64,000 nucleotides of DNA from Xenorhabdus miraniensis (GTDB lineage Bacteria; Pseudomonadota; Gammaproteobacteria; Enterobacterales; Enterobacteriaceae). The notes under the pieces were generated by a model. That model did not search any database. It was given only the letters and a program-made list of their open reading frames with translations, and was not told the DNA's origin. Location: the NCBI RefSeq assembly GCF_002632615.1, contig NZ_NITZ01000003.1:306532-370531 (forward strand), read 5' to 3'. The translations under genes were made by a program, and so were the position numbers. Shown one piece after another: positions 1-64,000 of this stretch (position 1 is its first letter; every line of letters begins with the position of its first letter).

Positions 1-3000
1 GAAATATGGCGGTGATCCAGATCCTGCCATAATTGTTGTTGCAGCCGCCGTGTGCTTGATAACCAATCGTTTTCCGGGTGCCACGCCAGTAGGGACAGTG
101 AAGTAAAATCACCCAGAATATGTTTAATGTCCTCATGCCAGTGCGGGCGATCGAACAGGGTAAGATTGAGGGTTAACTCCGGTCTGGTGCTGAATGCGGA
201 CAGAACGGCTGCATAAGCTGCAATTAAGAGCGCAGAAGGGGTTATCTGATGGGGCGCAGCATATTGCTTTAACTGATCCCATTCATGAGCAGATAATCGG
301 TCGCTATAGCGCACAAAACGCGGAGATTGAACGCCTTCCGGTGCAATGCGCAATGGCAATTGCGGTGCCAGCGGCAATGTTCTTACCTGCTCCTGCCAAT
401 ATTGCAGCGAACTCTGATGCGCTGACGTTTGTTGCTGGCGTAACACACAATCCCGGAATGTGACTTTCAGTGGCGGCAATTCGTGTTGTTCGTCGAGATA
501 TAGCTGTTCTAATTCAGCCAGCAATATCTGCATACTCAGCCCATCTAATAACAAATTATCCAGACTGACAAATAGCCGGGAAACAAGCTTGTTGTCTTGT
601 GCAAGCTGAAAATCGAACACTGGCCAGTGGCTGGCATCCAAAACCTGATGTGACAGACGGTCGCGTAATGTGTCTGCCTCACTAATATCAGTAAATTGGT
701 GCTGTTTAACCGAAAATATTGAGACATCTTGCAATATCTGTTGCTGTCCATTGATAACAATCGTTCTAAGCACAGGATGACGCTGGATCAGGTGATTTAA
801 CACCCGGTTAAGACGTTGAACGTCTAACTGTTCTATCCGGTATTCGATAAAGAAATGTGCCCCAACACCACTTAGGGCAAAACCAGGATGGCGTCCAACC
901 AGATAGGCTTGCTGAATTTCAGTTAATGGGAACGGCTGATATTCATCCTGTTCTTTTGGTATTGAATAGGGTTCTGATGAAGTTTCAGACAGAGGAACCA
1001 GTGTAGCGGCAAATGCAGTCAATTGCGGGTTACGGAAAAGATGCCCAAGTTCGCCTTTGAAACCTTGTTGTGTCAGTTCACCAATCAGACGCGTAGCCAG
1101 AAGACTGTCACCGCCAAGTTGAAAGAAGTCACTGTTACGGCCTAACAGCTCTGTATTTAGCAGGCGTAACCAAATATTGGCAACGATTTGTTCCACCGCA
1201 TTAAATGAGGCCACTTCATGCTGATGTGGCATTTCTGTTTTTGTGACAGGCTGTATGGCTTGCGATAGCGCCTTACGATCAATTTTGCCGTTAGGGGTTA
1301 GCGGCAAACGAGGAAGAATATGCAAACGTTGTGGGATCATATATCCCGGCAGATGTTGCGCCAACACAGATTTAATTTTTTCCCGATCAGGGATCATGAC
1401 GTTGTCACTTACCTGCATCAATAACACACTAAGATTACCGATAGTAATTGGTGTTTCCGTTTGTAGTGGAAGAAGAGGTAACCACTGCGATGCAGAACGT
1501 AGTTGAATACCGTGAGGTGAGAGCAGTTCAGTTGTAATCAAAGAGAGGGAGGAAGCTTGTTGCAACTCCATTGCCAATACCAACGCACCTGGTTGTGCCA
1601 GGGGGAGCAAAGCGTTAATGCAATTTGCTGGATCTTCCTCACGGTGTAATACATTGTTTAGCAGGATGATATCTGCCTGATGCTGTAGCGACTCAGAAAT
1701 TTGTTCTGACCAATATTGCACTGATGCGTGAGTATAACCACTTAACCGTGTCTGCATCTGGTTGATCAGTGCCTGAGAACGTTCAAAACCGAGATAAGAC
1801 AGATGCTGGTCTGTAATATGTTCTGCCAGCCACTGAGCACAGAAACCGCTGCGGGCATCGAATTCCATCAAAGTTACAGGGCGTTGTAATCGTTGGGAGA
1901 GAGCAACGATTACCTGTTTTAATCCTGCCAACCATTGCTGGGTTTCTGGCAGTGCGAAGAGCTGTTGTTCCGGTGCGAATTGCGGATCATCGAGCAATGT
2001 GACTGCTGTCTGTTGTCCGGTAAGAATACTGTGTAGTACAGAATGCCAGCGTTCGGGGATACATCCTGCTTCACTATTGAATATAGTGGGGGTATTGAAT
2101 GTAGTGGGGGACACGACGATCTGATATACATGATGTGTGGACTCAGCCAATAGATTACATTGGCAAAGATACGTCAACATACGGGCAAACCAGTTATGGT
2201 ATTCCGGTTGAGCCTGATAATATTTCAGACAATCGCTGAACGACTGGGGTGAAGTAAACGTCATGCCGTGACGTGACAGATGTTCCAGCAGAAATAGTGC
2301 AACTTGTGGCTCACTGTTATCATCGGTTATTGCCCGCGCTGCGGGAAACAGATCACGATAGTTTGTGGGTAATTGTGGGGCACGAGTTACACGTTGGCAT
2401 AAAGTATCGCCTTCCAACTCAAGGAATGCCACCAGCGATTTCTCTTTTTCGCCATGAGCTAAGGCAACCCCTTTATTGATACCGATTACTTGATTGAGGG
2501 CCGCATCAATTTCTCCTAACTCAATTCGGTAGCCACCAATTTTCACCTGGCTATCGCGGCGTCCCATAAATTCAAGCCAGCCTTCGGGATGGTAGCAGCC
2601 CAGATCACCCGTACGGTACCAGCGCTCTCCCTGATCAATGACAAATTGGGCGGAAGTGCGTTCTTCATCATTAAAATAGCCTAATGCTACACCGGCACCA
2701 CCAATCCAAAGTTCACCGACAACCCAGTCAGGACAATCACGGCCATCTTCACCCACTACACGGTAACGTTGGTTAGCCAAAGGATAACCATAAGGAATAG
2801 AGCGCCATTGTGCGTTAATCCCTTTGACGATGTATTCATTCGACCAGATAGCGGCTTCCGTTGCACCGCCCATCGCACTTAACACACCATCAGGATTGAA
2901 CGCACGGTAACGTTCAGGCAGTGACAAGCCGATCCAGTCCCCGGATAACATCACGGTACGAAGAGCTTTCGGCGCATCTACCTCCATCCCTTCGCAATAG

Positions 3001-5444
3001 GTTAGTAACATATCAAACAATGCCGGCACGCTATTCCATAACGTAACATTGTGCTGCTCGATCAGCATTTCCCAGGTTGATGGGTCGCGGCGCTGGGCTT
3101 CGTTAATTAATACCAGCGCCCCTCCGGCACTGAGGATGCCGAAAATATCATAAACGGAGAGGTCGAAATGCAGGGCAGAGAGTGCCAACAATCGGTCACT
3201 GCTTTGAACATGATGACGGTGATTGATGTCCAGACAGGTATTAAGTGCGCTTTGATGGCTGATAACCACACCTTTTGGCATTCCGGTTGAACCAGAGGTA
3301 TAGATGATATAAGCCGGATCAGTCACGGCACGTTCAGCCATGTTTGCTAAAGGCAGTAATTGCTCATTCTGATGCCAGGAAATGCAATGTATATCTTGTG
3401 ACCAAGAGCTATTTTGTAACCAAGAACTATTTTGTGACCAAGAACTATTCTGTGACCAAGAACTATTCTGTTGTTCAGAGTCAATAATAACAACATTGAT
3501 CCCGGCACTTTCACAGATAACACGACGTCGGTTTAAGGGTTGATCGAAAGGAACCGGGACGTAAACACCGCCAGCATAAAGTATTGCTAATACAGCGACA
3601 ATTTGTCCGATACCTTTTTCCATACTAATGGCAACCCGATCTCCCGGCATAACCGACATATTTTGCAGTACAGCGGCTAATCGGCGGGCTGCCAGACTGA
3701 GTTCGCCATAACTCATTTTGTTATTATGAGTCACCAAAGCAACAGCATTGGGTGTGCGTTCTGCCTGTATGAACACCTCTTCATGCAGCAGGGCATTGGG
3801 TAGTGTTTTAACCGTGTTATTGATTTGGTGCCGCAAATGGGATTGCGATTCGGGCATCAAATCTGGCAGCTTTTGGTTCCACTGCGCCGCGTTTTCCGTC
3901 AGGTTTTCAATCAGTTCCTGATAGGCGGTGAATAAGGTATCCATTAAGCCATCAGGAAAGAGTTCATCGTTGCTGTCCCACTGAATATTCAGAGCGTTTT
4001 CATGCTCAAATGCAACGAAATCCAGCCATACCTGAGGTGTTTGTGATATTCCCCAACTTGGTTTTCCCAGAACATCACGGGTATTTTCACCATATAAAGG
4101 GCGGCCTAAATTGCTGGTAAACACAATGGGTGCGCCGTGTGGATGGTTGCCTCGTTTCTTGAGTTCACGCAGAACTTCTACACCAGACCAGTGACGATGT
4201 TCGTAAGCTTCGGCAAATGTTGCCTGTGCATCCTGTGCCAATTGGCAGAACGGTAAATTATCACCAGGAATATCCAACAGCAGAATGTTGGTAAAATCGG
4301 CCAGCATGTTATCAACTGCGGTATGCAGCGGAGCCCTGTCAAATAGCGTTAGGTTGAACAACAAGCGTGTTGCACTGCTCCAGCGACATAATAAAGCCGC
4401 AAATGCGGTCGCCAATGACATCGTTGGCGTAACCCCATTTTGTTGGGCGAGCTGCTTAAATCGTTCCCAATGTTCTGGCGCTAAACGAAAACGTCTGCGC
4501 TGAATCAGGACATTTTTTATTAGGGCAGGGTCTTGAGCCAAAGGCAGTTGAGGAGCAAGTGGCAGAATGTCTAACCGGTTACGCCAGAAGACTTCTGCTT
4601 CTTGTCGGGCCTGCTTAAATTGGGTCTGATATTGTGTTAGATAACTGCAAAAATCATAGCCAGAAGGAATTGCAGGCAGGCTACGTTTGGCAATTAATGC
4701 TGCCAGTTCGGTAAAGAATAGACTGAAACTGGCAGCATCCATGATCAGTAAATCGATATTGGTATGCAGACGATGTTGATTATCACCAAACAGACTAAGC
4801 TGAATATCGAAAGTTTCTCCTTCTTCAACTTGTAATACCCGGTGACTGAGCTGTTCACGTAGGTTGTTCAGCGCTTGTTGCTGTTCACTTACTGCCAGAT
4901 TACGTAGATCGTGAACAGTGAGTTTTTTCCAGTAAGCACTGGTCATGCCTTGTTGACGGCCATCTGGCAAAAAACGAACGCGCAACATCGGATGCCGTTG
5001 AATCAGTACATGAATCGCCGCTTCTAACTGTTCAGGTTTCAGCCCAACACCATCAAATTCCTGATACAGATGGCATCCGACTCCCCCCAAGGTTTGTTCC
5101 GGTGAACGTCCAACAAAATAAGCATGTTGGACTGCCGTCAACGGGAATGGATGGGCATCTGCAATCAGTGGCTGTGGAGCTGTATCTTGCGGTACTGTGT
5201 GAGCAACAGGTGTCTGGCGTTGTAAAAGCTGGCTCCAGGCATGCAGGGTTGGTTTTTGGTAAAGTTCGCGCAAAGTGACGCGATGCCCTTGACGTCTAAG
5301 CTGGTTCAGCAATGCCATTATTTGCATTGAATCCAGCCCCTTGCGAATTAAATCGTCATTATCGTCCACCAGAATATTTTTTTGATTAAACAGACCAGAT
5401 ATGAGCTGGCGCAGCGAATCTAGGGAGAAAAGGTCCGTGTGCAT
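1..5444 (-). CDS. irp2: HMWP2-like siderophore NRPS (ArCP-Cy-A-MT*-PCP-Cy), 3' end outside window
   Basis: This frame is open from an ATG at 5444 to the left edge, about 1814 codons, so the C-terminus is missing. The domain order read from the translation is an N-terminal aryl carrier domain (GLDSMQIM near residue 39); a cyclisation domain with DLLIMDAAS, the DxxxxDxxS signature; and an adenylation domain (YTSGSTGMPKG, FDLSVYDIF, GGATEA). The adenylation domain is interrupted between A8 and A10 by a methyltransferase-like insert. A carrier domain (LGGDSLLA) and a second cyclisation domain (DNLLLDGLS) follow. This matches yersiniabactin HMWP2 (about 2035 aa), which loads an aryl acid and condenses cyclised cysteines. 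The specificity residues read by eye, D-L-Y-N-M-S-M-I-W-K, fit cysteine. The methyltransferase insert lacks a clear GxGxG (DARSG instead), so it may be inactive. It is the last gene of the leftward siderophore operon. Family assignment is firm; the exact product is inferred. Confidence 0.9.
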   Translation of the reverse strand, partial: MHTDLFSLDSLRQLISGLFNQKNILVDDNDDLIRKGLDSMQIMALLNQLRRQGHRVTLRELYQKPTLHAWSQLLQRQTPVAHTVPQDTAPQPLIADAHPFPLTAVQHAYFVGRSPEQTLGGVGCHLYQEFDGVGLKPEQLEAAIHVLIQRHPMLRVRFLPDGRQQGMTSAYWKKLTVHDLRNLAVSEQQQALNNLREQLSHRVLQVEEGETFDIQLSLFGDNQHRLHTNIDLLIMDAASFSLFFTELAALIAKRSLPAIPSGYDFCSYLTQYQTQFKQARQEAEVFWRNRLDILPLAPQLPLAQDPALIKNVLIQRRRFRLAPEHWERFKQLAQQNGVTPTMSLATAFAALLCRWSSATRLLFNLTLFDRAPLHTAVDNMLADFTNILLLDIPGDNLPFCQLAQDAQATFAEAYEHRHWSGVEVLRELKKRGNHPHGAPIVFTSNLGRPLYGENTRDVLGKPSWGISQTPQVWLDFVAFEHENALNIQWDSNDELFPDGLMDTLFTAYQELIENLTENAAQWNQKLPDLMPESQSHLRHQINNTVKTLPNALLHEEVFIQAERTPNAVALVTHNNKMSYGELSLAARRLAAVLQNMSVMPGDRVAISMEKGIGQIVAVLAILYAGGVYVPVPFDQPLNRRRVICESAGINVVIIDSEQQNSSWSQNSSWSQNSSWLQNSSWSQDIHCISWHQNEQLLPLANMAERAVTDPAYIIYTSGSTGMPKGVVISHQSALNTCLDINHRHHVQSSDRLLALSALHFDLSVYDIFGILSAGGALVLINEAQRRDPSTWEMLIEQHNVTLWNSVPALFDMLLTYCEGMEVDAPKALRTVMLSGDWIGLSLPERYRAFNPDGVLSAMGGATEAAIWSNEYIVKGINAQWRSIPYGYPLANQRYRVVGEDGRDCPDWVVGELWIGGAGVALGYFNDEERTSAQFVIDQGERWYRTGDLGCYHPEGWLEFMGRRDSQVKIGGYRIELGEIDAALNQVIGINKGVALAHGEKEKSLVAFLELEGDTLCQRVTRAPQLPTNYRDLFPAARAITDDNSEPQVALFLLEHLSRHGMTFTSPQSFSDCLKYYQAQPEYHNWFARMLTYLCQCNLLAESTHHVYQIVVSPTTFNTPTIFNSEAGCIPERWHSVLHSILTGQQTAVTLLDDPQFAPEQQLFALPETQQWLAGLKQVIVALSQRLQRPVTLMEFDARSGFCAQWLAEHITDQHLSYLGFERSQALINQMQTRLSGYTHASVQYWSEQISESLQHQADIILLNNVLHREEDPANCINALLPLAQPGALVLAMELQQASSLSLITTELLSPHGIQLRSASQWLPLLPLQTETPITIGNLSVLLMQVSDNVMIPDREKIKSVLAQHLPGYMIPQRLHILPRLPLTPNGKIDRKALSQAIQPVTKTEMPHQHEVASFNAVEQIVANIWLRLLNTELLGRNSDFFQLGGDSLLATRLIGELTQQGFKGELGHLFRNPQLTAFAATLVPLSETSSEPYSIPKEQDEYQPFPLTEIQQAYLVGRHPGFALSGVGAHFFIEYRIEQLDVQRLNRVLNHLIQRHPVLRTIVINGQQQILQDVSIFSVKQHQFTDISEADTLRDRLSHQVLDASHWPVFDFQLAQDNKLVSRLFVSLDNLLLDGLSMQILLAELEQLYLDEQHELPPLKVTFRDCVLRQQQTSAHQSSLQYWQEQVRTLPLAPQLPLRIAPEGVQSPRFVRYSDRLSAHEWDQLKQYAAPHQITPSALLIAAYAAVLSAFSTRPELTLNLTLFDRPHWHEDIKHILGDFTSLSLLAWHPENDWLSSTRRLQQQLWQDLDHRHI
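3396..3467. repeat. Four 18-bp tandem repeats inside the NRPS adenylation domain
   Basis: Four consecutive 18-bp units (3396-3413, 3414-3431, 3432-3449, 3450-3467) differ by only a few bases. On the minus strand they encode a repeated hexapeptide of the form Q-N-S-S-W-S/L. The repeat lies N-terminal to the YTSGSTG core, in a loop-like stretch where insertion is likely tolerated. The unit is a multiple of three, so the reading frame is kept. Confidence 0.9.
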
Positions 5445-5496
5445 GAAGAAATCCTGTAAAAATGGCGGTTACGTAATAAGTCAGATAATGGGTGGA

Positions 5497-7287
5497 TCAC
5501 ACTTTATTCGGGTGTATTTTGGGGTGTATTTTGGGGTGTAAATGCCAATGCTCTTCTGAACCAAGGTGATTTTTCCAAAGAGATTGGTAAAGTGGACAAC
5601 GTCTTAGTAATTCGTCATGGGTACCGCTATCACAAAGAGTTCCATGATCCATTACCAATATTTGATCAGCGCGGACTATCGTGCTTAACCGATGGGCAAT
5701 GACAAAGACGGTTTTATTCTGCGTAAGAGAATCAAACGCTTCTTGTATCAATTGCTCATTTTCGGGGTCCAGTGAAGCTGTGGCTTCATCAAGGAATAAA
5801 ACAGGAGATTGTTTTAGAAGAGCGCGGGCAATGGCAAGGCGCTGGCGCTCACCGCCAGACAGCGTACCGCCATCCACACCCAAAGGTGTATCGTACCCTT
5901 GTGGTAATGCCATAATCGTATCGTGAATATTGGCAAGACGTGCAGCCTTTTCCAGTTCCAACTGAGTCGCATTCGGATCACCCAAACGGAGATTATTAGC
6001 GACAGTATCCTGAAATAGTGCCGTTTCCTGGAACACCATTGTAACGGTGTCATACAGTGCCTGAGTCTGGTAATGATGGACAGGGTTTCCACCCAGACGG
6101 ATCTCACCTTTATCCAGTTGATAGAAAGAGAGCAATAAATAGGCCAGTGTGGATTTACCACTGCCGCTTGGCCCTACAATGGCGGTCATACTGCCTTGTG
6201 GCGCATAAAATGAAACATTTTGAATAGCCGGCTGGCTAGTTCCAGGGTAGCTAAATGAGATATTGTCCACTTCAACATCATATTTGGCGGGAGCGGCTAA
6301 TGGCCCGGAAACTTGCGTTGCGACAGCCTCTATCTCTGCAATATGTGTTTCGCCGACTTGGGTCAGGGCAGTCACATTGATCAGGGGAATAATCCCGCGC
6401 AGAGGGGTAATCGTGGCAAACAGCAGAAGAATAGTGGTGAGCATTTCTGGGAGAGTGAGTGCTCCCGGTGTATTAAAGCGCAGGGCACCAGCCAGAATGC
6501 CAACGACCACGCTAGTATCAATAATGATGTAAAACAGGCTCAGTAGCGGTATGCTTTTGAATATTCCACGACGGAATGCGACACGTAATTGTTCAATTTC
6601 CTGGTCAAAACGTTGTTCTACCGTTGTCGTAGTCGCTGCTGCACGGATAAAGGCCATGCCTTGTGCATACTCTACGATCGCTTCGGATACGCCAGCCATC
6701 ATAACTGCCCGTCGACGCAGTATCTCATTTAGCTTTTGACGAATAGCGCCCAGAATGAGTAACCCAACCATCAATACCAATAGTGCACTGCCAGCAACAA
6801 CCCAATCAAACCAGAATAAAGCCAGATAGATGAGGGTCAGCATTATAATCTGACAGACTATCTGTGGGGTGGTATAGGCTGATTGATTTTCCTGCCATTG
6901 CACATCTTCAGATAGTGTCAGTGCTATTTTTCCGGCACTCAATCCCCGAATTGTTGCTACAGACATATTAACCAGTCGTTGTAGCAAAGAACGACGAATT
7001 TCTATACCTAGTCCATAAGCAGTAATGGTGAGCTTACGTAATGCGCGACTCATAAAAGCGAACCGCAGCAATAATAAAATAACCAATAACGTCAGTGTAA
7101 TAAGTGGCAGCATATCGTTGCCACTTTCCTTCTGATAAGTTTCTCCCAGATGAGTGATGGCCCAAGCTGCGATAGCAAGTTGAGCAATAATCGCTATGGT
7201 ATCAAGTTGCTTATATAACAACCCGCTGAACCAAACCCGTTGTAGTTTTGGTGACAGATGTTGCTGGAGGCGATTAAATAATCCCAT
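5497..7287 (-). CDS. ybtQ: Fused ABC transporter (TMD-NBD), YbtQ-like
   Basis: A 596-residue ABC half-transporter with an N-terminal six-helix exporter-type membrane domain (about residues 20-310) and a C-terminal nucleotide-binding domain. The NBD has Walker A GPSGSGKST, signature LSGGERQR, Walker B VLFLDEATASLD and a switch histidine in IAHRL. In Yersinia, YbtP and YbtQ form a heterodimer that imports ferric yersiniabactin although built like exporters. The adjacent position here supports the same role. The start is preceded by an AGGAG Shine-Dalgarno site and overlaps the end of the upstream ABC gene by 14 bp, implying translational coupling. The extreme C-terminus carries a small H-P-K-I repeat from a 12-bp duplication. 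The P versus Q assignment rests on gene order only. Confidence 0.85.
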   Translation of the reverse strand: MGLFNRLQQHLSPKLQRVWFSGLLYKQLDTIAIIAQLAIAAWAITHLGETYQKESGNDMLPLITLTLLVILLLLRFAFMSRALRKLTITAYGLGIEIRRSLLQRLVNMSVATIRGLSAGKIALTLSEDVQWQENQSAYTTPQIVCQIIMLTLIYLALFWFDWVVAGSALLVLMVGLLILGAIRQKLNEILRRRAVMMAGVSEAIVEYAQGMAFIRAAATTTTVEQRFDQEIEQLRVAFRRGIFKSIPLLSLFYIIIDTSVVVGILAGALRFNTPGALTLPEMLTTILLLFATITPLRGIIPLINVTALTQVGETHIAEIEAVATQVSGPLAAPAKYDVEVDNISFSYPGTSQPAIQNVSFYAPQGSMTAIVGPSGSGKSTLAYLLLSFYQLDKGEIRLGGNPVHHYQTQALYDTVTMVFQETALFQDTVANNLRLGDPNATQLELEKAARLANIHDTIMALPQGYDTPLGVDGGTLSGGERQRLAIARALLKQSPVLFLDEATASLDPENEQLIQEAFDSLTQNKTVFVIAHRLSTIVRADQILVMDHGTLCDSGTHDELLRRCPLYQSLWKNHLGSEEHWHLHPKIHPKIHPNKV

Positions 7288-9088
7288 GATAATTTACTCC
7301 TGTTTCGGTATCTTCTCCCCGCCAAGCTGCCCATTGTCTGGCGTATGCGCCTTGCTGTGTGACCAGTTCATCATGGGTTCCTTGCTCAATGATTTGTCCT
7401 TGATCCAAGACCAGCATTTGATCAAGATGACGGATAGTTGGCAGCCGATGGGCAATAACAATCACGGTTTTATTGCGGCCTGTCTCAGTGTGACAAAGCG
7501 CATTAAGTGCTTGTTGCATCTCTTTTTCACATTCTGGGTCGGCATAGGCTGTGGCTTCATCCAAGACAAGAATTGGCGCATTTTTCAGGATAGCTGCGGC
7601 AACGGCGATACGCTGTTTTTCCCCCACAGATAAGCTGATACCGTTGTTCAGCACGGTGTTGTAGCCTTGTGGTAACTGTTGGATAAATTGATGTGCTTGT
7701 GCTGCGGTGGCCGCTGCTTCAACTTCAGCTTGTGAAGCATCAGGACGGGCCAGTCGTATGTTATTGGCTATCGTATCGTTGAACAGAAATACCCGTTGGA
7801 AAACAAAAGAGATGTTATTGCGCAGGGTTGGTTCATCCATGTTGCGAATATCAATCCCACCAACAGTAATTTTACCTTGTTGCGGGTCCCAAAGACGGGC
7901 AATCAGGTTGGCTACCGTGGATTTACCCGAACCACTGGCGCCCACCAGGGCCAGTGAACTTCCGGCAGGTACAGAAAACGAGATGTTATTTAAGACATTA
8001 TCCTGTTCGTTTTGATAGGTGAAACTGACGTTATGCAGCGTAACACTATGATCGGCAGGCGTTTGGCTCTGAGTACATGGCGCGAGTTCAGGTTGATTCA
8101 TTAACCAACGATAACGTGTGATCAACGCCTCTTGTTGTTGTAAACGGGTCATTACAGCAAACATGGATGAGGCAATATTGCCGAATGCCATAGCAGCCAG
8201 AATAAAGAAAGTGAACTCAAATAAAGCGATTTCTTGTCGGTTAAATAACCAGACTGCCAAAGGAAGTACAAACAACAGATTAGCGCTGGACAACACAAAA
8301 AACCGACTGGATTTGACCTGCACTTTCTCAATCCAAACATCAATAACCCGTGTCAGGGCGGTAAAAGCATCTTCGGCTCGCTGTAGTGCAACCTTGCCGC
8401 CTGAATAAGTTTTCACCACCGGAATGGCATTTATCACTTCACCCATTGTTGAAGCGATACGGTTTTGGGCTGCATAAAAGCGCTGAGTGGTAGTTTGAAC
8501 TTTCATCTGAATATAGATGAATAATAAACAAGCTCCCAAAGTTGGGGCGAATGCCGCTAATGCCAATCGCCAATCAATGGCCAACATGACACTCAATGCG
8601 ATCAGTGGACCAAACAAGGTTGCTGACATTTCTGGAATAATATGGGCAATACCATCCTCAAGCTGTTCGACGTCATCTAACATCATCTTCTTTATTTCAG
8701 TGCTGTCAGTCAGCATGAAGAAGCCTAAAGGAACGGATTTCAACTTATTGCTGATGTTACGACGAACATCAGCCTGAACATCGGCGGCAATCAAATGAGC
8801 AACAAACGTCGAACCACTGAACGTCAACATGGCGGCAAAAGTGAAACCCAATAACATGATGCCGTAACTCAGTAACGTGTCATATTGCCCGTCATAGATA
8901 GATTGGGTAATCAGCCCGGCAACCGCTGCCGGTAGTATTTGCAGCCCTGCGGAAACAATAGCAAGTGCAATAGCAACGTAACTCAGGGTGCGATATGGGC
9001 TCATCAGATTCCACAACTCTTTAATGACACCGGCATCAGCAGCGCGCTGCTCTGGTGAGCTCTGAGCAGAAGAGTCATTACTGAGCAT
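7274..9088 (-). CDS. ybtP: Fused ABC transporter (TMD-NBD), YbtP-like, with non-canonical signature motif
   Basis: A 604-residue exporter-fold ABC half-transporter, the likely heterodimer partner of the next gene. ATG 9088 is preferred over the longer open frame because AAGGAAAA sits just upstream and the gene then overlaps the MFS stop codon by 11 bp. The NBD has a normal Walker A (GASGSGKST) and Walker B (ILVLDEATA). The signature motif reads LSVGEKQR instead of LSGGQ, and the D-loop is YADPE instead of SLDPE. Such changes are typical of the degenerate half of an asymmetric heterodimer. The role as importer of the ferric siderophore is inferred from the YbtPQ family and from position. Confidence 0.85.
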   Translation of the reverse strand: MLSNDSSAQSSPEQRAADAGVIKELWNLMSPYRTLSYVAIALAIVSAGLQILPAAVAGLITQSIYDGQYDTLLSYGIMLLGFTFAAMLTFSGSTFVAHLIAADVQADVRRNISNKLKSVPLGFFMLTDSTEIKKMMLDDVEQLEDGIAHIIPEMSATLFGPLIALSVMLAIDWRLALAAFAPTLGACLLFIYIQMKVQTTTQRFYAAQNRIASTMGEVINAIPVVKTYSGGKVALQRAEDAFTALTRVIDVWIEKVQVKSSRFFVLSSANLLFVLPLAVWLFNRQEIALFEFTFFILAAMAFGNIASSMFAVMTRLQQQEALITRYRWLMNQPELAPCTQSQTPADHSVTLHNVSFTYQNEQDNVLNNISFSVPAGSSLALVGASGSGKSTVANLIARLWDPQQGKITVGGIDIRNMDEPTLRNNISFVFQRVFLFNDTIANNIRLARPDASQAEVEAAATAAQAHQFIQQLPQGYNTVLNNGISLSVGEKQRIAVAAAILKNAPILVLDEATAYADPECEKEMQQALNALCHTETGRNKTVIVIAHRLPTIRHLDQMLVLDQGQIIEQGTHDELVTQQGAYARQWAAWRGEDTETGVNYHGII

Positions 9089-10370
9089 ATAAGTTTTCCT
9101 TTTGGAAATCGCGGCGCTTGTGTAATGTCCAGAACAGGCCTGCGAGGGTGAAGAACGATGCAAGAGCGAAAAGGGAGGCGTAGCTTGCTTTGGTCACAAT
9201 CAGTCCACCTGCCATTGAACAGATGATTGCAATGCTCATATCTGCGGATTGCATCAACGCAAAATCCACACCAGATTGTGCGCTTGCTGCCAGAGACATC
9301 ATCTGGGTATACAAGGCAACAAATTTGGCAGCGGTGATTAACGTGATGAAGACGTATGCAGCTGAGAGCAGGGATAGGGGAGCTTCTGGTTGTTGGGCAA
9401 GCCAGAAAATACCAACCAGTACCATACATTCAAGCAGCATGAGGCCCAATAATGTTTGAATGGCGCCTGATTTACGTACAATGATGCCGCCAAGCAGGAC
9501 ACCGGATAATCCGGCTAATGCACCACCACTGGCAGCAATGATGCCAAGTTGGGTTAAATCGACTCCACGATCGACCAAAAATGGGGAAAACATGCCAAGT
9601 GACAGGCGGGTACCAATCATACATAGCAGTATTAAAACCAGTGCCTGTTTAACCGGAGTACGGCGTAAAGCATTCTTTAGGGATGGTTTTACCGAAGCTT
9701 TTGCAACACCCGGCTCTTTCTTTTCCTGAGATCCTCGAATGAACAAAATAGGCAGTGACATCAATAGGATCACGATGACTAACATGCCTGCACCGATATG
9801 CCAGCCATACAGTGAAGTAAGATATAGAAACAGGCCGCTGCCGATAATGGCGCCCAGATAACTTCCCCCAACCTGCATGACATTGCTCCAGGGGCGATGC
9901 TGTGGTGATAACCGATCGATAGCATGACCATCAGTGGTGGTATCGACTACGGTCAGGACAAGTGTAATCAGAAACAGAGCCGCGATAATCAGCGGCATAT
10001 GTTCGGCAGGTTTTGCCAATGATATCGAACCAAAAAGCAGGGCAATTAACAGATTACCGCAGAGCATGATGCGGCGGGGATTGGTATCCCCCAAGCCTGA
10101 TTTGCGATAGCGTTCTACAATAGGAGCCCAGAGAAATTTGAACGCCCAAGGTAACATCAACAGATAAAGTAACCCTATCTTATCCGGGGTGACACCGTGG
10201 CTGCGCAGAAATGCAGGCATGCTTTGTAACGTAAACATACCGATGGTGCTTTGGATGGTGTAAACACCAGCCAAAGTCAGAAGTAGCAACGAGATATAAC
10301 GAGGGGGTAAGAGATTGTCCGTCGAGGTATTGTTTGCCGAGGTATTGTCCGTCGAGGTATTGTTCGTCAT
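9078..10370 (-). CDS. ybtX: MFS transporter, YbtX/Irp8-like
   Basis: A 430-residue major facilitator protein with about 12 hydrophobic segments. It has the YbtX/AmpG-like beginning in which a TLAGVYTIQST helix is followed by a substrate-site loop, and the length matches YbtX (about 426 aa). The family is linked to siderophore trafficking, although YbtX is dispensable for yersiniabactin uptake in Yersinia. The start codon overlaps the fyuA stop by 4 bp (ATGA), so the two genes are coupled. The N-terminal 20 residues are low complexity (repeats of N-T-S-T-D-N) and arise from short tandem DNA duplications at about 10315-10370. They are probably a disordered cytoplasmic tail. Confidence 0.85.
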   Translation of the reverse strand: MTNNTSTDNTSANNTSTDNLLPPRYISLLLLTLAGVYTIQSTIGMFTLQSMPAFLRSHGVTPDKIGLLYLLMLPWAFKFLWAPIVERYRKSGLGDTNPRRIMLCGNLLIALLFGSISLAKPAEHMPLIIAALFLITLVLTVVDTTTDGHAIDRLSPQHRPWSNVMQVGGSYLGAIIGSGLFLYLTSLYGWHIGAGMLVIVILLMSLPILFIRGSQEKKEPGVAKASVKPSLKNALRRTPVKQALVLILLCMIGTRLSLGMFSPFLVDRGVDLTQLGIIAASGGALAGLSGVLLGGIIVRKSGAIQTLLGLMLLECMVLVGIFWLAQQPEAPLSLLSAAYVFITLITAAKFVALYTQMMSLAASAQSGVDFALMQSADMSIAIICSMAGGLIVTKASYASLFALASFFTLAGLFWTLHKRRDFQKENLYAQ

Positions 10371-12370
10371 AATGCAACGCTCACATCCAGCCCGACATTC
10401 AAGCCCTTACTGATCATGTACATATTGTTTCCTAGTTGGAAACCAGAAACACGGTACTTTTTGTTACCCAGATTTTCGCCATAGAGTTTTACACTGACGC
10501 CATGGGCCATTTCCAGACTTAATGCAGCGTCATAGAGGGTATATGCTCCTTGTTCAAGGGTATTCGCTTCATTAAAGTAGCTTTTTGAATAGTGGCGGGC
10601 ACCGGCATTTAAATAGAGATTTCCGGGTAATAATGTTTGATCAATCAGGTAATCGAAACTTGCATTGAGCATGACATCGGGTGCGTAAGGCAGGCGTTTA
10701 CCGTTATAACTGATGCCAGCTGTTGTATCGGTCGCATGAGTGAAATTGGATTTACCGACATTACCACCAAGCGAAATTCTGAGTCCTTGTATTGGCCTAA
10801 TCTGGCTGCTCAGCTCAATACCTTTACTTTCCGCTTTGCCAGCATTGCGAATGGACTGCATACCAACAGGGCCAACATAAATCTGTTTGTCTTTAGAGCG
10901 AATGTAATAAACAGCACTGTTTAACGTCATCGCATTATCAAAGAACGACGTATGCCAGCCGAGTTCATAATTGTCTGAGGTTTCGGTATCGTAAGGCTTC
11001 CTATCATTGGCGGCAGAAACAATGTTATTGAACCCGCCAGGTTTATAACCTTTAGTTGCCGAAACATAGAGACGGTTATCTGGTGTCAACTGCCAACCCA
11101 GAGCCGCCTTAGGTGTGAATTCATTGTTGGAAACTTGGTTATTAAAAGCGTCAATCGCCATCACGCCGGAACGGCCTGCATAGGCTATCTGCGATTTTTC
11201 ATGTGACAAACGACCGCCAAGCGTCAGATCCCATTGAGAAGCAACCGGTAATTTAACTTCACCAAACAGTGCCAGTGATTTTGCTTTTATTGTGTTAGAG
11301 GCAGCGCCATAGTAACCGGCATAGCCGCCGATATGGTGTTTATTATTTTCATCAGAAAACCAGCCACCGAGAACACTGGTAATTCCATTTGAATAGCTGG
11401 ATTTCAGGCGCAGCTCTTGGGTTGTCGCGTGGTGTTTCTCTTTCCATTTACCCCCGATGAAATTACGGGAAAGATCGCGCTCCTGATAGGAAGTGACACT
11501 GGTTAATGAATGATCGCCGAAATCATATTCAGCTTTCAGTGCATAACTGTTAACCCGACGCGTTAGATCAGGAATAGGGCCATCGTATTCTTTCCGACGG
11601 AATTGTTCGTCGGTTAAATAAAGCTCTTCGTGTGAATTAAGATCTTCATGGGCAAAGCTAAGTTCAGCACTGAAAGGGGAATCTTCTGGAGCAAATGTCA
11701 ATTGCCCTTTACCGAGCCAGGTTTTGCTGGAGTCAATATTTTTGTCGCCACGATTTGGGGCATCAATTTGTCCGGGCTCTTTTACCCAGCGCAGACTGGC
11801 ACTACCATAAAGAATGTCGTCAATAAGAGGAATTGATCCGCTGAAAGAACCTCCCTGTTTCAGCTTAGAATAATTACCGGAAAGGTTAAGCCAAGGGCCT
11901 TCTTTTGGGGAACGGGTAATAATATTGATAACCCCTGCCTGGGCGTTCCCGCCATATAATGTGCCTTGAGGGCCACGTAATAATTCTACGCGTTCTACAT
12001 TGATTAATTCTTGTGTCAGAAACTGGTGATCTTGGGGAACGCCATCAACATAAATTCGAACGGAAGGTGAATAGTAATCGGGTGAGCTGATACCCCGAAT
12101 TGTGGTTGCAGAATAGGCTCGGTTACCGCGGGAGCGGATTTGCAAGCCTGAGAAAGCCCGCTCAAGATCCTGTACTTGGGTAATGCCCGCTTGCTCAAGT
12201 TCTTCGCCAGTTTTAACCAAAACACTGCTGTCAATTTTATTTAGTGCTTCTTCTCGTTTATTAGCTGTTACGATCAAAACATCTTCTTTAGCTTCGGGTG
12301 AATGTTCCGCCCAAGCCACAGGTGAAATCAGGCAACATAAGACAGATGCTTTAGCATATTTCTTTTTCAT
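10367..12370 (-). CDS. fyuA: TonB-dependent ferric-siderophore receptor, FyuA/FrpA-like
   Basis: An outer-membrane receptor of about 667 residues. It has a signal peptide ending near V-A-W-A, a TonB box (DVLIVTA), a plug domain (RGISSPDYY, VERVELLRGPQGTLYGGNAQ) and a 22-strand barrel ending in an aromatic/hydrophobic strand. The segment around GPVGMQSIRNAGKAESKGIEL closely resembles the corresponding part of the yersiniabactin receptor FyuA as I remember it. The open frame also allows a TTG at 12385. ATG 12370 is chosen because GAAGAG lies 7 nt upstream and the peptide then begins with a normal basic MKKK signal. It is the first gene of the leftward operon, downstream of a Fur box. Confidence 0.9.
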   Translation of the reverse strand: MKKKYAKASVLCCLISPVAWAEHSPEAKEDVLIVTANKREEALNKIDSSVLVKTGEELEQAGITQVQDLERAFSGLQIRSRGNRAYSATTIRGISSPDYYSPSVRIYVDGVPQDHQFLTQELINVERVELLRGPQGTLYGGNAQAGVINIITRSPKEGPWLNLSGNYSKLKQGGSFSGSIPLIDDILYGSASLRWVKEPGQIDAPNRGDKNIDSSKTWLGKGQLTFAPEDSPFSAELSFAHEDLNSHEELYLTDEQFRRKEYDGPIPDLTRRVNSYALKAEYDFGDHSLTSVTSYQERDLSRNFIGGKWKEKHHATTQELRLKSSYSNGITSVLGGWFSDENNKHHIGGYAGYYGAASNTIKAKSLALFGEVKLPVASQWDLTLGGRLSHEKSQIAYAGRSGVMAIDAFNNQVSNNEFTPKAALGWQLTPDNRLYVSATKGYKPGGFNNIVSAANDRKPYDTETSDNYELGWHTSFFDNAMTLNSAVYYIRSKDKQIYVGPVGMQSIRNAGKAESKGIELSSQIRPIQGLRISLGGNVGKSNFTHATDTTAGISYNGKRLPYAPDVMLNASFDYLIDQTLLPGNLYLNAGARHYSKSYFNEANTLEQGAYTLYDAALSLEMAHGVSVKLYGENLGNKKYRVSGFQLGNNMYMISKGLNVGLDVSVAL

Positions 12371-12500
12371 ATCAGTACTCTTCAAAGCCCTTCCAAATCA
12401 TGTTTTACAGTGCGTAAAACAAAAACATATAAAGGAGACTATCGAGAGTAGAAAAGTAGAGCTAACGGGATAGGGACAAAAGTAGCGCAATGCGTACTAT

Positions 12501-12524
12501 TGATAATGATTATCATTAATGATA
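12501..12524. promoter_or_regulatory. Fur box between fyuA and the AraC regulator
   Basis: The 19 bases from 12502 match the enterobacterial Fur consensus at 16 of 19 positions by my count (GATAATGATTATCATTA core). The site lies in the divergent intergenic region, so it can repress both the siderophore operon and its activator when iron is replete. Confidence 0.85.
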
Positions 12525-12657
12525 AGTTGCGTTATATTTACATTATGTAATATATATATAAAATAAAAGCATAATGCTTTTTTATACACAACATGTTGTT
12601 TTTACAGTGTAAATTGCTTCTGAAATAGTTTCTGATGCTAATTTTACAGGGGATCTC

Positions 12658-13638
12658 ATGAAGACGATCTATAGCGAGAAATTGAGAGTTTTCTCTGCTG
12701 GCCATTGCAATTTTATGCACTCACCAGTGGAGGGAAATAATACAAATCCTTCATTGCTCACTGAGGAATTATCTGACGGAATTCACATAAACCGGATTCG
12801 TCTAGAGCTCAATAAAGATTTCACAGAATATTGCGAAGGACCACCGACGGTATCAATTGCTTTTGTTCTGAGTGGAAAAGGAAAAATGGCGATTGAGAAC
12901 GGCGATGTTTTAGATATTAATCCGGGAACAATGATACTTTTTTATTCGCCTAAAATGACACGTGGCATGAATTTCTTTGGCTGCGGGACATGGCATATTC
13001 TCGATATCCGTTTTTCTCTGAACGAAATTGAAGCTCAGGAATTGCCATCCTTTGCCAAATTAACGGCGGGTTTTGAAAAAAATGTCAGCTATAGTGATGC
13101 CTTAATGATGGCCCGTCCTATCTACCCACCATTTATGCAGATAGTCAATCAGATAGAGGAATGTCAATTAAATGGTAGTGTCAGGAAGGTGTATTTAAAG
13201 GCAAAGGCGTTAGAAATACTCGCTTGTGTAACAGCTCAAATTTATGATTGCCAATATAGTGTAATTAATGGCTTGCAGCGCCGGGCTGTTTACAATGCAA
13301 TAAAAATAATTAACAGCGACTATCATTACCCTTGGACAATAAAATCGTTATCAAAAGCCGTTGGTTTGAATGAACGGAAATTAAAAGAAGGGTTCCGTGC
13401 AGTTGTCTTTCGTACTTTCCATCAATATCTGGAAAATGTTCGTATGACCACGGCGGAGGATTTATTGAAGAAAGGAATGAGTGTCATTGAGGTTGCTGCC
13501 GCAGTGGGTTATTCCAGTCCAAGCCACTTTTCTAAACGTTTCCGGCAACATTATTTGATCAACCCAAAAGCATGGCAAGTGAAGTATGCGGTGAATCACT
13601 CATTACTGACAGAGCATGTTGCAGCGGAAAGTCAGTAA
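12658..13638 (+). CDS. ybtA: AraC-family siderophore regulator, YbtA-like
   Basis: A 326-residue transcription factor. The N-terminal part (residues 1 to about 200) is a ligand-sensing domain of the YbtA/PchR type. The C-terminal 100 residues hold the two AraC helix-turn-helix motifs, the second being VAAAVGYSSPSHFSKRFRQH. YbtA activates transcription of receptor and biosynthetic genes when the ferric siderophore is present and represses its own gene. The divergent placement against fyuA with a shared Fur box fits this. The start ATG has AGGGGAT upstream. The symbol is by orthologous position; PchR-like naming would be equally fair. Confidence 0.85.
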   Translation: MKTIYSEKLRVFSAGHCNFMHSPVEGNNTNPSLLTEELSDGIHINRIRLELNKDFTEYCEGPPTVSIAFVLSGKGKMAIENGDVLDINPGTMILFYSPKMTRGMNFFGCGTWHILDIRFSLNEIEAQELPSFAKLTAGFEKNVSYSDALMMARPIYPPFMQIVNQIEECQLNGSVRKVYLKAKALEILACVTAQIYDCQYSVINGLQRRAVYNAIKIINSDYHYPWTIKSLSKAVGLNERKLKEGFRAVVFRTFHQYLENVRMTTAEDLLKKGMSVIEVAAAVGYSSPSHFSKRFRQHYLINPKAWQVKYAVNHSLLTEHVAAESQ

Positions 13639-13798
13639 AAGTTCCGGCTGTGAGATTAATGTGTTGATACTTTTATGCTGATGCCTTTATTTGGAAAACA
13701 TTTAGCGGAAAACGCCATAAACCCTCACCCAATGCGGACGAGGGATATAAGGTGAAGAACTTTATCGGGCTTTTAAAGAGCAATCAATCGTCTCTTTT

Positions 13799-14350
13799 TT
13801 AAACATTTAGATGATTTTGTACGATAATACTGCCTTGTGCATTTAATTCTTTACATAGTTGATAAAACGTTTCTTTAAATATCGTACCATTGTCACTCAA
13901 TGGGTGATGACCTGTAATTTGGATTTCCAGGCGGGCAGAGTTATTTCCTTCAGCGGGATGGGTTTTTGAGACCAGTTCAGCGATATTAAGATTTTGAGCG
14001 GTAAACAGGCTGGTAAAACGTTCAACAATGCCTGGTGAATCATCGATATCTACTTTGACGGTAATGGTCGAAGGAAATTTTGTCTGGATACCACATCGGG
14101 TACGTTTCATCACAATGAGTAATTCAAGCGCTGCGCCTTTTTGCGGCAAAGTTGACTCTATCAGGGCAATGGCATTCCAGCTACCAGACAGCAACATGAT
14201 AAAAGTAAATTCTTCGCCAAACATTGCCAGACGGCTATCTTCAATATTACAACCGCATGTACTGACAAGACGGGTGATAGTATTGACAATGCCGGGACGA
14301 TCCGTACCCAAAGCTGTGATCACTAAAAAATGTTGTTCTGATGTTGGCAA
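13799..14350 (-). CDS. gcvR: Glycine cleavage system transcriptional repressor GcvR
   Basis: A 183-residue protein with two ACT domains, beginning with the conserved FLVITALGTDRPGIVNTITR and ending with LNAQGSI as in Escherichia coli GcvR. GcvR has no DNA-binding domain of its own; it binds GcvA and blocks activation of the gcvTHP operon when glycine is low. The start appears to be TTG at 14350, with AAAGGAAA suitably placed upstream, and no in-frame ATG nearby does better. It is divergent from dapA, the usual enterobacterial arrangement. Confidence 0.95.
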   Translation of the reverse strand: MPTSEQHFLVITALGTDRPGIVNTITRLVSTCGCNIEDSRLAMFGEEFTFIMLLSGSWNAIALIESTLPQKGAALELLIVMKRTRCGIQTKFPSTITVKVDIDDSPGIVERFTSLFTAQNLNIAELVSKTHPAEGNNSARLEIQITGHHPLSDNGTIFKETFYQLCKELNAQGSIIVQNHLNV

Positions 14351-14594
14351 AGCGATTTTCCTTTTAATTGTAATAGGTGTCTGCTGTGTTGTTGCCTAAA
14401 CATAAAAAATGATCAAGAGAAGGTCAATCGCATTTGTTGGGGAAGCACGATTATAATCTCTGTTTAATCGACTACACTTGGTATTAACAAAATTCATTGA
14501 AATCGAGTGTGTAAGGAGTTTTCTTCTGTATAACAAGGAAGTACCATGAACTTCTCACTTTGCAGTTTAAGGTTTTAATTAAGGGGAAATGGCA

Positions 14595-15494
14595 ATGGTA
14601 AGCAATCACTCTGATTTTACAGGCAGTATAGTTGCATTGATAACTCCGATGAATTCAACTGGTCAGATTGATAAGGCCAGTTTGAAAAAATTAGTTGATT
14701 ATCATATCGCCAGTGGTACATCTGCGATTGTGTCTGTTGGTACAACGGGGGAGTGTGCAACACTTAGTCACGATGAGCACGTTGAAGTCGTACTGACAAC
14801 GTTAGAAGTGGCTGATGGGCGTATACCTGTGATTGCCGGAACAGGCGCAAATGCTACGGCAGAAGCCATTTCACTGACTGGCCGTTTCGAAAACACAGGC
14901 GTTGCGGGTTGCCTGTCTGTGACACCTTATTATAATAGGCCGTCACAGGAAGGCTTATATCTGCATTATAAGGCGATAGCTGAGAATACCGACTTACCAC
15001 AAATTCTGTATAATGTGCCATCTCGTACCGGATGTGATTTACTGCCATCGACGGTTGCCCGTTTGGCGAAATTGGAAAATATTGTTGCAATTAAGGAAGC
15101 GACGGGGAACTTAAGTCGTGTCAGTCAAATCCAAGCATTGGTTAATGATGAAAATTTCATTTTGCTGAGTGGTGATGATGTAAGCTTTGTCGATTTCATG
15201 CAGCTTGGTGGAAGAGGGGTTATTTCTGTGACAGCGAACGTTGCAGCGGCAGAAATGGCACGGATATGTGAATTGGCTGAGCAGGGCGAATTTTTGACAG
15301 CCCGTGGCTTGAACAGCCAGTTAATGGAATTGCATCATCAATTATTTGTTGAACCCAGCCCGACGCCAGCCAAGTGGGCCTGCCGTCAATTGGGGTTGAT
15401 TACTGATGATACTCTGCGTTTGCCAATGATTCCGCTAACGCAGGAAGGGCAAATTTCAGTTGGTAACGCCTTGAAAATAGCTGGATTACTGTAA
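14595..15494 (+). CDS. dapA: 4-hydroxy-tetrahydrodipicolinate synthase DapA
   Basis: This enzyme condenses pyruvate with aspartate semialdehyde, the first committed step to diaminopimelate and lysine, in the cytoplasm. Seen are the GTTGE motif near the N-terminus, YNVPSRTG, the Schiff-base lysine in IKEATGN, and the LLSGDD loop. ATG 14589 is in frame, but the Shine-Dalgarno AAGGGG ends only 2 nt before it and is 8 nt before 14595, so 14595 is preferred (299 aa). The N-terminus is still about seven residues longer than in E. coli. The gene is followed after 16 bp by bamC, the conserved dapA-bamC operon. Confidence 0.96.
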
Positions 15495-15510
15495 ATTTTA
15501 GGGAATTTTA

Positions 15511-16557
15511 ATGGCAACATTATTGCAAAAATCGAAGGTCATGAAGGTTGCTGGACTGTCATTGGTAGTTTTTTTGGCAGCCTGCTCCAGCGATCAGCGC
15601 TATAAACGTCAGGTAAGCGGGGATGAATCTTATCTCGAAACTCCCCCGTTGAAAGCACTGAATATCCCTGCGGGAATGATATTGCCGTTGCAAAACAGTG
15701 AATATAATGTTCCGGCAGTGGTTTCAACAAGTGCAGTGGGTAAAAACCTGGATATTCGCCCGCCATTGCAGGCCCTTGCGTTACTGACGGGGTCCCGCAT
15801 TGAAAATAGCGCAAAAAGCAGTAAATTGTTGCTTGAAAATAACCCGGAATACAGCAAGTTGTGGTCACAGGTAAACAATCTGTTGACGAAGAAAGGTTAT
15901 CATATCAGTCAGAAAGATGATGCTGCACAAACGTTGACAACTGATTGGATTACATGGGCACGGGCAGATGAAAATATTCCTTATCAGGGGCGTTACCGTA
16001 TCTCGGTTACCCAGCAAGGTTATCAAACAGCCCTGTCTGTTTCCAATGAGGGATTGAAACTGGGCGAAAAGGAAGTCACCGATCCGGTAGAAATTCAACG
16101 TTACACGGTATTGATGCTTAATGAATTAGCGAGTGATTTAAGTCAGCAGCAGGAAGAGTCAAGTCAAAATAGTGCCAAAGATTCGGGTGCGTTATCCGTA
16201 CAGAGCGGTAGCGATAATACCGGATTACCAAGAATTATTGTTCGTGCGCCATACAATGTCGTCTGGAACAGATTGCCGTACACATTAGAAAGTGTAGGTA
16301 TGCAAGTGACGGATCGTACTCGTTCTACAGGAGCGATAGCCGTAACTTACAAAGGTCTCAGTTCTTCTAACTGGAAAGCATTGGGTGTAGAAGCGCCTTC
16401 TATCAGCGAAGGAAATTACAAGCTACAGGTAGGTGATTTGGATAACCGAAGCAGCCTGCAATTTATCAGCGAAAAAGGTAAGCCGCTGACTCAATCTGAA
16501 AATGATCAATTGGTGGCTGTGCTGGAAGCCGTATTCAGCAAATCCACAAGTAAGTAA
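15511..16557 (+). CDS. bamC: Outer-membrane assembly lipoprotein BamC
   Basis: A 348-residue lipoprotein with a signal peptide ending in the lipobox L-A-A-C, followed by an unstructured segment (SSDQRYKRQVSGDE) that in E. coli BamC binds BamD. Two helix-grip domains then follow, separated by a Ser/Gln-rich linker near residues 205-235. BamC is an accessory subunit of the BAM complex that inserts beta-barrel proteins. It is co-transcribed with dapA; its ATG has AGGGAA upstream. Confidence 0.95.
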   Translation: MATLLQKSKVMKVAGLSLVVFLAACSSDQRYKRQVSGDESYLETPPLKALNIPAGMILPLQNSEYNVPAVVSTSAVGKNLDIRPPLQALALLTGSRIENSAKSSKLLLENNPEYSKLWSQVNNLLTKKGYHISQKDDAAQTLTTDWITWARADENIPYQGRYRISVTQQGYQTALSVSNEGLKLGEKEVTDPVEIQRYTVLMLNELASDLSQQQEESSQNSAKDSGALSVQSGSDNTGLPRIIVRAPYNVVWNRLPYTLESVGMQVTDRTRSTGAIAVTYKGLSSSNWKALGVEAPSISEGNYKLQVGDLDNRSSLQFISEKGKPLTQSENDQLVAVLEAVFSKSTSK

Positions 16558-16560
16558 TAT

Positions 16561-16590
16561 TTAAAGGGGCCTTGGGTCCCTTTAATTTTT
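16561..16590 (+). terminator. Rho-independent terminator after bamC
   Basis: The arms TTAAAGGG (16561-16568) and CCCTTTAA (16578-16585) form a stem directly after the bamC stop and are followed by a T-run. Confidence 0.8.
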
Positions 16591-16649
16591 GGGTGAAATT
16601 TTTCGTTTAATTTTTTACGTTTAAAGAAGTCACATTTCTGGAGTATAAG

Positions 16650-17363
16650 ATGCAGAAAAAAGCTGAGTTGTATCGTGGAAAAGCAAAAACAGTGTACGCC
16701 ACTGATAATCCTGACCTGCTTGTACTGGAATTCCGTAATGATACATCAGCATTGGATGGTGAACGCATTGAACAGTTTGATCGTAAGGGAATGGTAAATA
16801 ATAAGTTCAATCATTTCATTATGAATAAACTCGAAGCAGCGGGCATTCCGACGCAAATGGAACAACTTCTGTCAGATAATGAATCCTTAGTGAAAAAGCT
16901 GGATATGGTGCCTGTTGAGTGTGTTATTCGTAACCGGGCTGCGGGCTCTCTGGTGAAACGTCTTGGGGTAGAAGAGGGGATGGTACTTAATCCGCCACTG
17001 TTTGACCTGTTCTTGAAAGACGATGCTAAACATGATCCGATGGTCAATGAATCCTACTGTGAAACATTTGGGTGGGTTAGCAAAGAACACTTGTCTGAAA
17101 TGAAACGCCTGAGTTACAAGGCCAATGAAGTACTGAGTAAGCTGTTTGATGATGCCGGCTTGATTCTGGTGGATTTCAAATTGGAGTTTGGTCTGTTCAA
17201 AGGCAAAGTCGTATTGGGTGATGAATTTTCACCGGATGGCAGCCGTCTGTGGGATCAACAAACAATGGATAAAATGGACAAAGACCGCTTCCGTCAGAGC
17301 CTTGGTGGTTTGATTGAAGCGTATGAAGAGGTTGCACATCGTATTGGCGTTATTTTGGATTAA
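16650..17363 (+). CDS. purC: SAICAR synthetase PurC
   Basis: A 237-residue phosphoribosylaminoimidazole-succinocarboxamide synthase, which joins aspartate to CAIR with ATP in purine synthesis. Diagnostic stretches are YRGKAKTVY at the N-terminus, RNDTSA, the [11 protein letters not shown] segment, LVDFKLEFG and [12 protein letters not shown]. The length matches E. coli PurC. The start has TGGAG at about 12 nt. The order bamC-purC is conserved in enterobacteria. Confidence 0.97.
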
Positions 17364-17403
17364 TGACGCAAACGATTACTTAAAGAATATTGCTTAAAAT
17401 AAA

Positions 17404-17434
17404 AGGATGCCCTTACTAATTTCAAGGGCATCCT
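17404..17434. terminator. Bidirectional terminator between purC and the lipoprotein gene
   Basis: An 11-bp perfect inverted repeat (17404-17414 and 17424-17434, AGGATGCCCTT arm) with a 9-nt loop sits between convergent genes, with A-rich sequence on the left serving the minus strand. Confidence 0.8.
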
Positions 17435-17461
17435 GTCATCATCTTGTGCCTTTAGTCAACG

Positions 17462-17815
17462 TTAAAGCAGGTATTTGATTTTCTGCTTCCAGCCTTTTTG
17501 CTGCATGCAATTATTATAGGTGTTGTTTCTTGAACTCTGATTAACATCGATCACATAGCTTTCAGTCATGGGAATACTCTGAGTGTAATAACCGTCTTTC
17601 CCGCATTGGCTTCCATTCGCACAGGGCTGTCGTACTGTCCTGAGTTCTGATCTTTGGGCAACTTCATTTTTTACAGGAAACAGTCTCAATGCCAATTGAT
17701 TGCATTCTGTAGTCGCTTCATTAAAAGGAGTAGGACTACTTGTTGCAGGTACCCATTGTGTTGTACAACCCGCTAAGGAAATACAGATTAAAATAAAGAA
17801 TGTCAGTCTTCTCAT
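17462..17815 (-). CDS. Small putative lipoprotein
   Basis: A 117-residue protein starting at the ATG 17815, with a short basic N-terminus, a hydrophobic segment and a lipobox ending L-A-G-C, so probable lipidation after about residue 16. The mature part has four cysteines (ECNQ, QPCANGSQCGK, NNCMQQ), which suggests periplasmic disulfides. The motif NNCMQQKGW near the C-terminus is common in small enterobacterial lipoproteins of unknown function. The open frame extends upstream to 17911, but that portion has no signal character. No function can be assigned. Confidence 0.7.
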   Translation of the reverse strand: MRRLTFFILICISLAGCTTQWVPATSSPTPFNEATTECNQLALRLFPVKNEVAQRSELRTVRQPCANGSQCGKDGYYTQSIPMTESYVIDVNQSSRNNTYNNCMQQKGWKQKIKYLL

Positions 17816-18229
17816 ATCGTTTATACGAACGCTTCCTGTTTGCAAGGCATTCCTTACAACCTTTCTGCATTCACCTTGATAAAAATGTTGGTGTTTATCA
17901 GTAAAGCACAATAAGGCCGGCTTGTTACTGACGTTATGAATAAATTGCCCACGTTGTAATATTTTCCGCTACCAAGAAACAAAGTTTCACCTTGATTTGG
18001 ATGGGTAATTATTTATTAATGTTATTATTTAAGCAAGAATGTTAACAAACTACGCGTCGATATACCATTTACCCAATTTAGTGAATATGAATAATTTTAA
18101 GTAAGTGCAGAAATTTTAAGTTATTATCCTGCCGGTGCCAGAATACATATTTTCTGGTTTTAATATAATCAACTCATTGTTTTCTGATTTAAAAATAATC
18201 AAATGTTATTTTCTGGGAAATAAATATTT
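17816..18229. other. Intergenic region, nothing recognised
   Basis: About 410 bases of AT-rich sequence before yeaL. There is a weak direct repeat of TTTTCTG-like segments at about 18145-18215 (three occurrences), but I see no promoter or RNA gene that I can defend. Confidence 0.5.
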
Positions 18230-18682
18230 ATGGACCATATTGATCCTACTTTGCTGATTTTGCTCGTGTTAGCAGGGCTTGGTATTATCAGTCATAACAT
18301 GACAGTGACACTTGCCATGTTATTTCTGCTAGTCGTTCGCATTACACCATTGAGTCAATTTTTTCCTTGGGTGGAAAAACACGGTTTGACGATAGGTGTC
18401 TTGATTCTGACTATTGGAGTCATGGCGCCTATCGCAAGTGGAAAAATCTCTGCACAGGAAATCTTCAGCTCTTTCTTGAATTGGAAATCCCTGCTGGCGA
18501 TTGCTGTTGGTATCTTGGTTTCATGGTTAGGAAGCCGGGGTGTTGCTTTAATGTCCGGCCAGCCTTCAACCGTCGCAGGGTTATTGGTTGGTACCGTATT
18601 GGGCGTTGCTCTGTTTAGAGGCGTTCCTGTCGGGCCGTTGATTGCTGCCGGTATTCTGTCAATCATGATTGGCAAATCATGA
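18230..18682 (+). CDS. yeaL: DUF441 integral membrane protein YeaL
   Basis: A 150-residue membrane protein with four predicted helices, the UPF0756/DUF441 family. The first helix region is [23 protein letters not shown], given here by its ends at residues 6-28, and the C-terminal half carries [12 protein letters not shown]. Length and sequence match YeaL of E. coli, whose function is unknown. It stands alone upstream of tmcA. Confidence 0.85.
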
Positions 18683-18702
18683 TCACTTAGCGACTACGCT
18701 GG

Positions 18703-18750
18703 GATAATTATGTTGGATGATAATTATGTTGAATGATAGTTATGTTGGAT
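18703..18750. repeat. Three 16-bp tandem repeats spanning the tmcA start
   Basis: Units 18703-18718, 18719-18734 and 18735-18750 all read GATAATTATGTTGGAT with one or two changes. Each unit contains an ATG-TTG, so the start-codon context has been copied three times. Because 16 is not a multiple of three, only the last ATG (18742) is in the tmcA frame. Confidence 0.9.
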
Positions 18751-20856
18751 AGTGCATGGGACGTGTTGCAGACACAGATGCAACAACAAGGGCAGCGCTG
18801 CTTAGTGGTATTGAGTGGTAACCCTCAATGGAGTGAATGGATTGTTAGACAACTAAAAGAACAATTTCAAGGAGATTGGTTAACAGTTTCATCTTGTGGG
18901 CCTGATGCTATCGAGCCAACGAAAGCGGTTAGTTTACTTGGACGTGAATTTTTGCATGGCGTTTTTGATGCAACGAATGGTTTTAACGCTGAAGCATTGG
19001 CAATATTGGCAGGCACGTTAAAAGCAGGCAGTTGGCTGGTGATGCGTGTACCCGTTTGGTCACAATGGGCAGAATGGCCTGATACAGACAGTATTCGCTG
19101 GAATGAATCGGCGGGAGTCATCCCGACACCTAATTTTATCCGGCATATCCAGCGGCAGCTCCTCTCCTGTCCTGACGTATTACTCTGGCAACAAGATACT
19201 CCCCTTCAATTACAACCATTGCGTCAGACTGGCTTGTGGCAGATGCCTGATGGAAATCCAACGGTTAGTCAGCAAATGCTTCTTGAAGAATTGTTGCAGT
19301 CATCAGGCGGAGTTTGGGTAATCACTGCCCCACGCGGACGAGGAAAGTCTGCTCTGGCCGGAATGTTGGTACGGCATTGGCAAGGTACGTGTTGGCTGTG
19401 TGCACCCGCAAAAATCACAACAGAAGTCATTCGATGTTACTCCGGTATTTCAGAGCAAGAGATGCCATTCTGGGCGGTAGATAATTTATTGAAGTATTGT
19501 CGATTGAAAAAGGATGGACCGGGAAATAAAAATGACGCTGATTGGTTATTGATTGATGAAGCAGCGGCGATCCCAACACCACAATTGGCCGAATTGATCC
19601 GCCACTTTCCTCGAGTGTTGTTAACTTCAACGGTTCAGGGATATGAGGGAACCGGGCGTGGTTTTTTGTTAAAGCTCTGTGCTGCCCTGCCTGATTGCCA
19701 TGTTCGTGAATTGAAAACACCAATGCGCTGGGCTGAAAATGATCCGTTGGAATCCTGGTTGGATAGCGCGCTATTATTTAATGATAGATTACAGCTTAAT
19801 GAGCCACCAGCTCACTTTAATATTGAAAAAGATCTGCGCCTTTACCCTATTGAACAACCCATGTGGTTACAACAACCCGCATTATTGCGTCAATTCTATG
19901 GGTTATTGACCAGCGCACATTATCGCACATCGCCCCTTGATTTACGCCGATTGTTGGATGGCAATGGGATGACATTTTTGTCTGCCATGTCTGGTTTAGC
20001 AGTGAATGAACCCCGATTGGTTGGAGCAATGTGGTTGGTGAATGAAGGTGGTTTATCACAAATACTTGCACACGAAATATGGGCAGGAAGGCGTCGCCCG
20101 AGGGGAAATCTGGTCGCTCAATCCTTGGCAGCTCACGGCGGATTTCCACAAGCTGCGGTTATGCGATCACAGAGAATTAGCCGTATTGCCGTGCAAGCAC
20201 AATATCGCCGCCGTGGCATTGCACAACATTTGATAGCTCATCAGTGTCAGGAAGCGAGAAAACACAAATTGGATTTTCTTTCTGTCAGTTTTGGCTATAC
20301 CGTCGAGCTTTGGGCACTTTGGCAAAAATGTGGTTTTCGGCTGGTCAGAATGGGAACCCATCGGGAAGCGAGCAGTGGTTGTTATACAGCAATGGCGATC
20401 TTACCGTTGAGCGGGCAAGGTAAACGTTTTGCTCAATTGGCACAGCAACAATTATCTCGTGATGCCAGTGGATTGGCGTTGTTACTTGGCTTTGCCTTGC
20501 CGATTGAGCACGATAACGATGAACGGCTCAATGCCAGTGACTGGCAGGAGTTGGCTGGTTTTGCATTTGCTCATCGTTCCTTGTCCGCCTCTTATTTTGC
20601 ATTACAGAGATTATTGTTGACGAGTGATTTGGCTTTGCCCGGATTAAGAAAACATCTTCAGCAGCAGACAGATATTGAACAGTGTGCACACGATTTATCG
20701 TTAAGTGGACGCAAGGCGTTATTAAAACTTTGGCGGGAAGAGACGGCTCACGCTTTGGCAAGCATAGATGAAATGCTTGCCAATCAGTGGCGAGATTGGG
20801 TTATTTCTTGCGATTCTGTTGAGGCCAATCGTCCTCGTCATCCCATTGATCGTTAA
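18742..20856 (+). CDS. tmcA: tRNA(Met) cytidine acetyltransferase TmcA
   Basis: An enzyme of about 704 residues that makes N4-acetylcytidine at the wobble position of elongator tRNA-Met using acetyl-CoA and ATP. Visible are the helicase-like module with Walker [10 protein letters not shown] and Walker [11 protein letters not shown], the GNAT module with [17 protein letters not shown], and the C-terminal tRNA-binding region. The frame also contains an ATG at 18733. ATG 18742 gives an N-terminus nearer in length to E. coli TmcA, but no strong Shine-Dalgarno site decides between them, and both lie in a 16-bp tandem repeat. The 3' end overlaps the convergent ypfN gene by 56 bp. Confidence 0.93.
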
Positions 20857-20995
20857 AATCCCGATGGGGCGGTAATTTTGGCTTGTTATCTAAAAAATAT
20901 TTTTGGTCGACACGCCTCAGCGCTTTTACCGCATTAATGATAATGCCAGCGAGCACTAACAGAATAACCCACCAATAATCTATCAGCCAATACAT
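20801..20995 (-). CDS. ypfN: UPF0370 single-pass membrane protein YpfN
   Basis: A 64-residue protein with one N-terminal membrane helix ([17 protein letters not shown]) and a charged tail containing [20 protein letters not shown], almost identical in pattern to E. coli YpfN. The start at 20995 is fixed by GGGAGGA 6-10 nt upstream; the open frame beyond it to 21031 runs into a terminator hairpin. The function is unknown. Confidence 0.9.
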
Positions 20996-21016
20996 TGTAT
21001 TTCCTCCCAAGATATT

Positions 21017-21040
21017 AAGAGCCTCCTCCATAAGGCTCTT
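21017..21040. terminator. Hairpin between the M15 peptidase gene and ypfN
   Basis: Arms AAGAGCCT (21017-21024) and AGGCTCTT (21033-21040) with an 8-nt loop. This is a plausible terminator or attenuator for the leftward dapE operon; the ypfN Shine-Dalgarno site lies just beyond it. Confidence 0.6.
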
Positions 21041-21061
21041 GGAGCCTGATTGGTTATTTTT

Positions 21062-21730
21062 CTAATCCGCTATTTTGATATATTTTTCAAATAAATAAGA
21101 CAGATTGGTTCTTAACCAGTCGATGCCGGCAATGTCACGACCTTGCCAAGCGTTCAGTAGCACGTTCCCATCGAACAATTGTTCAGCCTCATGGGATATA
21201 GGCCAATAACTGATATGCCATGGCTCATAAGCTACGCCAGCATCATGGCGAATATACGGGCGATAGAAATCATAATGCGACATGTTTTCTGTCAGCCAAT
21301 GAGTCAATGGCTCAAAGTAGCCTCCGTCTTCATATTCCCAGGGTTCCAGCAATAATTTTTTACCTTGCGGCAGCAGGAACGGATCATACACATCCAGTTC
21401 GGTGCCCCAATGATGACGGCTCGCTCCCGGCAAAGCTGACCAACGGAGAATGGCTTCACAAAGCTCACCTTCGCTCATCTCTGAAATGTTAAGAGGTTGG
21501 CTATGATCATCTAATACCGGACGTTGACCGCGAAATTTTTCATTCCAGATGGTTTGCTGACGTGTGAAATCACGGAATGAACTGGCAGGTTGTAGCTTAA
21601 ATCCTGCCTTAACTGCATCTTTCTGCATGGCAAGAAATGCTTTGGTGGCATTGAACTGCAAACGGTGATTGCCAGCAAGGGTTACCAAATGATCTGTGGA
21701 CAAGCCAGTCAACATTTCAGGTGTCATCAT
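21062..21730 (-). CDS. M15-family (VanY-type) D-alanyl-D-alanine carboxypeptidase
   Basis: A 222-residue peptidase. The zinc site is seen in [13 protein letters not shown] (HxxxxxxD) and EPWHISYWP (the third ligand histidine), with SSFRDFTRQ as the conserved substrate-side arginine region. Members cleave D-Ala from peptidoglycan stems or free peptides. No signal peptide is visible, so it may act in the cytoplasm or be exported by another route. The start is placed at 21730, where ATGA overlaps the dapE stop and GGAG lies 11 nt upstream, giving a dapE-coupled gene. The same neighbour is found beside dapE in some Yersinia-like relatives, from memory. Confidence 0.85.
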
Positions 21731-22854
21731 TTGATTAATTTCTCCATGATACGTTGATAAATCAGGCTTAACTCCTGTAAATCCGTCACCTTGACGCATT
21801 CATTCGTTTTATGAATAGTCGCATTAATGGGCCCCAGCTCCACAACCTGAGCGCCCATTTTGGCAATAAAACGCCCATCGGATGTACCGCCACTCGTTGA
21901 TAGCTCCGGTTTATATCCGCAATAATGAGCAACCGATTCAACTGCCGCATCAACGAGGACACCTTTACTGGTCAGGAAAGGCTGGCCCGATAACCACCAT
22001 TCAAGTTCGTATTTCAGATTATGCCTTTTCAGCATATCTTCTACTTGTTGGCGGATTGCAACGTCTGTTAATTCGGTACTGAAACGGAAATTGAATTGAA
22101 CCCACAGTTTGCCCGGAATAACGTTATTGCTACCGGTTCCTGCCTGAATATTAGCGACTTGCATGCTTGTGGCAGGGAAAAACTCATTTCCGTTATCCCA
22201 CCTTGTATTAACCAGTTCTTGTAAAAAGGGTTGTGAACGATGAATAGGGTTATCAGCCAATTGAGGATAGGCGACATGGCCTTGAGTACCCAAAATAGTC
22301 AGGTTGGCAGTTAACGAGCCTCTCCGTCCATTCTTGATCATATCTCCCAGACGTTGCTGGCTGGAAGGTTCTCCTATCAGGCAGTAATCCAGGCGCTCAT
22401 GGCGGGACATTAATGCTTCAACGACTTTGACGGTACCATTTATTGCTTTGGCTTCTTCATCAGAGGTGATTAGAAAAGCAAGGCGGCCTTTATGGGCAGG
22501 ATACTCCTCGACGAAACGTTCAGCAGCCACAACCATAGCAGCCAGAGAACCTTTCATATCTGCGGCACCACGGCCATAAAGCATCCCATCGCGGATAGCA
22601 GGTTCAAAAGGAGGTGTTTGCCATTGTGATGTATCACCAGCAGGAACAACATCGGTATGTCCAGCAAAGGCAAAAGTTTCTCCCGTTCCACGATAAGCCC
22701 AGAAATTCAAAGTATCACCAAAAGGCATTCGCTCTATCGTAAAACCGATGTTTTGCAGACGCTGAATGAGAAGCTCCTGACAGCCTTGATCATCAGGACT
22801 GACGGAAGGGCGCTGAATTAACTGCTGAGCAAGATCAATTACTGGACAACTCAT
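21727..22854 (-). CDS. dapE: Succinyl-diaminopimelate desuccinylase DapE
   Basis: A 375-residue di-zinc M20 hydrolase that releases succinate from N-succinyl-LL-diaminopimelate in the lysine/peptidoglycan pathway. Metal and catalytic motifs are present: [31 protein letters not shown], and the C-terminal [14 protein letters not shown]. Length equals E. coli DapE. The start has AAGGATCTC upstream, 14 bp after the yffB stop, so yffB-dapE-M15 peptidase form one operon. Confidence 0.97.
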
Positions 22855-22868
22855 GATGAGATCCTTAT

Positions 22869-23264
22869 CTAGTCATGCGAGAAAAATTGTTGATACTGTT
22901 CGGCCTTGAAACCGATTAAACACTTTTCTATTGTTGAAGCTGCCGTTTTTGAGATCAAGAGAGGCCGTTTTATGATTGCGGGTTGTTCTAGCATGAGTGC
23001 TTGAGCAGCCTCTGTATTATTAATGGCAGCTTTTTGCTCATCAGACAACTTTCGCCAAGTTGTACCACGAGTATTCAGCAAAGGCTCCCAGCCGACTTGT
23101 TCAATAAATGCCTGGAGTAGCTCAGGAGATAAACCATCAACGCGATAGTCATGAAATTGATAGGGGATCTCTTGGTCTTCTAGCCAGCGACGCGCTTTTT
23201 TTATGGTATCGCAGTTTTTGATACCGTAGAGAGTGAATGCTTTATGAGAAGTGGTATCCGACAT
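22869..23264 (-). CDS. yffB: ArsC/Spx-family reductase-like protein YffB
   Basis: A 131-residue thioredoxin-fold protein with [17 protein letters not shown], where a single cysteine follows KN, and RPLLI as in the ArsC/Spx superfamily. YffB homologues are glutathione-dependent thiol proteins of uncertain substrate, always next to dapE. The start at 23264 has AAGGATC upstream; the longer open frame to 23345 adds residues not typical of the family. Confidence 0.9.
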
Positions 23265-23504
23265 GATGAGATCCTTGGTTTTGTTTAACGTAGCCGACAT
23301 AATGCGGGAAATTTGGGATTTTATCCAGACAGAGATAAGGCCCAATTGAAATAGTAAACCAAATAAATAATACCTGTGTTTATTATGTTGGAAATTAATT
23401 CACTTTTAAATTAATTTGCTTTTCTTGATAACTCACAATTTCCCTGCTGACAAAACTTAGGGAAATTGTGTTTTATAATGGAGAGGTGGAGAAAGAATCC
23501 AATG

Positions 23505-24140
23505 TTAGATGAACTCTGTTTTCCTATGTTTTAGATAAATGATAGTGGCTTCGAGACGGGAGCGGGATTTAAGTTTTTTCAATAGGTTACGGGTATGTAC
23601 TTTCACTGTCTCTTCTGAAATAAAAAGGAAGTCAGCAATTTCTTTATTTGTCATTCCTTCTGAAATTTCTTTTAAGACATCTAACTCACGCTTGGTTAAT
23701 TTTGATAATGGGTCGACATAAAGATGGCGGGTAGATAAATATTGATAAACTTTTTCACTGAACACCGCATGACCATCGGCGGCTTTTTTTATGTTGTTCA
23801 ACAGAGGAACAAGCTCAGTGCCTTTTAATAAATAGCCATTTGCACCGGCATCAACCGCATCATAAATATCACCACGATGATCAGAATCGGAAAGTACCAA
23901 AATATACGAATCAAGGCCTTTGCGACGAAGGGATTTAATCGTATCAACCCCTGAAAGGCCGTGAATTTTCAGATCCATCAAAATAATGTCTGGTTTTATC
24001 TGACAAGCGATATTAATCGCATCTTCACCATTGTCAGTTTCAGCCGTTACGATGAGTTCCCGCTCTAATTCAATCAACCCTTTTAAGCCGTGACGGATGA
24101 TAGGATGATCATCAACTATCATGACCGAATGATTGTGCAT
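23505..24140 (-). CDS. narP: NarL/FixJ-family response regulator, NarP
   Basis: A 211-residue response regulator. The receiver domain has the acidic pair in VDDH, the phosphoacceptor aspartate in ILMDLKI and the lysine in YLLKG. The C-terminal LuxR-type helix-turn-helix reads LTKRELDVLKEISEGMTNKE, then FISEETVKVHTRNLLKKL. Length and sequence fit NarP, which controls nitrate/nitrite respiration genes and is phosphorylated by NarQ. No sensor kinase gene is adjacent, as is normal for narP. Confidence 0.88.
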   Translation of the reverse strand: MHNHSVMIVDDHPIIRHGLKGLIELERELIVTAETDNGEDAINIACQIKPDIILMDLKIHGLSGVDTIKSLRRKGLDSYILVLSDSDHRGDIYDAVDAGANGYLLKGTELVPLLNNIKKAADGHAVFSEKVYQYLSTRHLYVDPLSKLTKRELDVLKEISEGMTNKEIADFLFISEETVKVHTRNLLKKLKSRSRLEATIIYLKHRKTEFI

Positions 24141-24685
24141 GTTCTTTCTCCCATATAGAAATGCAGATTATTATGTTTAATAAAACATAAAAGACAGAGT
24201 TCTGCTTTATGTTAAATTGCTGTGTGATTCTTATGGAGTATATTGAATCATCTTTAATGAGATTCTGAAAATATATCCTGATATAAAATTAGAAATATCG
24301 CAAACAGGTTTAACCATTCAGGTGAAATAAGATTCACTTTCATAAGAAATGCGTTTCCTTAATTGCTAATAATTTTCCAAATAAATTTGGGCTAATATTT
24401 TATAGATTATTTTTTGTTTTTGTAAACTTATTTTAAATGCTGACTTTAAAATACTTCTTTAATTAATTTATCAGTCCGTTAATTGAAGATAAAATACCTC
24501 TCTATAGGTATCTCTAGGATAATGTCTATATAATGCTGGTTAACATAAAATCATTATTAGCCTGCTTTTTGATCTTTGGTTTTTGGGCAAGAATAAAATA
24601 ATGCTGCTGACATCATGATTTAACTTTCCGTAACTATTATACTGAGCAGATTTTCACTTCGATATGACGCGTAAAGGATCTGATG
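24141..24685. other. narP-maeB intergenic region
   Basis: About 545 bases, strongly AT-rich, between divergent genes. No open frame, hairpin terminator or RNA gene stands out. It must hold both promoters, but I cannot place them with confidence. Confidence 0.5.
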
Positions 24686-26965
24686 ATGGACGAAAAACTA
24701 AAACAAAGTGCGCTTGATTTTCACGAGTTTCCACAGCCGGGAAAAATCACGGTTACTCCGACTAAGCCACTGACAACTCAACGTGATTTGGCGCTGGCAT
24801 ACTCGCCGGGTGTTGCGGCTCCTTGCCTTGAAATAGCAGCAGATCCTTTGGCGGCTTACAAATATACTGCTCGTGGTAATCTTGTTGCGGTTATCTCCAA
24901 TGGGAGTGCTGTCTTAGGGTTGGGTAATATCGGTGCATTAGCCGGTAAACCTGTTATGGAAGGTAAGGGCGTTCTGTTCAAGAAATTCTCTGGCATTGAT
25001 GTTTTTGACATCGAAGTTGATGAGTCCAACCCTGATAAATTGATTGATATCATTGCGGCTCTGGAACCGACTTTCGGTGGCATTAACCTTGAAGATATTA
25101 AAGCGCCGGAGTGCTTCTATATTGAGCAAAAACTCCGTGAGCGAATGAACATTCCTGTATTCCACGATGATCAACACGGAACGGCAATTATCTGTACCGC
25201 AGCGGTATTGAATGGCTTGCGGGTGGTTAGCAAAGATATTAGCAATGTGCGCATGGTGGTATCGGGTGCTGGCGCTGCCTCGATTGCCTGCATGAACTTG
25301 CTGGTGGCTTTGGGATTGAAACGTGAAAATATTGTCGTTTGTGACTCGAAAGGGGTTATCTATCGTGGTCGCGAAGAGAATATGGAAAAAACCAAAGCAG
25401 ACTATGCTATTGAGGATAATGGCAGCCGTACATTGGCAGATGTGATCCCTAATGCTGATATTTTCCTCGGCTGCTCTGGGCCGGGTGTATTGACACAAGA
25501 CATGGTAAAAACCATGGCGAAAGATCCGCTTATTATGGCATTAGCCAACCCGGAGCCGGAAATTCTGCCACCACTGGCAAAAGCTGTTCGCCCTGACGCC
25601 ATTATCTGTACTGGCCGCTCTGATTTCCCTAATCAGGTGAACAACGTTCTTTGCTTCCCCTTTATTTTCCGTGGCGCATTGGATGTTGGGGCGACAACCA
25701 TCAATGAAGAAATGAAACTCGCCTGTGTCCGCGCTATTGCAGATTTGGCACTGGCGGAACAAAGTCAGGAAGTGGCTTCTGCCTATGGTGATCAAGACCT
25801 GTTCTTTGGCCCTGATTACATTATTCCAAAACCCTTTGATCCTCGCCTGATTGTAAAAATTGCTCCGGCAGTGGCGAAAGCAGCGATGGAATCTGGTGTT
25901 GCAACACGGCCTATTACCGATTTCGGGGCATATATTGAGAAACTCAATGAGTTTGTCTATAAAACCAACTTATTCATGAAGCCAATTTTCTCTCAAGCTA
26001 AAAAAGAGAAAAAACGCATTGTACTGGCAGAAGGGGAAGATATCCGCGTATTACATGCCACACAAGAACTGGTTTCTCTTGGGTTGGCGTTCCCTATTCT
26101 GATTGGCCGCCCTAGCGTTATTGAAATGCGGATTAAAAAACAAGGTCTGCATATCGAAGCCGGGAAAGATTTCGAAGTCGTGAACAACGAGAATGACCCG
26201 CGTTTCAAAGAATACTGGCAAGAATATTACCAGATGATGAAACGTCGTGGCGTGTCTCAGGAGCAGGCCCGTCGCGCAGTGATTGGTGATCCAACCTTGA
26301 TCGGTGCAATCATGGTGCATCGTGGCGAAGCCGATGGCCTGATTTGCGGTACTGTGGGCAGCTACAGCGAGCATTATCGAGTGGTGAAAGATGTCTTTGG
26401 CTTCCGTCAGGGAGTACATACCGCAGGCGCCATGAATGCCCTGATGTTGCCAACGGGGAATACGTTTATTGCCGATACTTATGTCAATGAAGATCCAAGC
26501 CCGGAAGAACTGGCAGAAATCACATTGATGGCGGCTGAAACCATCCGTCGTTTCGGTATTGAACCTAAAGTAGCGCTATTGTCACGCTCAAGTTTTGGTT
26601 CTGCTGATTGTGATTCTGCGCGAAAAATGCGTAAGACACTGGAATTGGTTCAGCAAATAGCCCCATCCCTTGAAATTGATGGTGAAATGCACGGCGATGC
26701 TGCACTGATGGAAAGTATTCGCCGCGATATCATGCCGGACAGCCCGCTGAAAGGTTCTGCGAATTTGTTGATCATGCCAAATATGGAAGCTGCCCGTATC
26801 AGCTATAACTTACTGCGTGTCACTGGCTCGGATGGGGTAACTGTAGGCCCGGTCCTGATGGGAGTAGCAAAACCTATCCATATTTTGACACCGATTGCTT
26901 CCGTGCGTCGTATCGTGAATATGGTGGCATTGGCGGCGGTTGAAGCGCAAACCAATCCTCTCTAA
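24686..26965 (+). CDS. maeB: NADP-dependent malic enzyme MaeB
   Basis: A two-domain protein of about 759 residues that converts malate to pyruvate and CO2 with NADP. The N-terminal malic-enzyme domain (about 1-430) shows [12 protein letters not shown], the [12 protein letters not shown] motif and the Rossmann loop [14 protein letters not shown]. The C-terminal half resembles phosphotransacetylase (about 440-759) and is regulatory, responding to acetyl-CoA. Two adjacent ATGs exist; 24686 is preferred because AAAGGA is 7 nt away. The sequence is nearly collinear with E. coli MaeB and shows nothing unusual. Confidence 0.97.
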
Positions 26966-27021
26966 AAAATAGCCATTCATTGTTCTGGTCTGTTCATAAG
27001 GCCGGAACAAAATAGAGAGTG

Positions 27022-27056
27022 ACCCTGTTAAGTCTATGCTTAACAGGGTGTTTTTA
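27022..27056 (+). terminator. Strong terminator after maeB
   Basis: A perfect 11-bp stem (27022-27032 with 27039-27049, ACCCTGTTAAG arm), a 6-nt loop, then GTTTTTATTT. Confidence 0.9.
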
Positions 27057-27059
27057 TTT

Positions 27060-27078
27060 GTAAATAATTCTCATTATC
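27060..27078. promoter_or_regulatory. Fur-box-like site upstream of chaN
   Basis: Nineteen bases ending in TCTCATTATC match the Fur consensus at 14 of 19 positions by my count, about 40 bp before the chaN-like start codon. Confidence 0.65.
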
Positions 27079-27118
27079 TATAATATGCGGGCAATTTTTC
27101 TTTTGATAATGAATAAAT

Positions 27119-28021
27119 ATGAAAACATCTGCCTGCATAAAATCGACTTTTCTGGCCTGTTCGTTATTACTTGGTGGTTGTGCCATTGCGCCAAATAATG
27201 CTCAAAATACCCCTCAAACGGTACTTCAAGTTCTTCCTGATGAATTAATACAATCCGGGGCAGTACTTGATATGAAAACAGGGAAGGCTATAACCCCTGA
27301 TGACCTGCTTGAACAACTGGCGAGCTATCCTCGTGTTGTTGTTGGTGAAAAACATGACAATCCCTACCATCACCAGATCGAGTTATGGCTGGTGCAACAA
27401 CTTGGAAAAAAACGTCCTCACGGTTCCGTCTTACTGGAGATGATTGATCCAAGCCAGCAAGAAAAAGTCAATAAAGTTAAAAGTTGGTTACAAGGGAATC
27501 CGATTGTCAGGGGTGAGCGGGTCCAGACATTATTGGCATGGCATCAAGGTTGGCCATGGAAATGGTATGGTGATTTGGTGATGGAGTTAATGAGAGCACC
27601 TTACCCATTACTTGCGGCAAATCTGACGCGTAGTGAAATCGATCAGGCGTACAAAGATCACCGGGCCGGAGATAGAACTTCACTGGTTTCTGATGATGTT
27701 AAAAAACGCATTGAAGAAACCATCAAAAATTCCCATCGTGGAAATATCGATGAACAACATCTCTCTGCGATGAGCAAAATTCAACAAATGCGTGATCAGA
27801 GAATGGCAGAACAGTTGGCCAAGGCACCATCACCAGCGTTGTTATTTGCGGGCGGATATCACGCAGTAAAAGCAATGGGTGCTCCTCAGCATATGAAAAA
27901 AATAGCGCCAAATGAAAAAATGGCAGTGTTTGTGATTGCAGAACAAGGCGTTTCTTTGAACAACGATTATGCTGATTTTGTCTGGTTTACCCCAAAAGTG
28001 AGCGAAAAAGTAACCAAATAA
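27119..28021 (+). CDS. chaN: ChaN-family haem-binding lipoprotein
   Basis: A 300-residue lipoprotein with signal peptide and lipobox L-G-G-C (residues 18-21). The DUF399/ChaN domain covers the rest: VVVGEKHDNPYHHQIEL, SVLLEMID, LLAWHQGWPW, LLFAGGYHAVKAMG. ChaN of Campylobacter and PhuW of Pseudomonas bind haem and sit in haem-uptake loci. Here the gene precedes a TonB paralogue, a peptidase and a TonB-dependent receptor, and has a Fur-like site upstream, so a role in iron or haem acquisition at the outer membrane is well supported though not proven. Confidence 0.85.
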   Translation: MKTSACIKSTFLACSLLLGGCAIAPNNAQNTPQTVLQVLPDELIQSGAVLDMKTGKAITPDDLLEQLASYPRVVVGEKHDNPYHHQIELWLVQQLGKKRPHGSVLLEMIDPSQQEKVNKVKSWLQGNPIVRGERVQTLLAWHQGWPWKWYGDLVMELMRAPYPLLAANLTRSEIDQAYKDHRAGDRTSLVSDDVKKRIEETIKNSHRGNIDEQHLSAMSKIQQMRDQRMAEQLAKAPSPALLFAGGYHAVKAMGAPQHMKKIAPNEKMAVFVIAEQGVSLNNDYADFVWFTPKVSEKVTK

Positions 28022-28080
28022 TGTTAAGTATCACAAGGATGTGAATAACTAATAAATAAAAATAGTTTTCATTTATATAT

Positions 28081-28100
28081 TGAATTGATTATCATTCATC
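28081..28100. promoter_or_regulatory. Weak Fur-box-like site before the TonB paralogue
   Basis: GATTATCATT at 28087-28096 matches the right half of the Fur consensus closely, but only 11 of 19 positions match overall. Confidence 0.45.
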
Positions 28101-28133
28101 TCCATTTATTATTGACATAATGTGCTATGAGAG

Positions 28134-28937
28134 ATGTTGACGTATACCGCTTATCAAAATGCTCACACTGGTCACGTGACAAAATCCTTTCTCGCCGCGA
28201 TCACACTCCATGCTTTGTTGGTAGGCTGGCTCGTCTACAAACCAAAGGATGTTGATATAGAAGAGTTGTTGCCTCCACCTGCGGTGATGGTGGAACTATC
28301 AACACAGACAGAAGCAATACATAAAATACAAAACCAGCCGATTGGCATTGAACAGCAGCTATCTGTTACCAGTAAGCAGCAGGAAAGCAAGGTTGATGAA
28401 GTGAATTTGCCCAAGCTGGATGTTAACGAAAATGCTTTGCTTTTAGTCAACAAGCAAAAGAAAAAACAGAAAGAACAAGATACACCGAAAAAAACACAGC
28501 CTGTTAAGCGAGTGAAAGCCGAAGAACAGGAAAGTGAAAAGTCGCGCAGCACCGCAGCACCAACAACCAGTAATGCAACGGCGAATAATGTAACCATTCG
28601 TACAGCAGCATCCTATGAAAGTAATTCTAATGCCATTGCCGATGCCAGAGCAGTTTGGCAGGCAGAAGTGACCGGGCATTTGAACCGCTACAAAAAATAT
28701 CCAGAAGATGCCCAGCGAAGAAAGAGAACAGGGCGCCCAATGGTGAAATTTACTGTCAATCAGTTGGGAGCTTTGATTGACAGTGAGTTAACACGACGTT
28801 CAGGGACTAACTCTCTGGACAGAGAAGCAAGGATGGTATTGGAAAGGGCGCAGCCTTTACCTGCACCACCTGACGTTATTTTAACCAATGGCAGGGTTAC
28901 GGTTGAACTGCCAGTGGAGTTTTCTTTATCTCAATAA
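28134..28937 (+). CDS. TonB/HasB-like energy transducer
   Basis: A 267-residue protein with a single N-terminal membrane helix (about residues 19-37, FLAAITLHALLVGWLVY). A long charged periplasmic linker rich in Lys, Gln and Glu follows, and then a C-terminal TonB domain from about residue 170 (WQAEVTGHLNRYKKYP, GRPMVKFTVNQLG). TonB transmits proton-motive force from ExbBD to receptors; dedicated copies such as HasB serve one receptor. The receptor two genes downstream suggests such pairing. No exbB or exbD is present in this locus. The linker lacks the Pro-Lys/Glu-Pro repeats of canonical TonB, which favours a paralogue. Confidence 0.85.
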   Translation: MLTYTAYQNAHTGHVTKSFLAAITLHALLVGWLVYKPKDVDIEELLPPPAVMVELSTQTEAIHKIQNQPIGIEQQLSVTSKQQESKVDEVNLPKLDVNENALLLVNKQKKKQKEQDTPKKTQPVKRVKAEEQESEKSRSTAAPTTSNATANNVTIRTAASYESNSNAIADARAVWQAEVTGHLNRYKKYPEDAQRRKRTGRPMVKFTVNQLGALIDSELTRRSGTNSLDREARMVLERAQPLPAPPDVILTNGRVTVELPVEFSLSQ

Positions 28938-28955
28938 AAACGCAGGATTGATGGC

Positions 28956-31157
28956 ATGTCACAGTATAAGACGGTACTTTCATCGAATACGAAAAGGCTA
29001 ACCAAAAGAACAACACACAGTAAAAGAATAATGCTCGGTTTTTTGCTAGGTGGTAGTTTATTGAGTCATAGTTTTACCACTATCGCAATGGAGAAAAGTA
29101 TGTTGCCGCCTATGGCCACAAAACAGCCGCATAAAATGGAAAATCACGGGGATGCCCGTGTCGATAATTATTATTGGCTGCGTGATGATAACCGTCAGGA
29201 CAAAAATGTCATTGATTATTTAACGGCGGAAAATCAGTATACCGGGCAGATGCTGAAATCAGGTCAGGAACTGCGTGAAACTCTGTATAAAGAAATGACG
29301 GATCGAATGAACAAAGAAGATCAGTCAGTTCCTTATACCTATAACGGGTATGTTTATCGTACCGTTTATGAGGCAGGGAAAGATTTCCCAATCTACCAGC
29401 GCAAACCCGTTGATGATTCAACCGATTGGCAGGTCATGGTGGATGGCAATGAGCGGGCAAAGGGCCATAAATTTTATCAAATTGGTGGACTTGCGGTGAC
29501 GCTGGATAACAAGCGCATCGCTGTGGCAGAAGATATCCAAGGTCGTCGTAACTATCAGGTTTCATTTAAAAATCTTGATGGTGCTGACTGGCAGAACAAT
29601 GTCATCGAAAACACATCCGGCAATATTTTGTGGGCAAATGATGGCGAGACATTGTTTTATGTACGCAGAGATCCCCAAACGTTGCTGCCTTATCAGTTAT
29701 TCCGCCATCAATATGGTACTGATACCCGGCAGGATAAAAAGGTCTATCAGGAAGACGATGATCGCTTCTATCTGTCGATTTCAGACAGTACTTCGCGTGA
29801 TTATATTTTGATCTCGAGTGTCAGTTATTCGACTTCAGAGTATCGCTTGATTGATGCCAATAATCCGCAATCGGAACCGCAGGTTTTCTCTGCCCGTCAG
29901 GCGGGGCGTGAGTACGATCTCGACCATTTCCGCGGGCAATTTTATATTCGTTCCAACCATGAAAACCCACTGTTTGGCTTATATCGTACAGAAGCTAGCG
30001 ATAAGCCGTGGGAAACGGTGATTGCACCACAAGAAAACACGGATCTGGAAAATTTTGAATTATTCAATAACTGGCTGGTGGTACAGGAGCGTACCAGAGG
30101 ATTGTCATCAATTCGTCAGATTGATTGGAAAACGCAGCAGGAAAAGCGCGTTTCATTTGATGATCCGGCCTATATGGCATCGATAAGTTATAACCCAGAG
30201 CCAGATACTCATTTATTGCGCTATAGCTATTCATCCATGACCACGCCAAGTTCAGTGTTCCAGTGGAACATGGAAACAGGTGAACGTGAATTATTGAAGC
30301 AGCAGGAAGTTAAAGGGTTCAACAAGGAAAACTATGAAAGCCAGCGTATTTGGGTAAAAGCCCGCGACGGAGTGGAAGTGCCCGTATCTCTGGTATATCG
30401 TAAGTCCCTGTTCAAAAAAGGTGAAAACCCGATCTTGATTTACGGTTATGGTTCTTATGGCATCAGCATGGATCCTTATTTTAGTTCAGCATTGCTAAGT
30501 TTGCTGGATCGTGGCTTTGTCTATGCTTTAGTGCATGTCCGTGGCGGTGGCGATTTGGGCAAAAACTGGTATCTGCAAGGTAAACTCGAAAACAAGATGA
30601 ACAGTTTCCACGATTTTATTGATGCTACCAGAAAACTGATTGCTGATGGCTACGGAAATAGCAAGCGGGTTTATGCAGAAGGTGGCAGTGCAGGTGGTTT
30701 ATTAATGGGTACGGTGATTAACCAGACACCAGAATTATACCGGGGAGTCATTGCGAAAGTACCTTTTGTGGATTCTTTGACAACCATGCTTGATTCATCT
30801 ATTCCATTGACAACGGGTGAATATGAAGAATGGGGTAATCCAAATAATAAAGAAGATTACTTTCGTATTAAATCTTATAGCCCTTATGACAATATTAAAC
30901 ATCAGCGTTATCCTCATTTATTAGTGACAACAGGTTTGCATGATTCCCAAGTGCAATATTGGGAACCGGCAAAATGGGTTGCGAAATTAAGGGAAATGAA
31001 ACAAGGCGACAGTCTGGTATTGTTAGAAACTAATATGGATACCGGACATGGTGGAAAACCAGGGCGTTTTAATCGCCTGAATGACATTGCCTTTGATTAT
31101 AGTTTTCTATTAATGTTAGATAACGCTAAAACATATTTTCCAGAATTAAAAAATTAA
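28956..31157 (+). CDS. ptrB: Oligopeptidase B-like S9A serine peptidase with N-terminal export signal
   Basis: A 733-residue prolyl-oligopeptidase-family enzyme: N-terminal beta-propeller (about 60-450) and C-terminal alpha/beta-hydrolase. The catalytic serine is in GGSAGG, the aspartate in TTGLHDSQVQYWEP and the histidine in NMDTGHGGKPGR. Oligopeptidase B cleaves short peptides after Lys or Arg and is normally cytosolic with about 686 residues. This one is about 47 residues longer, and the extra segment has a basic start, a hydrophobic core (MLGFLLGGSLLSHSF) and small residues, like a signal peptide. It lies between tonB and a receptor gene, suggesting a periplasmic job such as processing a peptide or haemoprotein ligand. 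That job is an inference. Confidence 0.85.
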   Translation: MSQYKTVLSSNTKRLTKRTTHSKRIMLGFLLGGSLLSHSFTTIAMEKSMLPPMATKQPHKMENHGDARVDNYYWLRDDNRQDKNVIDYLTAENQYTGQMLKSGQELRETLYKEMTDRMNKEDQSVPYTYNGYVYRTVYEAGKDFPIYQRKPVDDSTDWQVMVDGNERAKGHKFYQIGGLAVTLDNKRIAVAEDIQGRRNYQVSFKNLDGADWQNNVIENTSGNILWANDGETLFYVRRDPQTLLPYQLFRHQYGTDTRQDKKVYQEDDDRFYLSISDSTSRDYILISSVSYSTSEYRLIDANNPQSEPQVFSARQAGREYDLDHFRGQFYIRSNHENPLFGLYRTEASDKPWETVIAPQENTDLENFELFNNWLVVQERTRGLSSIRQIDWKTQQEKRVSFDDPAYMASISYNPEPDTHLLRYSYSSMTTPSSVFQWNMETGERELLKQQEVKGFNKENYESQRIWVKARDGVEVPVSLVYRKSLFKKGENPILIYGYGSYGISMDPYFSSALLSLLDRGFVYALVHVRGGGDLGKNWYLQGKLENKMNSFHDFIDATRKLIADGYGNSKRVYAEGGSAGGLLMGTVINQTPELYRGVIAKVPFVDSLTTMLDSSIPLTTGEYEEWGNPNNKEDYFRIKSYSPYDNIKHQRYPHLLVTTGLHDSQVQYWEPAKWVAKLREMKQGDSLVLLETNMDTGHGGKPGRFNRLNDIAFDYSFLLMLDNAKTYFPELKN

Positions 31158-31174
31158 TAAAAATATTTATAACT

Positions 31175-31206
31175 TCTGGCGCTGATAATTTTTTACCAGT
31201 GCCAGG
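31175..31206 (+). terminator. Imperfect hairpin after the peptidase gene
   Basis: CTGGCGCTG and CCAGTGCCAG arms form an interrupted stem after the stop codon. This is a moderate terminator candidate. Confidence 0.5.
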
Positions 31207-31234
31207 GGTGTTTTATACACAAACTTACGAACCG

Positions 31235-31298
31235 ATGTAAGCAACAATAAATGTAAGCAGCAATAAATGTAAGCAGCAATAAATGTAAGCAGCAATAA
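31235..31298. repeat. Four 16-bp tandem repeats upstream of the TonB-dependent receptor
   Basis: Units 31235-31250, 31251-31266, 31267-31282 and 31283-31298 read ATGTAAGCAGCAATAA, the first with one change. They end 26 bp before the receptor start codon, in the promoter/leader region. Confidence 0.95.
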
Positions 31299-31324
31299 AT
31301 GTTCTTCTATTTAGGGTGATAGTA

Positions 31325-33586
31325 ATGAAAATTGTGGCAAAAATAGCTGGAGCCAGCGCAGTATTAATCGGGCTTCAAGGAATCGCTTATGCTGAAAATA
31401 CGAATGACAATAAAAAAGAAAAAGTCATGCGGTTCAGCAGCCTGAAAGTTTCAGGTGCTCAGGATAATAATAATGCTCCCCAGATTGAGGCAATGGAAAA
31501 ACCAGGTGCTTATAGTTCTGTGGGGGAAGATAATAAACTTGAATCTATGGATAGTGTACTGCGCAGTTTGCCGGGCACTTATACTCAGATGGATGCAAGT
31601 CAGGGGCAAGGAGTCGTAAGTGTTAATATTCGTGGGTTAAGTGGCTTCGGGCGCGTTAATATGATGGTGGATGGTGTTAGCCAGAGTTTTTATGGCACAT
31701 CACCGAGTGAATTTGCACATGGGGGACAACCATATAACCAGTTTGGTGCTTTGGTTGACCCTAACTTTATTATCCGTACGGATATTAATCGTGGGCAGGC
31801 TGGTGATGAGGATTCAATTAACGCGTTAGTGGGAAGTGCTAACTTCCGTACTATTGGTGTTGATGATGTGATTTTTGAAAGTAACAAATTTGGAATACGT
31901 ACTAAATCAACATATGGAAACAATGGAATCGGCCGAAGTGGTATGATGGCTGTTGCAGGAAAAACACAGGCATTCAATTCAGAAGGTTCTTTGGGGGTTC
32001 TACTCGCTTTCAGTGGACACAATATTGATGCTCATTATAGAAATGCTGATGGTATTAGTAGTGAGGAATTTGGTACAAGAAATACATTCAAACAAAAACC
32101 CAACTCTCAATTGATGAAATTAAATATTAAACCAAATGACTTTCATGATCTAGAGCTATCTGGACGTTTTTATCATAATAGATTTAATATGCGTCATATT
32201 GATAGCTATGATTATTATATAAAATATAATTACACACCATTTAGTGAATTGATCGATACGGAAATTTTGCTTAGCACAGGAGAAGGAATTCAAGATTTTC
32301 AGGGTAAGGTTTTAAGTGGCTTAGATAGAAGTGAATCACGTAATAAATCTGACTCTATAAATATTAAAAATACAAGCAGATTTGATTATGCCGATATTGA
32401 TTTTGCATTTACCTTAGGTGGTAAATTGATGAGTACTGAATATACTAAAAAAACAGGTATTGAGCTAGCTGGCGAAAATAAATCTACGGAAAAAAATAAT
32501 GTCTTTTCACCAAGTGGAAAACAAGACATTACCAGTATCTATAGCAAGTTAAAAATTGAACGGGGGATTTATACTGCTGATTTAGGACTAAGCTATTTGG
32601 AATCTAGTTTAAAAGGAATAAAACCAGCTTGTGATGAATTGTTAGATTGTTTTCCTCAGGGGGAAGCATTATTAAATATAAAGTCACGAGGGCTTAACCC
32701 AAATATTTTATTATCGGCAGAAATTACACCTGCATTTCAGCCATTCGTAAGTTATACGCACTCAATGAGGGCGCCAAATGCTCAGGAAGTTTTCTATTCT
32801 AATGAAGAAGGAGCTTCTGTGAATCCATTCTTGAAAGGAGAGAAAGCGGATACTTATCAAGTTGGTTTTAATAGTTATCGCCCAAATCTGCTTGTAGACG
32901 GGGATGAATTCCATCTAAAAGCAGCATATTTTCATACTAAGATTAAAAACTACATCAAAAGTGATTCTTATGTATTATGTGCGACAGGGAAAATATGTTT
33001 GGATGATGGTTCCCTAGAACCAAAAGATTATCATAAGAGAAATTTTAATATTTTTATTTATACCAATAGCTTAGCTACGGTCAATATGAGTGGTTATGAA
33101 TTGTCAGCAAACTATGATGCGGGCGTATTTTATAGTTCATTAGCTTATAGTCAGCAAAAAACGCAGCAGCCAACTTCTAGAGCAACATCTGATTTTGGGG
33201 CAAGTCCTGCTTCCCAGTTACCAGAACGATATCTTACACTAGATACAGGTATTCGTTTGTTAGATGAAAAAATGCGTCTTGGGGCTATTGTGACATATAC
33301 AGGTAAATCTTATCACCAAGATCCTGAAATTGAACTGGATGCAGAGAATGGAAATCAAATAAAGATGATTAAGGATGATAAGATACCGACTGTTATCGAT
33401 TTATACACAGATTACCAAATTAATAAAAATATATTAGTTAAATTATCTGTGCGAAACTTAACCAATAGAAACTATGCTGACGCATTAAATCGTATGAATT
33501 CTTCTGCTTTTATGGGAGATAGTGATGCAACTACCCAAACCGCCCGAGGCAGAACCTACGTTATGGGCGCAGAAATTCGTTTCTAA
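31325..33586 (+). CDS. TonB-dependent receptor, haem/haemophore-receptor-like
   Basis: An outer-membrane receptor of about 753 residues: signal peptide ending I-A-Y-A, plug domain with SVNIRGLSGFGRVNMMVDG, and a barrel with a C-terminal aromatic residue (EIRF). The segment YTHSMRAPNAQEVF resembles the FRAP-box region of haem receptors, and VNPFLKGEKA resembles the NPNL box. ATG 31325 is chosen because AGGGTG lies 7 nt upstream; a GTG at 31316 is also in frame. Context (ChaN, dedicated TonB, Fur-like sites) supports iron or haem uptake. No HasA-like haemophore gene is seen nearby, so the ligand is open. Confidence 0.85.
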   Translation: MKIVAKIAGASAVLIGLQGIAYAENTNDNKKEKVMRFSSLKVSGAQDNNNAPQIEAMEKPGAYSSVGEDNKLESMDSVLRSLPGTYTQMDASQGQGVVSVNIRGLSGFGRVNMMVDGVSQSFYGTSPSEFAHGGQPYNQFGALVDPNFIIRTDINRGQAGDEDSINALVGSANFRTIGVDDVIFESNKFGIRTKSTYGNNGIGRSGMMAVAGKTQAFNSEGSLGVLLAFSGHNIDAHYRNADGISSEEFGTRNTFKQKPNSQLMKLNIKPNDFHDLELSGRFYHNRFNMRHIDSYDYYIKYNYTPFSELIDTEILLSTGEGIQDFQGKVLSGLDRSESRNKSDSINIKNTSRFDYADIDFAFTLGGKLMSTEYTKKTGIELAGENKSTEKNNVFSPSGKQDITSIYSKLKIERGIYTADLGLSYLESSLKGIKPACDELLDCFPQGEALLNIKSRGLNPNILLSAEITPAFQPFVSYTHSMRAPNAQEVFYSNEEGASVNPFLKGEKADTYQVGFNSYRPNLLVDGDEFHLKAAYFHTKIKNYIKSDSYVLCATGKICLDDGSLEPKDYHKRNFNIFIYTNSLATVNMSGYELSANYDAGVFYSSLAYSQQKTQQPTSRATSDFGASPASQLPERYLTLDTGIRLLDEKMRLGAIVTYTGKSYHQDPEIELDAENGNQIKMIKDDKIPTVIDLYTDYQINKNILVKLSVRNLTNRNYADALNRMNSSAFMGDSDATTQTARGRTYVMGAEIRF

Positions 33587-34402
33587 TAGATTTTAAATAC
33601 CTATAAAATAATAGCGGTGAAAATTCATCGCTATTTTTACAAAATTATTATTATCCTATATTTAATACATCTAATTAAGTAAATAATATGGACACCGACT
33701 CAATTCAAACTGGGAAATAAAATTTTCTAACAGCATAGTCGTAAACATGTATTTGGCTTCAACAAGCCCTAATAAAAACCCGCACTCTCTGCCTTCATTA
33801 CATCTAAAAGAACCCTGATTATGGTAACCTGTTTATGATGCAGGTTACGATGACTTTGTAACGTTTGAACGAAAATAAAGGCCAGTCAGTCATACTAAGC
33901 ACTATTTAACAAGCCCCGTAATTATATAGAACAGAATAAAAGTGAAACTATCATATTTTCTTTATGGTTTGTTTTTGAGGGGATATGAAATTGAGAAATG
34001 AATATTTTCAAGTTTCAGTATGATAAAAAACTATAAATAATAGACAGAGAAGCCATGATTACGCCAGTTTTCAGGAGAAATTACCAACCTGCAAAATAAT
34101 AACTTAAAACTCCATAAGGATTTTCGTGCTTTTAAGGGTATTTAAGTGGATTCATTAGATAAAATCTGAGTTATTAAAAATAAATAAAGTTCAAACAGAA
34201 ATGTCCGATTTTTTTATCATATACATCTATAAGAAATTTTCCATAATTACCATCTTGATTCCAACCTTCTATGGAGTTATAAGCAGGTATTATAGGCGGT
34301 CAAATTGGCTTATAATATCCAGTATAAAGGTGTGTATTAAATAAAAATGCGTTATAGTTCATAGCAAATGTGGCAATTACGTCATTGGTAGGGAGAATAG
34401 CA
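33587..34402. other. Intergenic region, 816 bases, no gene recognised
   Basis: AT-rich and without a credible coding frame. An 8-bp inverted repeat (33824-33831 and 33841-33848, GTAACCTG arm) is the only clear structure; it could be an operator or a decayed terminator. The stretch may be the debris of a lost gene. Confidence 0.5.
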
Positions 34403-35290
34403 ATGGATAACCTTGGCGTTCTCGAAATTTTCGTCCGTGTCAGTGAAGCACGAAATTTTACTGCGGTAGGTAACCAATTAGGCATATCATCTTCAGCTAT
34501 CAGCAAAGCAATAGGCCGTCTGGAAGAAAGGTTACAGGTCAGACTTTTTCATCGTTCTACGCGTATAGTGACTTTAACACCGGAAGGAACTCGTTTTCTC
34601 AAACGTTGTCGACGCATTCTTGATGAAATAGAGGCAGCAAAAAATGAACTTTCCGAGTCACAATCGCTGCCATATGGAAAACTAAAAGTAAGTATACCGT
34701 CAATTGGTATGCTATTTATGCCTCAATTTGTAAAATTCAGTCAGCAGTATCCTAATATTGAATTAGAAATAGATACTACTGACAGTTTGGTTGATTTAAT
34801 TGAAGAAGGATTTGATGCTGTAATACGTATAGGAGAACTTACTGATTCACGATTAATGGCTCGTGTACTTGGTTCTTATAAAAGGATCCTGGTTGGTTCA
34901 CCGGATTATTTCTTAAAAGCGGGCATTCCTGAAAAACCAGAAGACCTTATTAAACATACCTGCATAATGTATCGTTATAAAAGTACAGGAAAATTGGATA
35001 TTTGGCCAACCAGTCAATATAGTCAAATATTACAGACGGAATGGCCTACAAGAATGGTGACTAACACACTTGAGCCATTAATTGCTTGCGCGGAAAATAG
35101 TCTTGGTATCGCATGTATTCCTGATTTAGCTGTTCGAAATCAACTAACCACAGGAAAACTTATCACTGTCTTAGATGATTTTAATCACGATATAACAATA
35201 TGTAGAATACTTTGGCCTTCAGGAAAATATTTATCACCCAAGTTAAGAGTGTTCATTGATTTTATGGTTGAAAATTTATTTAAAAATTAG
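34403..35290 (+). CDS. LysR-family transcriptional regulator
   Basis: A 295-residue regulator with an N-terminal winged helix-turn-helix (residues 1-60, including ISSSAISKAIGRLEERL and RLFHRSTR) and a C-terminal periplasmic-binding-like effector domain. The type is the CrgA/AaeR-like subgroup (LTPEGTRFLKRCRRIL). The start at 34403 has AGGGAGA 6 nt upstream. The MFS gene downstream on the same strand is separated by 248 bp that contain a large palindrome, so this regulator may control the MFS gene. That link is by proximity only. Confidence 0.85.
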   Translation: MDNLGVLEIFVRVSEARNFTAVGNQLGISSSAISKAIGRLEERLQVRLFHRSTRIVTLTPEGTRFLKRCRRILDEIEAAKNELSESQSLPYGKLKVSIPSIGMLFMPQFVKFSQQYPNIELEIDTTDSLVDLIEEGFDAVIRIGELTDSRLMARVLGSYKRILVGSPDYFLKAGIPEKPEDLIKHTCIMYRYKSTGKLDIWPTSQYSQILQTEWPTRMVTNTLEPLIACAENSLGIACIPDLAVRNQLTTGKLITVLDDFNHDITICRILWPSGKYLSPKLRVFIDFMVENLFKN

Positions 35291-35406
35291 GCAAATACCA
35301 AGGAAGGTATTGACTTTATTGTGTAATCGGGAACAGCAGATCAATAGCATACAGGTAACGACTTGATATTTAATAGGACTTAAGAGAGCTGATATTTCCT
35401 GTCTCC

Positions 35407-35442
35407 AACAACATATATGACATATTTGTCATATATGTTGTT
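35407..35442. promoter_or_regulatory. Perfect 16-bp inverted repeat between LysR and MFS genes
   Basis: Arms 35407-35422 and 35427-35442 (AACAACATATATGACA and its exact complement) flank a 4-bp centre. There is no T-run after it, so an operator is at least as likely as a terminator. It lies about 100 bp before the MFS start codon. Confidence 0.7.
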
Positions 35443-35538
35443 CACTATAGTCTATTTTTCTTCTTTATGTGAATGTGCACCATGTCAAAGTCAGGCTCTG
35501 TTAAGGGCTGGAGCTACTCGACTTGAGGAATCTAATTG

Positions 35539-36729
35539 ATGAATAAAACAACTGCATCTGCTCAACACAAGGAAATTGAACGCTTGCCTATAGCAGCACT
35601 GCTTGCTTTGGCGATGGCAGCCTTTATCACGCTGCTGACCGAAATCATGCCAGCCGGATTGCTTTCTTCTATTGCAGAAGGCTTGGATGTATCAGAAAGC
35701 CTGGCTGGCCAGTTTATCACCGCCTATGCTGTAGGAGCGTTGGTCGCTGCCATTCCGGTGACAGCCCTTACACAAGGCATGCGGCGACGTCCTTTATTAT
35801 TGATAGCTATTTTCGGCTTCGCTGTTATTAATCTTATCACTGCGCTATCCAATAACTATAATGTCTCACTGGTAGCACGTTTCTTCGCCGGTGTTTTCGG
35901 TGGCATCGTCTGGTCACTGCTAGCGGGTTATGCGGTGCGTATGTCACCCTCTCATCTCAGCGGGAGAGCGATTGCAATATCTGGCGCAGGCGCGACCATC
36001 GCTCTGGTGCTCGGTGTGCCGCTCGGCTCGTTACTCGGCCGATTCATCGGCTGGCAAGGCGCTTTTGGATTGATGTCTGCCTTGGCACTGTTGCTTATCA
36101 TGTGGGTGATTGCCATCGTTCCAGATTTTCCTGGCCAAACTAAGGAGCAGCGCCGGTCTCTTGTCGGCGTATTTATGAAAACAGGCATTCCTGCCGTATT
36201 ATTTGTTGTCTTTACTTTCGTTATCGCTCACAACATTCTCTATATTTATATTGAGCCTTTCCTTGAATCTTCAGGGTTGTCCAAGAGTGTGGATATTATT
36301 CTGCTTATCTTTGGACTTGGCTCGATAGTGGGCCTGTGGTTTGTCGGTATAATGGTCGATCGACGACTGCAATTCCTTGCTGTAGCGAGTATCGTGCTCT
36401 TTGCTTTTACTGCTCTGCTGCTTGGCCTTTGGGGTGATATGCCACAGATGGTCTATCTGTGTATAGCTGTCTGGGGCCTCGCCTTCGGCGGATTTGCCAC
36501 TATCACTCAAACAGCATTGGCTCGTTTCGCAGGTGACTCAGTTGATGTTGCACAATCCATTTATACGACAGTCTGGAATACCGCAGTTGCCGGTGGCGGT
36601 ATCATAGGGGGTATTTTGCTTGATCGAGCAGGTGCAATATCCTTTGCATGGGTAGTGATTGTTCTCCTTATCATCTCTTTGTTGGGCACGATCTTCGCCA
36701 TGAACAAGTCATTGCTGCGTAAGGGCTAA
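35539..36729 (+). CDS. MFS drug/metabolite exporter, DHA1 AraJ/NepI-type
   Basis: A 396-residue transporter with 12 hydrophobic segments. TEIMPAGLL in helix 1 and GMRRRPLLL in the loop after helix 2 are DHA1 family motifs, and GVPLGSLLG in helix 5 is the antiporter motif C. Relatives export sugars, purine nucleosides or drugs. The start has GAGGAA 8 nt upstream. Base composition looks clearly more GC-rich than the genes around it, which points to a different origin. A 12-bp perfect hairpin follows the stop. Confidence 0.85.
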   Translation: MNKTTASAQHKEIERLPIAALLALAMAAFITLLTEIMPAGLLSSIAEGLDVSESLAGQFITAYAVGALVAAIPVTALTQGMRRRPLLLIAIFGFAVINLITALSNNYNVSLVARFFAGVFGGIVWSLLAGYAVRMSPSHLSGRAIAISGAGATIALVLGVPLGSLLGRFIGWQGAFGLMSALALLLIMWVIAIVPDFPGQTKEQRRSLVGVFMKTGIPAVLFVVFTFVIAHNILYIYIEPFLESSGLSKSVDIILLIFGLGSIVGLWFVGIMVDRRLQFLAVASIVLFAFTALLLGLWGDMPQMVYLCIAVWGLAFGGFATITQTALARFAGDSVDVAQSIYTTVWNTAVAGGGIIGGILLDRAGAISFAWVVIVLLIISLLGTIFAMNKSLLRKG

Positions 36730-36737
36730 AAGATACC

Positions 36738-36766
36738 CTATGAAGACCCTTCGTGGGTCTTCATAG
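36738..36766 (+). terminator. Hairpin after the MFS gene
   Basis: A perfect 12-bp stem (36738-36749 with 36755-36766, CTATGAAGACCC arm) and 5-nt loop directly after the stop. No strong T-run follows. Confidence 0.7.
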
Positions 36767-36907
36767 ATCCTGTAGCTTTGTGGTGTATGGCTGTACCCTC
36801 TTATTTGTGTTTAAAATTACATTAGATAGTGCTGAATAAACGGTTATAGCTAAAGATTCTCTCTATGATAAGGCTATAAAATATAGACTTTGTATCGGAG
36901 ATACTTT

Positions 36908-37777
36908 ATGAATACTGTTGTAGAAAAATCTAAAGAAGAAATTCAGATAAAAACTGCCACATTGACTGAATGGCTGAATGTAATTGAAATGGGTCGTCAG
37001 GAAAAATGGGATCCAGGATTGGGGGACGGACATCTTTTTTTTAATGTCGATAATGAAGGTTTCTTTATTAGTTATTTTCAAGGAAAGCCGATTGCTTCTG
37101 TGGCTGTCGTGAATTTTAACGAAAATTATGCAAGTATCGGACATTATATTGTTAAACCTGAATTTCGCGGTAAAGGTATCGGTCTTGCGCTCTGGAGGTT
37201 TGCTATTAAACATGCTGGAGAACGCATTATTGCTTTAGATGCTGTGTCAGAGCAGAAAAAAAATTATGCTAAATGGGGATTTAAAACTTATTATCGTACA
37301 TTTAGGATCCAAGGACGAGCATCAGGTCACCAGGTAAACAGACCGAATATAAATATTGTTGACCAGAGTTCCATCCAATCATTGATAGCGTTTGATGCAA
37401 GTATTACTGGATATTCCCGTGACAGGTTACTTACTTCTTGGTTTTTTGGTAATAATCGCAAAGGATTTATTCTCTCAGATAATCAAAATATAAAAGGGCT
37501 GATCGGATTGCGTCAATCTAATGATGGGTATAGGATCGGACCGTTTTACGCAAAGGATAAGGATCATATAAAGGATCTGTTTCTGACGGCTATTAGGGAA
37601 ATACCCAAAAACGCTCTTGTGACGCTAGATGTCCCCGAATATGCACAAACAACTATTAATCTCTTACATTCATTTGGATTTCGTACTCTTTTTCATACCT
37701 ACAGGATGTATCGCGGAACACCACGGGTAGGTTATACCCAAGGAAATAATGCGCTGGCCTCACTTGAAATAGGTTGA
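36908..37777 (+). CDS. Double GNAT-domain acetyltransferase
   Basis: A 289-residue protein. The N-terminal GNAT domain (about 10-140) contains the acetyl-CoA loop VKPEFRGKGIGLALW and the following LDAVSEQKKNYAKWGF. The C-terminal half (about 150-289) is a second GNAT-like fold of the Acetyltransf_18 type with LGFRT/SFGF-like ends. The family acts on small amines or amino acids; YitH/YitI-like proteins of this shape have unknown substrates. The start at 36908 follows CGGAGA. It stands alone between two hairpins. Confidence 0.75.
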   Translation: MNTVVEKSKEEIQIKTATLTEWLNVIEMGRQEKWDPGLGDGHLFFNVDNEGFFISYFQGKPIASVAVVNFNENYASIGHYIVKPEFRGKGIGLALWRFAIKHAGERIIALDAVSEQKKNYAKWGFKTYYRTFRIQGRASGHQVNRPNINIVDQSSIQSLIAFDASITGYSRDRLLTSWFFGNNRKGFILSDNQNIKGLIGLRQSNDGYRIGPFYAKDKDHIKDLFLTAIREIPKNALVTLDVPEYAQTTINLLHSFGFRTLFHTYRMYRGTPRVGYTQGNNALASLEIG

Positions 37778-38125
37778 AATTTATTTTTTCACGTATTTCA
37801 ACTTATTCAGGGGGCAAGGGCGTCACTGTGATCGATTGCTCTTGCCTTCCTGCCTTAATTGACGTACTCATCTGTTCATCGCTGATTTAATAATATTCAT
37901 CGCTTTTACTGACATTGTTCTTTTGGTTAAATACTAACTGTGCTGATTCCCATTTTGAATTCTGGGCTGAAATGTCTTTGAATTATGTCACCTGTTTATT
38001 GTTGAAGTGAGGATATCACCTCTATCACGGTGACCAAAATCAATGTGCCACATCAGTTTTTGGCGAAAGCAATAATACCAAATCATCATGCTGTCTAATA
38101 ATCTCTCACAAAACGTTAACACTCC
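37778..38125. other. Intergenic region, nothing recognised
   Basis: About 350 bases between convergent genes. An 8-bp inverted repeat (37773-37780 and 37795-37802, GTTGAAAT arm) overlaps the end of the acetyltransferase gene and may terminate it. Confidence 0.5.
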
Positions 38126-39835
38126 CTAATCGAATCCACCGTAAAATAATTTTCTCAAAGAGATCGTGGGATTAGATAAAAGAATTTTATCTATGTTGAT
38201 TATTTCATCTGTCATTTTTGTTAATTCAAGACTGCTAAAAAGCGATGAATTAGATACCCAACGAAAAGCTCTTTTCGTTGGCTCTATTTGCATTGTCAAA
38301 AAAGAATTTATTTTTTCATCTGGCTCAGAATCTATTGGGTTGTCTTCAATATTTTCATAATTGACAACATCAATTCCAAAAATGAATTTGGAATTTAAAA
38401 ACTCCGATAATTTCAATTTAGGGTAACGGAATCTTATATCTTCAGTAAATGTTTTATGTTTATTTACTGTAGCATATTCAATTGATATAGCACTATATAA
38501 ATCAAATGCAGTGCCGTCAAGGTTAACATAAAACTCAAAAGGAACAGTATCAGAAAAGAAAATAGAATAATTCAAATTTTTGTTTTTAAATAAATGGGTC
38601 TTCCAAGCCAGATGGAAATGTTGAGTGTTATTAGATAATGACAAATATACAGCTAATGCACTTAATATGTGAAACAACCTGTCTTCATTTTTGAACCTGA
38701 TCATTTCATCATATAAGTTCCACTTATAGTAGATATCAAAAATACAATCTTGATAATGACACTCCTGATTTTCCAAAATAGTCTTTAGCGGTTTACTTGA
38801 TTCGAGACGTTCAACCCAAAATGATTCACAAGAAACCAAATTTTCATGCTCTTGGGTTATATCGTCACAATCATAATCGCTAAGGGTAGGTAAAATATCT
38901 CCCACATTTATATCAAGCTGATAAGCTAAAAAATCAGCTCCAAAATATTCTCCTTTCAATTGCATGAACTCGATTTTAATATCTGTAGTTGCAGTTGTTA
39001 TCACCCAAAAATCTTGTGATATATCAACTAAAATACCGGGTTTCTCATGTGAGGAGTTAGAAAGTATTTCAAGATTTTTAACTATGCCAACAGTGCTCAT
39101 TAAATAAAATTTCGGCATACATAGTGGATTGTGATAATGTTCGCCAAAATATAATCCCCGCACCAGAGCTGACAATTCCTCAGCTGTTTTTTTCCATTGC
39201 AGACAAGCCAATGAATATGGACGTTTTCGATTTGAAAAAAACTTCCTTTCAGATAAATCTTGTTTTGTATATTCTATATTTTCACTCTTAATAAGAAGTA
39301 TTAATTTTTTAAACCCTTCAAATGCGGCATAATAACATTTTATATTCAATGAAAAAGCAGTATCTGATGGGGTTATATCTACATTTTTTTGTACAACAAT
39401 ATCTCCAACTTCTTCCTTGAAAACAACTCGATGCCAAGTAATTGAATATTCCTTCTCTAGTGAAAGAATAGCCCATGAGGTAGCATGATATCCAGTGTAT
39501 TTAGGCAATGGTGCATCATGATAATTAAACGCACCCAACGTAATGTTGTTTAATAATTTAGAGTTAAAAATAAGAGGGCATGATATAGAAAATAACCATT
39601 CAACCGAATTATCACAGACGAACAACTCTAATTCACCTATAGAATTAATATGTTTTATTTCCTCTTTCTTAGACCATGAAGTAAAAACTGAGTCTAAAGA
39701 GAGAACTGCATCAATATAGAAGCCTGAGTCAATTAGAAATTGACAGCACCTAATAGCTAAAGCACCTTGTCCAATAACCACGCAATGATAATTTTTACGT
39801 AATTTCATAATGTTCATTATCTTATTTAGTGACAT
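38126..39835 (-). CDS. Formyltransferase fused to a condensation-like C-terminal region
   Basis: A 569-residue protein. The N-terminal formyltransferase domain (about 15-200) shows the family triad: N and H in NYHDAPLPKYTGYHA and the aspartate in EVGDIV. The formyltransferase C-terminal subdomain follows (RPYSLACLQWKKTAEELSAL). The last 230 residues begin with ESFWVERLES and resemble the second half of an NRPS condensation domain, but no HHxxxDG motif is present. Such N10-formyl-THF-dependent domains formylate amines, for example the starter amino acid of some NRPSs. Here it is freestanding, last in a leftward operon-like row beside a one-module NRPS. The native substrate is unknown. The start lacks a clear Shine-Dalgarno site. 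Confidence 0.75.
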   Translation of the reverse strand: MSLNKIMNIMKLRKNYHCVVIGQGALAIRCCQFLIDSGFYIDAVLSLDSVFTSWSKKEEIKHINSIGELELFVCDNSVEWLFSISCPLIFNSKLLNNITLGAFNYHDAPLPKYTGYHATSWAILSLEKEYSITWHRVVFKEEVGDIVVQKNVDITPSDTAFSLNIKCYYAAFEGFKKLILLIKSENIEYTKQDLSERKFFSNRKRPYSLACLQWKKTAEELSALVRGLYFGEHYHNPLCMPKFYLMSTVGIVKNLEILSNSSHEKPGILVDISQDFWVITTATTDIKIEFMQLKGEYFGADFLAYQLDINVGDILPTLSDYDCDDITQEHENLVSCESFWVERLESSKPLKTILENQECHYQDCIFDIYYKWNLYDEMIRFKNEDRLFHILSALAVYLSLSNNTQHFHLAWKTHLFKNKNLNYSIFFSDTVPFEFYVNLDGTAFDLYSAISIEYATVNKHKTFTEDIRFRYPKLKLSEFLNSKFIFGIDVVNYENIEDNPIDSEPDEKINSFLTMQIEPTKRAFRWVSNSSLFSSLELTKMTDEIINIDKILLSNPTISLRKLFYGGFD

Positions 39836-40266
39836 TTTTATATGATTTGTTTTTAATTTTAACTTGTTCTAGAGAATACATTTCATTCGAGTGGTTAGTA
39901 TTTTCATATCTGTTAATAGATTTGTAACTCCTAATTCTGTTAATAATTAAAAAAGTATTATTAACTTAGAAAAAATTGTTTTAGGTACTGAATAATATTC
40001 ACAGGAATAAAAAAGTTCATCAGTAAAGGAAATATTAAAACTACTGATTAGTTGAACATGATTTCAATTTCCGCATATTTAACTGTTTTTTCAATGGCTT
40101 GTTTGATATTATTGAATGAATTTGATTTACACCTTATTAAAATGAAATGAATTTATAATATTACATCTTTTTTAAGATGCAGGCTTTAAATCATATTATT
40201 TACCATAAGTTAAATGGCTTATATGGTGATATCCTGCATCTTCAATTTTAAAAATTTCCTGATTAG
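39836..40266. other. Intergenic region with long-range inverted repeat
   Basis: About 430 very AT-rich bases. Arms AAGATGCAGG (40174-40183) and CCTGCATCTT (40233-40242) could pair around a 49-base loop that itself contains complementary pieces, just downstream of the asparagine synthetase stop. It may end that transcript, so the formyltransferase gene may have its own promoter here. Confidence 0.5.
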
Positions 40267-41799
40267 TTAAGATATGAAATTAAAATACCCTGATTCTGAA
40301 TAATCTTTGCCTACTTGTTTGAATCTTTCATTAGGAAAATTATATCCATTATCTAAATACCTTTTTGCGAAATACAAAGAAGCTTTGTCGTTAATTCCTA
40401 TGTTTTCCAATGCGTTACGTTGAGCATCAGAAATTTCAAAATCAATACTATTTATATAATCAATCAATGTATTTTTGACTCCACTTCCATCTGGCATTCT
40501 GATTTTAGGTCTGTCAACAATATAGCTCGGCAAAATATCTCTAAATGCTTCTCTAAGTATATATTTTTCAACTCCATCTTTTATCTTCAATGATTCATCA
40601 AGGCTTAATACATAGTTTACCAGTTTATAATTCATAAAAGGTACTCTTGCTTCTACAGAATGACGCATACTTGCGCGATCAACGCGTTGTAAATCTGTAC
40701 GATGTAAATTATTTAGCCGATAAAGGGATAATTCATCAATAGAAGGATATGTCTTGAATAGATCATAACCACAAAAAATTTCGTCGCTACCTTCTCCACA
40801 TAAAGCGACCTTAAAGCCAAGCTTACTAGCGATAAAATAACCAAAGCCTGCTATAATAGAGTCTATAGAATCTATTTTTTCGAAAAACTCTCCATAATAC
40901 ACAGCTTTTTCAATTTCGTTAATTAAATCTTGCTCGGTAAACGTATATATTATTTGACGTATTTTATTTTCTTTGCAAAAGCGCTGCGATATTTTTATAT
41001 CATTTGAATCAGGTAAACCAAATGTAATGGCTGTAATATTAGAATGGTATTTCTTGGCAAGAGCCAATACAATAGCGCTATCTATTCCGCCACTAAACAT
41101 TATGGCAATTGGTAAATCAGTATCAACTTGAGATTTAACCGCTGTTTCCATTAGATTACGTACTTTTTGTTTTGCGATAAGGTAGCTATCCTTACTTTTC
41201 TCTATTTTTTTGTCATAGCTAATATATTTATACAATCTATTACCATCGTAAAGATTCCCGGGTTCAAGCGTTTTAACCTCAACAGAAAGTCCCAGAAAGG
41301 CCTTCATTTCTGAGGCGATATACCAAACATCATCTTTGAAGGCATAGTAAAGTGGTTTAATGCCCACATGATCTCTGCCAAGTAAAAATGTTGAATTTTT
41401 ATTATCAAATATAACAAATGAAAACATTCCATCCAGCATTTTTACAAATTCTTTACCATATTTAATATATAATTTTAATATTACTTCGGCATCACCACGC
41501 CTTTCAAAAACACATCCTTCTTTTATAAGATTTTCTCTTAGTTCCTTATAATTAAAGATTTGTCCATTAAGAATGATATGAATATCTCTTTCTGCATCTG
41601 AAACAGGTTGTTTGGCATTATCTCTTTCCAGAATAGCCAAACGGTTAGTTGCCAGCCCGAAATTTTCTCTGACCAGGTTTTCATTAAAAAGAGGTAAATC
41701 TCCCCGGTGCTTAATCATTTCGGCCATGGAAATCAATTTTTCATTTATCTGTTCAACTGACTTTTTTTTTGTTGTAAATATTGCAGAAATACCACACAT
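40267..41799 (-). CDS. Glutamine-dependent asparagine synthetase-like amidotransferase
   Basis: A 510-residue AsnB-family protein. The class II glutaminase domain begins with the catalytic Cys2 (MCGISAIF) and has NGQIFNYKELR and RGDAEVIL. The synthetase domain has the pyrophosphate loop SGGIDSA and CGEGSDEIFCGYD. The glutaminase residues are all in place, so ammonia-dependent amidation of a carboxylate is expected. The beta-lactam synthetases CarA and BLS share this fold but have lost Cys2. The start has AAGGAGA upstream. Its place between EPSP-like genes and a formyltransferase suggests tailoring of a natural product rather than bulk asparagine supply; this is an inference. Confidence 0.85.
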   Translation of the reverse strand: MCGISAIFTTKKKSVEQINEKLISMAEMIKHRGDLPLFNENLVRENFGLATNRLAILERDNAKQPVSDAERDIHIILNGQIFNYKELRENLIKEGCVFERRGDAEVILKLYIKYGKEFVKMLDGMFSFVIFDNKNSTFLLGRDHVGIKPLYYAFKDDVWYIASEMKAFLGLSVEVKTLEPGNLYDGNRLYKYISYDKKIEKSKDSYLIAKQKVRNLMETAVKSQVDTDLPIAIMFSGGIDSAIVLALAKKYHSNITAITFGLPDSNDIKISQRFCKENKIRQIIYTFTEQDLINEIEKAVYYGEFFEKIDSIDSIIAGFGYFIASKLGFKVALCGEGSDEIFCGYDLFKTYPSIDELSLYRLNNLHRTDLQRVDRASMRHSVEARVPFMNYKLVNYVLSLDESLKIKDGVEKYILREAFRDILPSYIVDRPKIRMPDGSGVKNTLIDYINSIDFEISDAQRNALENIGINDKASLYFAKRYLDNGYNFPNERFKQVGKDYSESGYFNFIS

Positions 41800-41841
41800 A
41801 AAGTTATCTCCTTTACAGAATAATCAATTATATTTAGTCAG

Positions 41842-43161
41842 TTATTTAATATTTGCCCCTAAGGAGCTAATTTCAGAAAAATATTCTGGGTAAGTTTGTC
41901 CAACATGATAAGGTTCTTTTATAACAACAGGTTCACTACAATGAAGTCCTATTGTTGTAAGCCCCATTATTAAACCATGATCATAATGTCCATCTAAAAC
42001 AACGCCGCCTTTATATCCTTTTGGATTTCCATGAATAATGAGTTGATCTTGTTTTTCATCTGATTTTACACCCAGTTTTGATAATTCTTTTCTAAAATCT
42101 GATATTCGGTCAGACTCTTTATATCGTATATGCTCAATGTTATAAAAAATACTTGTACCAGAGGCAAATGCTGCCCTGGCTGCTAAAGCAGGAACAGCAT
42201 CTGGAGCCAGCGAACCATCAAAGTCAAGAGGTAGGATATCTGTAGTACCACGTATTTTTATTGTTTCATCTTTAATAAATGTTATATCTGTACCAGTATC
42301 TATTAAATATTGAATTACAGCTCCATTTCCTAGCTCTTCTTCAAAAAATCCATTCAATTGGACATCTGATTCCAAAGAACTACAAAGTGACAGAATTGCA
42401 GCTGTACTTGCTGGATCTGCTCCTACTACAAAATCACTAGGCTGTAATTGGCTGTTACCAGATATGAAAAATTTGCGAAAATCACTATCGTATTCGACTT
42501 TAACACCTGCTTTTTTCAAATTATTTATTGTCGTGTGAACCATTGATTTAGCTGTAATATCATCAATGACTTTTATGGTTAAATCATTGTCCATTATTGA
42601 ACCAAGATATAATAATCCGCTTAGGAATTGTGAACTTTTCCTACAAGATACTTCGGTATAGTTATTTAATCTCTTATTCGATTTTATTGTGATAGGAAGT
42701 CGATGCTCTTGACCTGATGCTTCGCATTGAACATTCAGCATCCTAAGAGCACTAATCATCTCAGTTTGTGAACGAACGCCAAGAGAAGAGTGATAGTCTG
42801 TTATGAATTTAGTCTCTGGTAAAAAACCAGCTACACCCATTAATAAACGAAGAACTACCCCCGAGTTACCAGGATTAATTTCTAATGGATGATTGATAGA
42901 ACGTACATCAACTCCATTCACGATCAATTTGTTTCCATTCTCTTTAAAGATAGCACCCAATCTCTCACAATTTGATTTCATTGCTAATGTATTAAATCCA
43001 GTAGCAATATTCTTGATACTACTTTCCCCGGAAGTAACAGAAGAAGTTAAAAGAGCTCGAGTTGAAGAGCTTTTAGACGCGGGTAAATTAAGTGTTCCAT
43101 GCAAATTTTTAGAGAAATTAATTTCGACAAATTGTGTATTATGATCAATTCTTTTAGTCAT
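41842..43161 (-). CDS. Divergent EPSP-synthase homologue 1 (PEP-site residues lost)
   Basis: A 439-residue enolpyruvyl-transferase-fold protein. It keeps LPASKS (LPGSKS in AroA), GNSG, KSSQFLSG, APDA with the catalytic aspartate and RYKESDR with the catalytic glutamate and arginine. Compared by eye with E. coli AroA it has lost residues that bind phosphoenolpyruvate: the arginine of the MKERPI segment is not recognisable, NDHR is YDHG, and the lysine of KTFPDYF is glutamine (GQTYPEYF). It is therefore unlikely to be ordinary shikimate AroA. It lies 26 bp after a second homologue and 42 bp before the asparagine synthetase gene, all on one strand. Confidence 0.8.
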   Translation of the reverse strand: MTKRIDHNTQFVEINFSKNLHGTLNLPASKSSSTRALLTSSVTSGESSIKNIATGFNTLAMKSNCERLGAIFKENGNKLIVNGVDVRSINHPLEINPGNSGVVLRLLMGVAGFLPETKFITDYHSSLGVRSQTEMISALRMLNVQCEASGQEHRLPITIKSNKRLNNYTEVSCRKSSQFLSGLLYLGSIMDNDLTIKVIDDITAKSMVHTTINNLKKAGVKVEYDSDFRKFFISGNSQLQPSDFVVGADPASTAAILSLCSSLESDVQLNGFFEEELGNGAVIQYLIDTGTDITFIKDETIKIRGTTDILPLDFDGSLAPDAVPALAARAAFASGTSIFYNIEHIRYKESDRISDFRKELSKLGVKSDEKQDQLIIHGNPKGYKGGVVLDGHYDHGLIMGLTTIGLHCSEPVVIKEPYHVGQTYPEYFSEISSLGANIK

Positions 43162-43187
43162 TTTATATTATCCTATAGATATCCCAA

Positions 43188-44489
43188 CTATTTAACTATA
43201 ACACCCAAGTCTTTGAGTGTTTCTATATATCCGGGGAAACCGTCGTTTAATTTATGAATATCATATATTGTAGATTCTTTCTCTGCGCCAAGAGATGCTA
43301 TAATATTAGCAGCACAAACTCGATGATCTTCATAGCTTTTAAGTTCAACACCTCCTTTTGTGGGGCCTTTTCCTTCAATACATATTGAATCAAACATACC
43401 TTTTTTATCGAAGATTAAAGAGCTATTTGCTCCCATGGTTCTTATATTTTCATTAACAATAAAAGCTCGTTGGCTCTTATGGTTATTGATGGTATTTAAT
43501 CCACTGAAAATTTTTTTTCCCTTTAGATTTGAGGTTGCCGCAATGATGTTTACTGCTACTGAGGGGAGTTCTTTTAAGGAAAACTTTCCATCATAAGGCT
43601 CAAGTAAGCTTTTATTTATTCTTAATTGCCCAATATCCAAATCATATTTAATTTTTAAGCCTATTTTTTCATAAAGTTTAAATAGATAACGCTCATTTAT
43701 TGTATCACCAAAATAATAATTTCTTATAAGTACATCACTTTCTCCCTTTGAACTTAATACAGAAGAAGCAATGTAACTTAATGATGTAAAGTCAGAAGGT
43801 ATTTTTATTTCAATGTTTCCAGAGTCGTACTCAGTGACTTTAATATGATTTTTATCATGTATTACTGTACTTCCTAAAAGTGCCATTGATTTAACGGTCA
43901 TGTCAATATAACCTATCTTACTGTCATCCATAATTACGGGAACTTGTTTTTGTTGACTGAAAGGGGCAACAAATAAACAAAATGTAATGAACTGAGTACT
44001 ATTAGTAACAGTTAATGGTTTTTTTATGTTGCTTTTATTTTTGGTGATGATAACCTTTTCACCTTCTATTCTTTCAATGTCAATATCTAAATAATTGCAA
44101 AAATCTTCATCAAATATACTTTCTCTGCTGAATAGAGATTCATTGCATTGTATAGTTACTTTACAATTTTCAATCAATGATGCCAAAGCTACACACATTC
44201 TGAATAACATTCCAGAACCGCCGGCATATATTTCTCCATGGCATGATAAATCTCTTCCTACACCACGAAGCAATAATGTTGTTTTGTCTTCATATAATAT
44301 CTCTAATCCAAATTTTTGCAGAGCATTGAGCTGATTTTTTGTCTCCGCATTCCAGGATACATTAACAATCTTAGTTTTACTTTTATTCAGCAAAGCTAAT
44401 AATAGGGCACGTTGTAAATGAGGTTTAGATGATGGAATAGCAATTTCGCCTGTCAAACCAAGGCTTGGAAAAACAGTAATTCTTCTCAT
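43188..44489 (-). CDS. Divergent EPSP-synthase homologue 2 (catalytic acids lost)
   Basis: A protein of about 433 residues with the same two-domain fold. It retains IPSSKPHLQRA, GGSGMLFR, STQFITF and EDHR, but the catalytic aspartate of PDA is replaced (LPSVAV), the KETDR motif reads NHKSQRA without the glutamate, and the lysine before FPDYF is aspartate (NDGFPGY). It thus lacks the acids that homologue 1 keeps and keeps the DHR arginine that homologue 1 lacks. ATG 44489 is preferred, with AAGGAAAG just upstream; a TTG at 44513 is also in frame. It is the first large gene of the leftward group. It could be a partner subunit, or an enzyme with different chemistry. Confidence 0.78.
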   Translation of the reverse strand: MRRITVFPSLGLTGEIAIPSSKPHLQRALLLALLNKSKTKIVNVSWNAETKNQLNALQKFGLEILYEDKTTLLLRGVGRDLSCHGEIYAGGSGMLFRMCVALASLIENCKVTIQCNESLFSRESIFDEDFCNYLDIDIERIEGEKVIITKNKSNIKKPLTVTNSTQFITFCLFVAPFSQQKQVPVIMDDSKIGYIDMTVKSMALLGSTVIHDKNHIKVTEYDSGNIEIKIPSDFTSLSYIASSVLSSKGESDVLIRNYYFGDTINERYLFKLYEKIGLKIKYDLDIGQLRINKSLLEPYDGKFSLKELPSVAVNIIAATSNLKGKKIFSGLNTINNHKSQRAFIVNENIRTMGANSSLIFDKKGMFDSICIEGKGPTKGGVELKSYEDHRVCAANIIASLGAEKESTIYDIHKLNDGFPGYIETLKDLGVIVK

Positions 44490-44924
44490 TTCTTTCCTTT
44501 TGAAAATTTTCAAACATATAGTAGATATATACTATCTTATAATAATAAGAGCGTTTTTATTTTGTTGGAAAAACATACGATAATTAATCAATGTATTAAT
44601 TTGCTAATGATGTTCAAGGTGTAAAACAAATTAATATTAGATTAACACAAATTATTAGATAAATGTGCATGAAAGATAAATAGCCTGATATTCACAACTA
44701 TTATGACAGTTTGGTCATTAATTGATTTTTTGTTACATGAAAATATAGTTAATATATTTAATTTTAACTGTTTGATATGTTATTTATATATGGTTGTGAA
44801 AATAATATACTCCATGTGAAATGATTTAGTTAATTTATTAGGAAATTATTCTTATTATAATATTTATATGAGTTTTGACCCAACATCAAGCTCTTTTTGG
44901 TATCATTAGTAGTGACCAGATATC
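44490..44924. other. Intergenic region before the EPSP-like operon
   Basis: About 435 bases of extreme AT content. It probably holds the promoter of the leftward operon. No operator could be recognised. Confidence 0.45.
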
Positions 44925-45164
44925 CTAAAATTTTCGCCTTATCTTGGTAAACTCTTCGAAGTATTTTTTTATCCATGGCGATGAATGCTCTTCCTTCTTG
45001 TGAACAGCATTCGTTGATCTGACTGAATAAGAGCTTGGTTGTAATGGCTTTGAGTTAATATCAGGTTGAATTTGTTCAATAACTGTTAATAAAGTATGTT
45101 TCCGTCCTGAGTCTATTATAGACTCACGTGTCACAACACTTATGAAATATAGATCTATTCTCAT
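44925..45164 (-). CDS. Small hypothetical protein, 79 aa
   Basis: A 79-residue open frame starting at ATG 45164 with AGGAAA 8 nt upstream, which is a good translation signal. The product is basic (pI probably high), has no signal peptide or membrane helix, and ends SPWIKKYFEEFTKIRRKF, an amphipathic, positively charged C-terminus. I do not recognise a family. It lies in the divergent gap between the EPSP-like operon and the aminotransferase gene and could be a regulator-like or accessory protein, or a leaderless peptide. Confidence 0.45.
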   Translation of the reverse strand: MRIDLYFISVVTRESIIDSGRKHTLLTVIEQIQPDINSKPLQPSSYSVRSTNAVHKKEEHSSPWIKKYFEEFTKIRRKF

Positions 45165-45390
45165 AAAACAATTTCCTGTGATAGTAATAGATGATATGGC
45201 ACCATGGTTTTATAAAATATTAAAAATAATATATATCAATGGGTTAAATGTACAGTGCAGCAGTAAAGAAACAGATTCCTAAGAACATAGATAACTATGT
45301 GACTGGGAAAAGTAAGCATAGCTAACAAAGTTGTAATTTGAAAAATAACCGTTATCGTGATTTTAACCTTATTGTGTTAGGTGGGTGTTA

Positions 45391-46686
45391 ATGGAAAATA
45401 TTTACTATCGAAACTTGCCAGTCTTACCACGGGATCCTGAGATAATTAAAGCTATTAAGTACAAGGCAGAAAAATTATGGGAAGAAGTACTCAGGTTAAA
45501 CATCAAGCTAAATATAGCCAGAGGAAAACCGTCCACCAAACAACTAGAGTTATCTTCATCAATGTTAGAGTGGAATCCAATTAATGATTTTCTTTCTGAA
45601 GAAAATATTGACTGTCGAAATTATGGAGAACCGGCAGGAATTTCTGAAATGAAGGCTCTTTTTGCTGGCCTCTTAAATATCGATAAAAGTAATGTAGTTG
45701 CTTCAGGAAACTCAAGCCTGGAAATTATGTATCAAGTTATTGCAGCACTCATGATTTATGGCCCGGATGATTCTTCACCTCCATGGTCATCTTATGAAAA
45801 GATAAGTTTTATTTGCCCTGTTCCAGGATATGACAGACACTTTAATATCTGTGAAGAAATGGGAATAAATATGATCCCAGTACCGATGAGAGATAATGGT
45901 CCAGATATTGATATCATTGAAGAATTGGTATCTAAGGATGCGTCTATTAAAGGTATTTGGTGTGTTCCCAAATATAGTAACCCAACAGGAGTGACATATT
46001 CATCAGAAGTCATAAGGCGCCTGGCAGGATTAAAAGCTGCGGCACATGATTTCAGACTATTCTGGGATAATGCGTACGCCGTCCATGACTTGACAAGTAA
46101 AGAAATAAAAATTGATGAAATAATATCTGTTTGTTCTTCAGAAGGATATCCTAATCGACCTTATGTTTTTACATCGACATCTAAAATAACTTTACCCAGC
46201 TCAGGTATTGCTGTTTTTGCCTCTTCAGAATCGAATATAAAATGGTGGCTGGCAAGATCTGCAATTAGAACTGTCGGTCCAGATAAATTAAATCAGCTTA
46301 GACACGTTCGTTTCCTTCAATCTCATGAGAGGATCAAAGCACTTATGATTCAACATCGTGAGATATTGGCTCCAAAATTTTCAACTATCATTAAAGTATT
46401 TAAAGAAGAGCTCAGTCAATTTTCAATAGTAAATTGGAGTGAACCACTTGGCGGTTATTTTATTTCATTGGATATTCCAGATGGATGTGCGAAACGTACC
46501 GTGAAATTAGCAGCTGACCTTGGTATTGAATTAACACCAGCAGGAGCTACTTTTCCCTATGGGAAAGATCCTCAGGATTCGAATATTCGTATTGCACCTA
46601 GTTTCTTATCTACCGATGAAGTTTCACTTGCAGCTAAAGGGATTGTGGCAGCTATTCTCATGGCTGTATCAGAGCGAATATCTTGA
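45391..46686 (+). CDS. PLP-dependent class I aminotransferase, aspartate aminotransferase Ic-like
   Basis: A 431-residue aminotransferase. Conserved segments are the phosphate-binding GNSSLEIMYQ, CVPKYSNPTG, the FWDNAY strand, and the PLP lysine in STSKITLPSSG. The C-terminal arginine region is NIRIAPSFLS. The protein resembles the MocR/AspT-type Ic group described in actinobacteria more than enteric AspC. ATG 45391 is chosen because GGTGGG lies 5 nt upstream. Transcription is rightward together with the following NRPS, 113 bp away, so it may supply or remove the amino group of the NRPS substrate. Confidence 0.82.
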   Translation: MENIYYRNLPVLPRDPEIIKAIKYKAEKLWEEVLRLNIKLNIARGKPSTKQLELSSSMLEWNPINDFLSEENIDCRNYGEPAGISEMKALFAGLLNIDKSNVVASGNSSLEIMYQVIAALMIYGPDDSSPPWSSYEKISFICPVPGYDRHFNICEEMGINMIPVPMRDNGPDIDIIEELVSKDASIKGIWCVPKYSNPTGVTYSSEVIRRLAGLKAAAHDFRLFWDNAYAVHDLTSKEIKIDEIISVCSSEGYPNRPYVFTSTSKITLPSSGIAVFASSESNIKWWLARSAIRTVGPDKLNQLRHVRFLQSHERIKALMIQHREILAPKFSTIIKVFKEELSQFSIVNWSEPLGGYFISLDIPDGCAKRTVKLAADLGIELTPAGATFPYGKDPQDSNIRIAPSFLSTDEVSLAAKGIVAAILMAVSERIS

Positions 46687-46799
46687 ATATGAGTGGATTT
46701 CAATATGAGGAAGCTTTTTTTTAATTAGTTCCCAGAAGCATATTGCTGATGAAAGATTGCTGACAAAAGTATAAAACAGGCGATATTAAGGATATAGAT

Positions 46800-49586
46800 A
46801 TGCAATTAAAAGAGTCGAAATACGGCTGGACGAAACTTATGCACGCTAAAGATTTCGAATGGAAAATTATTCCATCCGATACTGTAAACGGTAGTCAAGC
46901 GTCCATAAAAACCTGTATTTCACGTAAGTCCGAAGGCGTGATATTCGAGTATTGTAATATCGAAAGCCTTCCTGGGTTCTTTTTCTCCCACGTTTTCAAA
47001 ACACCAAATAATATTGCTGTAACGTTTGAAGATGAAGCTCTCAGTTATAACGAATTAGCAAACATCGGGCTTCATTTGGCAAATTACCTGCGTTACTTGG
47101 GGTGTTCACCAGACGATCGCGTTGGCCTGTTTACAGATCCTTCGCTTGAACAAATGATTGGAATTTGGGGTATTATTTTTTCAGGAAGCGCATATTTACC
47201 TTTAACACCCGGATATCCGCCTGAACGGCTAGGTTTCATGATTGAAAATGCTTCTATTAAAATTATTTTCACCCAAGAAAAGTTAAAGAGTGAGCTTGCA
47301 AAGTTCATTTCAGAAGAAACCAAGATAATTACACTTGAGGATGTGTATGATTTTTCAATATCGAAAGGTCATATGGCATCAGTGCCTACAGTAATTAAGC
47401 TTAATCCCGAGAATCTTGCCTATATTGTTTATACTTCCGGCAGCACAGGAAAACCCAAAGGTGTATTGATTGAACATCGCAGCGTAATTAATCAAATGCG
47501 TTGGCTTATGAGAATGGGATATCTGGGAGCCGATAAGACAATAATTCATAAAGCATCCATCAGTTTTGATGCTGCGCAGTGGGAAATGTTGTCAATATGT
47601 AGTGGCACTAAATTGGTTATAAGTAATTTCGGGGTTGATAAAAATGTATTCGATCTGATCGATAAAATTGTTTCTAATAAAGTGACATTACTACAATGCG
47701 TACCTACTCTTTTGCAGGCACTTGTCAATAAGCCACAATTTTCTGAATGTACCTCGTTGACGCATATTCTATGTGGAGCGGAAAGCTTAACCAAGAAACT
47801 TGTACAGCAATGTTTTGATGTGTTGCCAAATTGTATGCTGGTTAATTTATATGGGCCATCAGAATGTACATGTAATGCTTCTTTCTATGAAGTTACTCAA
47901 GCGAACCTACATGTTGATGAAAATGCCGGAGTTCCTATTGGCATCCCAGTCGATAATACCAAATTCTATATCTTAGATGATGCGGGTTTACCGGTCCCTG
48001 ACGGAAACATTGGGGAAATATGCGTCTCAGGTGTACAAGTCGCTCGCGGATATCTCAATCGAAGCGATTTAACCCGTGAGCGTTTTATCGAATATCCTAT
48101 TGGGAATAATTCCGAACCTATCAGGGTATATAGAACGGGTGATCTTGCGTATTTAGGCAGTGAAGGGGTCTATCATTTTGTTGGAAGGAGTGATACTCAG
48201 GTAAAAATAAAGGGAGTGAGGATCGAGCTTGAAGAAGTCAAAATTGTTCTGGAAAGCCTCGATCTGGTAGAAAGTGCAGCAGTTTTGGTTAATGAAGGGC
48301 AACATGGGGGCAAGTATCTGGCAGCCTGCATACAAATTAGCGCCAATGAGAGTACGTTTATATTGCAGGAAAAAACGAGTAGAGATGAACTGGTTTCATG
48401 CTTCAAGCAAAAACTAAGTGAGTTGATTCCAGATTATATGATCCCAAGTGTTTTTGTTTTTGTTGATTCGATGCCGCATACAGTTAATGGAAAGATTGAC
48501 ATGCGAAAAATAAAAACACTTATAGATGAACGTGATGCCGAAGAATTTATCATTCCAAGGACCCCAACTGAGGAAGCTATTCTTGAAATATGGAAAAGTA
48601 CTTTAGGGATTGAAACTATCTCTGTCACTGATGATTTCTTTGAGCTAGGTGGTAATTCGCTGAATGCTGTTGATACCATCTCGTCAATCAATATGCGCTT
48701 CAATGTTAAGTTGCCGTTTCATATTATTTTTACTGCCTCAAGAATTGAGGAAATCGCAGGAATTATTGACCAAGGACTTACTAAAAAATCTTCTCGATTG
48801 GTTTGTCTGCAATCTTCGGGGATGAAAACTCCGATATTTTGCTGGCCAGGATTGGGAGGATATCCCATGAGCTTAAGAATATTAGCCGAAAAAATGGCAA
48901 GAGAACGGCCGTTTTATGGAATACAGGCATTCGGAATCAATGAAGATGAGACTCCTTATAGCTCACTTAAAGAAATGGTATCTGCCGATATTGCGGAAAT
49001 ACGTAACATTCAGAAAGAAGGGCCGTACTATCTCTGGGGGTATTCATTTGGAAGTCATTTGGCTTTTGAAGCGGCTTTTCAGCTTGAGGCAATGGGAGAA
49101 AAAGTGGAGAAGGTTGTCTTGCTTGCTCCCGGCATGTTGAAAGGATTACTCACAACAAATCCATCTGACGAATACAATAATAAGGAGTTAATTGCTCTGC
49201 TCTTTACAGTTTTTTCACGCAATGTTGATGATCCTGATTTGCACGCGTGTCTGGAAGCATCCAGTGATGAAGCTAGCTTTGTTGAATTTGTCTGTCAGAA
49301 ATATTCAATCGCTAATCCTGATCTGGTCAGGCGAATCTCTAAAGTGGTAATCGAGTCGCGGAGAATTTCACGCGAACTCAGTCGTAAAGCCCAAAAATTT
49401 ATAGCTGCCCCGACATACATTTTTAGTGCGCTTAACGATGAGCTTTCTATCTTTGAGAAGAATGCAGATTGTTTCCGGGGAGGGGTTGAAATTATAAAAC
49501 TCGATGTCACTCATTTTGATTTCTTGGTGGAACCCGGCATTAATAATCTTGTGTCACTCATGACCAAACATGTTCCTTCGCTGTGA
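46800..49586 (+). CDS. Single-module NRPS, A-T-TE, no condensation domain
   Basis: A 928-residue synthetase. About 60 residues of unassigned N-terminus are followed by an adenylation domain (about 70-590; YTSGSTGKPKGVLIEHRS, YGPSECT, YRTGDL, NGKID). A carrier domain (DDFFELGGNSLNAVD) comes next, and then a thioesterase (GYSFGSH nucleophile elbow). The A4 motif reads FDAAQWE, so the aspartate that holds an alpha-amino group is present. My manual specificity reading is D-A-W-Q-I-C-L-C-N-K, partly like some glutamine codes, low confidence. A-T-TE enzymes such as XfsA dimerise keto acids, but those lack this aspartate. Activation of an amino acid and release or oligomerisation by the TE is more likely. 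Confidence 0.85.
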   Translation: MQLKESKYGWTKLMHAKDFEWKIIPSDTVNGSQASIKTCISRKSEGVIFEYCNIESLPGFFFSHVFKTPNNIAVTFEDEALSYNELANIGLHLANYLRYLGCSPDDRVGLFTDPSLEQMIGIWGIIFSGSAYLPLTPGYPPERLGFMIENASIKIIFTQEKLKSELAKFISEETKIITLEDVYDFSISKGHMASVPTVIKLNPENLAYIVYTSGSTGKPKGVLIEHRSVINQMRWLMRMGYLGADKTIIHKASISFDAAQWEMLSICSGTKLVISNFGVDKNVFDLIDKIVSNKVTLLQCVPTLLQALVNKPQFSECTSLTHILCGAESLTKKLVQQCFDVLPNCMLVNLYGPSECTCNASFYEVTQANLHVDENAGVPIGIPVDNTKFYILDDAGLPVPDGNIGEICVSGVQVARGYLNRSDLTRERFIEYPIGNNSEPIRVYRTGDLAYLGSEGVYHFVGRSDTQVKIKGVRIELEEVKIVLESLDLVESAAVLVNEGQHGGKYLAACIQISANESTFILQEKTSRDELVSCFKQKLSELIPDYMIPSVFVFVDSMPHTVNGKIDMRKIKTLIDERDAEEFIIPRTPTEEAILEIWKSTLGIETISVTDDFFELGGNSLNAVDTISSINMRFNVKLPFHIIFTASRIEEIAGIIDQGLTKKSSRLVCLQSSGMKTPIFCWPGLGGYPMSLRILAEKMARERPFYGIQAFGINEDETPYSSLKEMVSADIAEIRNIQKEGPYYLWGYSFGSHLAFEAAFQLEAMGEKVEKVVLLAPGMLKGLLTTNPSDEYNNKELIALLFTVFSRNVDDPDLHACLEASSDEASFVEFVCQKYSIANPDLVRRISKVVIESRRISRELSRKAQKFIAAPTYIFSALNDELSIFEKNADCFRGGVEIIKLDVTHFDFLVEPGINNLVSLMTKHVPSL

Positions 49587-49621
49587 GCGAATGGAAGTCT
49601 TTTATCGCTGGATAAACATAC

Positions 49622-49692
49622 ATGATGTTTCTCTTAGAAAATAAGGTAAAAAAATGAGAAACATCATCCCAATGGGATAATTTTTTCCCATT
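49622..49692 (+). terminator. Double hairpin after the NRPS gene
   Basis: A 12-bp perfect inverted repeat (49622-49633 and 49656-49667, ATGATGTTTCTC arm) is followed by a second hairpin (49671-49677 and 49686-49692, AATGGGA arm) whose loop contains a T-run. Together they separate the NRPS from the downstream locus. Confidence 0.7.
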
Positions 49693-50486
49693 AGGAGCCA
49701 GCCATCAGACTGACCCGATATCGCGATATGATATATGAAGAGTTTCTTAAACGCTTTAGCAATCCCCATTTTCAAAGAGTAAATGGGTTTACCCAGAGTA
49801 TTTACTGTCTGCTTTTTCAGGTATGGCAGATAATATAGTCACTCGAAAGCGCTTCTTTCAGGCTGCTGAAACATTGGTAGGTTGCAGTGCAACATAAAAT
49901 TTTGCTTATATTTAAACCAATTAACAATAATATCAACCTGTTTTTCATATTCCCCCCAATCATAAATTACTTATGCATTGAAAATCCCTAGCCTTACCGT
50001 TGGGCTTTGTGCTACATCTTGAAATTTTCATAATTAAATAATTTACTCCAGATTAAATAAGAAACATTTAACCTAATAAAGAATAAAATAAGTTCACGAA
50101 TCTAAAATTAAATCTAATATATTTTATATAAATCAATATCTGAGTATAAAAAAAACTTCATAAAAAAAATACACATCAAATGCTTAAATTGTAGTGTATG
50201 ATAATTTTTATCAACAAAAAGTCTTTTCCTTTATAAAAAGTTTTCCCAGACAAAGATTAATCAAAAAAGAACCAATTATTAATATTATTCAATATGTTAA
50301 AAAAACATAAAATTAATTTAAAATAATTGCATGCGTATTTATTTCTTTATGTGTAATTTTCAGATTGGAATATATATTTTGCTAATTTGACTTATTTCTG
50401 ATGAGTATGTAAAAAGGTTTTTGCGAACATGTTATCGCTGAACAGACAATATTTATTTAAAATAATACAGATATATTGGAGGTTAT
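49693..50486. other. Leader/promoter region of the repeat-peptide operon
   Basis: About 790 bases, increasingly AT-rich. Around 49735-49850 one frame reads like a short decayed coding fragment (IYEEFLKRFSNPHFQRVN, then a stop), of unknown origin. At 50199-50213 TGATAATTTTTATCA is a near-palindrome matching the Fur consensus at about 12 of 19 positions, too weak to call. The promoter of the operon must lie in the last 300 bases. Confidence 0.45.
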
Positions 50487-50615
50487 ATGAGTAATTATAT
50501 CAAATCTGGTGTTCGTCCCGACGCAATGAAATCAGGGGTTCGTCCCGATGCAATGAAAACTGGTGTTCGTCCCGATGCAATGAAAACTGGTGTTCGCCCT
50601 GATTCAAATATTTAA
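50487..50615 (+). CDS. Candidate RiPP precursor, 42-aa repeat peptide
   Basis: A small gene with an excellent GGAGG Shine-Dalgarno site (50478-50482) before ATG 50487. The peptide begins MSNYI and then consists of four nine-residue units starting at Lys6, Lys15, Lys24 and Lys33: K-S/T-G-V-R-P-D-A-M three times, and a last unit ending D-S-N-I. There is no cysteine, no aromatic residue after Tyr4, no signal peptide and no double-glycine leader. Every unit offers one Lys, one Ser/Thr, one Arg, one Pro and one Asp. It is followed by a hairpin and then by oxygenase, ligase and exporter genes on the same strand, so it is most likely a multi-core substrate for those enzymes. This is an inference from architecture; I know no described family with this sequence. 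Confidence 0.8.
   Translation: MSNYIKSGVRPDAMKSGVRPDAMKTGVRPDAMKTGVRPDSNI
50502..50609. repeat. Four 27-bp repeats encoding the core units
   Basis: Units at 50502-50528, 50529-50555, 50556-50582 and 50583-50609 share the GGTGTTCGTCCCGA core with few changes; the last diverges at its 3' end. Synonymous differences (GAC/GAT, CGT/CGC, TCT/TCA) with conserved residues suggest selection on the peptide. Confidence 0.9.
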
Positions 50616-50629
50616 AATAGTAGTAGTGT

Positions 50630-50651
50630 AAGCCAGCAATTATGCTGGCTT
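50630..50651 (+). terminator. Attenuator-like hairpin between precursor and enzyme genes
   Basis: An 8-bp stem AAGCCAGC (50630-50637) / GCTGGCTT (50644-50651) with a 6-nt loop, followed by ATTCTCAAATTTT. Partial termination here would give more precursor than enzyme mRNA, a usual arrangement in RiPP operons. It could also stabilise the 3' end of the precursor message. Confidence 0.65.
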
Positions 50652-50693
50652 ATTCTCAAATTTTAATCTTCTTAAAAAGAAAAAGGTAAAACA

Positions 50694-51953
50694 ATGAAAA
50701 TTAATTTCCACGAAAAAATTTGGGAAGGGTTTGAAGAAAAAACAAATCATGGTAAATCCCCTTTTCTCTTTAAATCAATATTGCCTTTGAATGAAGGATT
50801 TTCTAATCATGAAACTGTTCAACAAGCATTTTATAATTTGCGTATAAAATCAAATTTACAAAAAACTGATTGTCGCTTGCGTATTTATGATGGTGAAAAA
50901 CGTCGTGATGACCTTGTAGAGCAATTATTTTCTGAAGAAATATTACCCAATGAAACAGTTGTAAACTTTATGCAACGTTTAACAGGAAAAGAACGTTTCA
51001 GCTTAGTGATTAATAATCTTGAACAATCCAATTCAAAATTAGCTGCTGATTTCGGACTATTTGCACAATCTTTCTTTGCATATAAAGGTTTTCCTATTGG
51101 AGGAATTGAACAAGCAGCGTTTTGTGGTAATTATTCAGGGACAGCCTTTGGAATACATGAAGGTTTTGAACATGCCTTTTTGTGTCATTTAGGCCCAGGG
51201 ATTAAATATTTTTACTGTTGGTCAAGAGAGTTATATTTAGAAATAGCAAATTCACGCGAACCAACATTCTCCGAATCAGAAATTTATGATAAATTAATGG
51301 AGAAAGGTACTCTTTATACCCTTGAGCCAGGAGATGCTCTTTATCTACCCGCATCTGTCTATCATGTTGGTCGTCAAGATGAATATTCTGTATCTATTGC
51401 ATTGCCATTCTATACTTATCCATTATCTCGCTTCATGGCTATAAAGATTATTCCAACTCTTAGCGAGCAATCATTATCGTTTGATCAAGAGGGAATGTCA
51501 GAATTAACTCCATTCGATAATGGTCAATTTATAACCAAATCACTTGCTAACCTTTTAACAGAAACAATGAGTAAGTGGACTCAGCAAGATTTACCTAAAT
51601 TTATGAAATATTATTGGCATAGACTGCGTAGTAATGGTGGCTGGGAATTACCTTCTAGCATAAGCGAAAATCTATTAAAGGAGCCTAATCAAAAAAACAA
51701 ATTAGCTATTCCCATTAACTCTCAAGTATCTCTACAGTCTCCATTTATTATTAGTTATGAGCATGGATTAGATTGTGAAAATAATGAAATTCGCGTATTT
51801 ATTGCAACAAAAAGTGTGATATTACCTGCAAGTAAAGAAGTTTTAGATATTTTGTCAAGTCTTAGCAATCATCATACAATTACAGTACTCTCAGGATTAA
51901 CTCATAATATACTAGAAAAATTATCTTGTACTGGTGGACTAGCTTTAAATTAA
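50694..51953 (+). CDS. JmjC/cupin protein, ribosomal-oxygenase-like, with HEG in place of HxD
   Basis: A 419-residue protein. Residues about 130-245 form a JmjC/cupin barrel: GIHEGFEHAFLCHLGPGIK (His155) and LYLPASVYHVGRQ (His224) match the two histidine positions of Fe(II)/2-oxoglutarate oxygenases. The C-terminal 90 residues (LPASKEVLDILSSL) look like the winged-helix end of YcfD/RoxA, which hydroxylates an arginine of ribosomal protein L16. In YcfD the first motif is HLD; here the aligned triplet is His155-Glu156-Gly157, so the carboxylate ligand seems lost, as in Fe/2OG halogenases, unless Glu156 or Glu159 replaces it. The gene follows the precursor by 78 bp with AAAGG upstream. Proposed substrate: an Arg or Lys of the repeat peptide. 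Family fairly sure, reaction unknown. Confidence 0.7.
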   Translation: MKINFHEKIWEGFEEKTNHGKSPFLFKSILPLNEGFSNHETVQQAFYNLRIKSNLQKTDCRLRIYDGEKRRDDLVEQLFSEEILPNETVVNFMQRLTGKERFSLVINNLEQSNSKLAADFGLFAQSFFAYKGFPIGGIEQAAFCGNYSGTAFGIHEGFEHAFLCHLGPGIKYFYCWSRELYLEIANSREPTFSESEIYDKLMEKGTLYTLEPGDALYLPASVYHVGRQDEYSVSIALPFYTYPLSRFMAIKIIPTLSEQSLSFDQEGMSELTPFDNGQFITKSLANLLTETMSKWTQQDLPKFMKYYWHRLRSNGGWELPSSISENLLKEPNQKNKLAIPINSQVSLQSPFIISYEHGLDCENNEIRVFIATKSVILPASKEVLDILSSLSNHHTITVLSGLTHNILEKLSCTGGLALN

Positions 51954-51971
51954 CTTTGAGGAGACATGAAT

Positions 51972-52823
51972 ATGTATAGAAATTTTCCTGCATTGGTAGA
52001 TGATTACCTAATAAAAAATACTTCCACTGGAAAGTTACTTAATTGCATTATTAGAGAAGGAAAAGAAAAAATTGATGGAAGTGAACTCATCGATAGACAC
52101 TTTGATCCTATGATTTTAACTCTTTACAATCAAATTAAGGAGCTAATAAATCCTTTAAATCTTGATGAGAATGAAGCGAAATTATATATAGGCGAGCTTT
52201 CTATTTTTGCTCGCTACAATTCTACAATGCTCTTAAGAGCAGCTGATAATGTTCGCGGCTTTTGTCCCGAACTAGCACAAGAATTAACACGTAACTTTTT
52301 AGAGGAAGGTGGTGAGCGAGGAAAACTGCCAGCACACTACGTTGTTTTTAGTGGAGCATTACTGGCAGATTTAGATTTTCGAATCAATGGTTGGATGCCA
52401 CGAGTTTCTTCAACTCGTACTCTTATTTCTTTAATCGACATACTCACTTGGTCCCATTGCCCCTCAACATTGTTAGGAATGTATTATGCAACTGAAGCTG
52501 TTGCAATTTCGGAAACTTTACTTTTGCAAGATATCACCAATCGCCTAGGACAAATTACGGGGAGAGGAACAGGAGATTCATTGCCAAAACTTGACTTTTA
52601 TTACCGGATGCACTTGGATGAAACACATAGCGCAGCAACTAACAATGTTGCTGTAGAACGTGGTCACCAAGATGGTATTGCCAAATTTATCAGGGATGCG
52701 AATTTATTCCATTTTCAGCAACCTCAGATTGTGGATGGCTTTCTTCAGATGCTCACTCCTTTCGTTGATCAATGGGTTGAAATTCATCATTTAATTTTAA
52801 AAAATCGCTTCAACAATCAGTAA
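51972..52823 (+). CDS. Haem-oxygenase-like di-iron oxidase (TenA/PqqC fold)
   Basis: A 283-residue, mostly helical protein. Metal-ligand motifs typical of haem-oxygenase-like di-iron oxidases (UndA, BesC, SznF) are visible: FLEEGGERGKLPAH (Glu and His on one helix), a glutamate in YYATEAVAISE, and FYYRMHLDETHSAA with the HxDxxH pattern. Such enzymes use O2 to fragment, desaturate or N-oxygenate amino acids; BesC cleaves a chlorinated lysine after halogenation by BesD. ATG 51972 is preferred because AGGAG is 8 nt upstream, against 2 nt for 51966. It starts 18 bp after the JmjC gene, so the two are surely one operon. Substrate inferred to be the modified repeat peptide. Confidence 0.75.
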   Translation: MYRNFPALVDDYLIKNTSTGKLLNCIIREGKEKIDGSELIDRHFDPMILTLYNQIKELINPLNLDENEAKLYIGELSIFARYNSTMLLRAADNVRGFCPELAQELTRNFLEEGGERGKLPAHYVVFSGALLADLDFRINGWMPRVSSTRTLISLIDILTWSHCPSTLLGMYYATEAVAISETLLLQDITNRLGQITGRGTGDSLPKLDFYYRMHLDETHSAATNNVAVERGHQDGIAKFIRDANLFHFQQPQIVDGFLQMLTPFVDQWVEIHHLILKNRFNNQ

Positions 52824-52841
52824 TTTTCCTAGGTGAATGTA

Positions 52842-53228
52842 ATGAAAAAAAATGAATACTCTGGTGGTTGTCTTTGTGGACATATTCGATTTGTAGTTAC
52901 AGGGGAGGCTGGTAATCCGCACACATGTTCCTGTTCCATGTGCCAACAACATTCAGGTTCACTGACCCTATGCTGGGTTGAATTTCCTAAAGATGCAGTG
53001 CAGTGGAGTGGACCTGGAGGAGTACCCTCATTATTTCGCTCTTCTGACTATTCTAGCCGCGCATTTTGCTCACAATGTGGAAGCTCTCTGGGAGCCATAG
53101 ACGATGGTCCTACTATCGGCTTATTACTTGGCAATTTTGATAGCAAAAGCAAAAAAAATCTTCGTCCTACTGCTCATTCTTTTAAATCATCCCGTCCACG
53201 TTGGTGGTCGATAATCATCGAACCTTAA
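52842..53228 (+). CDS. GFA-family (glutathione-dependent formaldehyde-activating fold) zinc protein
   Basis: A 128-residue protein with all family cysteines: GGCLCGHIRF, CSCSMCQQHSG and FCSQCGSSLG, which bind two zinc ions. CENP-V/GFA proteins bind thiol adducts, though few have a proven reaction. ATG 52842 follows AGGTGA; GTG 52833 is also possible. The gene is 18 bp after the di-iron oxidase gene. An oxidase that releases formaldehyde or a reactive carbonyl would explain a GFA partner, but it could also act directly on the peptide. No evidence decides. Confidence 0.85.
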   Translation: MKKNEYSGGCLCGHIRFVVTGEAGNPHTCSCSMCQQHSGSLTLCWVEFPKDAVQWSGPGGVPSLFRSSDYSSRAFCSQCGSSLGAIDDGPTIGLLLGNFDSKSKKNLRPTAHSFKSSRPRWWSIIIEP

Positions 53229-53245
53229 TAGAGAGAATCAGTCAA

Positions 53246-54133
53246 ATGTTGAATTCACCCATTTTGTATAAGGCAGAGTTAATTCGCCGCATACGTACTT
53301 TCCTTGATTCCCAAAACTTTATTGAAATTATGACACCGGTCATGCGTCGTTATGCTGGTGATGATTCCCGCCCACGACTCTCTCTTCACAATGGAAGCTG
53401 GTTAAGAGAATCCTCGGCGTTTGCTCTTCGTTTTAATATCCAATTCCATGACAGTATCTACGAGATAGGTCCTAGTTTTAGACCCGACGCAGTAGATAAT
53501 ACACATTTGCCAGAATTCACAATGCTTGATTTATATAAAAAAGACTCTACTCTTGATGAAATGCTTAAGCTTGCTAAATTAATAATAGAAATGTTTTATA
53601 AAGGGAAAGTTAGTGTATTTTCATTTGCAAAGCATCTTAATCAACAATTTTCTATTGATTTTTTTGAAGACCCTAAAGCTTCCTTAAAACTCATTAATTG
53701 TTTAAGGAAAATATACTGTGATACAGCCAGCCCACCTTTGACGTTAGTTGACCGTTATATTGTTGAAAATATTGAACCATTATCTCAGCGATGTTGCATG
53801 ATAGTAACCGATTTTCCTTTACTTACTGAAATACGCGCAAAAAAAAGAACAGAAACAACAGGAATTGTGGAACGCTTTGAAATTTTGATAGATGGAATAG
53901 AAATTGTTCATGGTTATACTGACGAAGATAATGTAGAGCTTTTTGAAAGTCAGGCTAGAGAGCTTAATATGTTTGGATCTGAAGATTCAGTAATATGCTC
54001 AATGATAAAAGATAATAAATTATCTTCGTCTAGTTCTGGATTTGCAATTGGCATAGAAAGATTATGTCAAGTAGCACAAGGAGAAAAACAAATATCGATA
54101 TACTCCCCCTCTCGTCCATTTTCTCCTTTTTAA
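53246..54133 (+). CDS. EpmA/GenX-like class II lysyl-tRNA synthetase paralogue
   Basis: A 295-residue stand-alone class II synthetase core without the N-terminal anticodon-binding domain, as in EpmA (about 325 aa). Seen are motif 2 around YEIGPSFRPD with LPEFTMLDLY and motif 3 FAIGIERLCQ. EpmA activates (R)-beta-lysine and joins it to Lys34 of elongation factor P. Here the gene is in a peptide-modification operon, so it probably attaches an amino acid to a side chain or end of the repeat peptide, with the repeat lysines as obvious targets. ATG 53246 is used; an in-frame upstream ATG at 53201 would overlap the GFA gene. Sequence is clearly diverged, so it is unlikely to be the host's own EpmA. 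The acceptor is inferred. Confidence 0.82.
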   Translation: MLNSPILYKAELIRRIRTFLDSQNFIEIMTPVMRRYAGDDSRPRLSLHNGSWLRESSAFALRFNIQFHDSIYEIGPSFRPDAVDNTHLPEFTMLDLYKKDSTLDEMLKLAKLIIEMFYKGKVSVFSFAKHLNQQFSIDFFEDPKASLKLINCLRKIYCDTASPPLTLVDRYIVENIEPLSQRCCMIVTDFPLLTEIRAKKRTETTGIVERFEILIDGIEIVHGYTDEDNVELFESQARELNMFGSEDSVICSMIKDNKLSSSSSGFAIGIERLCQVAQGEKQISIYSPSRPFSPF

Positions 54134-54167
54134 TTTATAATTAACAAAACGCTTATCGGGAAAAATA

Positions 54168-55772
54168 ATGGTCACACTCAACGAATGGTTAATTATGGCC
54201 TTTTATATCGCTTTAATTTTAATTACTCCAGGCCCAACAAATACATTGTTATTATCAGCCGGATTACAGAGAGGATTAAACAAATCATTCCATTTTATTT
54301 TTGCAGAGGCAATAGGATATATACTAGCTATTTCAATATGGGGTTTCTTTTTATTATCTTTAGAAAAAATATTTCCTTATATATATCAGATTGCTAAGTT
54401 ATTATCTTCTATTTATGTATTGTGGTTGGCCTCTAAGTTATGGATGCTAAGTTTAAAAATGGATTACTTAACATCCAAAAGCTCTAGCTTAGTAAAGACT
54501 TTTTCAGGAAAGCATACAAATTTCGTTGATATAACAATAGCAACACTATTGAACCCTAAAGCGATATTATTCGTAAGCACCATTATTCCGATAAGCGCAT
54601 TTAACTCTATAAATATATTTTTATCTTCAATTGTTATTTTTTTGACGATTTTAATACCAATAGGAGTATTATGGATATTTTTAGGAAATATAGTTCACTC
54701 TAATAAATACTTACGTAAGTATATTGGAGTTTTTCTGCGCATAGCATCTACTATACTCATCTTATTTTCCTTTTTGCTAGTTTATTCAGGTATAGCAAAA
54801 GCTGAAAACTCATTAACCTTATATAATTGGCAGAGTTACACTAGCCCAGAGTTACTTAAAAAATTTAAACAAGAATATAATATTGATATATTATTACTGG
54901 AGTACAAATCAAATGAGGAAGCGTTGGATGGTGTTAAAAATGGAAAAATTGATGCAGACATTGTCGTTGTTTCTGATAATTTTTTACCTCATTGGATAAC
55001 AGCGGGGCTATTAAAACCTATTAATGTTAATTCATTGAGTAACTCCAAAAATATCACCGCTTCTTGGCAAAAGCCTTCCTCTGATATTAAGAGAAACTAT
55101 GGTATTCCTTGGTCTTGGGGTATTGTTGGTATTGCCGTACATACTGATACTTTTAATGGTGATGCCAATACATGGAAAATTATATTAGAGCCACCAAAAG
55201 AACTATCTGGAACTATTAATGTAGGTTCAGATATGAATGAACTAATTTATGCAGCCATTCGTTATCATGGTGGAAAAATATGTGATTCACACCCTGAATT
55301 ACTAGAAAAAGTTAGAAATACTTTACTTAAAGCAAAAAAACATTGGGCAGCAATGGATTATGGTAGTGTGTATATGATGGCTTCAGGGAAGTTTAAAGCG
55401 AGTATAGACTGGAATGGTGCAGCAATGCGCCAACGTAAAATTAACCCTCATATTCAGTTTAGTTTCCCTCGTGAGGGGACATTGATCTTTCGTGATAATC
55501 TAGTCATCCTCAAAAAATCAAAAAATTATGAAAGTGCCAAATTATTTTTGAATTTTATCATGCAACCTGAGAATGCAGCCCTAAATTCTGCTTTTCATGG
55601 ATATGATAGTGCAATAGAAGGCGCTAATACTTATTTACCTTCATGGATGCAAAATGCGCCTGAGCTCAACATTCCTGAGCAAGTCTTAAGAAACTCAGAT
55701 TATTCAATTAATTGTCCTTTTTTTGCCCGTGAAAAATATACTGATATCTGGCAACAACTTTTAGAAAAATAA
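54168..55772 (+). CDS. LysE/RhtB exporter fused to a PotD/PotF-type binding protein
   Basis: A single 534-residue frame. Residues 1-205 are a LysE/RhtB amino-acid exporter with ITPGPTNTLLLSAGLQRG and about six helices. The last helix ends in YSGIAKAENS, which looks like a signal-peptidase site. From about residue 215 the protein is a polyamine-binding-protein-like domain (SLTLYNWQSYTSPELLKKF, DIVVVSDNF, IPWSWGIVGIAVHTDTF). Exporter plus periplasmic receptor in one chain is unusual: the receptor may stay tethered or be cut free. A cationic product derived from Arg/Lys repeats or a polyamine conjugate would suit both halves. There is no sign of a frameshift in between. It ends the operon; an IS200 begins about 50 bp later. 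Confidence 0.85.
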   Translation: MVTLNEWLIMAFYIALILITPGPTNTLLLSAGLQRGLNKSFHFIFAEAIGYILAISIWGFFLLSLEKIFPYIYQIAKLLSSIYVLWLASKLWMLSLKMDYLTSKSSSLVKTFSGKHTNFVDITIATLLNPKAILFVSTIIPISAFNSINIFLSSIVIFLTILIPIGVLWIFLGNIVHSNKYLRKYIGVFLRIASTILILFSFLLVYSGIAKAENSLTLYNWQSYTSPELLKKFKQEYNIDILLLEYKSNEEALDGVKNGKIDADIVVVSDNFLPHWITAGLLKPINVNSLSNSKNITASWQKPSSDIKRNYGIPWSWGIVGIAVHTDTFNGDANTWKIILEPPKELSGTINVGSDMNELIYAAIRYHGGKICDSHPELLEKVRNTLLKAKKHWAAMDYGSVYMMASGKFKASIDWNGAAMRQRKINPHIQFSFPREGTLIFRDNLVILKKSKNYESAKLFLNFIMQPENAALNSAFHGYDSAIEGANTYLPSWMQNAPELNIPEQVLRNSDYSINCPFFAREKYTDIWQQLLEK

Positions 55773-55822
55773 TGATTTTTCATAAAATAAAAATTTTACT
55801 TCCAAATAAACAATAAAATCAT

Positions 55823-56498
55823 AACCACCCGTATAACGGGTGGTTTGCTCTTGCCCTATAAGGGCTTGTTACCGACTGCGCCTAAATGACGCTGCTTTCT
55901 CTTCGTTCAAGCTAAGTGTCTTTGCTGCTTTGGCCTACCCCTTGAAGGGGTCTACATGCTCTTTACTACTCAATTTATCCGAGATTAAATCCGACTGTTC
56001 TTGCTCTCTGATAGACTTTTGAATTGTCGCTTCATTTAGCCCTACCGTACTGACATAGAACCCTTCCGCCCAAAACTTTCTGTTGCCAAATTTATATTTT
56101 AAATTGGCGTGTCTATCAAAGATCATCAACGAACTTTTACCCTTCAAATATCCCATAAAGCTTGAAACGCTTAGCTTTGGTGGAATACTCACCAACATAT
56201 GAACATGATCTGGCATGAGATGACCTTCGATTATTTCCACACCTTTATACTTACAAAGGTCTCTGAGGATCTCTCCCACACTTGAACGAATATTATTAAA
56301 AATCACTTTCCGTCTATATTTCGGCGAAAAGACGATAGGGTATTTACACAGCCACTTTGTATGCGCTGAGCTTTGTGCTTTAATGCCCATAAACACCTTT
56401 CCTTATTTGAGTTACGAATATTAGCTTGAACATCTATATCGTAACGGAAAGGTGTTTTTCTTGGTATAACCTTTGAACTCCACCCGCAAAGCGGGTGG
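55823..56498 (-). mobile_element. IS200-type insertion sequence (IS200/IS605 family)
   Basis: A tnpA gene lies between two subterminal hairpins, 55823-55845 (AACCACCC arm) and 56480-56498 (CCACCCGC arm), the characteristic ends recognised by the single-strand Y1 transposase. There are no terminal inverted repeats or target duplications in this family, so the exact ends are approximate. It sits directly after the repeat-peptide operon and abuts a broken topB gene. Confidence 0.85.
55935..56390 (-). CDS. tnpA: IS200-family Y1 transposase TnpA
   Basis: A 151-residue HUH single-strand transposase, the usual IS200 length. The metal motif is DHVHMLV (HxH), and the nucleophile tyrosine is in FYVSTVGLNEATIQKSI. 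The N-terminus has CKYPIVFSPKYRRK as in IS200. The start at 56390 has AAAGGTG close upstream. The frame is intact, so the element may still be mobile. Confidence 0.93.
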   Translation of the reverse strand: MGIKAQSSAHTKWLCKYPIVFSPKYRRKVIFNNIRSSVGEILRDLCKYKGVEIIEGHLMPDHVHMLVSIPPKLSVSSFMGYLKGKSSLMIFDRHANLKYKFGNRKFWAEGFYVSTVGLNEATIQKSIREQEQSDLISDKLSSKEHVDPFKG

Positions 56499-56548
56499 TT
56501 TTATGTTTAAGACGCTAACGCGACTTAAACTGGCTAAAGCCATAATTA

Positions 56549-56573
56549 AAGGCGTTACCGAAGGTAACGCCTT
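56549..56573. terminator. Strong hairpin right of the IS200
   Basis: A perfect 11-bp stem (56549-56559 and 56563-56573, AAGGCGTTACC arm) with a 3-nt loop. It may be an end structure of the inserted element or a terminator; a T-run is absent on both sides. Confidence 0.5.
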
Positions 56574-56800
56574 AGATCAGTAACAAATGCAGAAGCATTT
56601 TTCATAGCAGCAATTATTAATGTACCATCAGTGTAGTGTTGAGGTGGCTTAGTTTCCAATTGATTAAGTTCTCCACTTTTTACCTCACACACTTCTCTCT
56701 GAGATAACGCAGGTAATCTTTTCGTGAAGTCGGCATCATCAGTTTTTTTCTTCTTCCAAATTTGAGGATAACAGTTTCCATCCTTTAATAACCTCAACAT
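56560..56800 (-). pseudogene. topB: Internal fragment of DNA topoisomerase III (topB)
   Basis: The minus-strand frame from 56800 encodes a piece that resembles the middle of topoisomerase III: LPALSQREVCEVKSGELNQ, then TKPPQHYTDGTLIIAAMKN and AFVTD. In the full enzyme this precedes the GIGTEATR active region. Here it stops after FVTD where the IS200 flank begins, and nothing of the N-terminal domain is found upstream. It is therefore a dead remnant. The phrasing resembles TopB copies carried by integrative elements more than the chromosomal one; this is my impression only. Confidence 0.7.
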
Positions 56801-57024
56801 TACCTTTAGAAATAAACAATTTCCCTCCTATATCAAAAGAGATAGTTTCTATATCTGAAATTTATTATTCTTCCAAATTTCAATTATTTGAATTTAAGAG
56901 AAGAAAGAATACAAAATAAACGAATTTTAACCCTTGCGTAATAAAAAACAAACTATATTAAAGAGACTTATAGTTTATTGAATGAACTGCTTCTAATTAA
57001 ATTTATTAATAAGAGGGGGATAAG

Positions 57025-57171
57025 ATGAAAATTTATAGATATTACTATTATGGAAAGATAACTTACTCTCAGAATTTATCTTTATATGAAAAAAATAATC
57101 CAGTATATAATTATTCTAGTATGTTATTACTAACGTTTATTATCACATATTACCGCTATATTATCTATTAG
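57025..57171 (+). CDS. Tyr-rich micro-protein, 48 aa
   Basis: A short open frame with a very strong Shine-Dalgarno site (GAGGGGG) ahead of ATG 57025. The 48-residue product has 13 tyrosines (including RYYYYG near the start and TYYRYIIY at the end) and one hydrophobic stretch (MLLLTFII) that could be a membrane segment. It has no recognisable family. It might be a real small membrane peptide or a chance frame in AT-rich DNA; the ribosome site is the main support. Confidence 0.4.
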   Translation: MKIYRYYYYGKITYSQNLSLYEKNNPVYNYSSMLLLTFIITYYRYIIY

Positions 57172-57186
57172 AAAATATAGTTACCT

Positions 57187-57450
57187 TTAATTCCTAAATC
57201 CAAGGCCATCATTATCTTTGTTTCCGATAATTTTTCTTGTTAGATCATAACAACACTTTATTTTTTTGCTCACTGAAAATCGGGAAAAAACCTCTAACTC
57301 AATAATAGAGTCATCCATTTTATTCGCTTTAATCATATGATGTGTATGAACATTTTCACCATTTTCAGCAATAAATAAAATAGTTACATTCAAGTCAGTT
57401 AAAGGCTTTCTTAATAGCTTTATATGAGAAATGAAATCATTAAAGGATAT
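57187..57450 (-). pseudogene. Decayed hypothetical gene, possibly SnoaL/NTF2-like
   Basis: The frame is open from 57450 to the stop at 57187 but has no ATG or ribosome site at its beginning. The translation looks protein-like (DFISHIKLLRKPLTDLNV, then ENVHTHHMIKANKMDDSI) rather than random, with a pattern reminiscent of SnoaL-like folds. A functional start is missing, since a TAA precedes the open part, so it is probably truncated at the N-terminus. A TTG at 57393 exists without a Shine-Dalgarno site. Confidence 0.35.
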
Positions 57451-57899
57451 TTAATTAACGCTTACTACTTGAAAATAATCATTTGAGAAAAAACTCTAAT
57501 ACTTGAGGTTTCCAAATCATTATTTTCAAGTATATATTTCAAAGCATTTACTACAATATTAGAACAGGACACTGTATACCCCCATGAAAAAACAGCATCT
57601 GATGTTATAGATTGTAGTATCAAATCTAAAGTGCTCGCCGCAGTCTTTGGCTGAGGTACCGCAGCGGAGAGGGGAACGAACAGCCAAAATGAGGAAGCGG
57701 AATTTCACCAATTGCTAAGTAGTTACTATCGATCACTTTCATCTGGGCAATGATAACCGTCTAGATCGTAATATCCGTGTTTCAAAGGCTCTATATCAGG
57801 CGTTTTAGATAAGACAAACGCTATAATAAAAATAACATTGCTATTATGGCTATGGTGGTGATGATGCTTAAGATAAGTGCCGTCATTACACGCCTTAAT
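57451..57899. other. Intergenic region, no gene recognised
   Basis: About 450 bases between the scar region and xseA. A more GC-rich island at 57630-57780 has a coding-like frame (EFHQLLSSYYRSL) interrupted by stops, suggesting another decayed gene end. Nothing else is seen. Confidence 0.4.
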
Positions 57900-59261
57900 T
57901 TAATTTTTTCTCTTACTTACTTTTGTAACCTGCGTCACCTGACTCTCAACCCAACCATCCTGCAATCGTGTTTTCACCATATCACCCGCTTTTACCTGCT
58001 TAACCTGTTTCAGCAACTTTCCATCAGGTGTTTCACTAATGCTGTAACCACGGTTTAATGTTGCCAACGGGCTCACGGCTTCCATCCGTGAACAGGAAAT
58101 GACAAACTTTTCCCGACAACGTCCTAATTGTCGTTCAATGGCCTGTTGCAAACGAAAATCAAGTTGTTGGATCGATTGATTATAATGGCGGATTTTCCGT
58201 TCGGGATTGGTTTGTAACAGTCTCTGGTTCAACTTCTCATATGAAATTGAATTTTGTTTCAGGTAACGCAATAAACTATCAATCAACTTTTGGCGCAATG
58301 CAGCCAAATGATTTTGTTGCCGCGCCAAACGCAAATCAGGGCGCTGTTGTTGAAGCCGATGGGACAACATATTAAACACGCGTTGTTTTTGGGCAAAGAA
58401 ATAATCCATCGCCATTTCAAGGCGTTGTTGTAAGGATTGAATTTGCCTCAATAACTCTATCTGATTACGACTAACCAGCTCTGCTGCCGCAGAAGGTGTA
58501 GGGGCGCGTAAATCAGCAACAAAATCCGCAATTGTCACATCCGTTTCGTGCCCGACAGCGCTAACAATCGGAATACGGCTTTGGAATATCGCACGTGCAA
58601 CTTGCTCATCATTGAAGCACCACAAATCTTCCAGTGATCCTCCGCCACGTCCGACAATCAGAACATCACATTCTTGTCGCGCATTTGCCAGTTCGATTGC
58701 GCGAATAATCTGTAATGGCGCTTCGGCTCCCTGAACTGCGGTGGGATAAATTACAATGGGCAAGGAAGGATCACGCCGTTTCAGTATATTCAGAATATCG
58801 TGCAATGCAGCGCCACTTGCCGAGGTGATGACACCGAGCCGCTTTGCCGGTGAAGGCAGGGTTTTTTTATGGGTTTGATCAAATAGGCCTTCTGCGGTGA
58901 GCTTTTGCTTCAACATTTCAAACTGTTGTTGTAGCAATCCATCTCCGGCAGGCTGAATACTCTCGACAATCAGTTGATAGTCGCCCCGAGGTTCGTACAG
59001 TGTGATTTGTGCCCGTACCAACACTTGCTGACCATTTTGTGGACGAAATGTTGCCCTCAGATTGCTGCTTCGAAACATGGCGGCACGAATTTGTGCTCGT
59101 TCATCTTTTAATGTGAAATACCAATGTCCTGACGATGGCTGAGAAAAATTGGACATTTCGGCAGTTAGCCAAATTCTGCCCATTTCCAGCTCCAATAGCT
59201 GACGAACTGTCTGATTCAGACGGCTAACAGAAAAAATTCCGGTATTGGTTGGTAGTGACAT
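57900..59261 (-). CDS. xseA: Exodeoxyribonuclease VII large subunit XseA
   Basis: A 453-residue subunit. The N-terminal OB fold ([31 protein letters not shown]), catalytic core ([55 protein letters not shown]) and the coiled-coil C-terminal region are all present. With XseB it degrades single-stranded DNA. The length is normal, and it is divergent from guaB, as in E. coli. Confidence 0.97.
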
Positions 59262-59434
59262 GTGAGCTAGATCAAATTTTAAAACAAGGACTTAATTAAA
59301 CGATATTAATCTCCTTACCTGACTAATCAAGAATTTTTTTCAAAAAATGCTGGAGGCAACCGATTTCGGCCTGTATAATGCCGCGGCAATATTTTATCCC
59401 TCTTATTGCTCCATAGCCTGGTGAGATATTGCCC

Positions 59435-60901
59435 ATGTTACGAATTAAAAAAGAAGCATTAACTTTTGACGATGTTTTGTTGGTTCCTGCCCATTCTACA
59501 GTCCTGCCAAACACAGCAGATCTGTCCACTCAATTAACTTCTACCATTCGCCTGAACGTTCCTATGCTTTCCGCTGCTATGGATACCGTGACGGAATCTT
59601 CACTGGCAATTGCACTGGCACAGGAAGGGGGCATTGGCTTCATTCATAAAAATATGTCAATCGAGCGTCAGGCTGAAGAAGTCAGCCGCGTGAAGAAACA
59701 CGAAAGCGGTGTTGTTACCGATCCTGTTACTGTAACGCCACAAACGACTCTGCGTGAAGTCCATGAATTGACTGAACGTAATGGTTTCGCCGGTTATCCG
59801 GTGGTCACCGAAGAGAATGAATTGGTGGGTATCATTACTGGTCGTGATGTCCGTTTTGTTACCGATTTAGATCAGCCGGTAACTGCGGTGATGACGCCGA
59901 AAGCGCGTCTGGTGACAGTAAAAGAAGGCGAATCCCGTGAAGTTGTTTTGCAGAAAATGCACGAACAACGTGTTGAGAAGGCATTGGTTGTTGATGATAA
60001 CTTCCATCTGCTCGGCATGATTACGGTGAAAGATTTCCAGAAAGCAGAGCGTAAACCAAACGCATGTAAAGATGAACAAGGTCGTTTGCGTGTTGGCGCT
60101 GCGGTTGGCGCAGGTGCCGGCAATGAAGAACGTGTTGATGCACTGGTCGCGGCGGGTGTAGATGTGCTGCTTATCGACTCTTCTCACGGTCATTCGGAAG
60201 GTGTTTTACAACGTATTCGTGAAACCCGCGCTAAATACCCTGATCTACAAATTATCGGCGGTAACGTAGCCACCGGAGAAGGTGCTAAGGCGCTGGTGGA
60301 AGCAGGCGTGAATGCGGTTAAAGTAGGTATCGGTCCTGGCTCTATTTGTACAACCCGTATCGTAACGGGTGTGGGGGTTCCTCAAATCACTGCAATTGCA
60401 GATGCAGTTGAAGCATTGGAAGGCACGGGTATTCCTGTTATTGCAGATGGTGGTATCCGCTTCTCTGGTGATATCGCCAAAGCGATCGCGGCAGGTGCAT
60501 CGTGTGTGATGGTCGGTTCAATGCTGGCTGGTACAGAAGAATCTCCGGGTGAAATCGAACTTTATCAAGGTCGTTCATTCAAATCCTACCGTGGTATGGG
60601 TTCCTTGGGCGCGATGTCCAAAGGCTCTTCTGATCGTTACTTCCAGACTGATAACGCAGCAGACAAACTTGTGCCGGAAGGCATTGAAGGCCGCGTGGCT
60701 TATAAAGGTCTGCTGAAAAGTATCGTGCACCAGCAAATGGGTGGCCTGCGTTCCTGTATGGGCCTGACTGGTTGTGCAACCATTAATGAACTGAGAACTA
60801 AAGCAGAATTTGTTCGTATCAGTGGTGCAGGTATTCAGGAAAGCCACGTTCATGACGTGACGATTACCAAAGAATCACCAAACTATCGTTTAGGTCTGTA
60901 A
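59435..60901 (+). CDS. guaB: Inosine-5'-monophosphate dehydrogenase GuaB
   Basis: A 488-residue enzyme oxidising IMP to XMP with NAD. Two CBS domains (about 93-205) interrupt the TIM barrel. The catalytic cysteine is in [11 protein letters not shown], and the flap has [14 protein letters not shown] 59435 matches the E. coli N-terminus (MLRIKKEAL) and has GGTGAG upstream; a TTG two codons earlier is less likely. First gene of the guaBA operon. Confidence 0.97.
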
Positions 60902-60911
60902 TCTATTCAGG

Positions 60912-60931
60912 GTGGCCCGCAATCGGGCCAC
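60912..60931 (+). terminator. Hairpin in the guaB-guaA gap
   Basis: GTGGCCCG (60912-60919) pairs with CGGGCCAC (60924-60931) around 4 nt and is followed after a few bases by TTTTT. It may act as an attenuator or processing stem between guaB and guaA. Confidence 0.65.
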
Positions 60932-60978
60932 TGACTTTTTAAACTTTTAATTGCCACTTGTTTTGGAATTCACCTCAA

Positions 60979-62556
60979 ATGACAACTAATATCCATCAGC
61001 ATCGTATTCTGATCCTTGATTTTGGTTCGCAATACACTCAGCTTATTGCACGCCGCATTCGTGAAATTGGTGTTTATTGTGAACTTTGGACATGGAATGT
61101 CACTGAAGAGCAAATCCGCGAATTTAACCCGAATGGTATTATCCTTTCTGGTGGACCGGAGAGTACAACTGAGCACGATAGCCCACGTGCGCCGGAATAT
61201 GTTTTCAATGCAGGTGTACCAGTATTGGGTGTCTGTTATGGCATGCAAACGATGTCCATGCAGTTGGGTGGTCAGGTTTCCAACTCTAATGAGCGTGAAT
61301 TTGGTTATGCTCAGGTTGAAATTAAGCAGGATTGTGAATTATTCCGCGATATTCAAGATGCACTGAGTGAAGCCGGTAAACCTCTGCTGGATGTATGGAT
61401 GAGCCATGGCGACAAAGTGACTGCTATTCCGGCTGATTTCACGACTATTGCCAGCACAGATTCTTGCCCGTTTGCTATCATGGCCAATGATGAAAAACGT
61501 TTTTATGGTGTGCAATTCCACCCAGAAGTGACTCACACTCATCAGGGTTTGAATATCCTGAAACGCTTCGTACTGGATATCTGTCAATGTGAAGCGCTGT
61601 GGACACCGGCTTCTATCATTGACGATATCGTAGAACGTCTGCGTGCGCAGATTGGTGATGATCAGGTTATTCTGGCCCTGTCTGGCGGTGTGGATTCTTC
61701 CGTCACCGCACTGTTGCTGAACCGTGCAATTGGTAAGCGCCTGACTTGTGTTTTTGTAGACAACGGCTTGCTGCGCTTGAACGAAGCAGATCAAGTGATG
61801 GAAATGTTCGCCGGTAAATTTGACCTGAACATCGTTCATGTTAAAGCAGAAGATCGCTTCTTGTCTGCGTTGGCGGGAATTAATGATCCAGAAGCCAAAC
61901 GTAAAACCATTGGTCACGTCTTTATTGATGTGTTTGATGAAGAAGCTTCGAAACAAACTCAAGTTAAATGGCTGGCACAGGGCACGATTTACCCGGACGT
62001 TATCGAATCTGCGGCATCTGCAACGGGCAATGCCCATGTGATTAAGTCTCACCACAACGTGGGTGGCTTGCCGGAAGATATGAAACTGGGTCTGGTTGAA
62101 CCATTAAAAGAGCTGTTCAAAGACGAAGTTCGTCGTATCGGTCTGGAATTAGGACTGCCATATGAGATGTTATATCGCCATCCATTCCCGGGTCCGGGCC
62201 TTGGTGTTCGCGTATTAGGCGAAGTGAAGAAAGAGTACTGTGACTTACTGCGCCGTGCTGATGCTATTTTTATCGAAGAACTGCATAAAGCCGATCTGTA
62301 CCATAAAGTGAGTCAGGCATTTACCGTATTCCTGCCAGTCCGTTCTGTAGGCGTTATGGGTGATGGTCGTAAATACGACTGGGTTGTTTCCCTGCGTGCG
62401 GTAGAAACCATTGACTTTATGACTGCTCACTGGGCACATTTGCCATATGATTTCTTGGGTCGTGTATCGAACAGGATCATTAATGAAGTCGCTGGTATTT
62501 CGCGGGTGGTCTATGATATTAGCGGTAAGCCACCAGCGACGATTGAATGGGAATGA
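60979..62556 (+). CDS. guaA: GMP synthase (glutamine-hydrolysing) GuaA
   Basis: A 525-residue enzyme that aminates XMP to GMP. The class I amidotransferase domain has the catalytic cysteine in GVCYGMQ and the histidine/glutamate pair in FHPEVTHT. The ATP-pyrophosphatase domain has LSGGVDSSV. The C-terminal dimerisation domain ends [11 protein letters not shown] 60979 agrees with E. coli GuaA; the upstream in-frame ATG at 60958 adds seven residues not found in the family. Confidence 0.97.
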
Positions 62557-62602
62557 TTTAACGTCTCCCCAAGCCCCACCAAATTGTCATGATTTTCTAA
62601 TT

Positions 62603-62630
62603 AACGCCCTGATTTCAGGGCGTTTTTTCT
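62603..62630 (+). terminator. Rho-independent terminator of guaBA
   Basis: AACGCCCTGA (62603-62612) and TCAGGGCGTT (62615-62624) form a 10-bp stem followed by TTTTT. Confidence 0.93.
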
Positions 62631-62883
62631 CTGTGTTTCACCAAATTCCCGCATTCGTGTACATTCGTGTTTATATTGATACTGCCAAATGGTATCCAAT
62701 AAGTTGGTATGTTCCATGATTCGAAATGGTCAGGAGATCCTGATGATCTATTCATTGGTGAGCGATGATATTACGGTGAAATGGCGTAATAGTTTTGCTG
62801 CATTTCTCAATTTCCCTACATTCGCTAACGTAAAGAAGTCATCTATAATTTAATCTCCACCAGTGCTAAATAAGGAAGCTTTC

Positions 62884-63381
62884 ATGGCTATGCTGAAAGA
62901 GAGACAGCTTATGATTATTCGAGCTATGAGTGATCAAAATCGCTTAATGCAACCTATCAGTGAAGAGAAATTTCAGTTCCTTGGGGAGACGCTTGGATGG
63001 GATCAATTAGCTGACGACATAAACTACTTAATAAAAATTGGGCTGGTTAATCATGATGCAATCCTTTTTGATATTGATGGTGGTTATGATTTTAATCCAG
63101 AAGCAATGACGCTTACCTCTGCGGGTGTTGATTACGTTAATACGGACATAATAGGTAATGAAATTAATACGGTTATTATCAATATCCATAAAAATACACT
63201 GGAACAGATTGAAACAATAATTAATGCTGCGAACCTGTCTGATATTGAAAAGAAAACCCTTTTACAGTTAGTGAAAGAGAAAGGTACAGAATTTGTGGTT
63301 GGTAAGTGCGTAGATACCTTATTTACTCATACTGATCTGGCTACTGCTGTGCTTTCAAAGGTAGTAAAAAGAGCTTTTTGA
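62884..63381 (+). CDS. Hypothetical protein, 165 aa
   Basis: A soluble, acidic protein starting at ATG 62884, where AAGGAA lies 7 nt upstream; the open frame begins at a GTG at 62863. The N-terminal half has a winged-helix-like pattern of short helices (MIIRAMSDQNRLMQPI, LADDINYLIKIGLV), and the C-terminal half is helical (EQIETIINAANLSDIEKKTLL). I do not recognise a family. It lies just after guaA, a place where foreign DNA often inserts, and next to an IS remnant, so it is likely accessory. Confidence 0.65.
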   Translation: MAMLKERQLMIIRAMSDQNRLMQPISEEKFQFLGETLGWDQLADDINYLIKIGLVNHDAILFDIDGGYDFNPEAMTLTSAGVDYVNTDIIGNEINTVIINIHKNTLEQIETIINAANLSDIEKKTLLQLVKEKGTEFVVGKCVDTLFTHTDLATAVLSKVVKRAF

Positions 63382-63391
63382 TTCTCGTTGA

Positions 63392-63411
63392 TAAGCCGGA
63401 CTCCCGGCTTA
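63392..63411. terminator. Hairpin after the hypothetical gene
   Basis: TAAGCCGG (63392-63399) pairs with CCGGCTTA (63404-63411) around a 4-nt loop. No T-run follows on the plus strand. Confidence 0.6.
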
Positions 63412-63451
63412 AACTCTCACAATCTTTTCTATAAATTAACCCGAATTCTGC

Positions 63452-64000
63452 TTAAGCCATCACTGGAAGATCTTCTTCTGAGTAGAAAACTTTAAGTGAT
63501 GGTTTTTTCAATTTAAGGCAGTAAGCAATGACTGCCCCTAAAACAGTCAAGAGAAATCCTTTTATACTTCGATGGCGCGAATGTTCTATTTGAGACAAGG
63601 TTTTTAATTGCCCATTAATCGTTTCAATGATAAAACGCCTTGATAACATTATCTTATCCCACTCAGCTTGCAGGCGGGCTTTCATGTTTCGGCGCTTTTG
63701 GGTGATGAAAGTGACACCGGTTTTACCTAAATCGTCGGCCAGTTCCTGACTGAGATAACCTTTATCGCCGTACAGAGAACCCGTTAATCCTGTTGTTAAT
63801 TCGCGCACAGGTTCCCGATCATCGACATTACCGGCAGTGACTTTAAGCGCCAAAATTTCCCCCTGATGATTGACAACCAGGTGTAATTTGAAACCGTAAA
63901 ACCATATATGGACGCCCCCGGTTGTGCAAGCATTGAGTCGATACGGTTTGCTACCATATATCCGGCGTCATAAAGGACTTATTTGCCCGCGCCATGATGT
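63452..64000 (-). pseudogene. IS982-family transposase, frameshifted and cut by the window edge
   Basis: The C-terminal half shows IS982 hallmarks: YGFKLHLVVN, GNVDDREPV, LYGDKGYLS and RRFIIETINGQLK with SQIEHSRHRS near the end. The catalytic DDE residues are partly visible (aspartates in DDREPV and YGDKGY, glutamate in IETINGQ). Going upstream, one frame reads IYGSKPYRLNACTTGG up to about 63955 and then the matching protein continues in another frame (ARANKSFMTPDI). This indicates a small indel, probably loss of one TA in a TATATA run near 63955-63962. The element is therefore probably inactive. The start lies outside the window. Confidence 0.8.

Follow-up and report, generated by a model that had tools for sequence, protein, structure and literature searches.

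A tandem-repeat peptide and a conserved set of candidate modifying enzymes suggest a RiPP-type pathway in Xenorhabdus and other bacteria

The PEARL pathways (ammosamide, 3-thiaglutamate) append amino acids to a ribosomal peptide by means of LanB-like enzymes that use aminoacyl-tRNA, while in hormaomycin biosynthesis free lysine is the substrate of the lysine N-oxygenase HrmI, for which we know of no repeat precursor. The Bes pathway includes BesD, an Fe/2OG enzyme with an H-x-G motif, and an amino-acid ligase of the ATP-grasp type. BesC is a haem-oxygenase-like di-iron oxidase (HDO) that acts on a lysine-type substrate and gives formaldehyde as a by-product (PMC13108848). JmjC enzymes that act on basic RiPP residues are also a known kind of system; in the biphenomycin RiPP pathway, the JmjC or cupin enzymes BipG and PbsQ act on a basic side chain (PMC12707348, PMC12257519). 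Here we compare these systems with a locus of Xenorhabdus miraniensis found in a stretch of 64,000 nucleotides, hereafter the window.

Like the biphenomycin pathway, the locus combines a JmjC-fold Fe/2OG-type enzyme with a ribosomal precursor that carries basic residues. The biphenomycin enzyme, however, is an ornithine hydroxylase whose partners are an MNIO, a B12 radical SAM enzyme and an arginase (PMC12707348, PMC12257519), and no protein of these three kinds was identified among the window's operon proteins; the cassette JmjC protein, moreover, has Gly for the iron-site Asp, and its partners are an HDO, a GFA protein and an aminoacyl-tRNA-synthetase-like ligase. The H-x-G Fe/2OG protein, HDO and ligase together resemble the BesD/BesC route to chlorinated allylglycine, although the Bes enzymes use free lysine, whereas the cassette has a repeat peptide, a JmjC/YcfD fold and a LysRS-like ligase. 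YcfD, the ribosomal arginine hydroxylase, has H-x-D where the cassette protein has H-x-G; EpmA, the EF-P (R)-beta-lysine ligase, resembles the cassette ligase in being a stand-alone class II catalytic domain; and, unlike the tRNA-dependent PEARLs, the cassette ligase is a synthetase paralogue. An H-x-G JmjC protein, HDO, GFA protein and synthetase-like ligase around a K-x-G-x-R-P repeat were not found described in the literature searched, in agreement with the sequence-only reading, which knew of no pathway with this gene set; preprints and most subscription journals lay outside the coverage of the search.

The genes proposed by that reading, a repeat precursor followed by JmjC, HDO, GFA, ligase and LysE-PotD fusion genes, were all recovered and are co-directional (Table 1), with gaps of 78, 12, 18, 17 and 34 bases between successive genes. 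Comparison with homologues suggests that GFA starts at 52842 and not at 52833, and the ligase at 53246 and not at the TTG at 53201. We considered and rejected the upstream genes (38126-49586) as part of the cassette, since in the comparison loci L001, L002 and L041 no larger ORF of the window other than those of the cassette itself was matched beside it. A promoter scan was uninformative (20 found, 27.9 expected).

Table 1 Features of the cassette, in window positions
Feature	Position	Strand	Basis
Ribosome-binding site TTGGAGGTTAT	50476..50486	+	sequence; directly 5' of precursor ATG
Repeat precursor, 42 aa, four K-[S/T]-G-V-R-P-D units	50487..50615	+	sequence and relatives
Hairpin GUAAGCCAGCA-AUUA-UGCUGGCUUAU in precursor/enzyme gap; possibly partial terminator or mRNA stabiliser	50628..50653	+	RNA folding
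JmjC/YcfD-fold Fe/2OG-type protein, 419 aa; retains H155 and H224, has G157 for the facial-triad Asp	50694..51953	+	homologues, model
Haem-oxygenase-like di-iron oxidase (HDO, DUF3865), 285 aa	51966..52823	+	Pfam, fold comparison
GFA/CENP-V-type zinc protein, 128 aa	52842..53228	+	Pfam, alignment
Class II aminoacyl-tRNA-synthetase-like ligase, 295 aa, clade apart from EpmA and LysRS	53246..54133	+	Pfam, tree
LysE-type exporter fused to PotD-like solute-binding domain, 534 aa	54168..55772	+	Pfam/NCBIfam, alignment

The precursor, preceded by the strong ribosome site already noted in the sequence-only reading, translates as MSNYIKSGVRPDAMKSGVRPDAMKTGVRPDAMKTGVRPDSNI and is the sole ORF of the window with at least two G[VMIL]RP motifs; only five residues precede its first repeat, too short for a usual leader. 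Enzyme operons lacking the precursor, which the same reading had named as evidence against itself, were not what we found: a K-x-G-[V/M]-R-P-[D/G] repeat ORF is present in 35/35 of the loci read in which JmjC and HDO genes occur together, although many of these 35 are closely related Streptomyces loci and not independent. They span gamma- and alphaproteobacteria, cyanobacteria and actinobacteria, from Xenorhabdus to Nostoc and Streptomyces. When the JmjC alignment (A1) was matched to genome contigs, at least 21 loci were obtained; a K-x-G-[VMIL]-R-P repeat ORF occurs in 19 of the 21 matches listed, and the two without one (L020, L021) are the weakest matches and lack the partner enzymes. Also examined were all 14 plasmid records with closer JmjC matches (H41-H54), L041, L088 and L089; Pseudomonas and Rhizobium loci, known from proteins only, are outside the locus counts. 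No ORF has more than one copy of the motif in the ten comparison loci without the JmjC-HDO pair (L020, L021, L023, L051-L055, L086, L087). A search of a protein database yielded 24 precursor-like proteins at E 0.01.

Repeat statistics were drawn from 26 precursors (L088, L089 and nine of the 14 plasmid records excluded), which gave 143 units, one of them the leader of L024. In the remaining 142, G and P are fixed by construction, being the anchors by which units were recognised, and units without them were dropped (for example, GVRSD of L041 and the degenerate last unit of L050). At the unanchored positions, Arg is present in 142/142 units and Lys in 140, the other two, both among the four units of L013, having Gln; the last position is Asp in 122, Gly in 19 and Tyr in 1. 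Counted strictly, each precursor has 4-10 repeats, except that of L093, which has 2, its remaining two units reading SGQRPD and SGERPD. A short precursor is conserved beside candidate modifying enzymes, as in a RiPP locus, the exception being L092, a Streptomyces plasmid with an H-x-G JmjC gene alone and no precursor, HDO, GFA or ligase gene in the 19 kb read. The presence of the precursor in every JmjC-HDO locus read and the near-constancy of its Lys and Arg lend good support to the RiPP-type reading, and we consider it likely that the six genes form a self-contained pathway of this type, the enzymes of which would act on the repeats.

The cassette is rare and patchy. Among 30 Xenorhabdus genomes, 3 have a full-length HDO gene and one more has a fragment; among 392 Streptomyces genomes, 4 carry the gene at full length and one more carries a fragment. 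A phylum-wide HDO search of 398 genomes returned nothing beyond G001 itself. Decayed copies occur at L041, L042 and L087, and no precursor was found in the stretches read of the decayed loci L042 and L091. The ligase is present in 34 of the 35 JmjC-HDO loci (L008 has a partial match), and 31 have an intact GFA gene; in L009 this gene runs into the end of the locus, and L012, L095 and L096 have broken copies. Vibrio lentus (L023) has a ligase without the rest of the cassette in the 15.8 kb read. Further genes are specific to lineages: actinobacterial loci also encode a relative of the arginine hydroxylase GntB with a desaturase fold (111 bits, cut-off 380), an annotated amidinotransferase, an arginine-deiminase-family protein, a TauD protein and a 378-aa protein, while a PLP decarboxylase and a protein weakly matching 2OG oxygenases are the additions seen in the loci of Nostoc commune and Parvularcula. 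With those of Nostoc carneum, described below, these additions point to guanidine, lysine and amino-acid-activation chemistry, and no single product is indicated.

The JmjC protein, 95% identical to a protein of Xenorhabdus sp. PB62.4, scores below the Pfam JmjC_2 cut-off (E 4.8e-4; 20.1 bits against 22), but despite this its JmjC fold is supported by a structural model, and it matches the whole YcfD fold end to end, including the YcfD-type C-terminal part. Both iron-site His residues are invariant in alignment A1, and in hhalign H155 and G157 align with H and D, respectively, of Xenorhabdus YcfD (E 0.0018, probability 15%). The protein therefore lacks the H-x-D...H triad of YcfD/JmjC_2 hydroxylases and has the H-x-G/A...H iron site seen in Fe/2OG halogenases. 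The earlier description as a YcfD-like JmjC protein holds for the fold; an ordinary YcfD-type arginine hydroxylase, however, it is not, because the facial-triad Asp is Gly in 120/120 of the homologues listed. E159 is unlikely to substitute for the lost Asp, since H-x-D relatives from Pantoea, Klebsiella and Streptomyces goshikiensis (FGIHKDQEH, FGIHLDKEH, FGIHKDSEP) keep E at the same place. H-x-G is a hallmark of Fe/2OG halogenases, though no proof of halogenation, and the D201G variant of FIH reportedly hydroxylates. One may postulate that the protein is a plain Lys/Arg hydroxylase despite its H-x-G and that the HDO is an N-oxygenase or desaturase, the whole pathway being halogen-free; this account deserves serious weight while falling short of probable, as fixation of the Asp-to-Gly change in every homologue listed is unexpected of a neutral loss. 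It had also been stated that the operon encodes no RRE-bearing protein, which is not established given the end-to-end YcfD match and the reported fusion of JmjC_2 domains to RRE-like folds in eukaryotes, bacterial relatives of which lie in RiPP-like contexts (PMC12710340). On the model, an RRE-like winged helix could form the C-terminal part of the JmjC protein.

The next gene product has the HDO fold and matches DUF3865 above the cut-off (E 1.1e-8); a literature search for this family by name returned nothing but unrelated work. Residues H124, H216, H234, E113, E114, E177 and E231, invariant in 18 HDO sequences, are candidate metal ligands. Among the characterised folds closest to it are those of HrmI and BesC, which both act on lysine, and for this reason we favour Lys over Arg, the Lys of the repeat being the likeliest target; oxidation and aminoacylation of Lys and Arg alike, as had been proposed, is possible. 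The GFA protein matches its Pfam family (E 8.2e-19), and its seven Cys columns, invariant in 26/26 rows of an alignment without L009 and L012, have the pattern of zinc ligands; against the S-hydroxymethylglutathione synthase model it reaches merely 15 of 234 bits. In L095 and L096 the GFA protein is broken off after about 45-60 residues and annotated integrase genes adjoin, and in L012 it is likewise shortened, so that GFA is possibly dispensable. To our knowledge, Streptomyces does not use glutathione, which makes a role of GFA in formaldehyde handling a weak proposition. A more specific scheme would have the JmjC protein act as a peptide halogenase that chlorinates every repeat Lys and the HDO perform a BesC-like cleavage to ammonia, formaldehyde (taken up by GFA where intact) and an alkenyl residue, with the ligase capping the product with a basic acid in a tRNA-free reaction; we regard this scheme as unlikely, and the broken GFA genes lower its odds.

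The ligase matches tRNA-synt_2 (E 5.4e-28) and had been called EpmA-like, an analogy that did not survive comparison: it is not an EpmA, given a score far under the cut-off of the EpmA model (111 against 286.9 bits), a separate clade and altered pocket residues. In a tree rooted on six LysRS-like sequences, the 46 family members form one clade apart from these and from three EpmA sequences (support 0.958), and a genuine EpmA is also present in the three Xenorhabdus genomes among seven genomes searched. Residue 57, which we take to be LysU E240, a Glu by which LysRS holds the amino group, is Ala in 17 members and Gly in 29; residue 94, presumably E278 of LysU, is Asp rather than Glu in 46/46; and residues 221 (N424) and 225 (E428) are His and Asp, respectively, each in 45/46. 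These four substitutions set it apart from EpmA, and the pocket looks rebuilt, as judged from the alignment, in a manner that fits a basic end group and not a lysine bound in the LysRS or EpmA fashion. Motifs 2 and 3 nevertheless keep their ATP-binding arginines (R78, R271) in 46/46, as would suit an alternative, PEARL-like scenario in which the peptide is a carrier whose repeats each receive an amino acid from the ligase, the JmjC protein and HDO modify the loaded residue, and a small molecule is released. Near-identical repeats in varying number would suit such a multi-site carrier, and the scenario also draws on L098, which has precursor, JmjC and ligase genes without HDO or GFA (12 kb read), and on the actinobacterial enzymes of free-arginine type (the GntB-like hydroxylase, amidinotransferase and arginine-deiminase-family protein). 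We nonetheless hold it to be improbable: no LanB-like tRNA-dependent domain was found in a Pfam and NCBIfam scan of the operon proteins, nor was a PEARL identified among them, and the Nostoc carneum locus (L050) keeps precursor, JmjC, HDO and GFA without a ligase, carrying an AMP-binding/carrier/reductase protein and a glutamine amidotransferase. Furthermore, the JmjC relatives known from RiPPs modify the peptide's own residues (PMC12707348, PMC12257519). The LysE-PotD fusion scores 106 bits against the PotD model (cut-off 582), and its alignment with the counterparts in L001, L002 and L041 covers 533 residues.

A hairpin follows the precursor in all seven precursor-JmjC gaps folded, namely those of the window (-19.6 kcal/mol; z -3.97 against shuffles), three other Xenorhabdus genomes, Parvularcula and two Nostoc, the six besides the window being folded without shuffles; its sequence differs from lineage to lineage. 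With a strong hairpin in the first gap, uniform expression of the operon is not a given. Precursor in excess of enzyme is common in RiPP operons, and the hairpin is consistent with such an excess, attenuation also being possible. That the short ORF is itself an attenuator peptide and no substrate is nevertheless highly improbable, hairpins notwithstanding, as it does not keep one position (it lies upstream of JmjC in the Gram-negative and Nostoc loci, separates HDO from desaturase in Nocardia and adjoins the desaturase in Streptomyces) and the feature conserved over four lineages is a residue motif, with no single-codon run.

Returning to the RiPP-type reading, we infer a route from these comparisons in which each repeat would be one core and the precursor, with its own ribosome site and the hairpin behind it, would be made in excess of the enzymes. 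The JmjC enzyme would act first, on the lysine side chain, a halide or other ligand filling the position left by Asp; the HDO would follow, cleaving or oxidising the side chain thus activated in the way that BesC and HrmI treat free lysine, and GFA would handle formaldehyde, should BesC-like cleavage occur. The ligase may activate an acid with a basic end group and couple it to the peptide or product. A scan of the operon proteins found no peptidase gene within the operon, and the repeats would presumably be separated by an unlinked host peptidase, with LysE-PotD exporting the basic product, rebinding it, or both.

If this reading is correct, the cassette would represent an undescribed RiPP class, present in four lineages, partly plasmid-borne and with mostly 4-10 tandem cores per precursor, and an aminoacyl-tRNA-synthetase paralogue would join RiPP enzymology. 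The JmjC protein would offer a directly testable case of halogenation, or another reaction other than plain hydroxylation, on a JmjC scaffold with Gly for Asp. With only five short genes besides the precursor, reconstitution in E. coli is practical, and the repeats would show each modification as a multiple mass shift.

Decayed copies of the cassette occur at three loci (L041, L042 and L087), retaining different remnants of the gene for the haem-oxygenase-like di-iron oxidase (HDO) and its neighbours (see the table), and single components are also found alone. An orphan JmjC gene carrying the H-x-G iron-site motif lies close to NRPS/PKS-like genes on a Streptomyces plasmid; the 19 kb read there encode neither the repeat peptide nor HDO, GFA or the ligase. 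On a plasmid of Vibrio lentus, a relative of the ligase stands alone, and the 15.8 kb read there contain no gene for the repeat peptide, JmjC or HDO. In the Nostoc carneum locus, the expected place of the ligase is occupied by a glutamine amidotransferase together with a protein of the AMP-binding/carrier/reductase type. In the precursor-like protein P0179, the repeat continues in frame into a PF08450-type domain; the contig behind this joining has 622 bases, and the joining may have arisen in assembly.

The GFA gene ends after about 45-60 residues in three Streptomyces loci (L012, L095 and L096). Since integrase genes are annotated directly after it in L095 and L096, GFA may be the entry site of an integrating element. 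Directly downstream of the operon in the window lies an ORF that we take to be an IS200/IS605-type transposase-like gene.

Upstream of the operon, the window holds a possible separate biosynthetic cluster. Domain and family matches identified an aspartate aminotransferase of the Rv3722c type and an NRPS with one module and a thioesterase. A protein resembling formyltransferases, an asparagine synthase and two proteins resembling EPSP synthase were recognized by eye only. This cluster was absent next to the operon in the three loci compared (L001, L002 and L041).

Pantoea and Klebsiella plasmids (L051-L053 and L055) encode a protein of the arginase family together with two JmjC/cupin proteins. 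They also share a small ORF, conserved at 57-60 aa and with an Arg/Asp-rich end, and some of them add GNAT and MFS genes; this set is possibly another RiPP system. On a Streptomyces clavuligerus plasmid, a distant DUF3865 protein adjoins ATP-grasp, arginase-family, isochorismatase and HypE/HypF-annotated proteins, a group that probably forms a different HDO pathway.

Positions of cassette remnants, variants and other gene groups
Locus	Source	Positions	Feature
Window	X. miraniensis	38126-49586	possible cluster
Window	X. miraniensis	55935-56396	presumed transposase-like ORF
L041	Xenorhabdus	about 4750-6900	HDO and transporter fragments
L042	another Xenorhabdus	10100-10715	HDO remnant, intact GFA gene
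L087	Pantoea agglomerans plasmid	3908-4575	truncated HDO, GFA
L012	Streptomyces	about 12240-12980	shortened GFA region
L095	Streptomyces	7620-12257	shortened GFA region
L096	Streptomyces	7623-11960	shortened GFA region
L092	Streptomyces plasmid	8971-10314	orphan JmjC gene
L023	Vibrio lentus plasmid	7405-8319	lone ligase relative
L050	Nostoc carneum	11079-15603	variant cassette
L051-L053, L055	Pantoea and Klebsiella plasmids	about 7170-11900	arginase-family and JmjC/cupin genes
L086	Streptomyces clavuligerus plasmid	4713-11950	distant DUF3865 gene group
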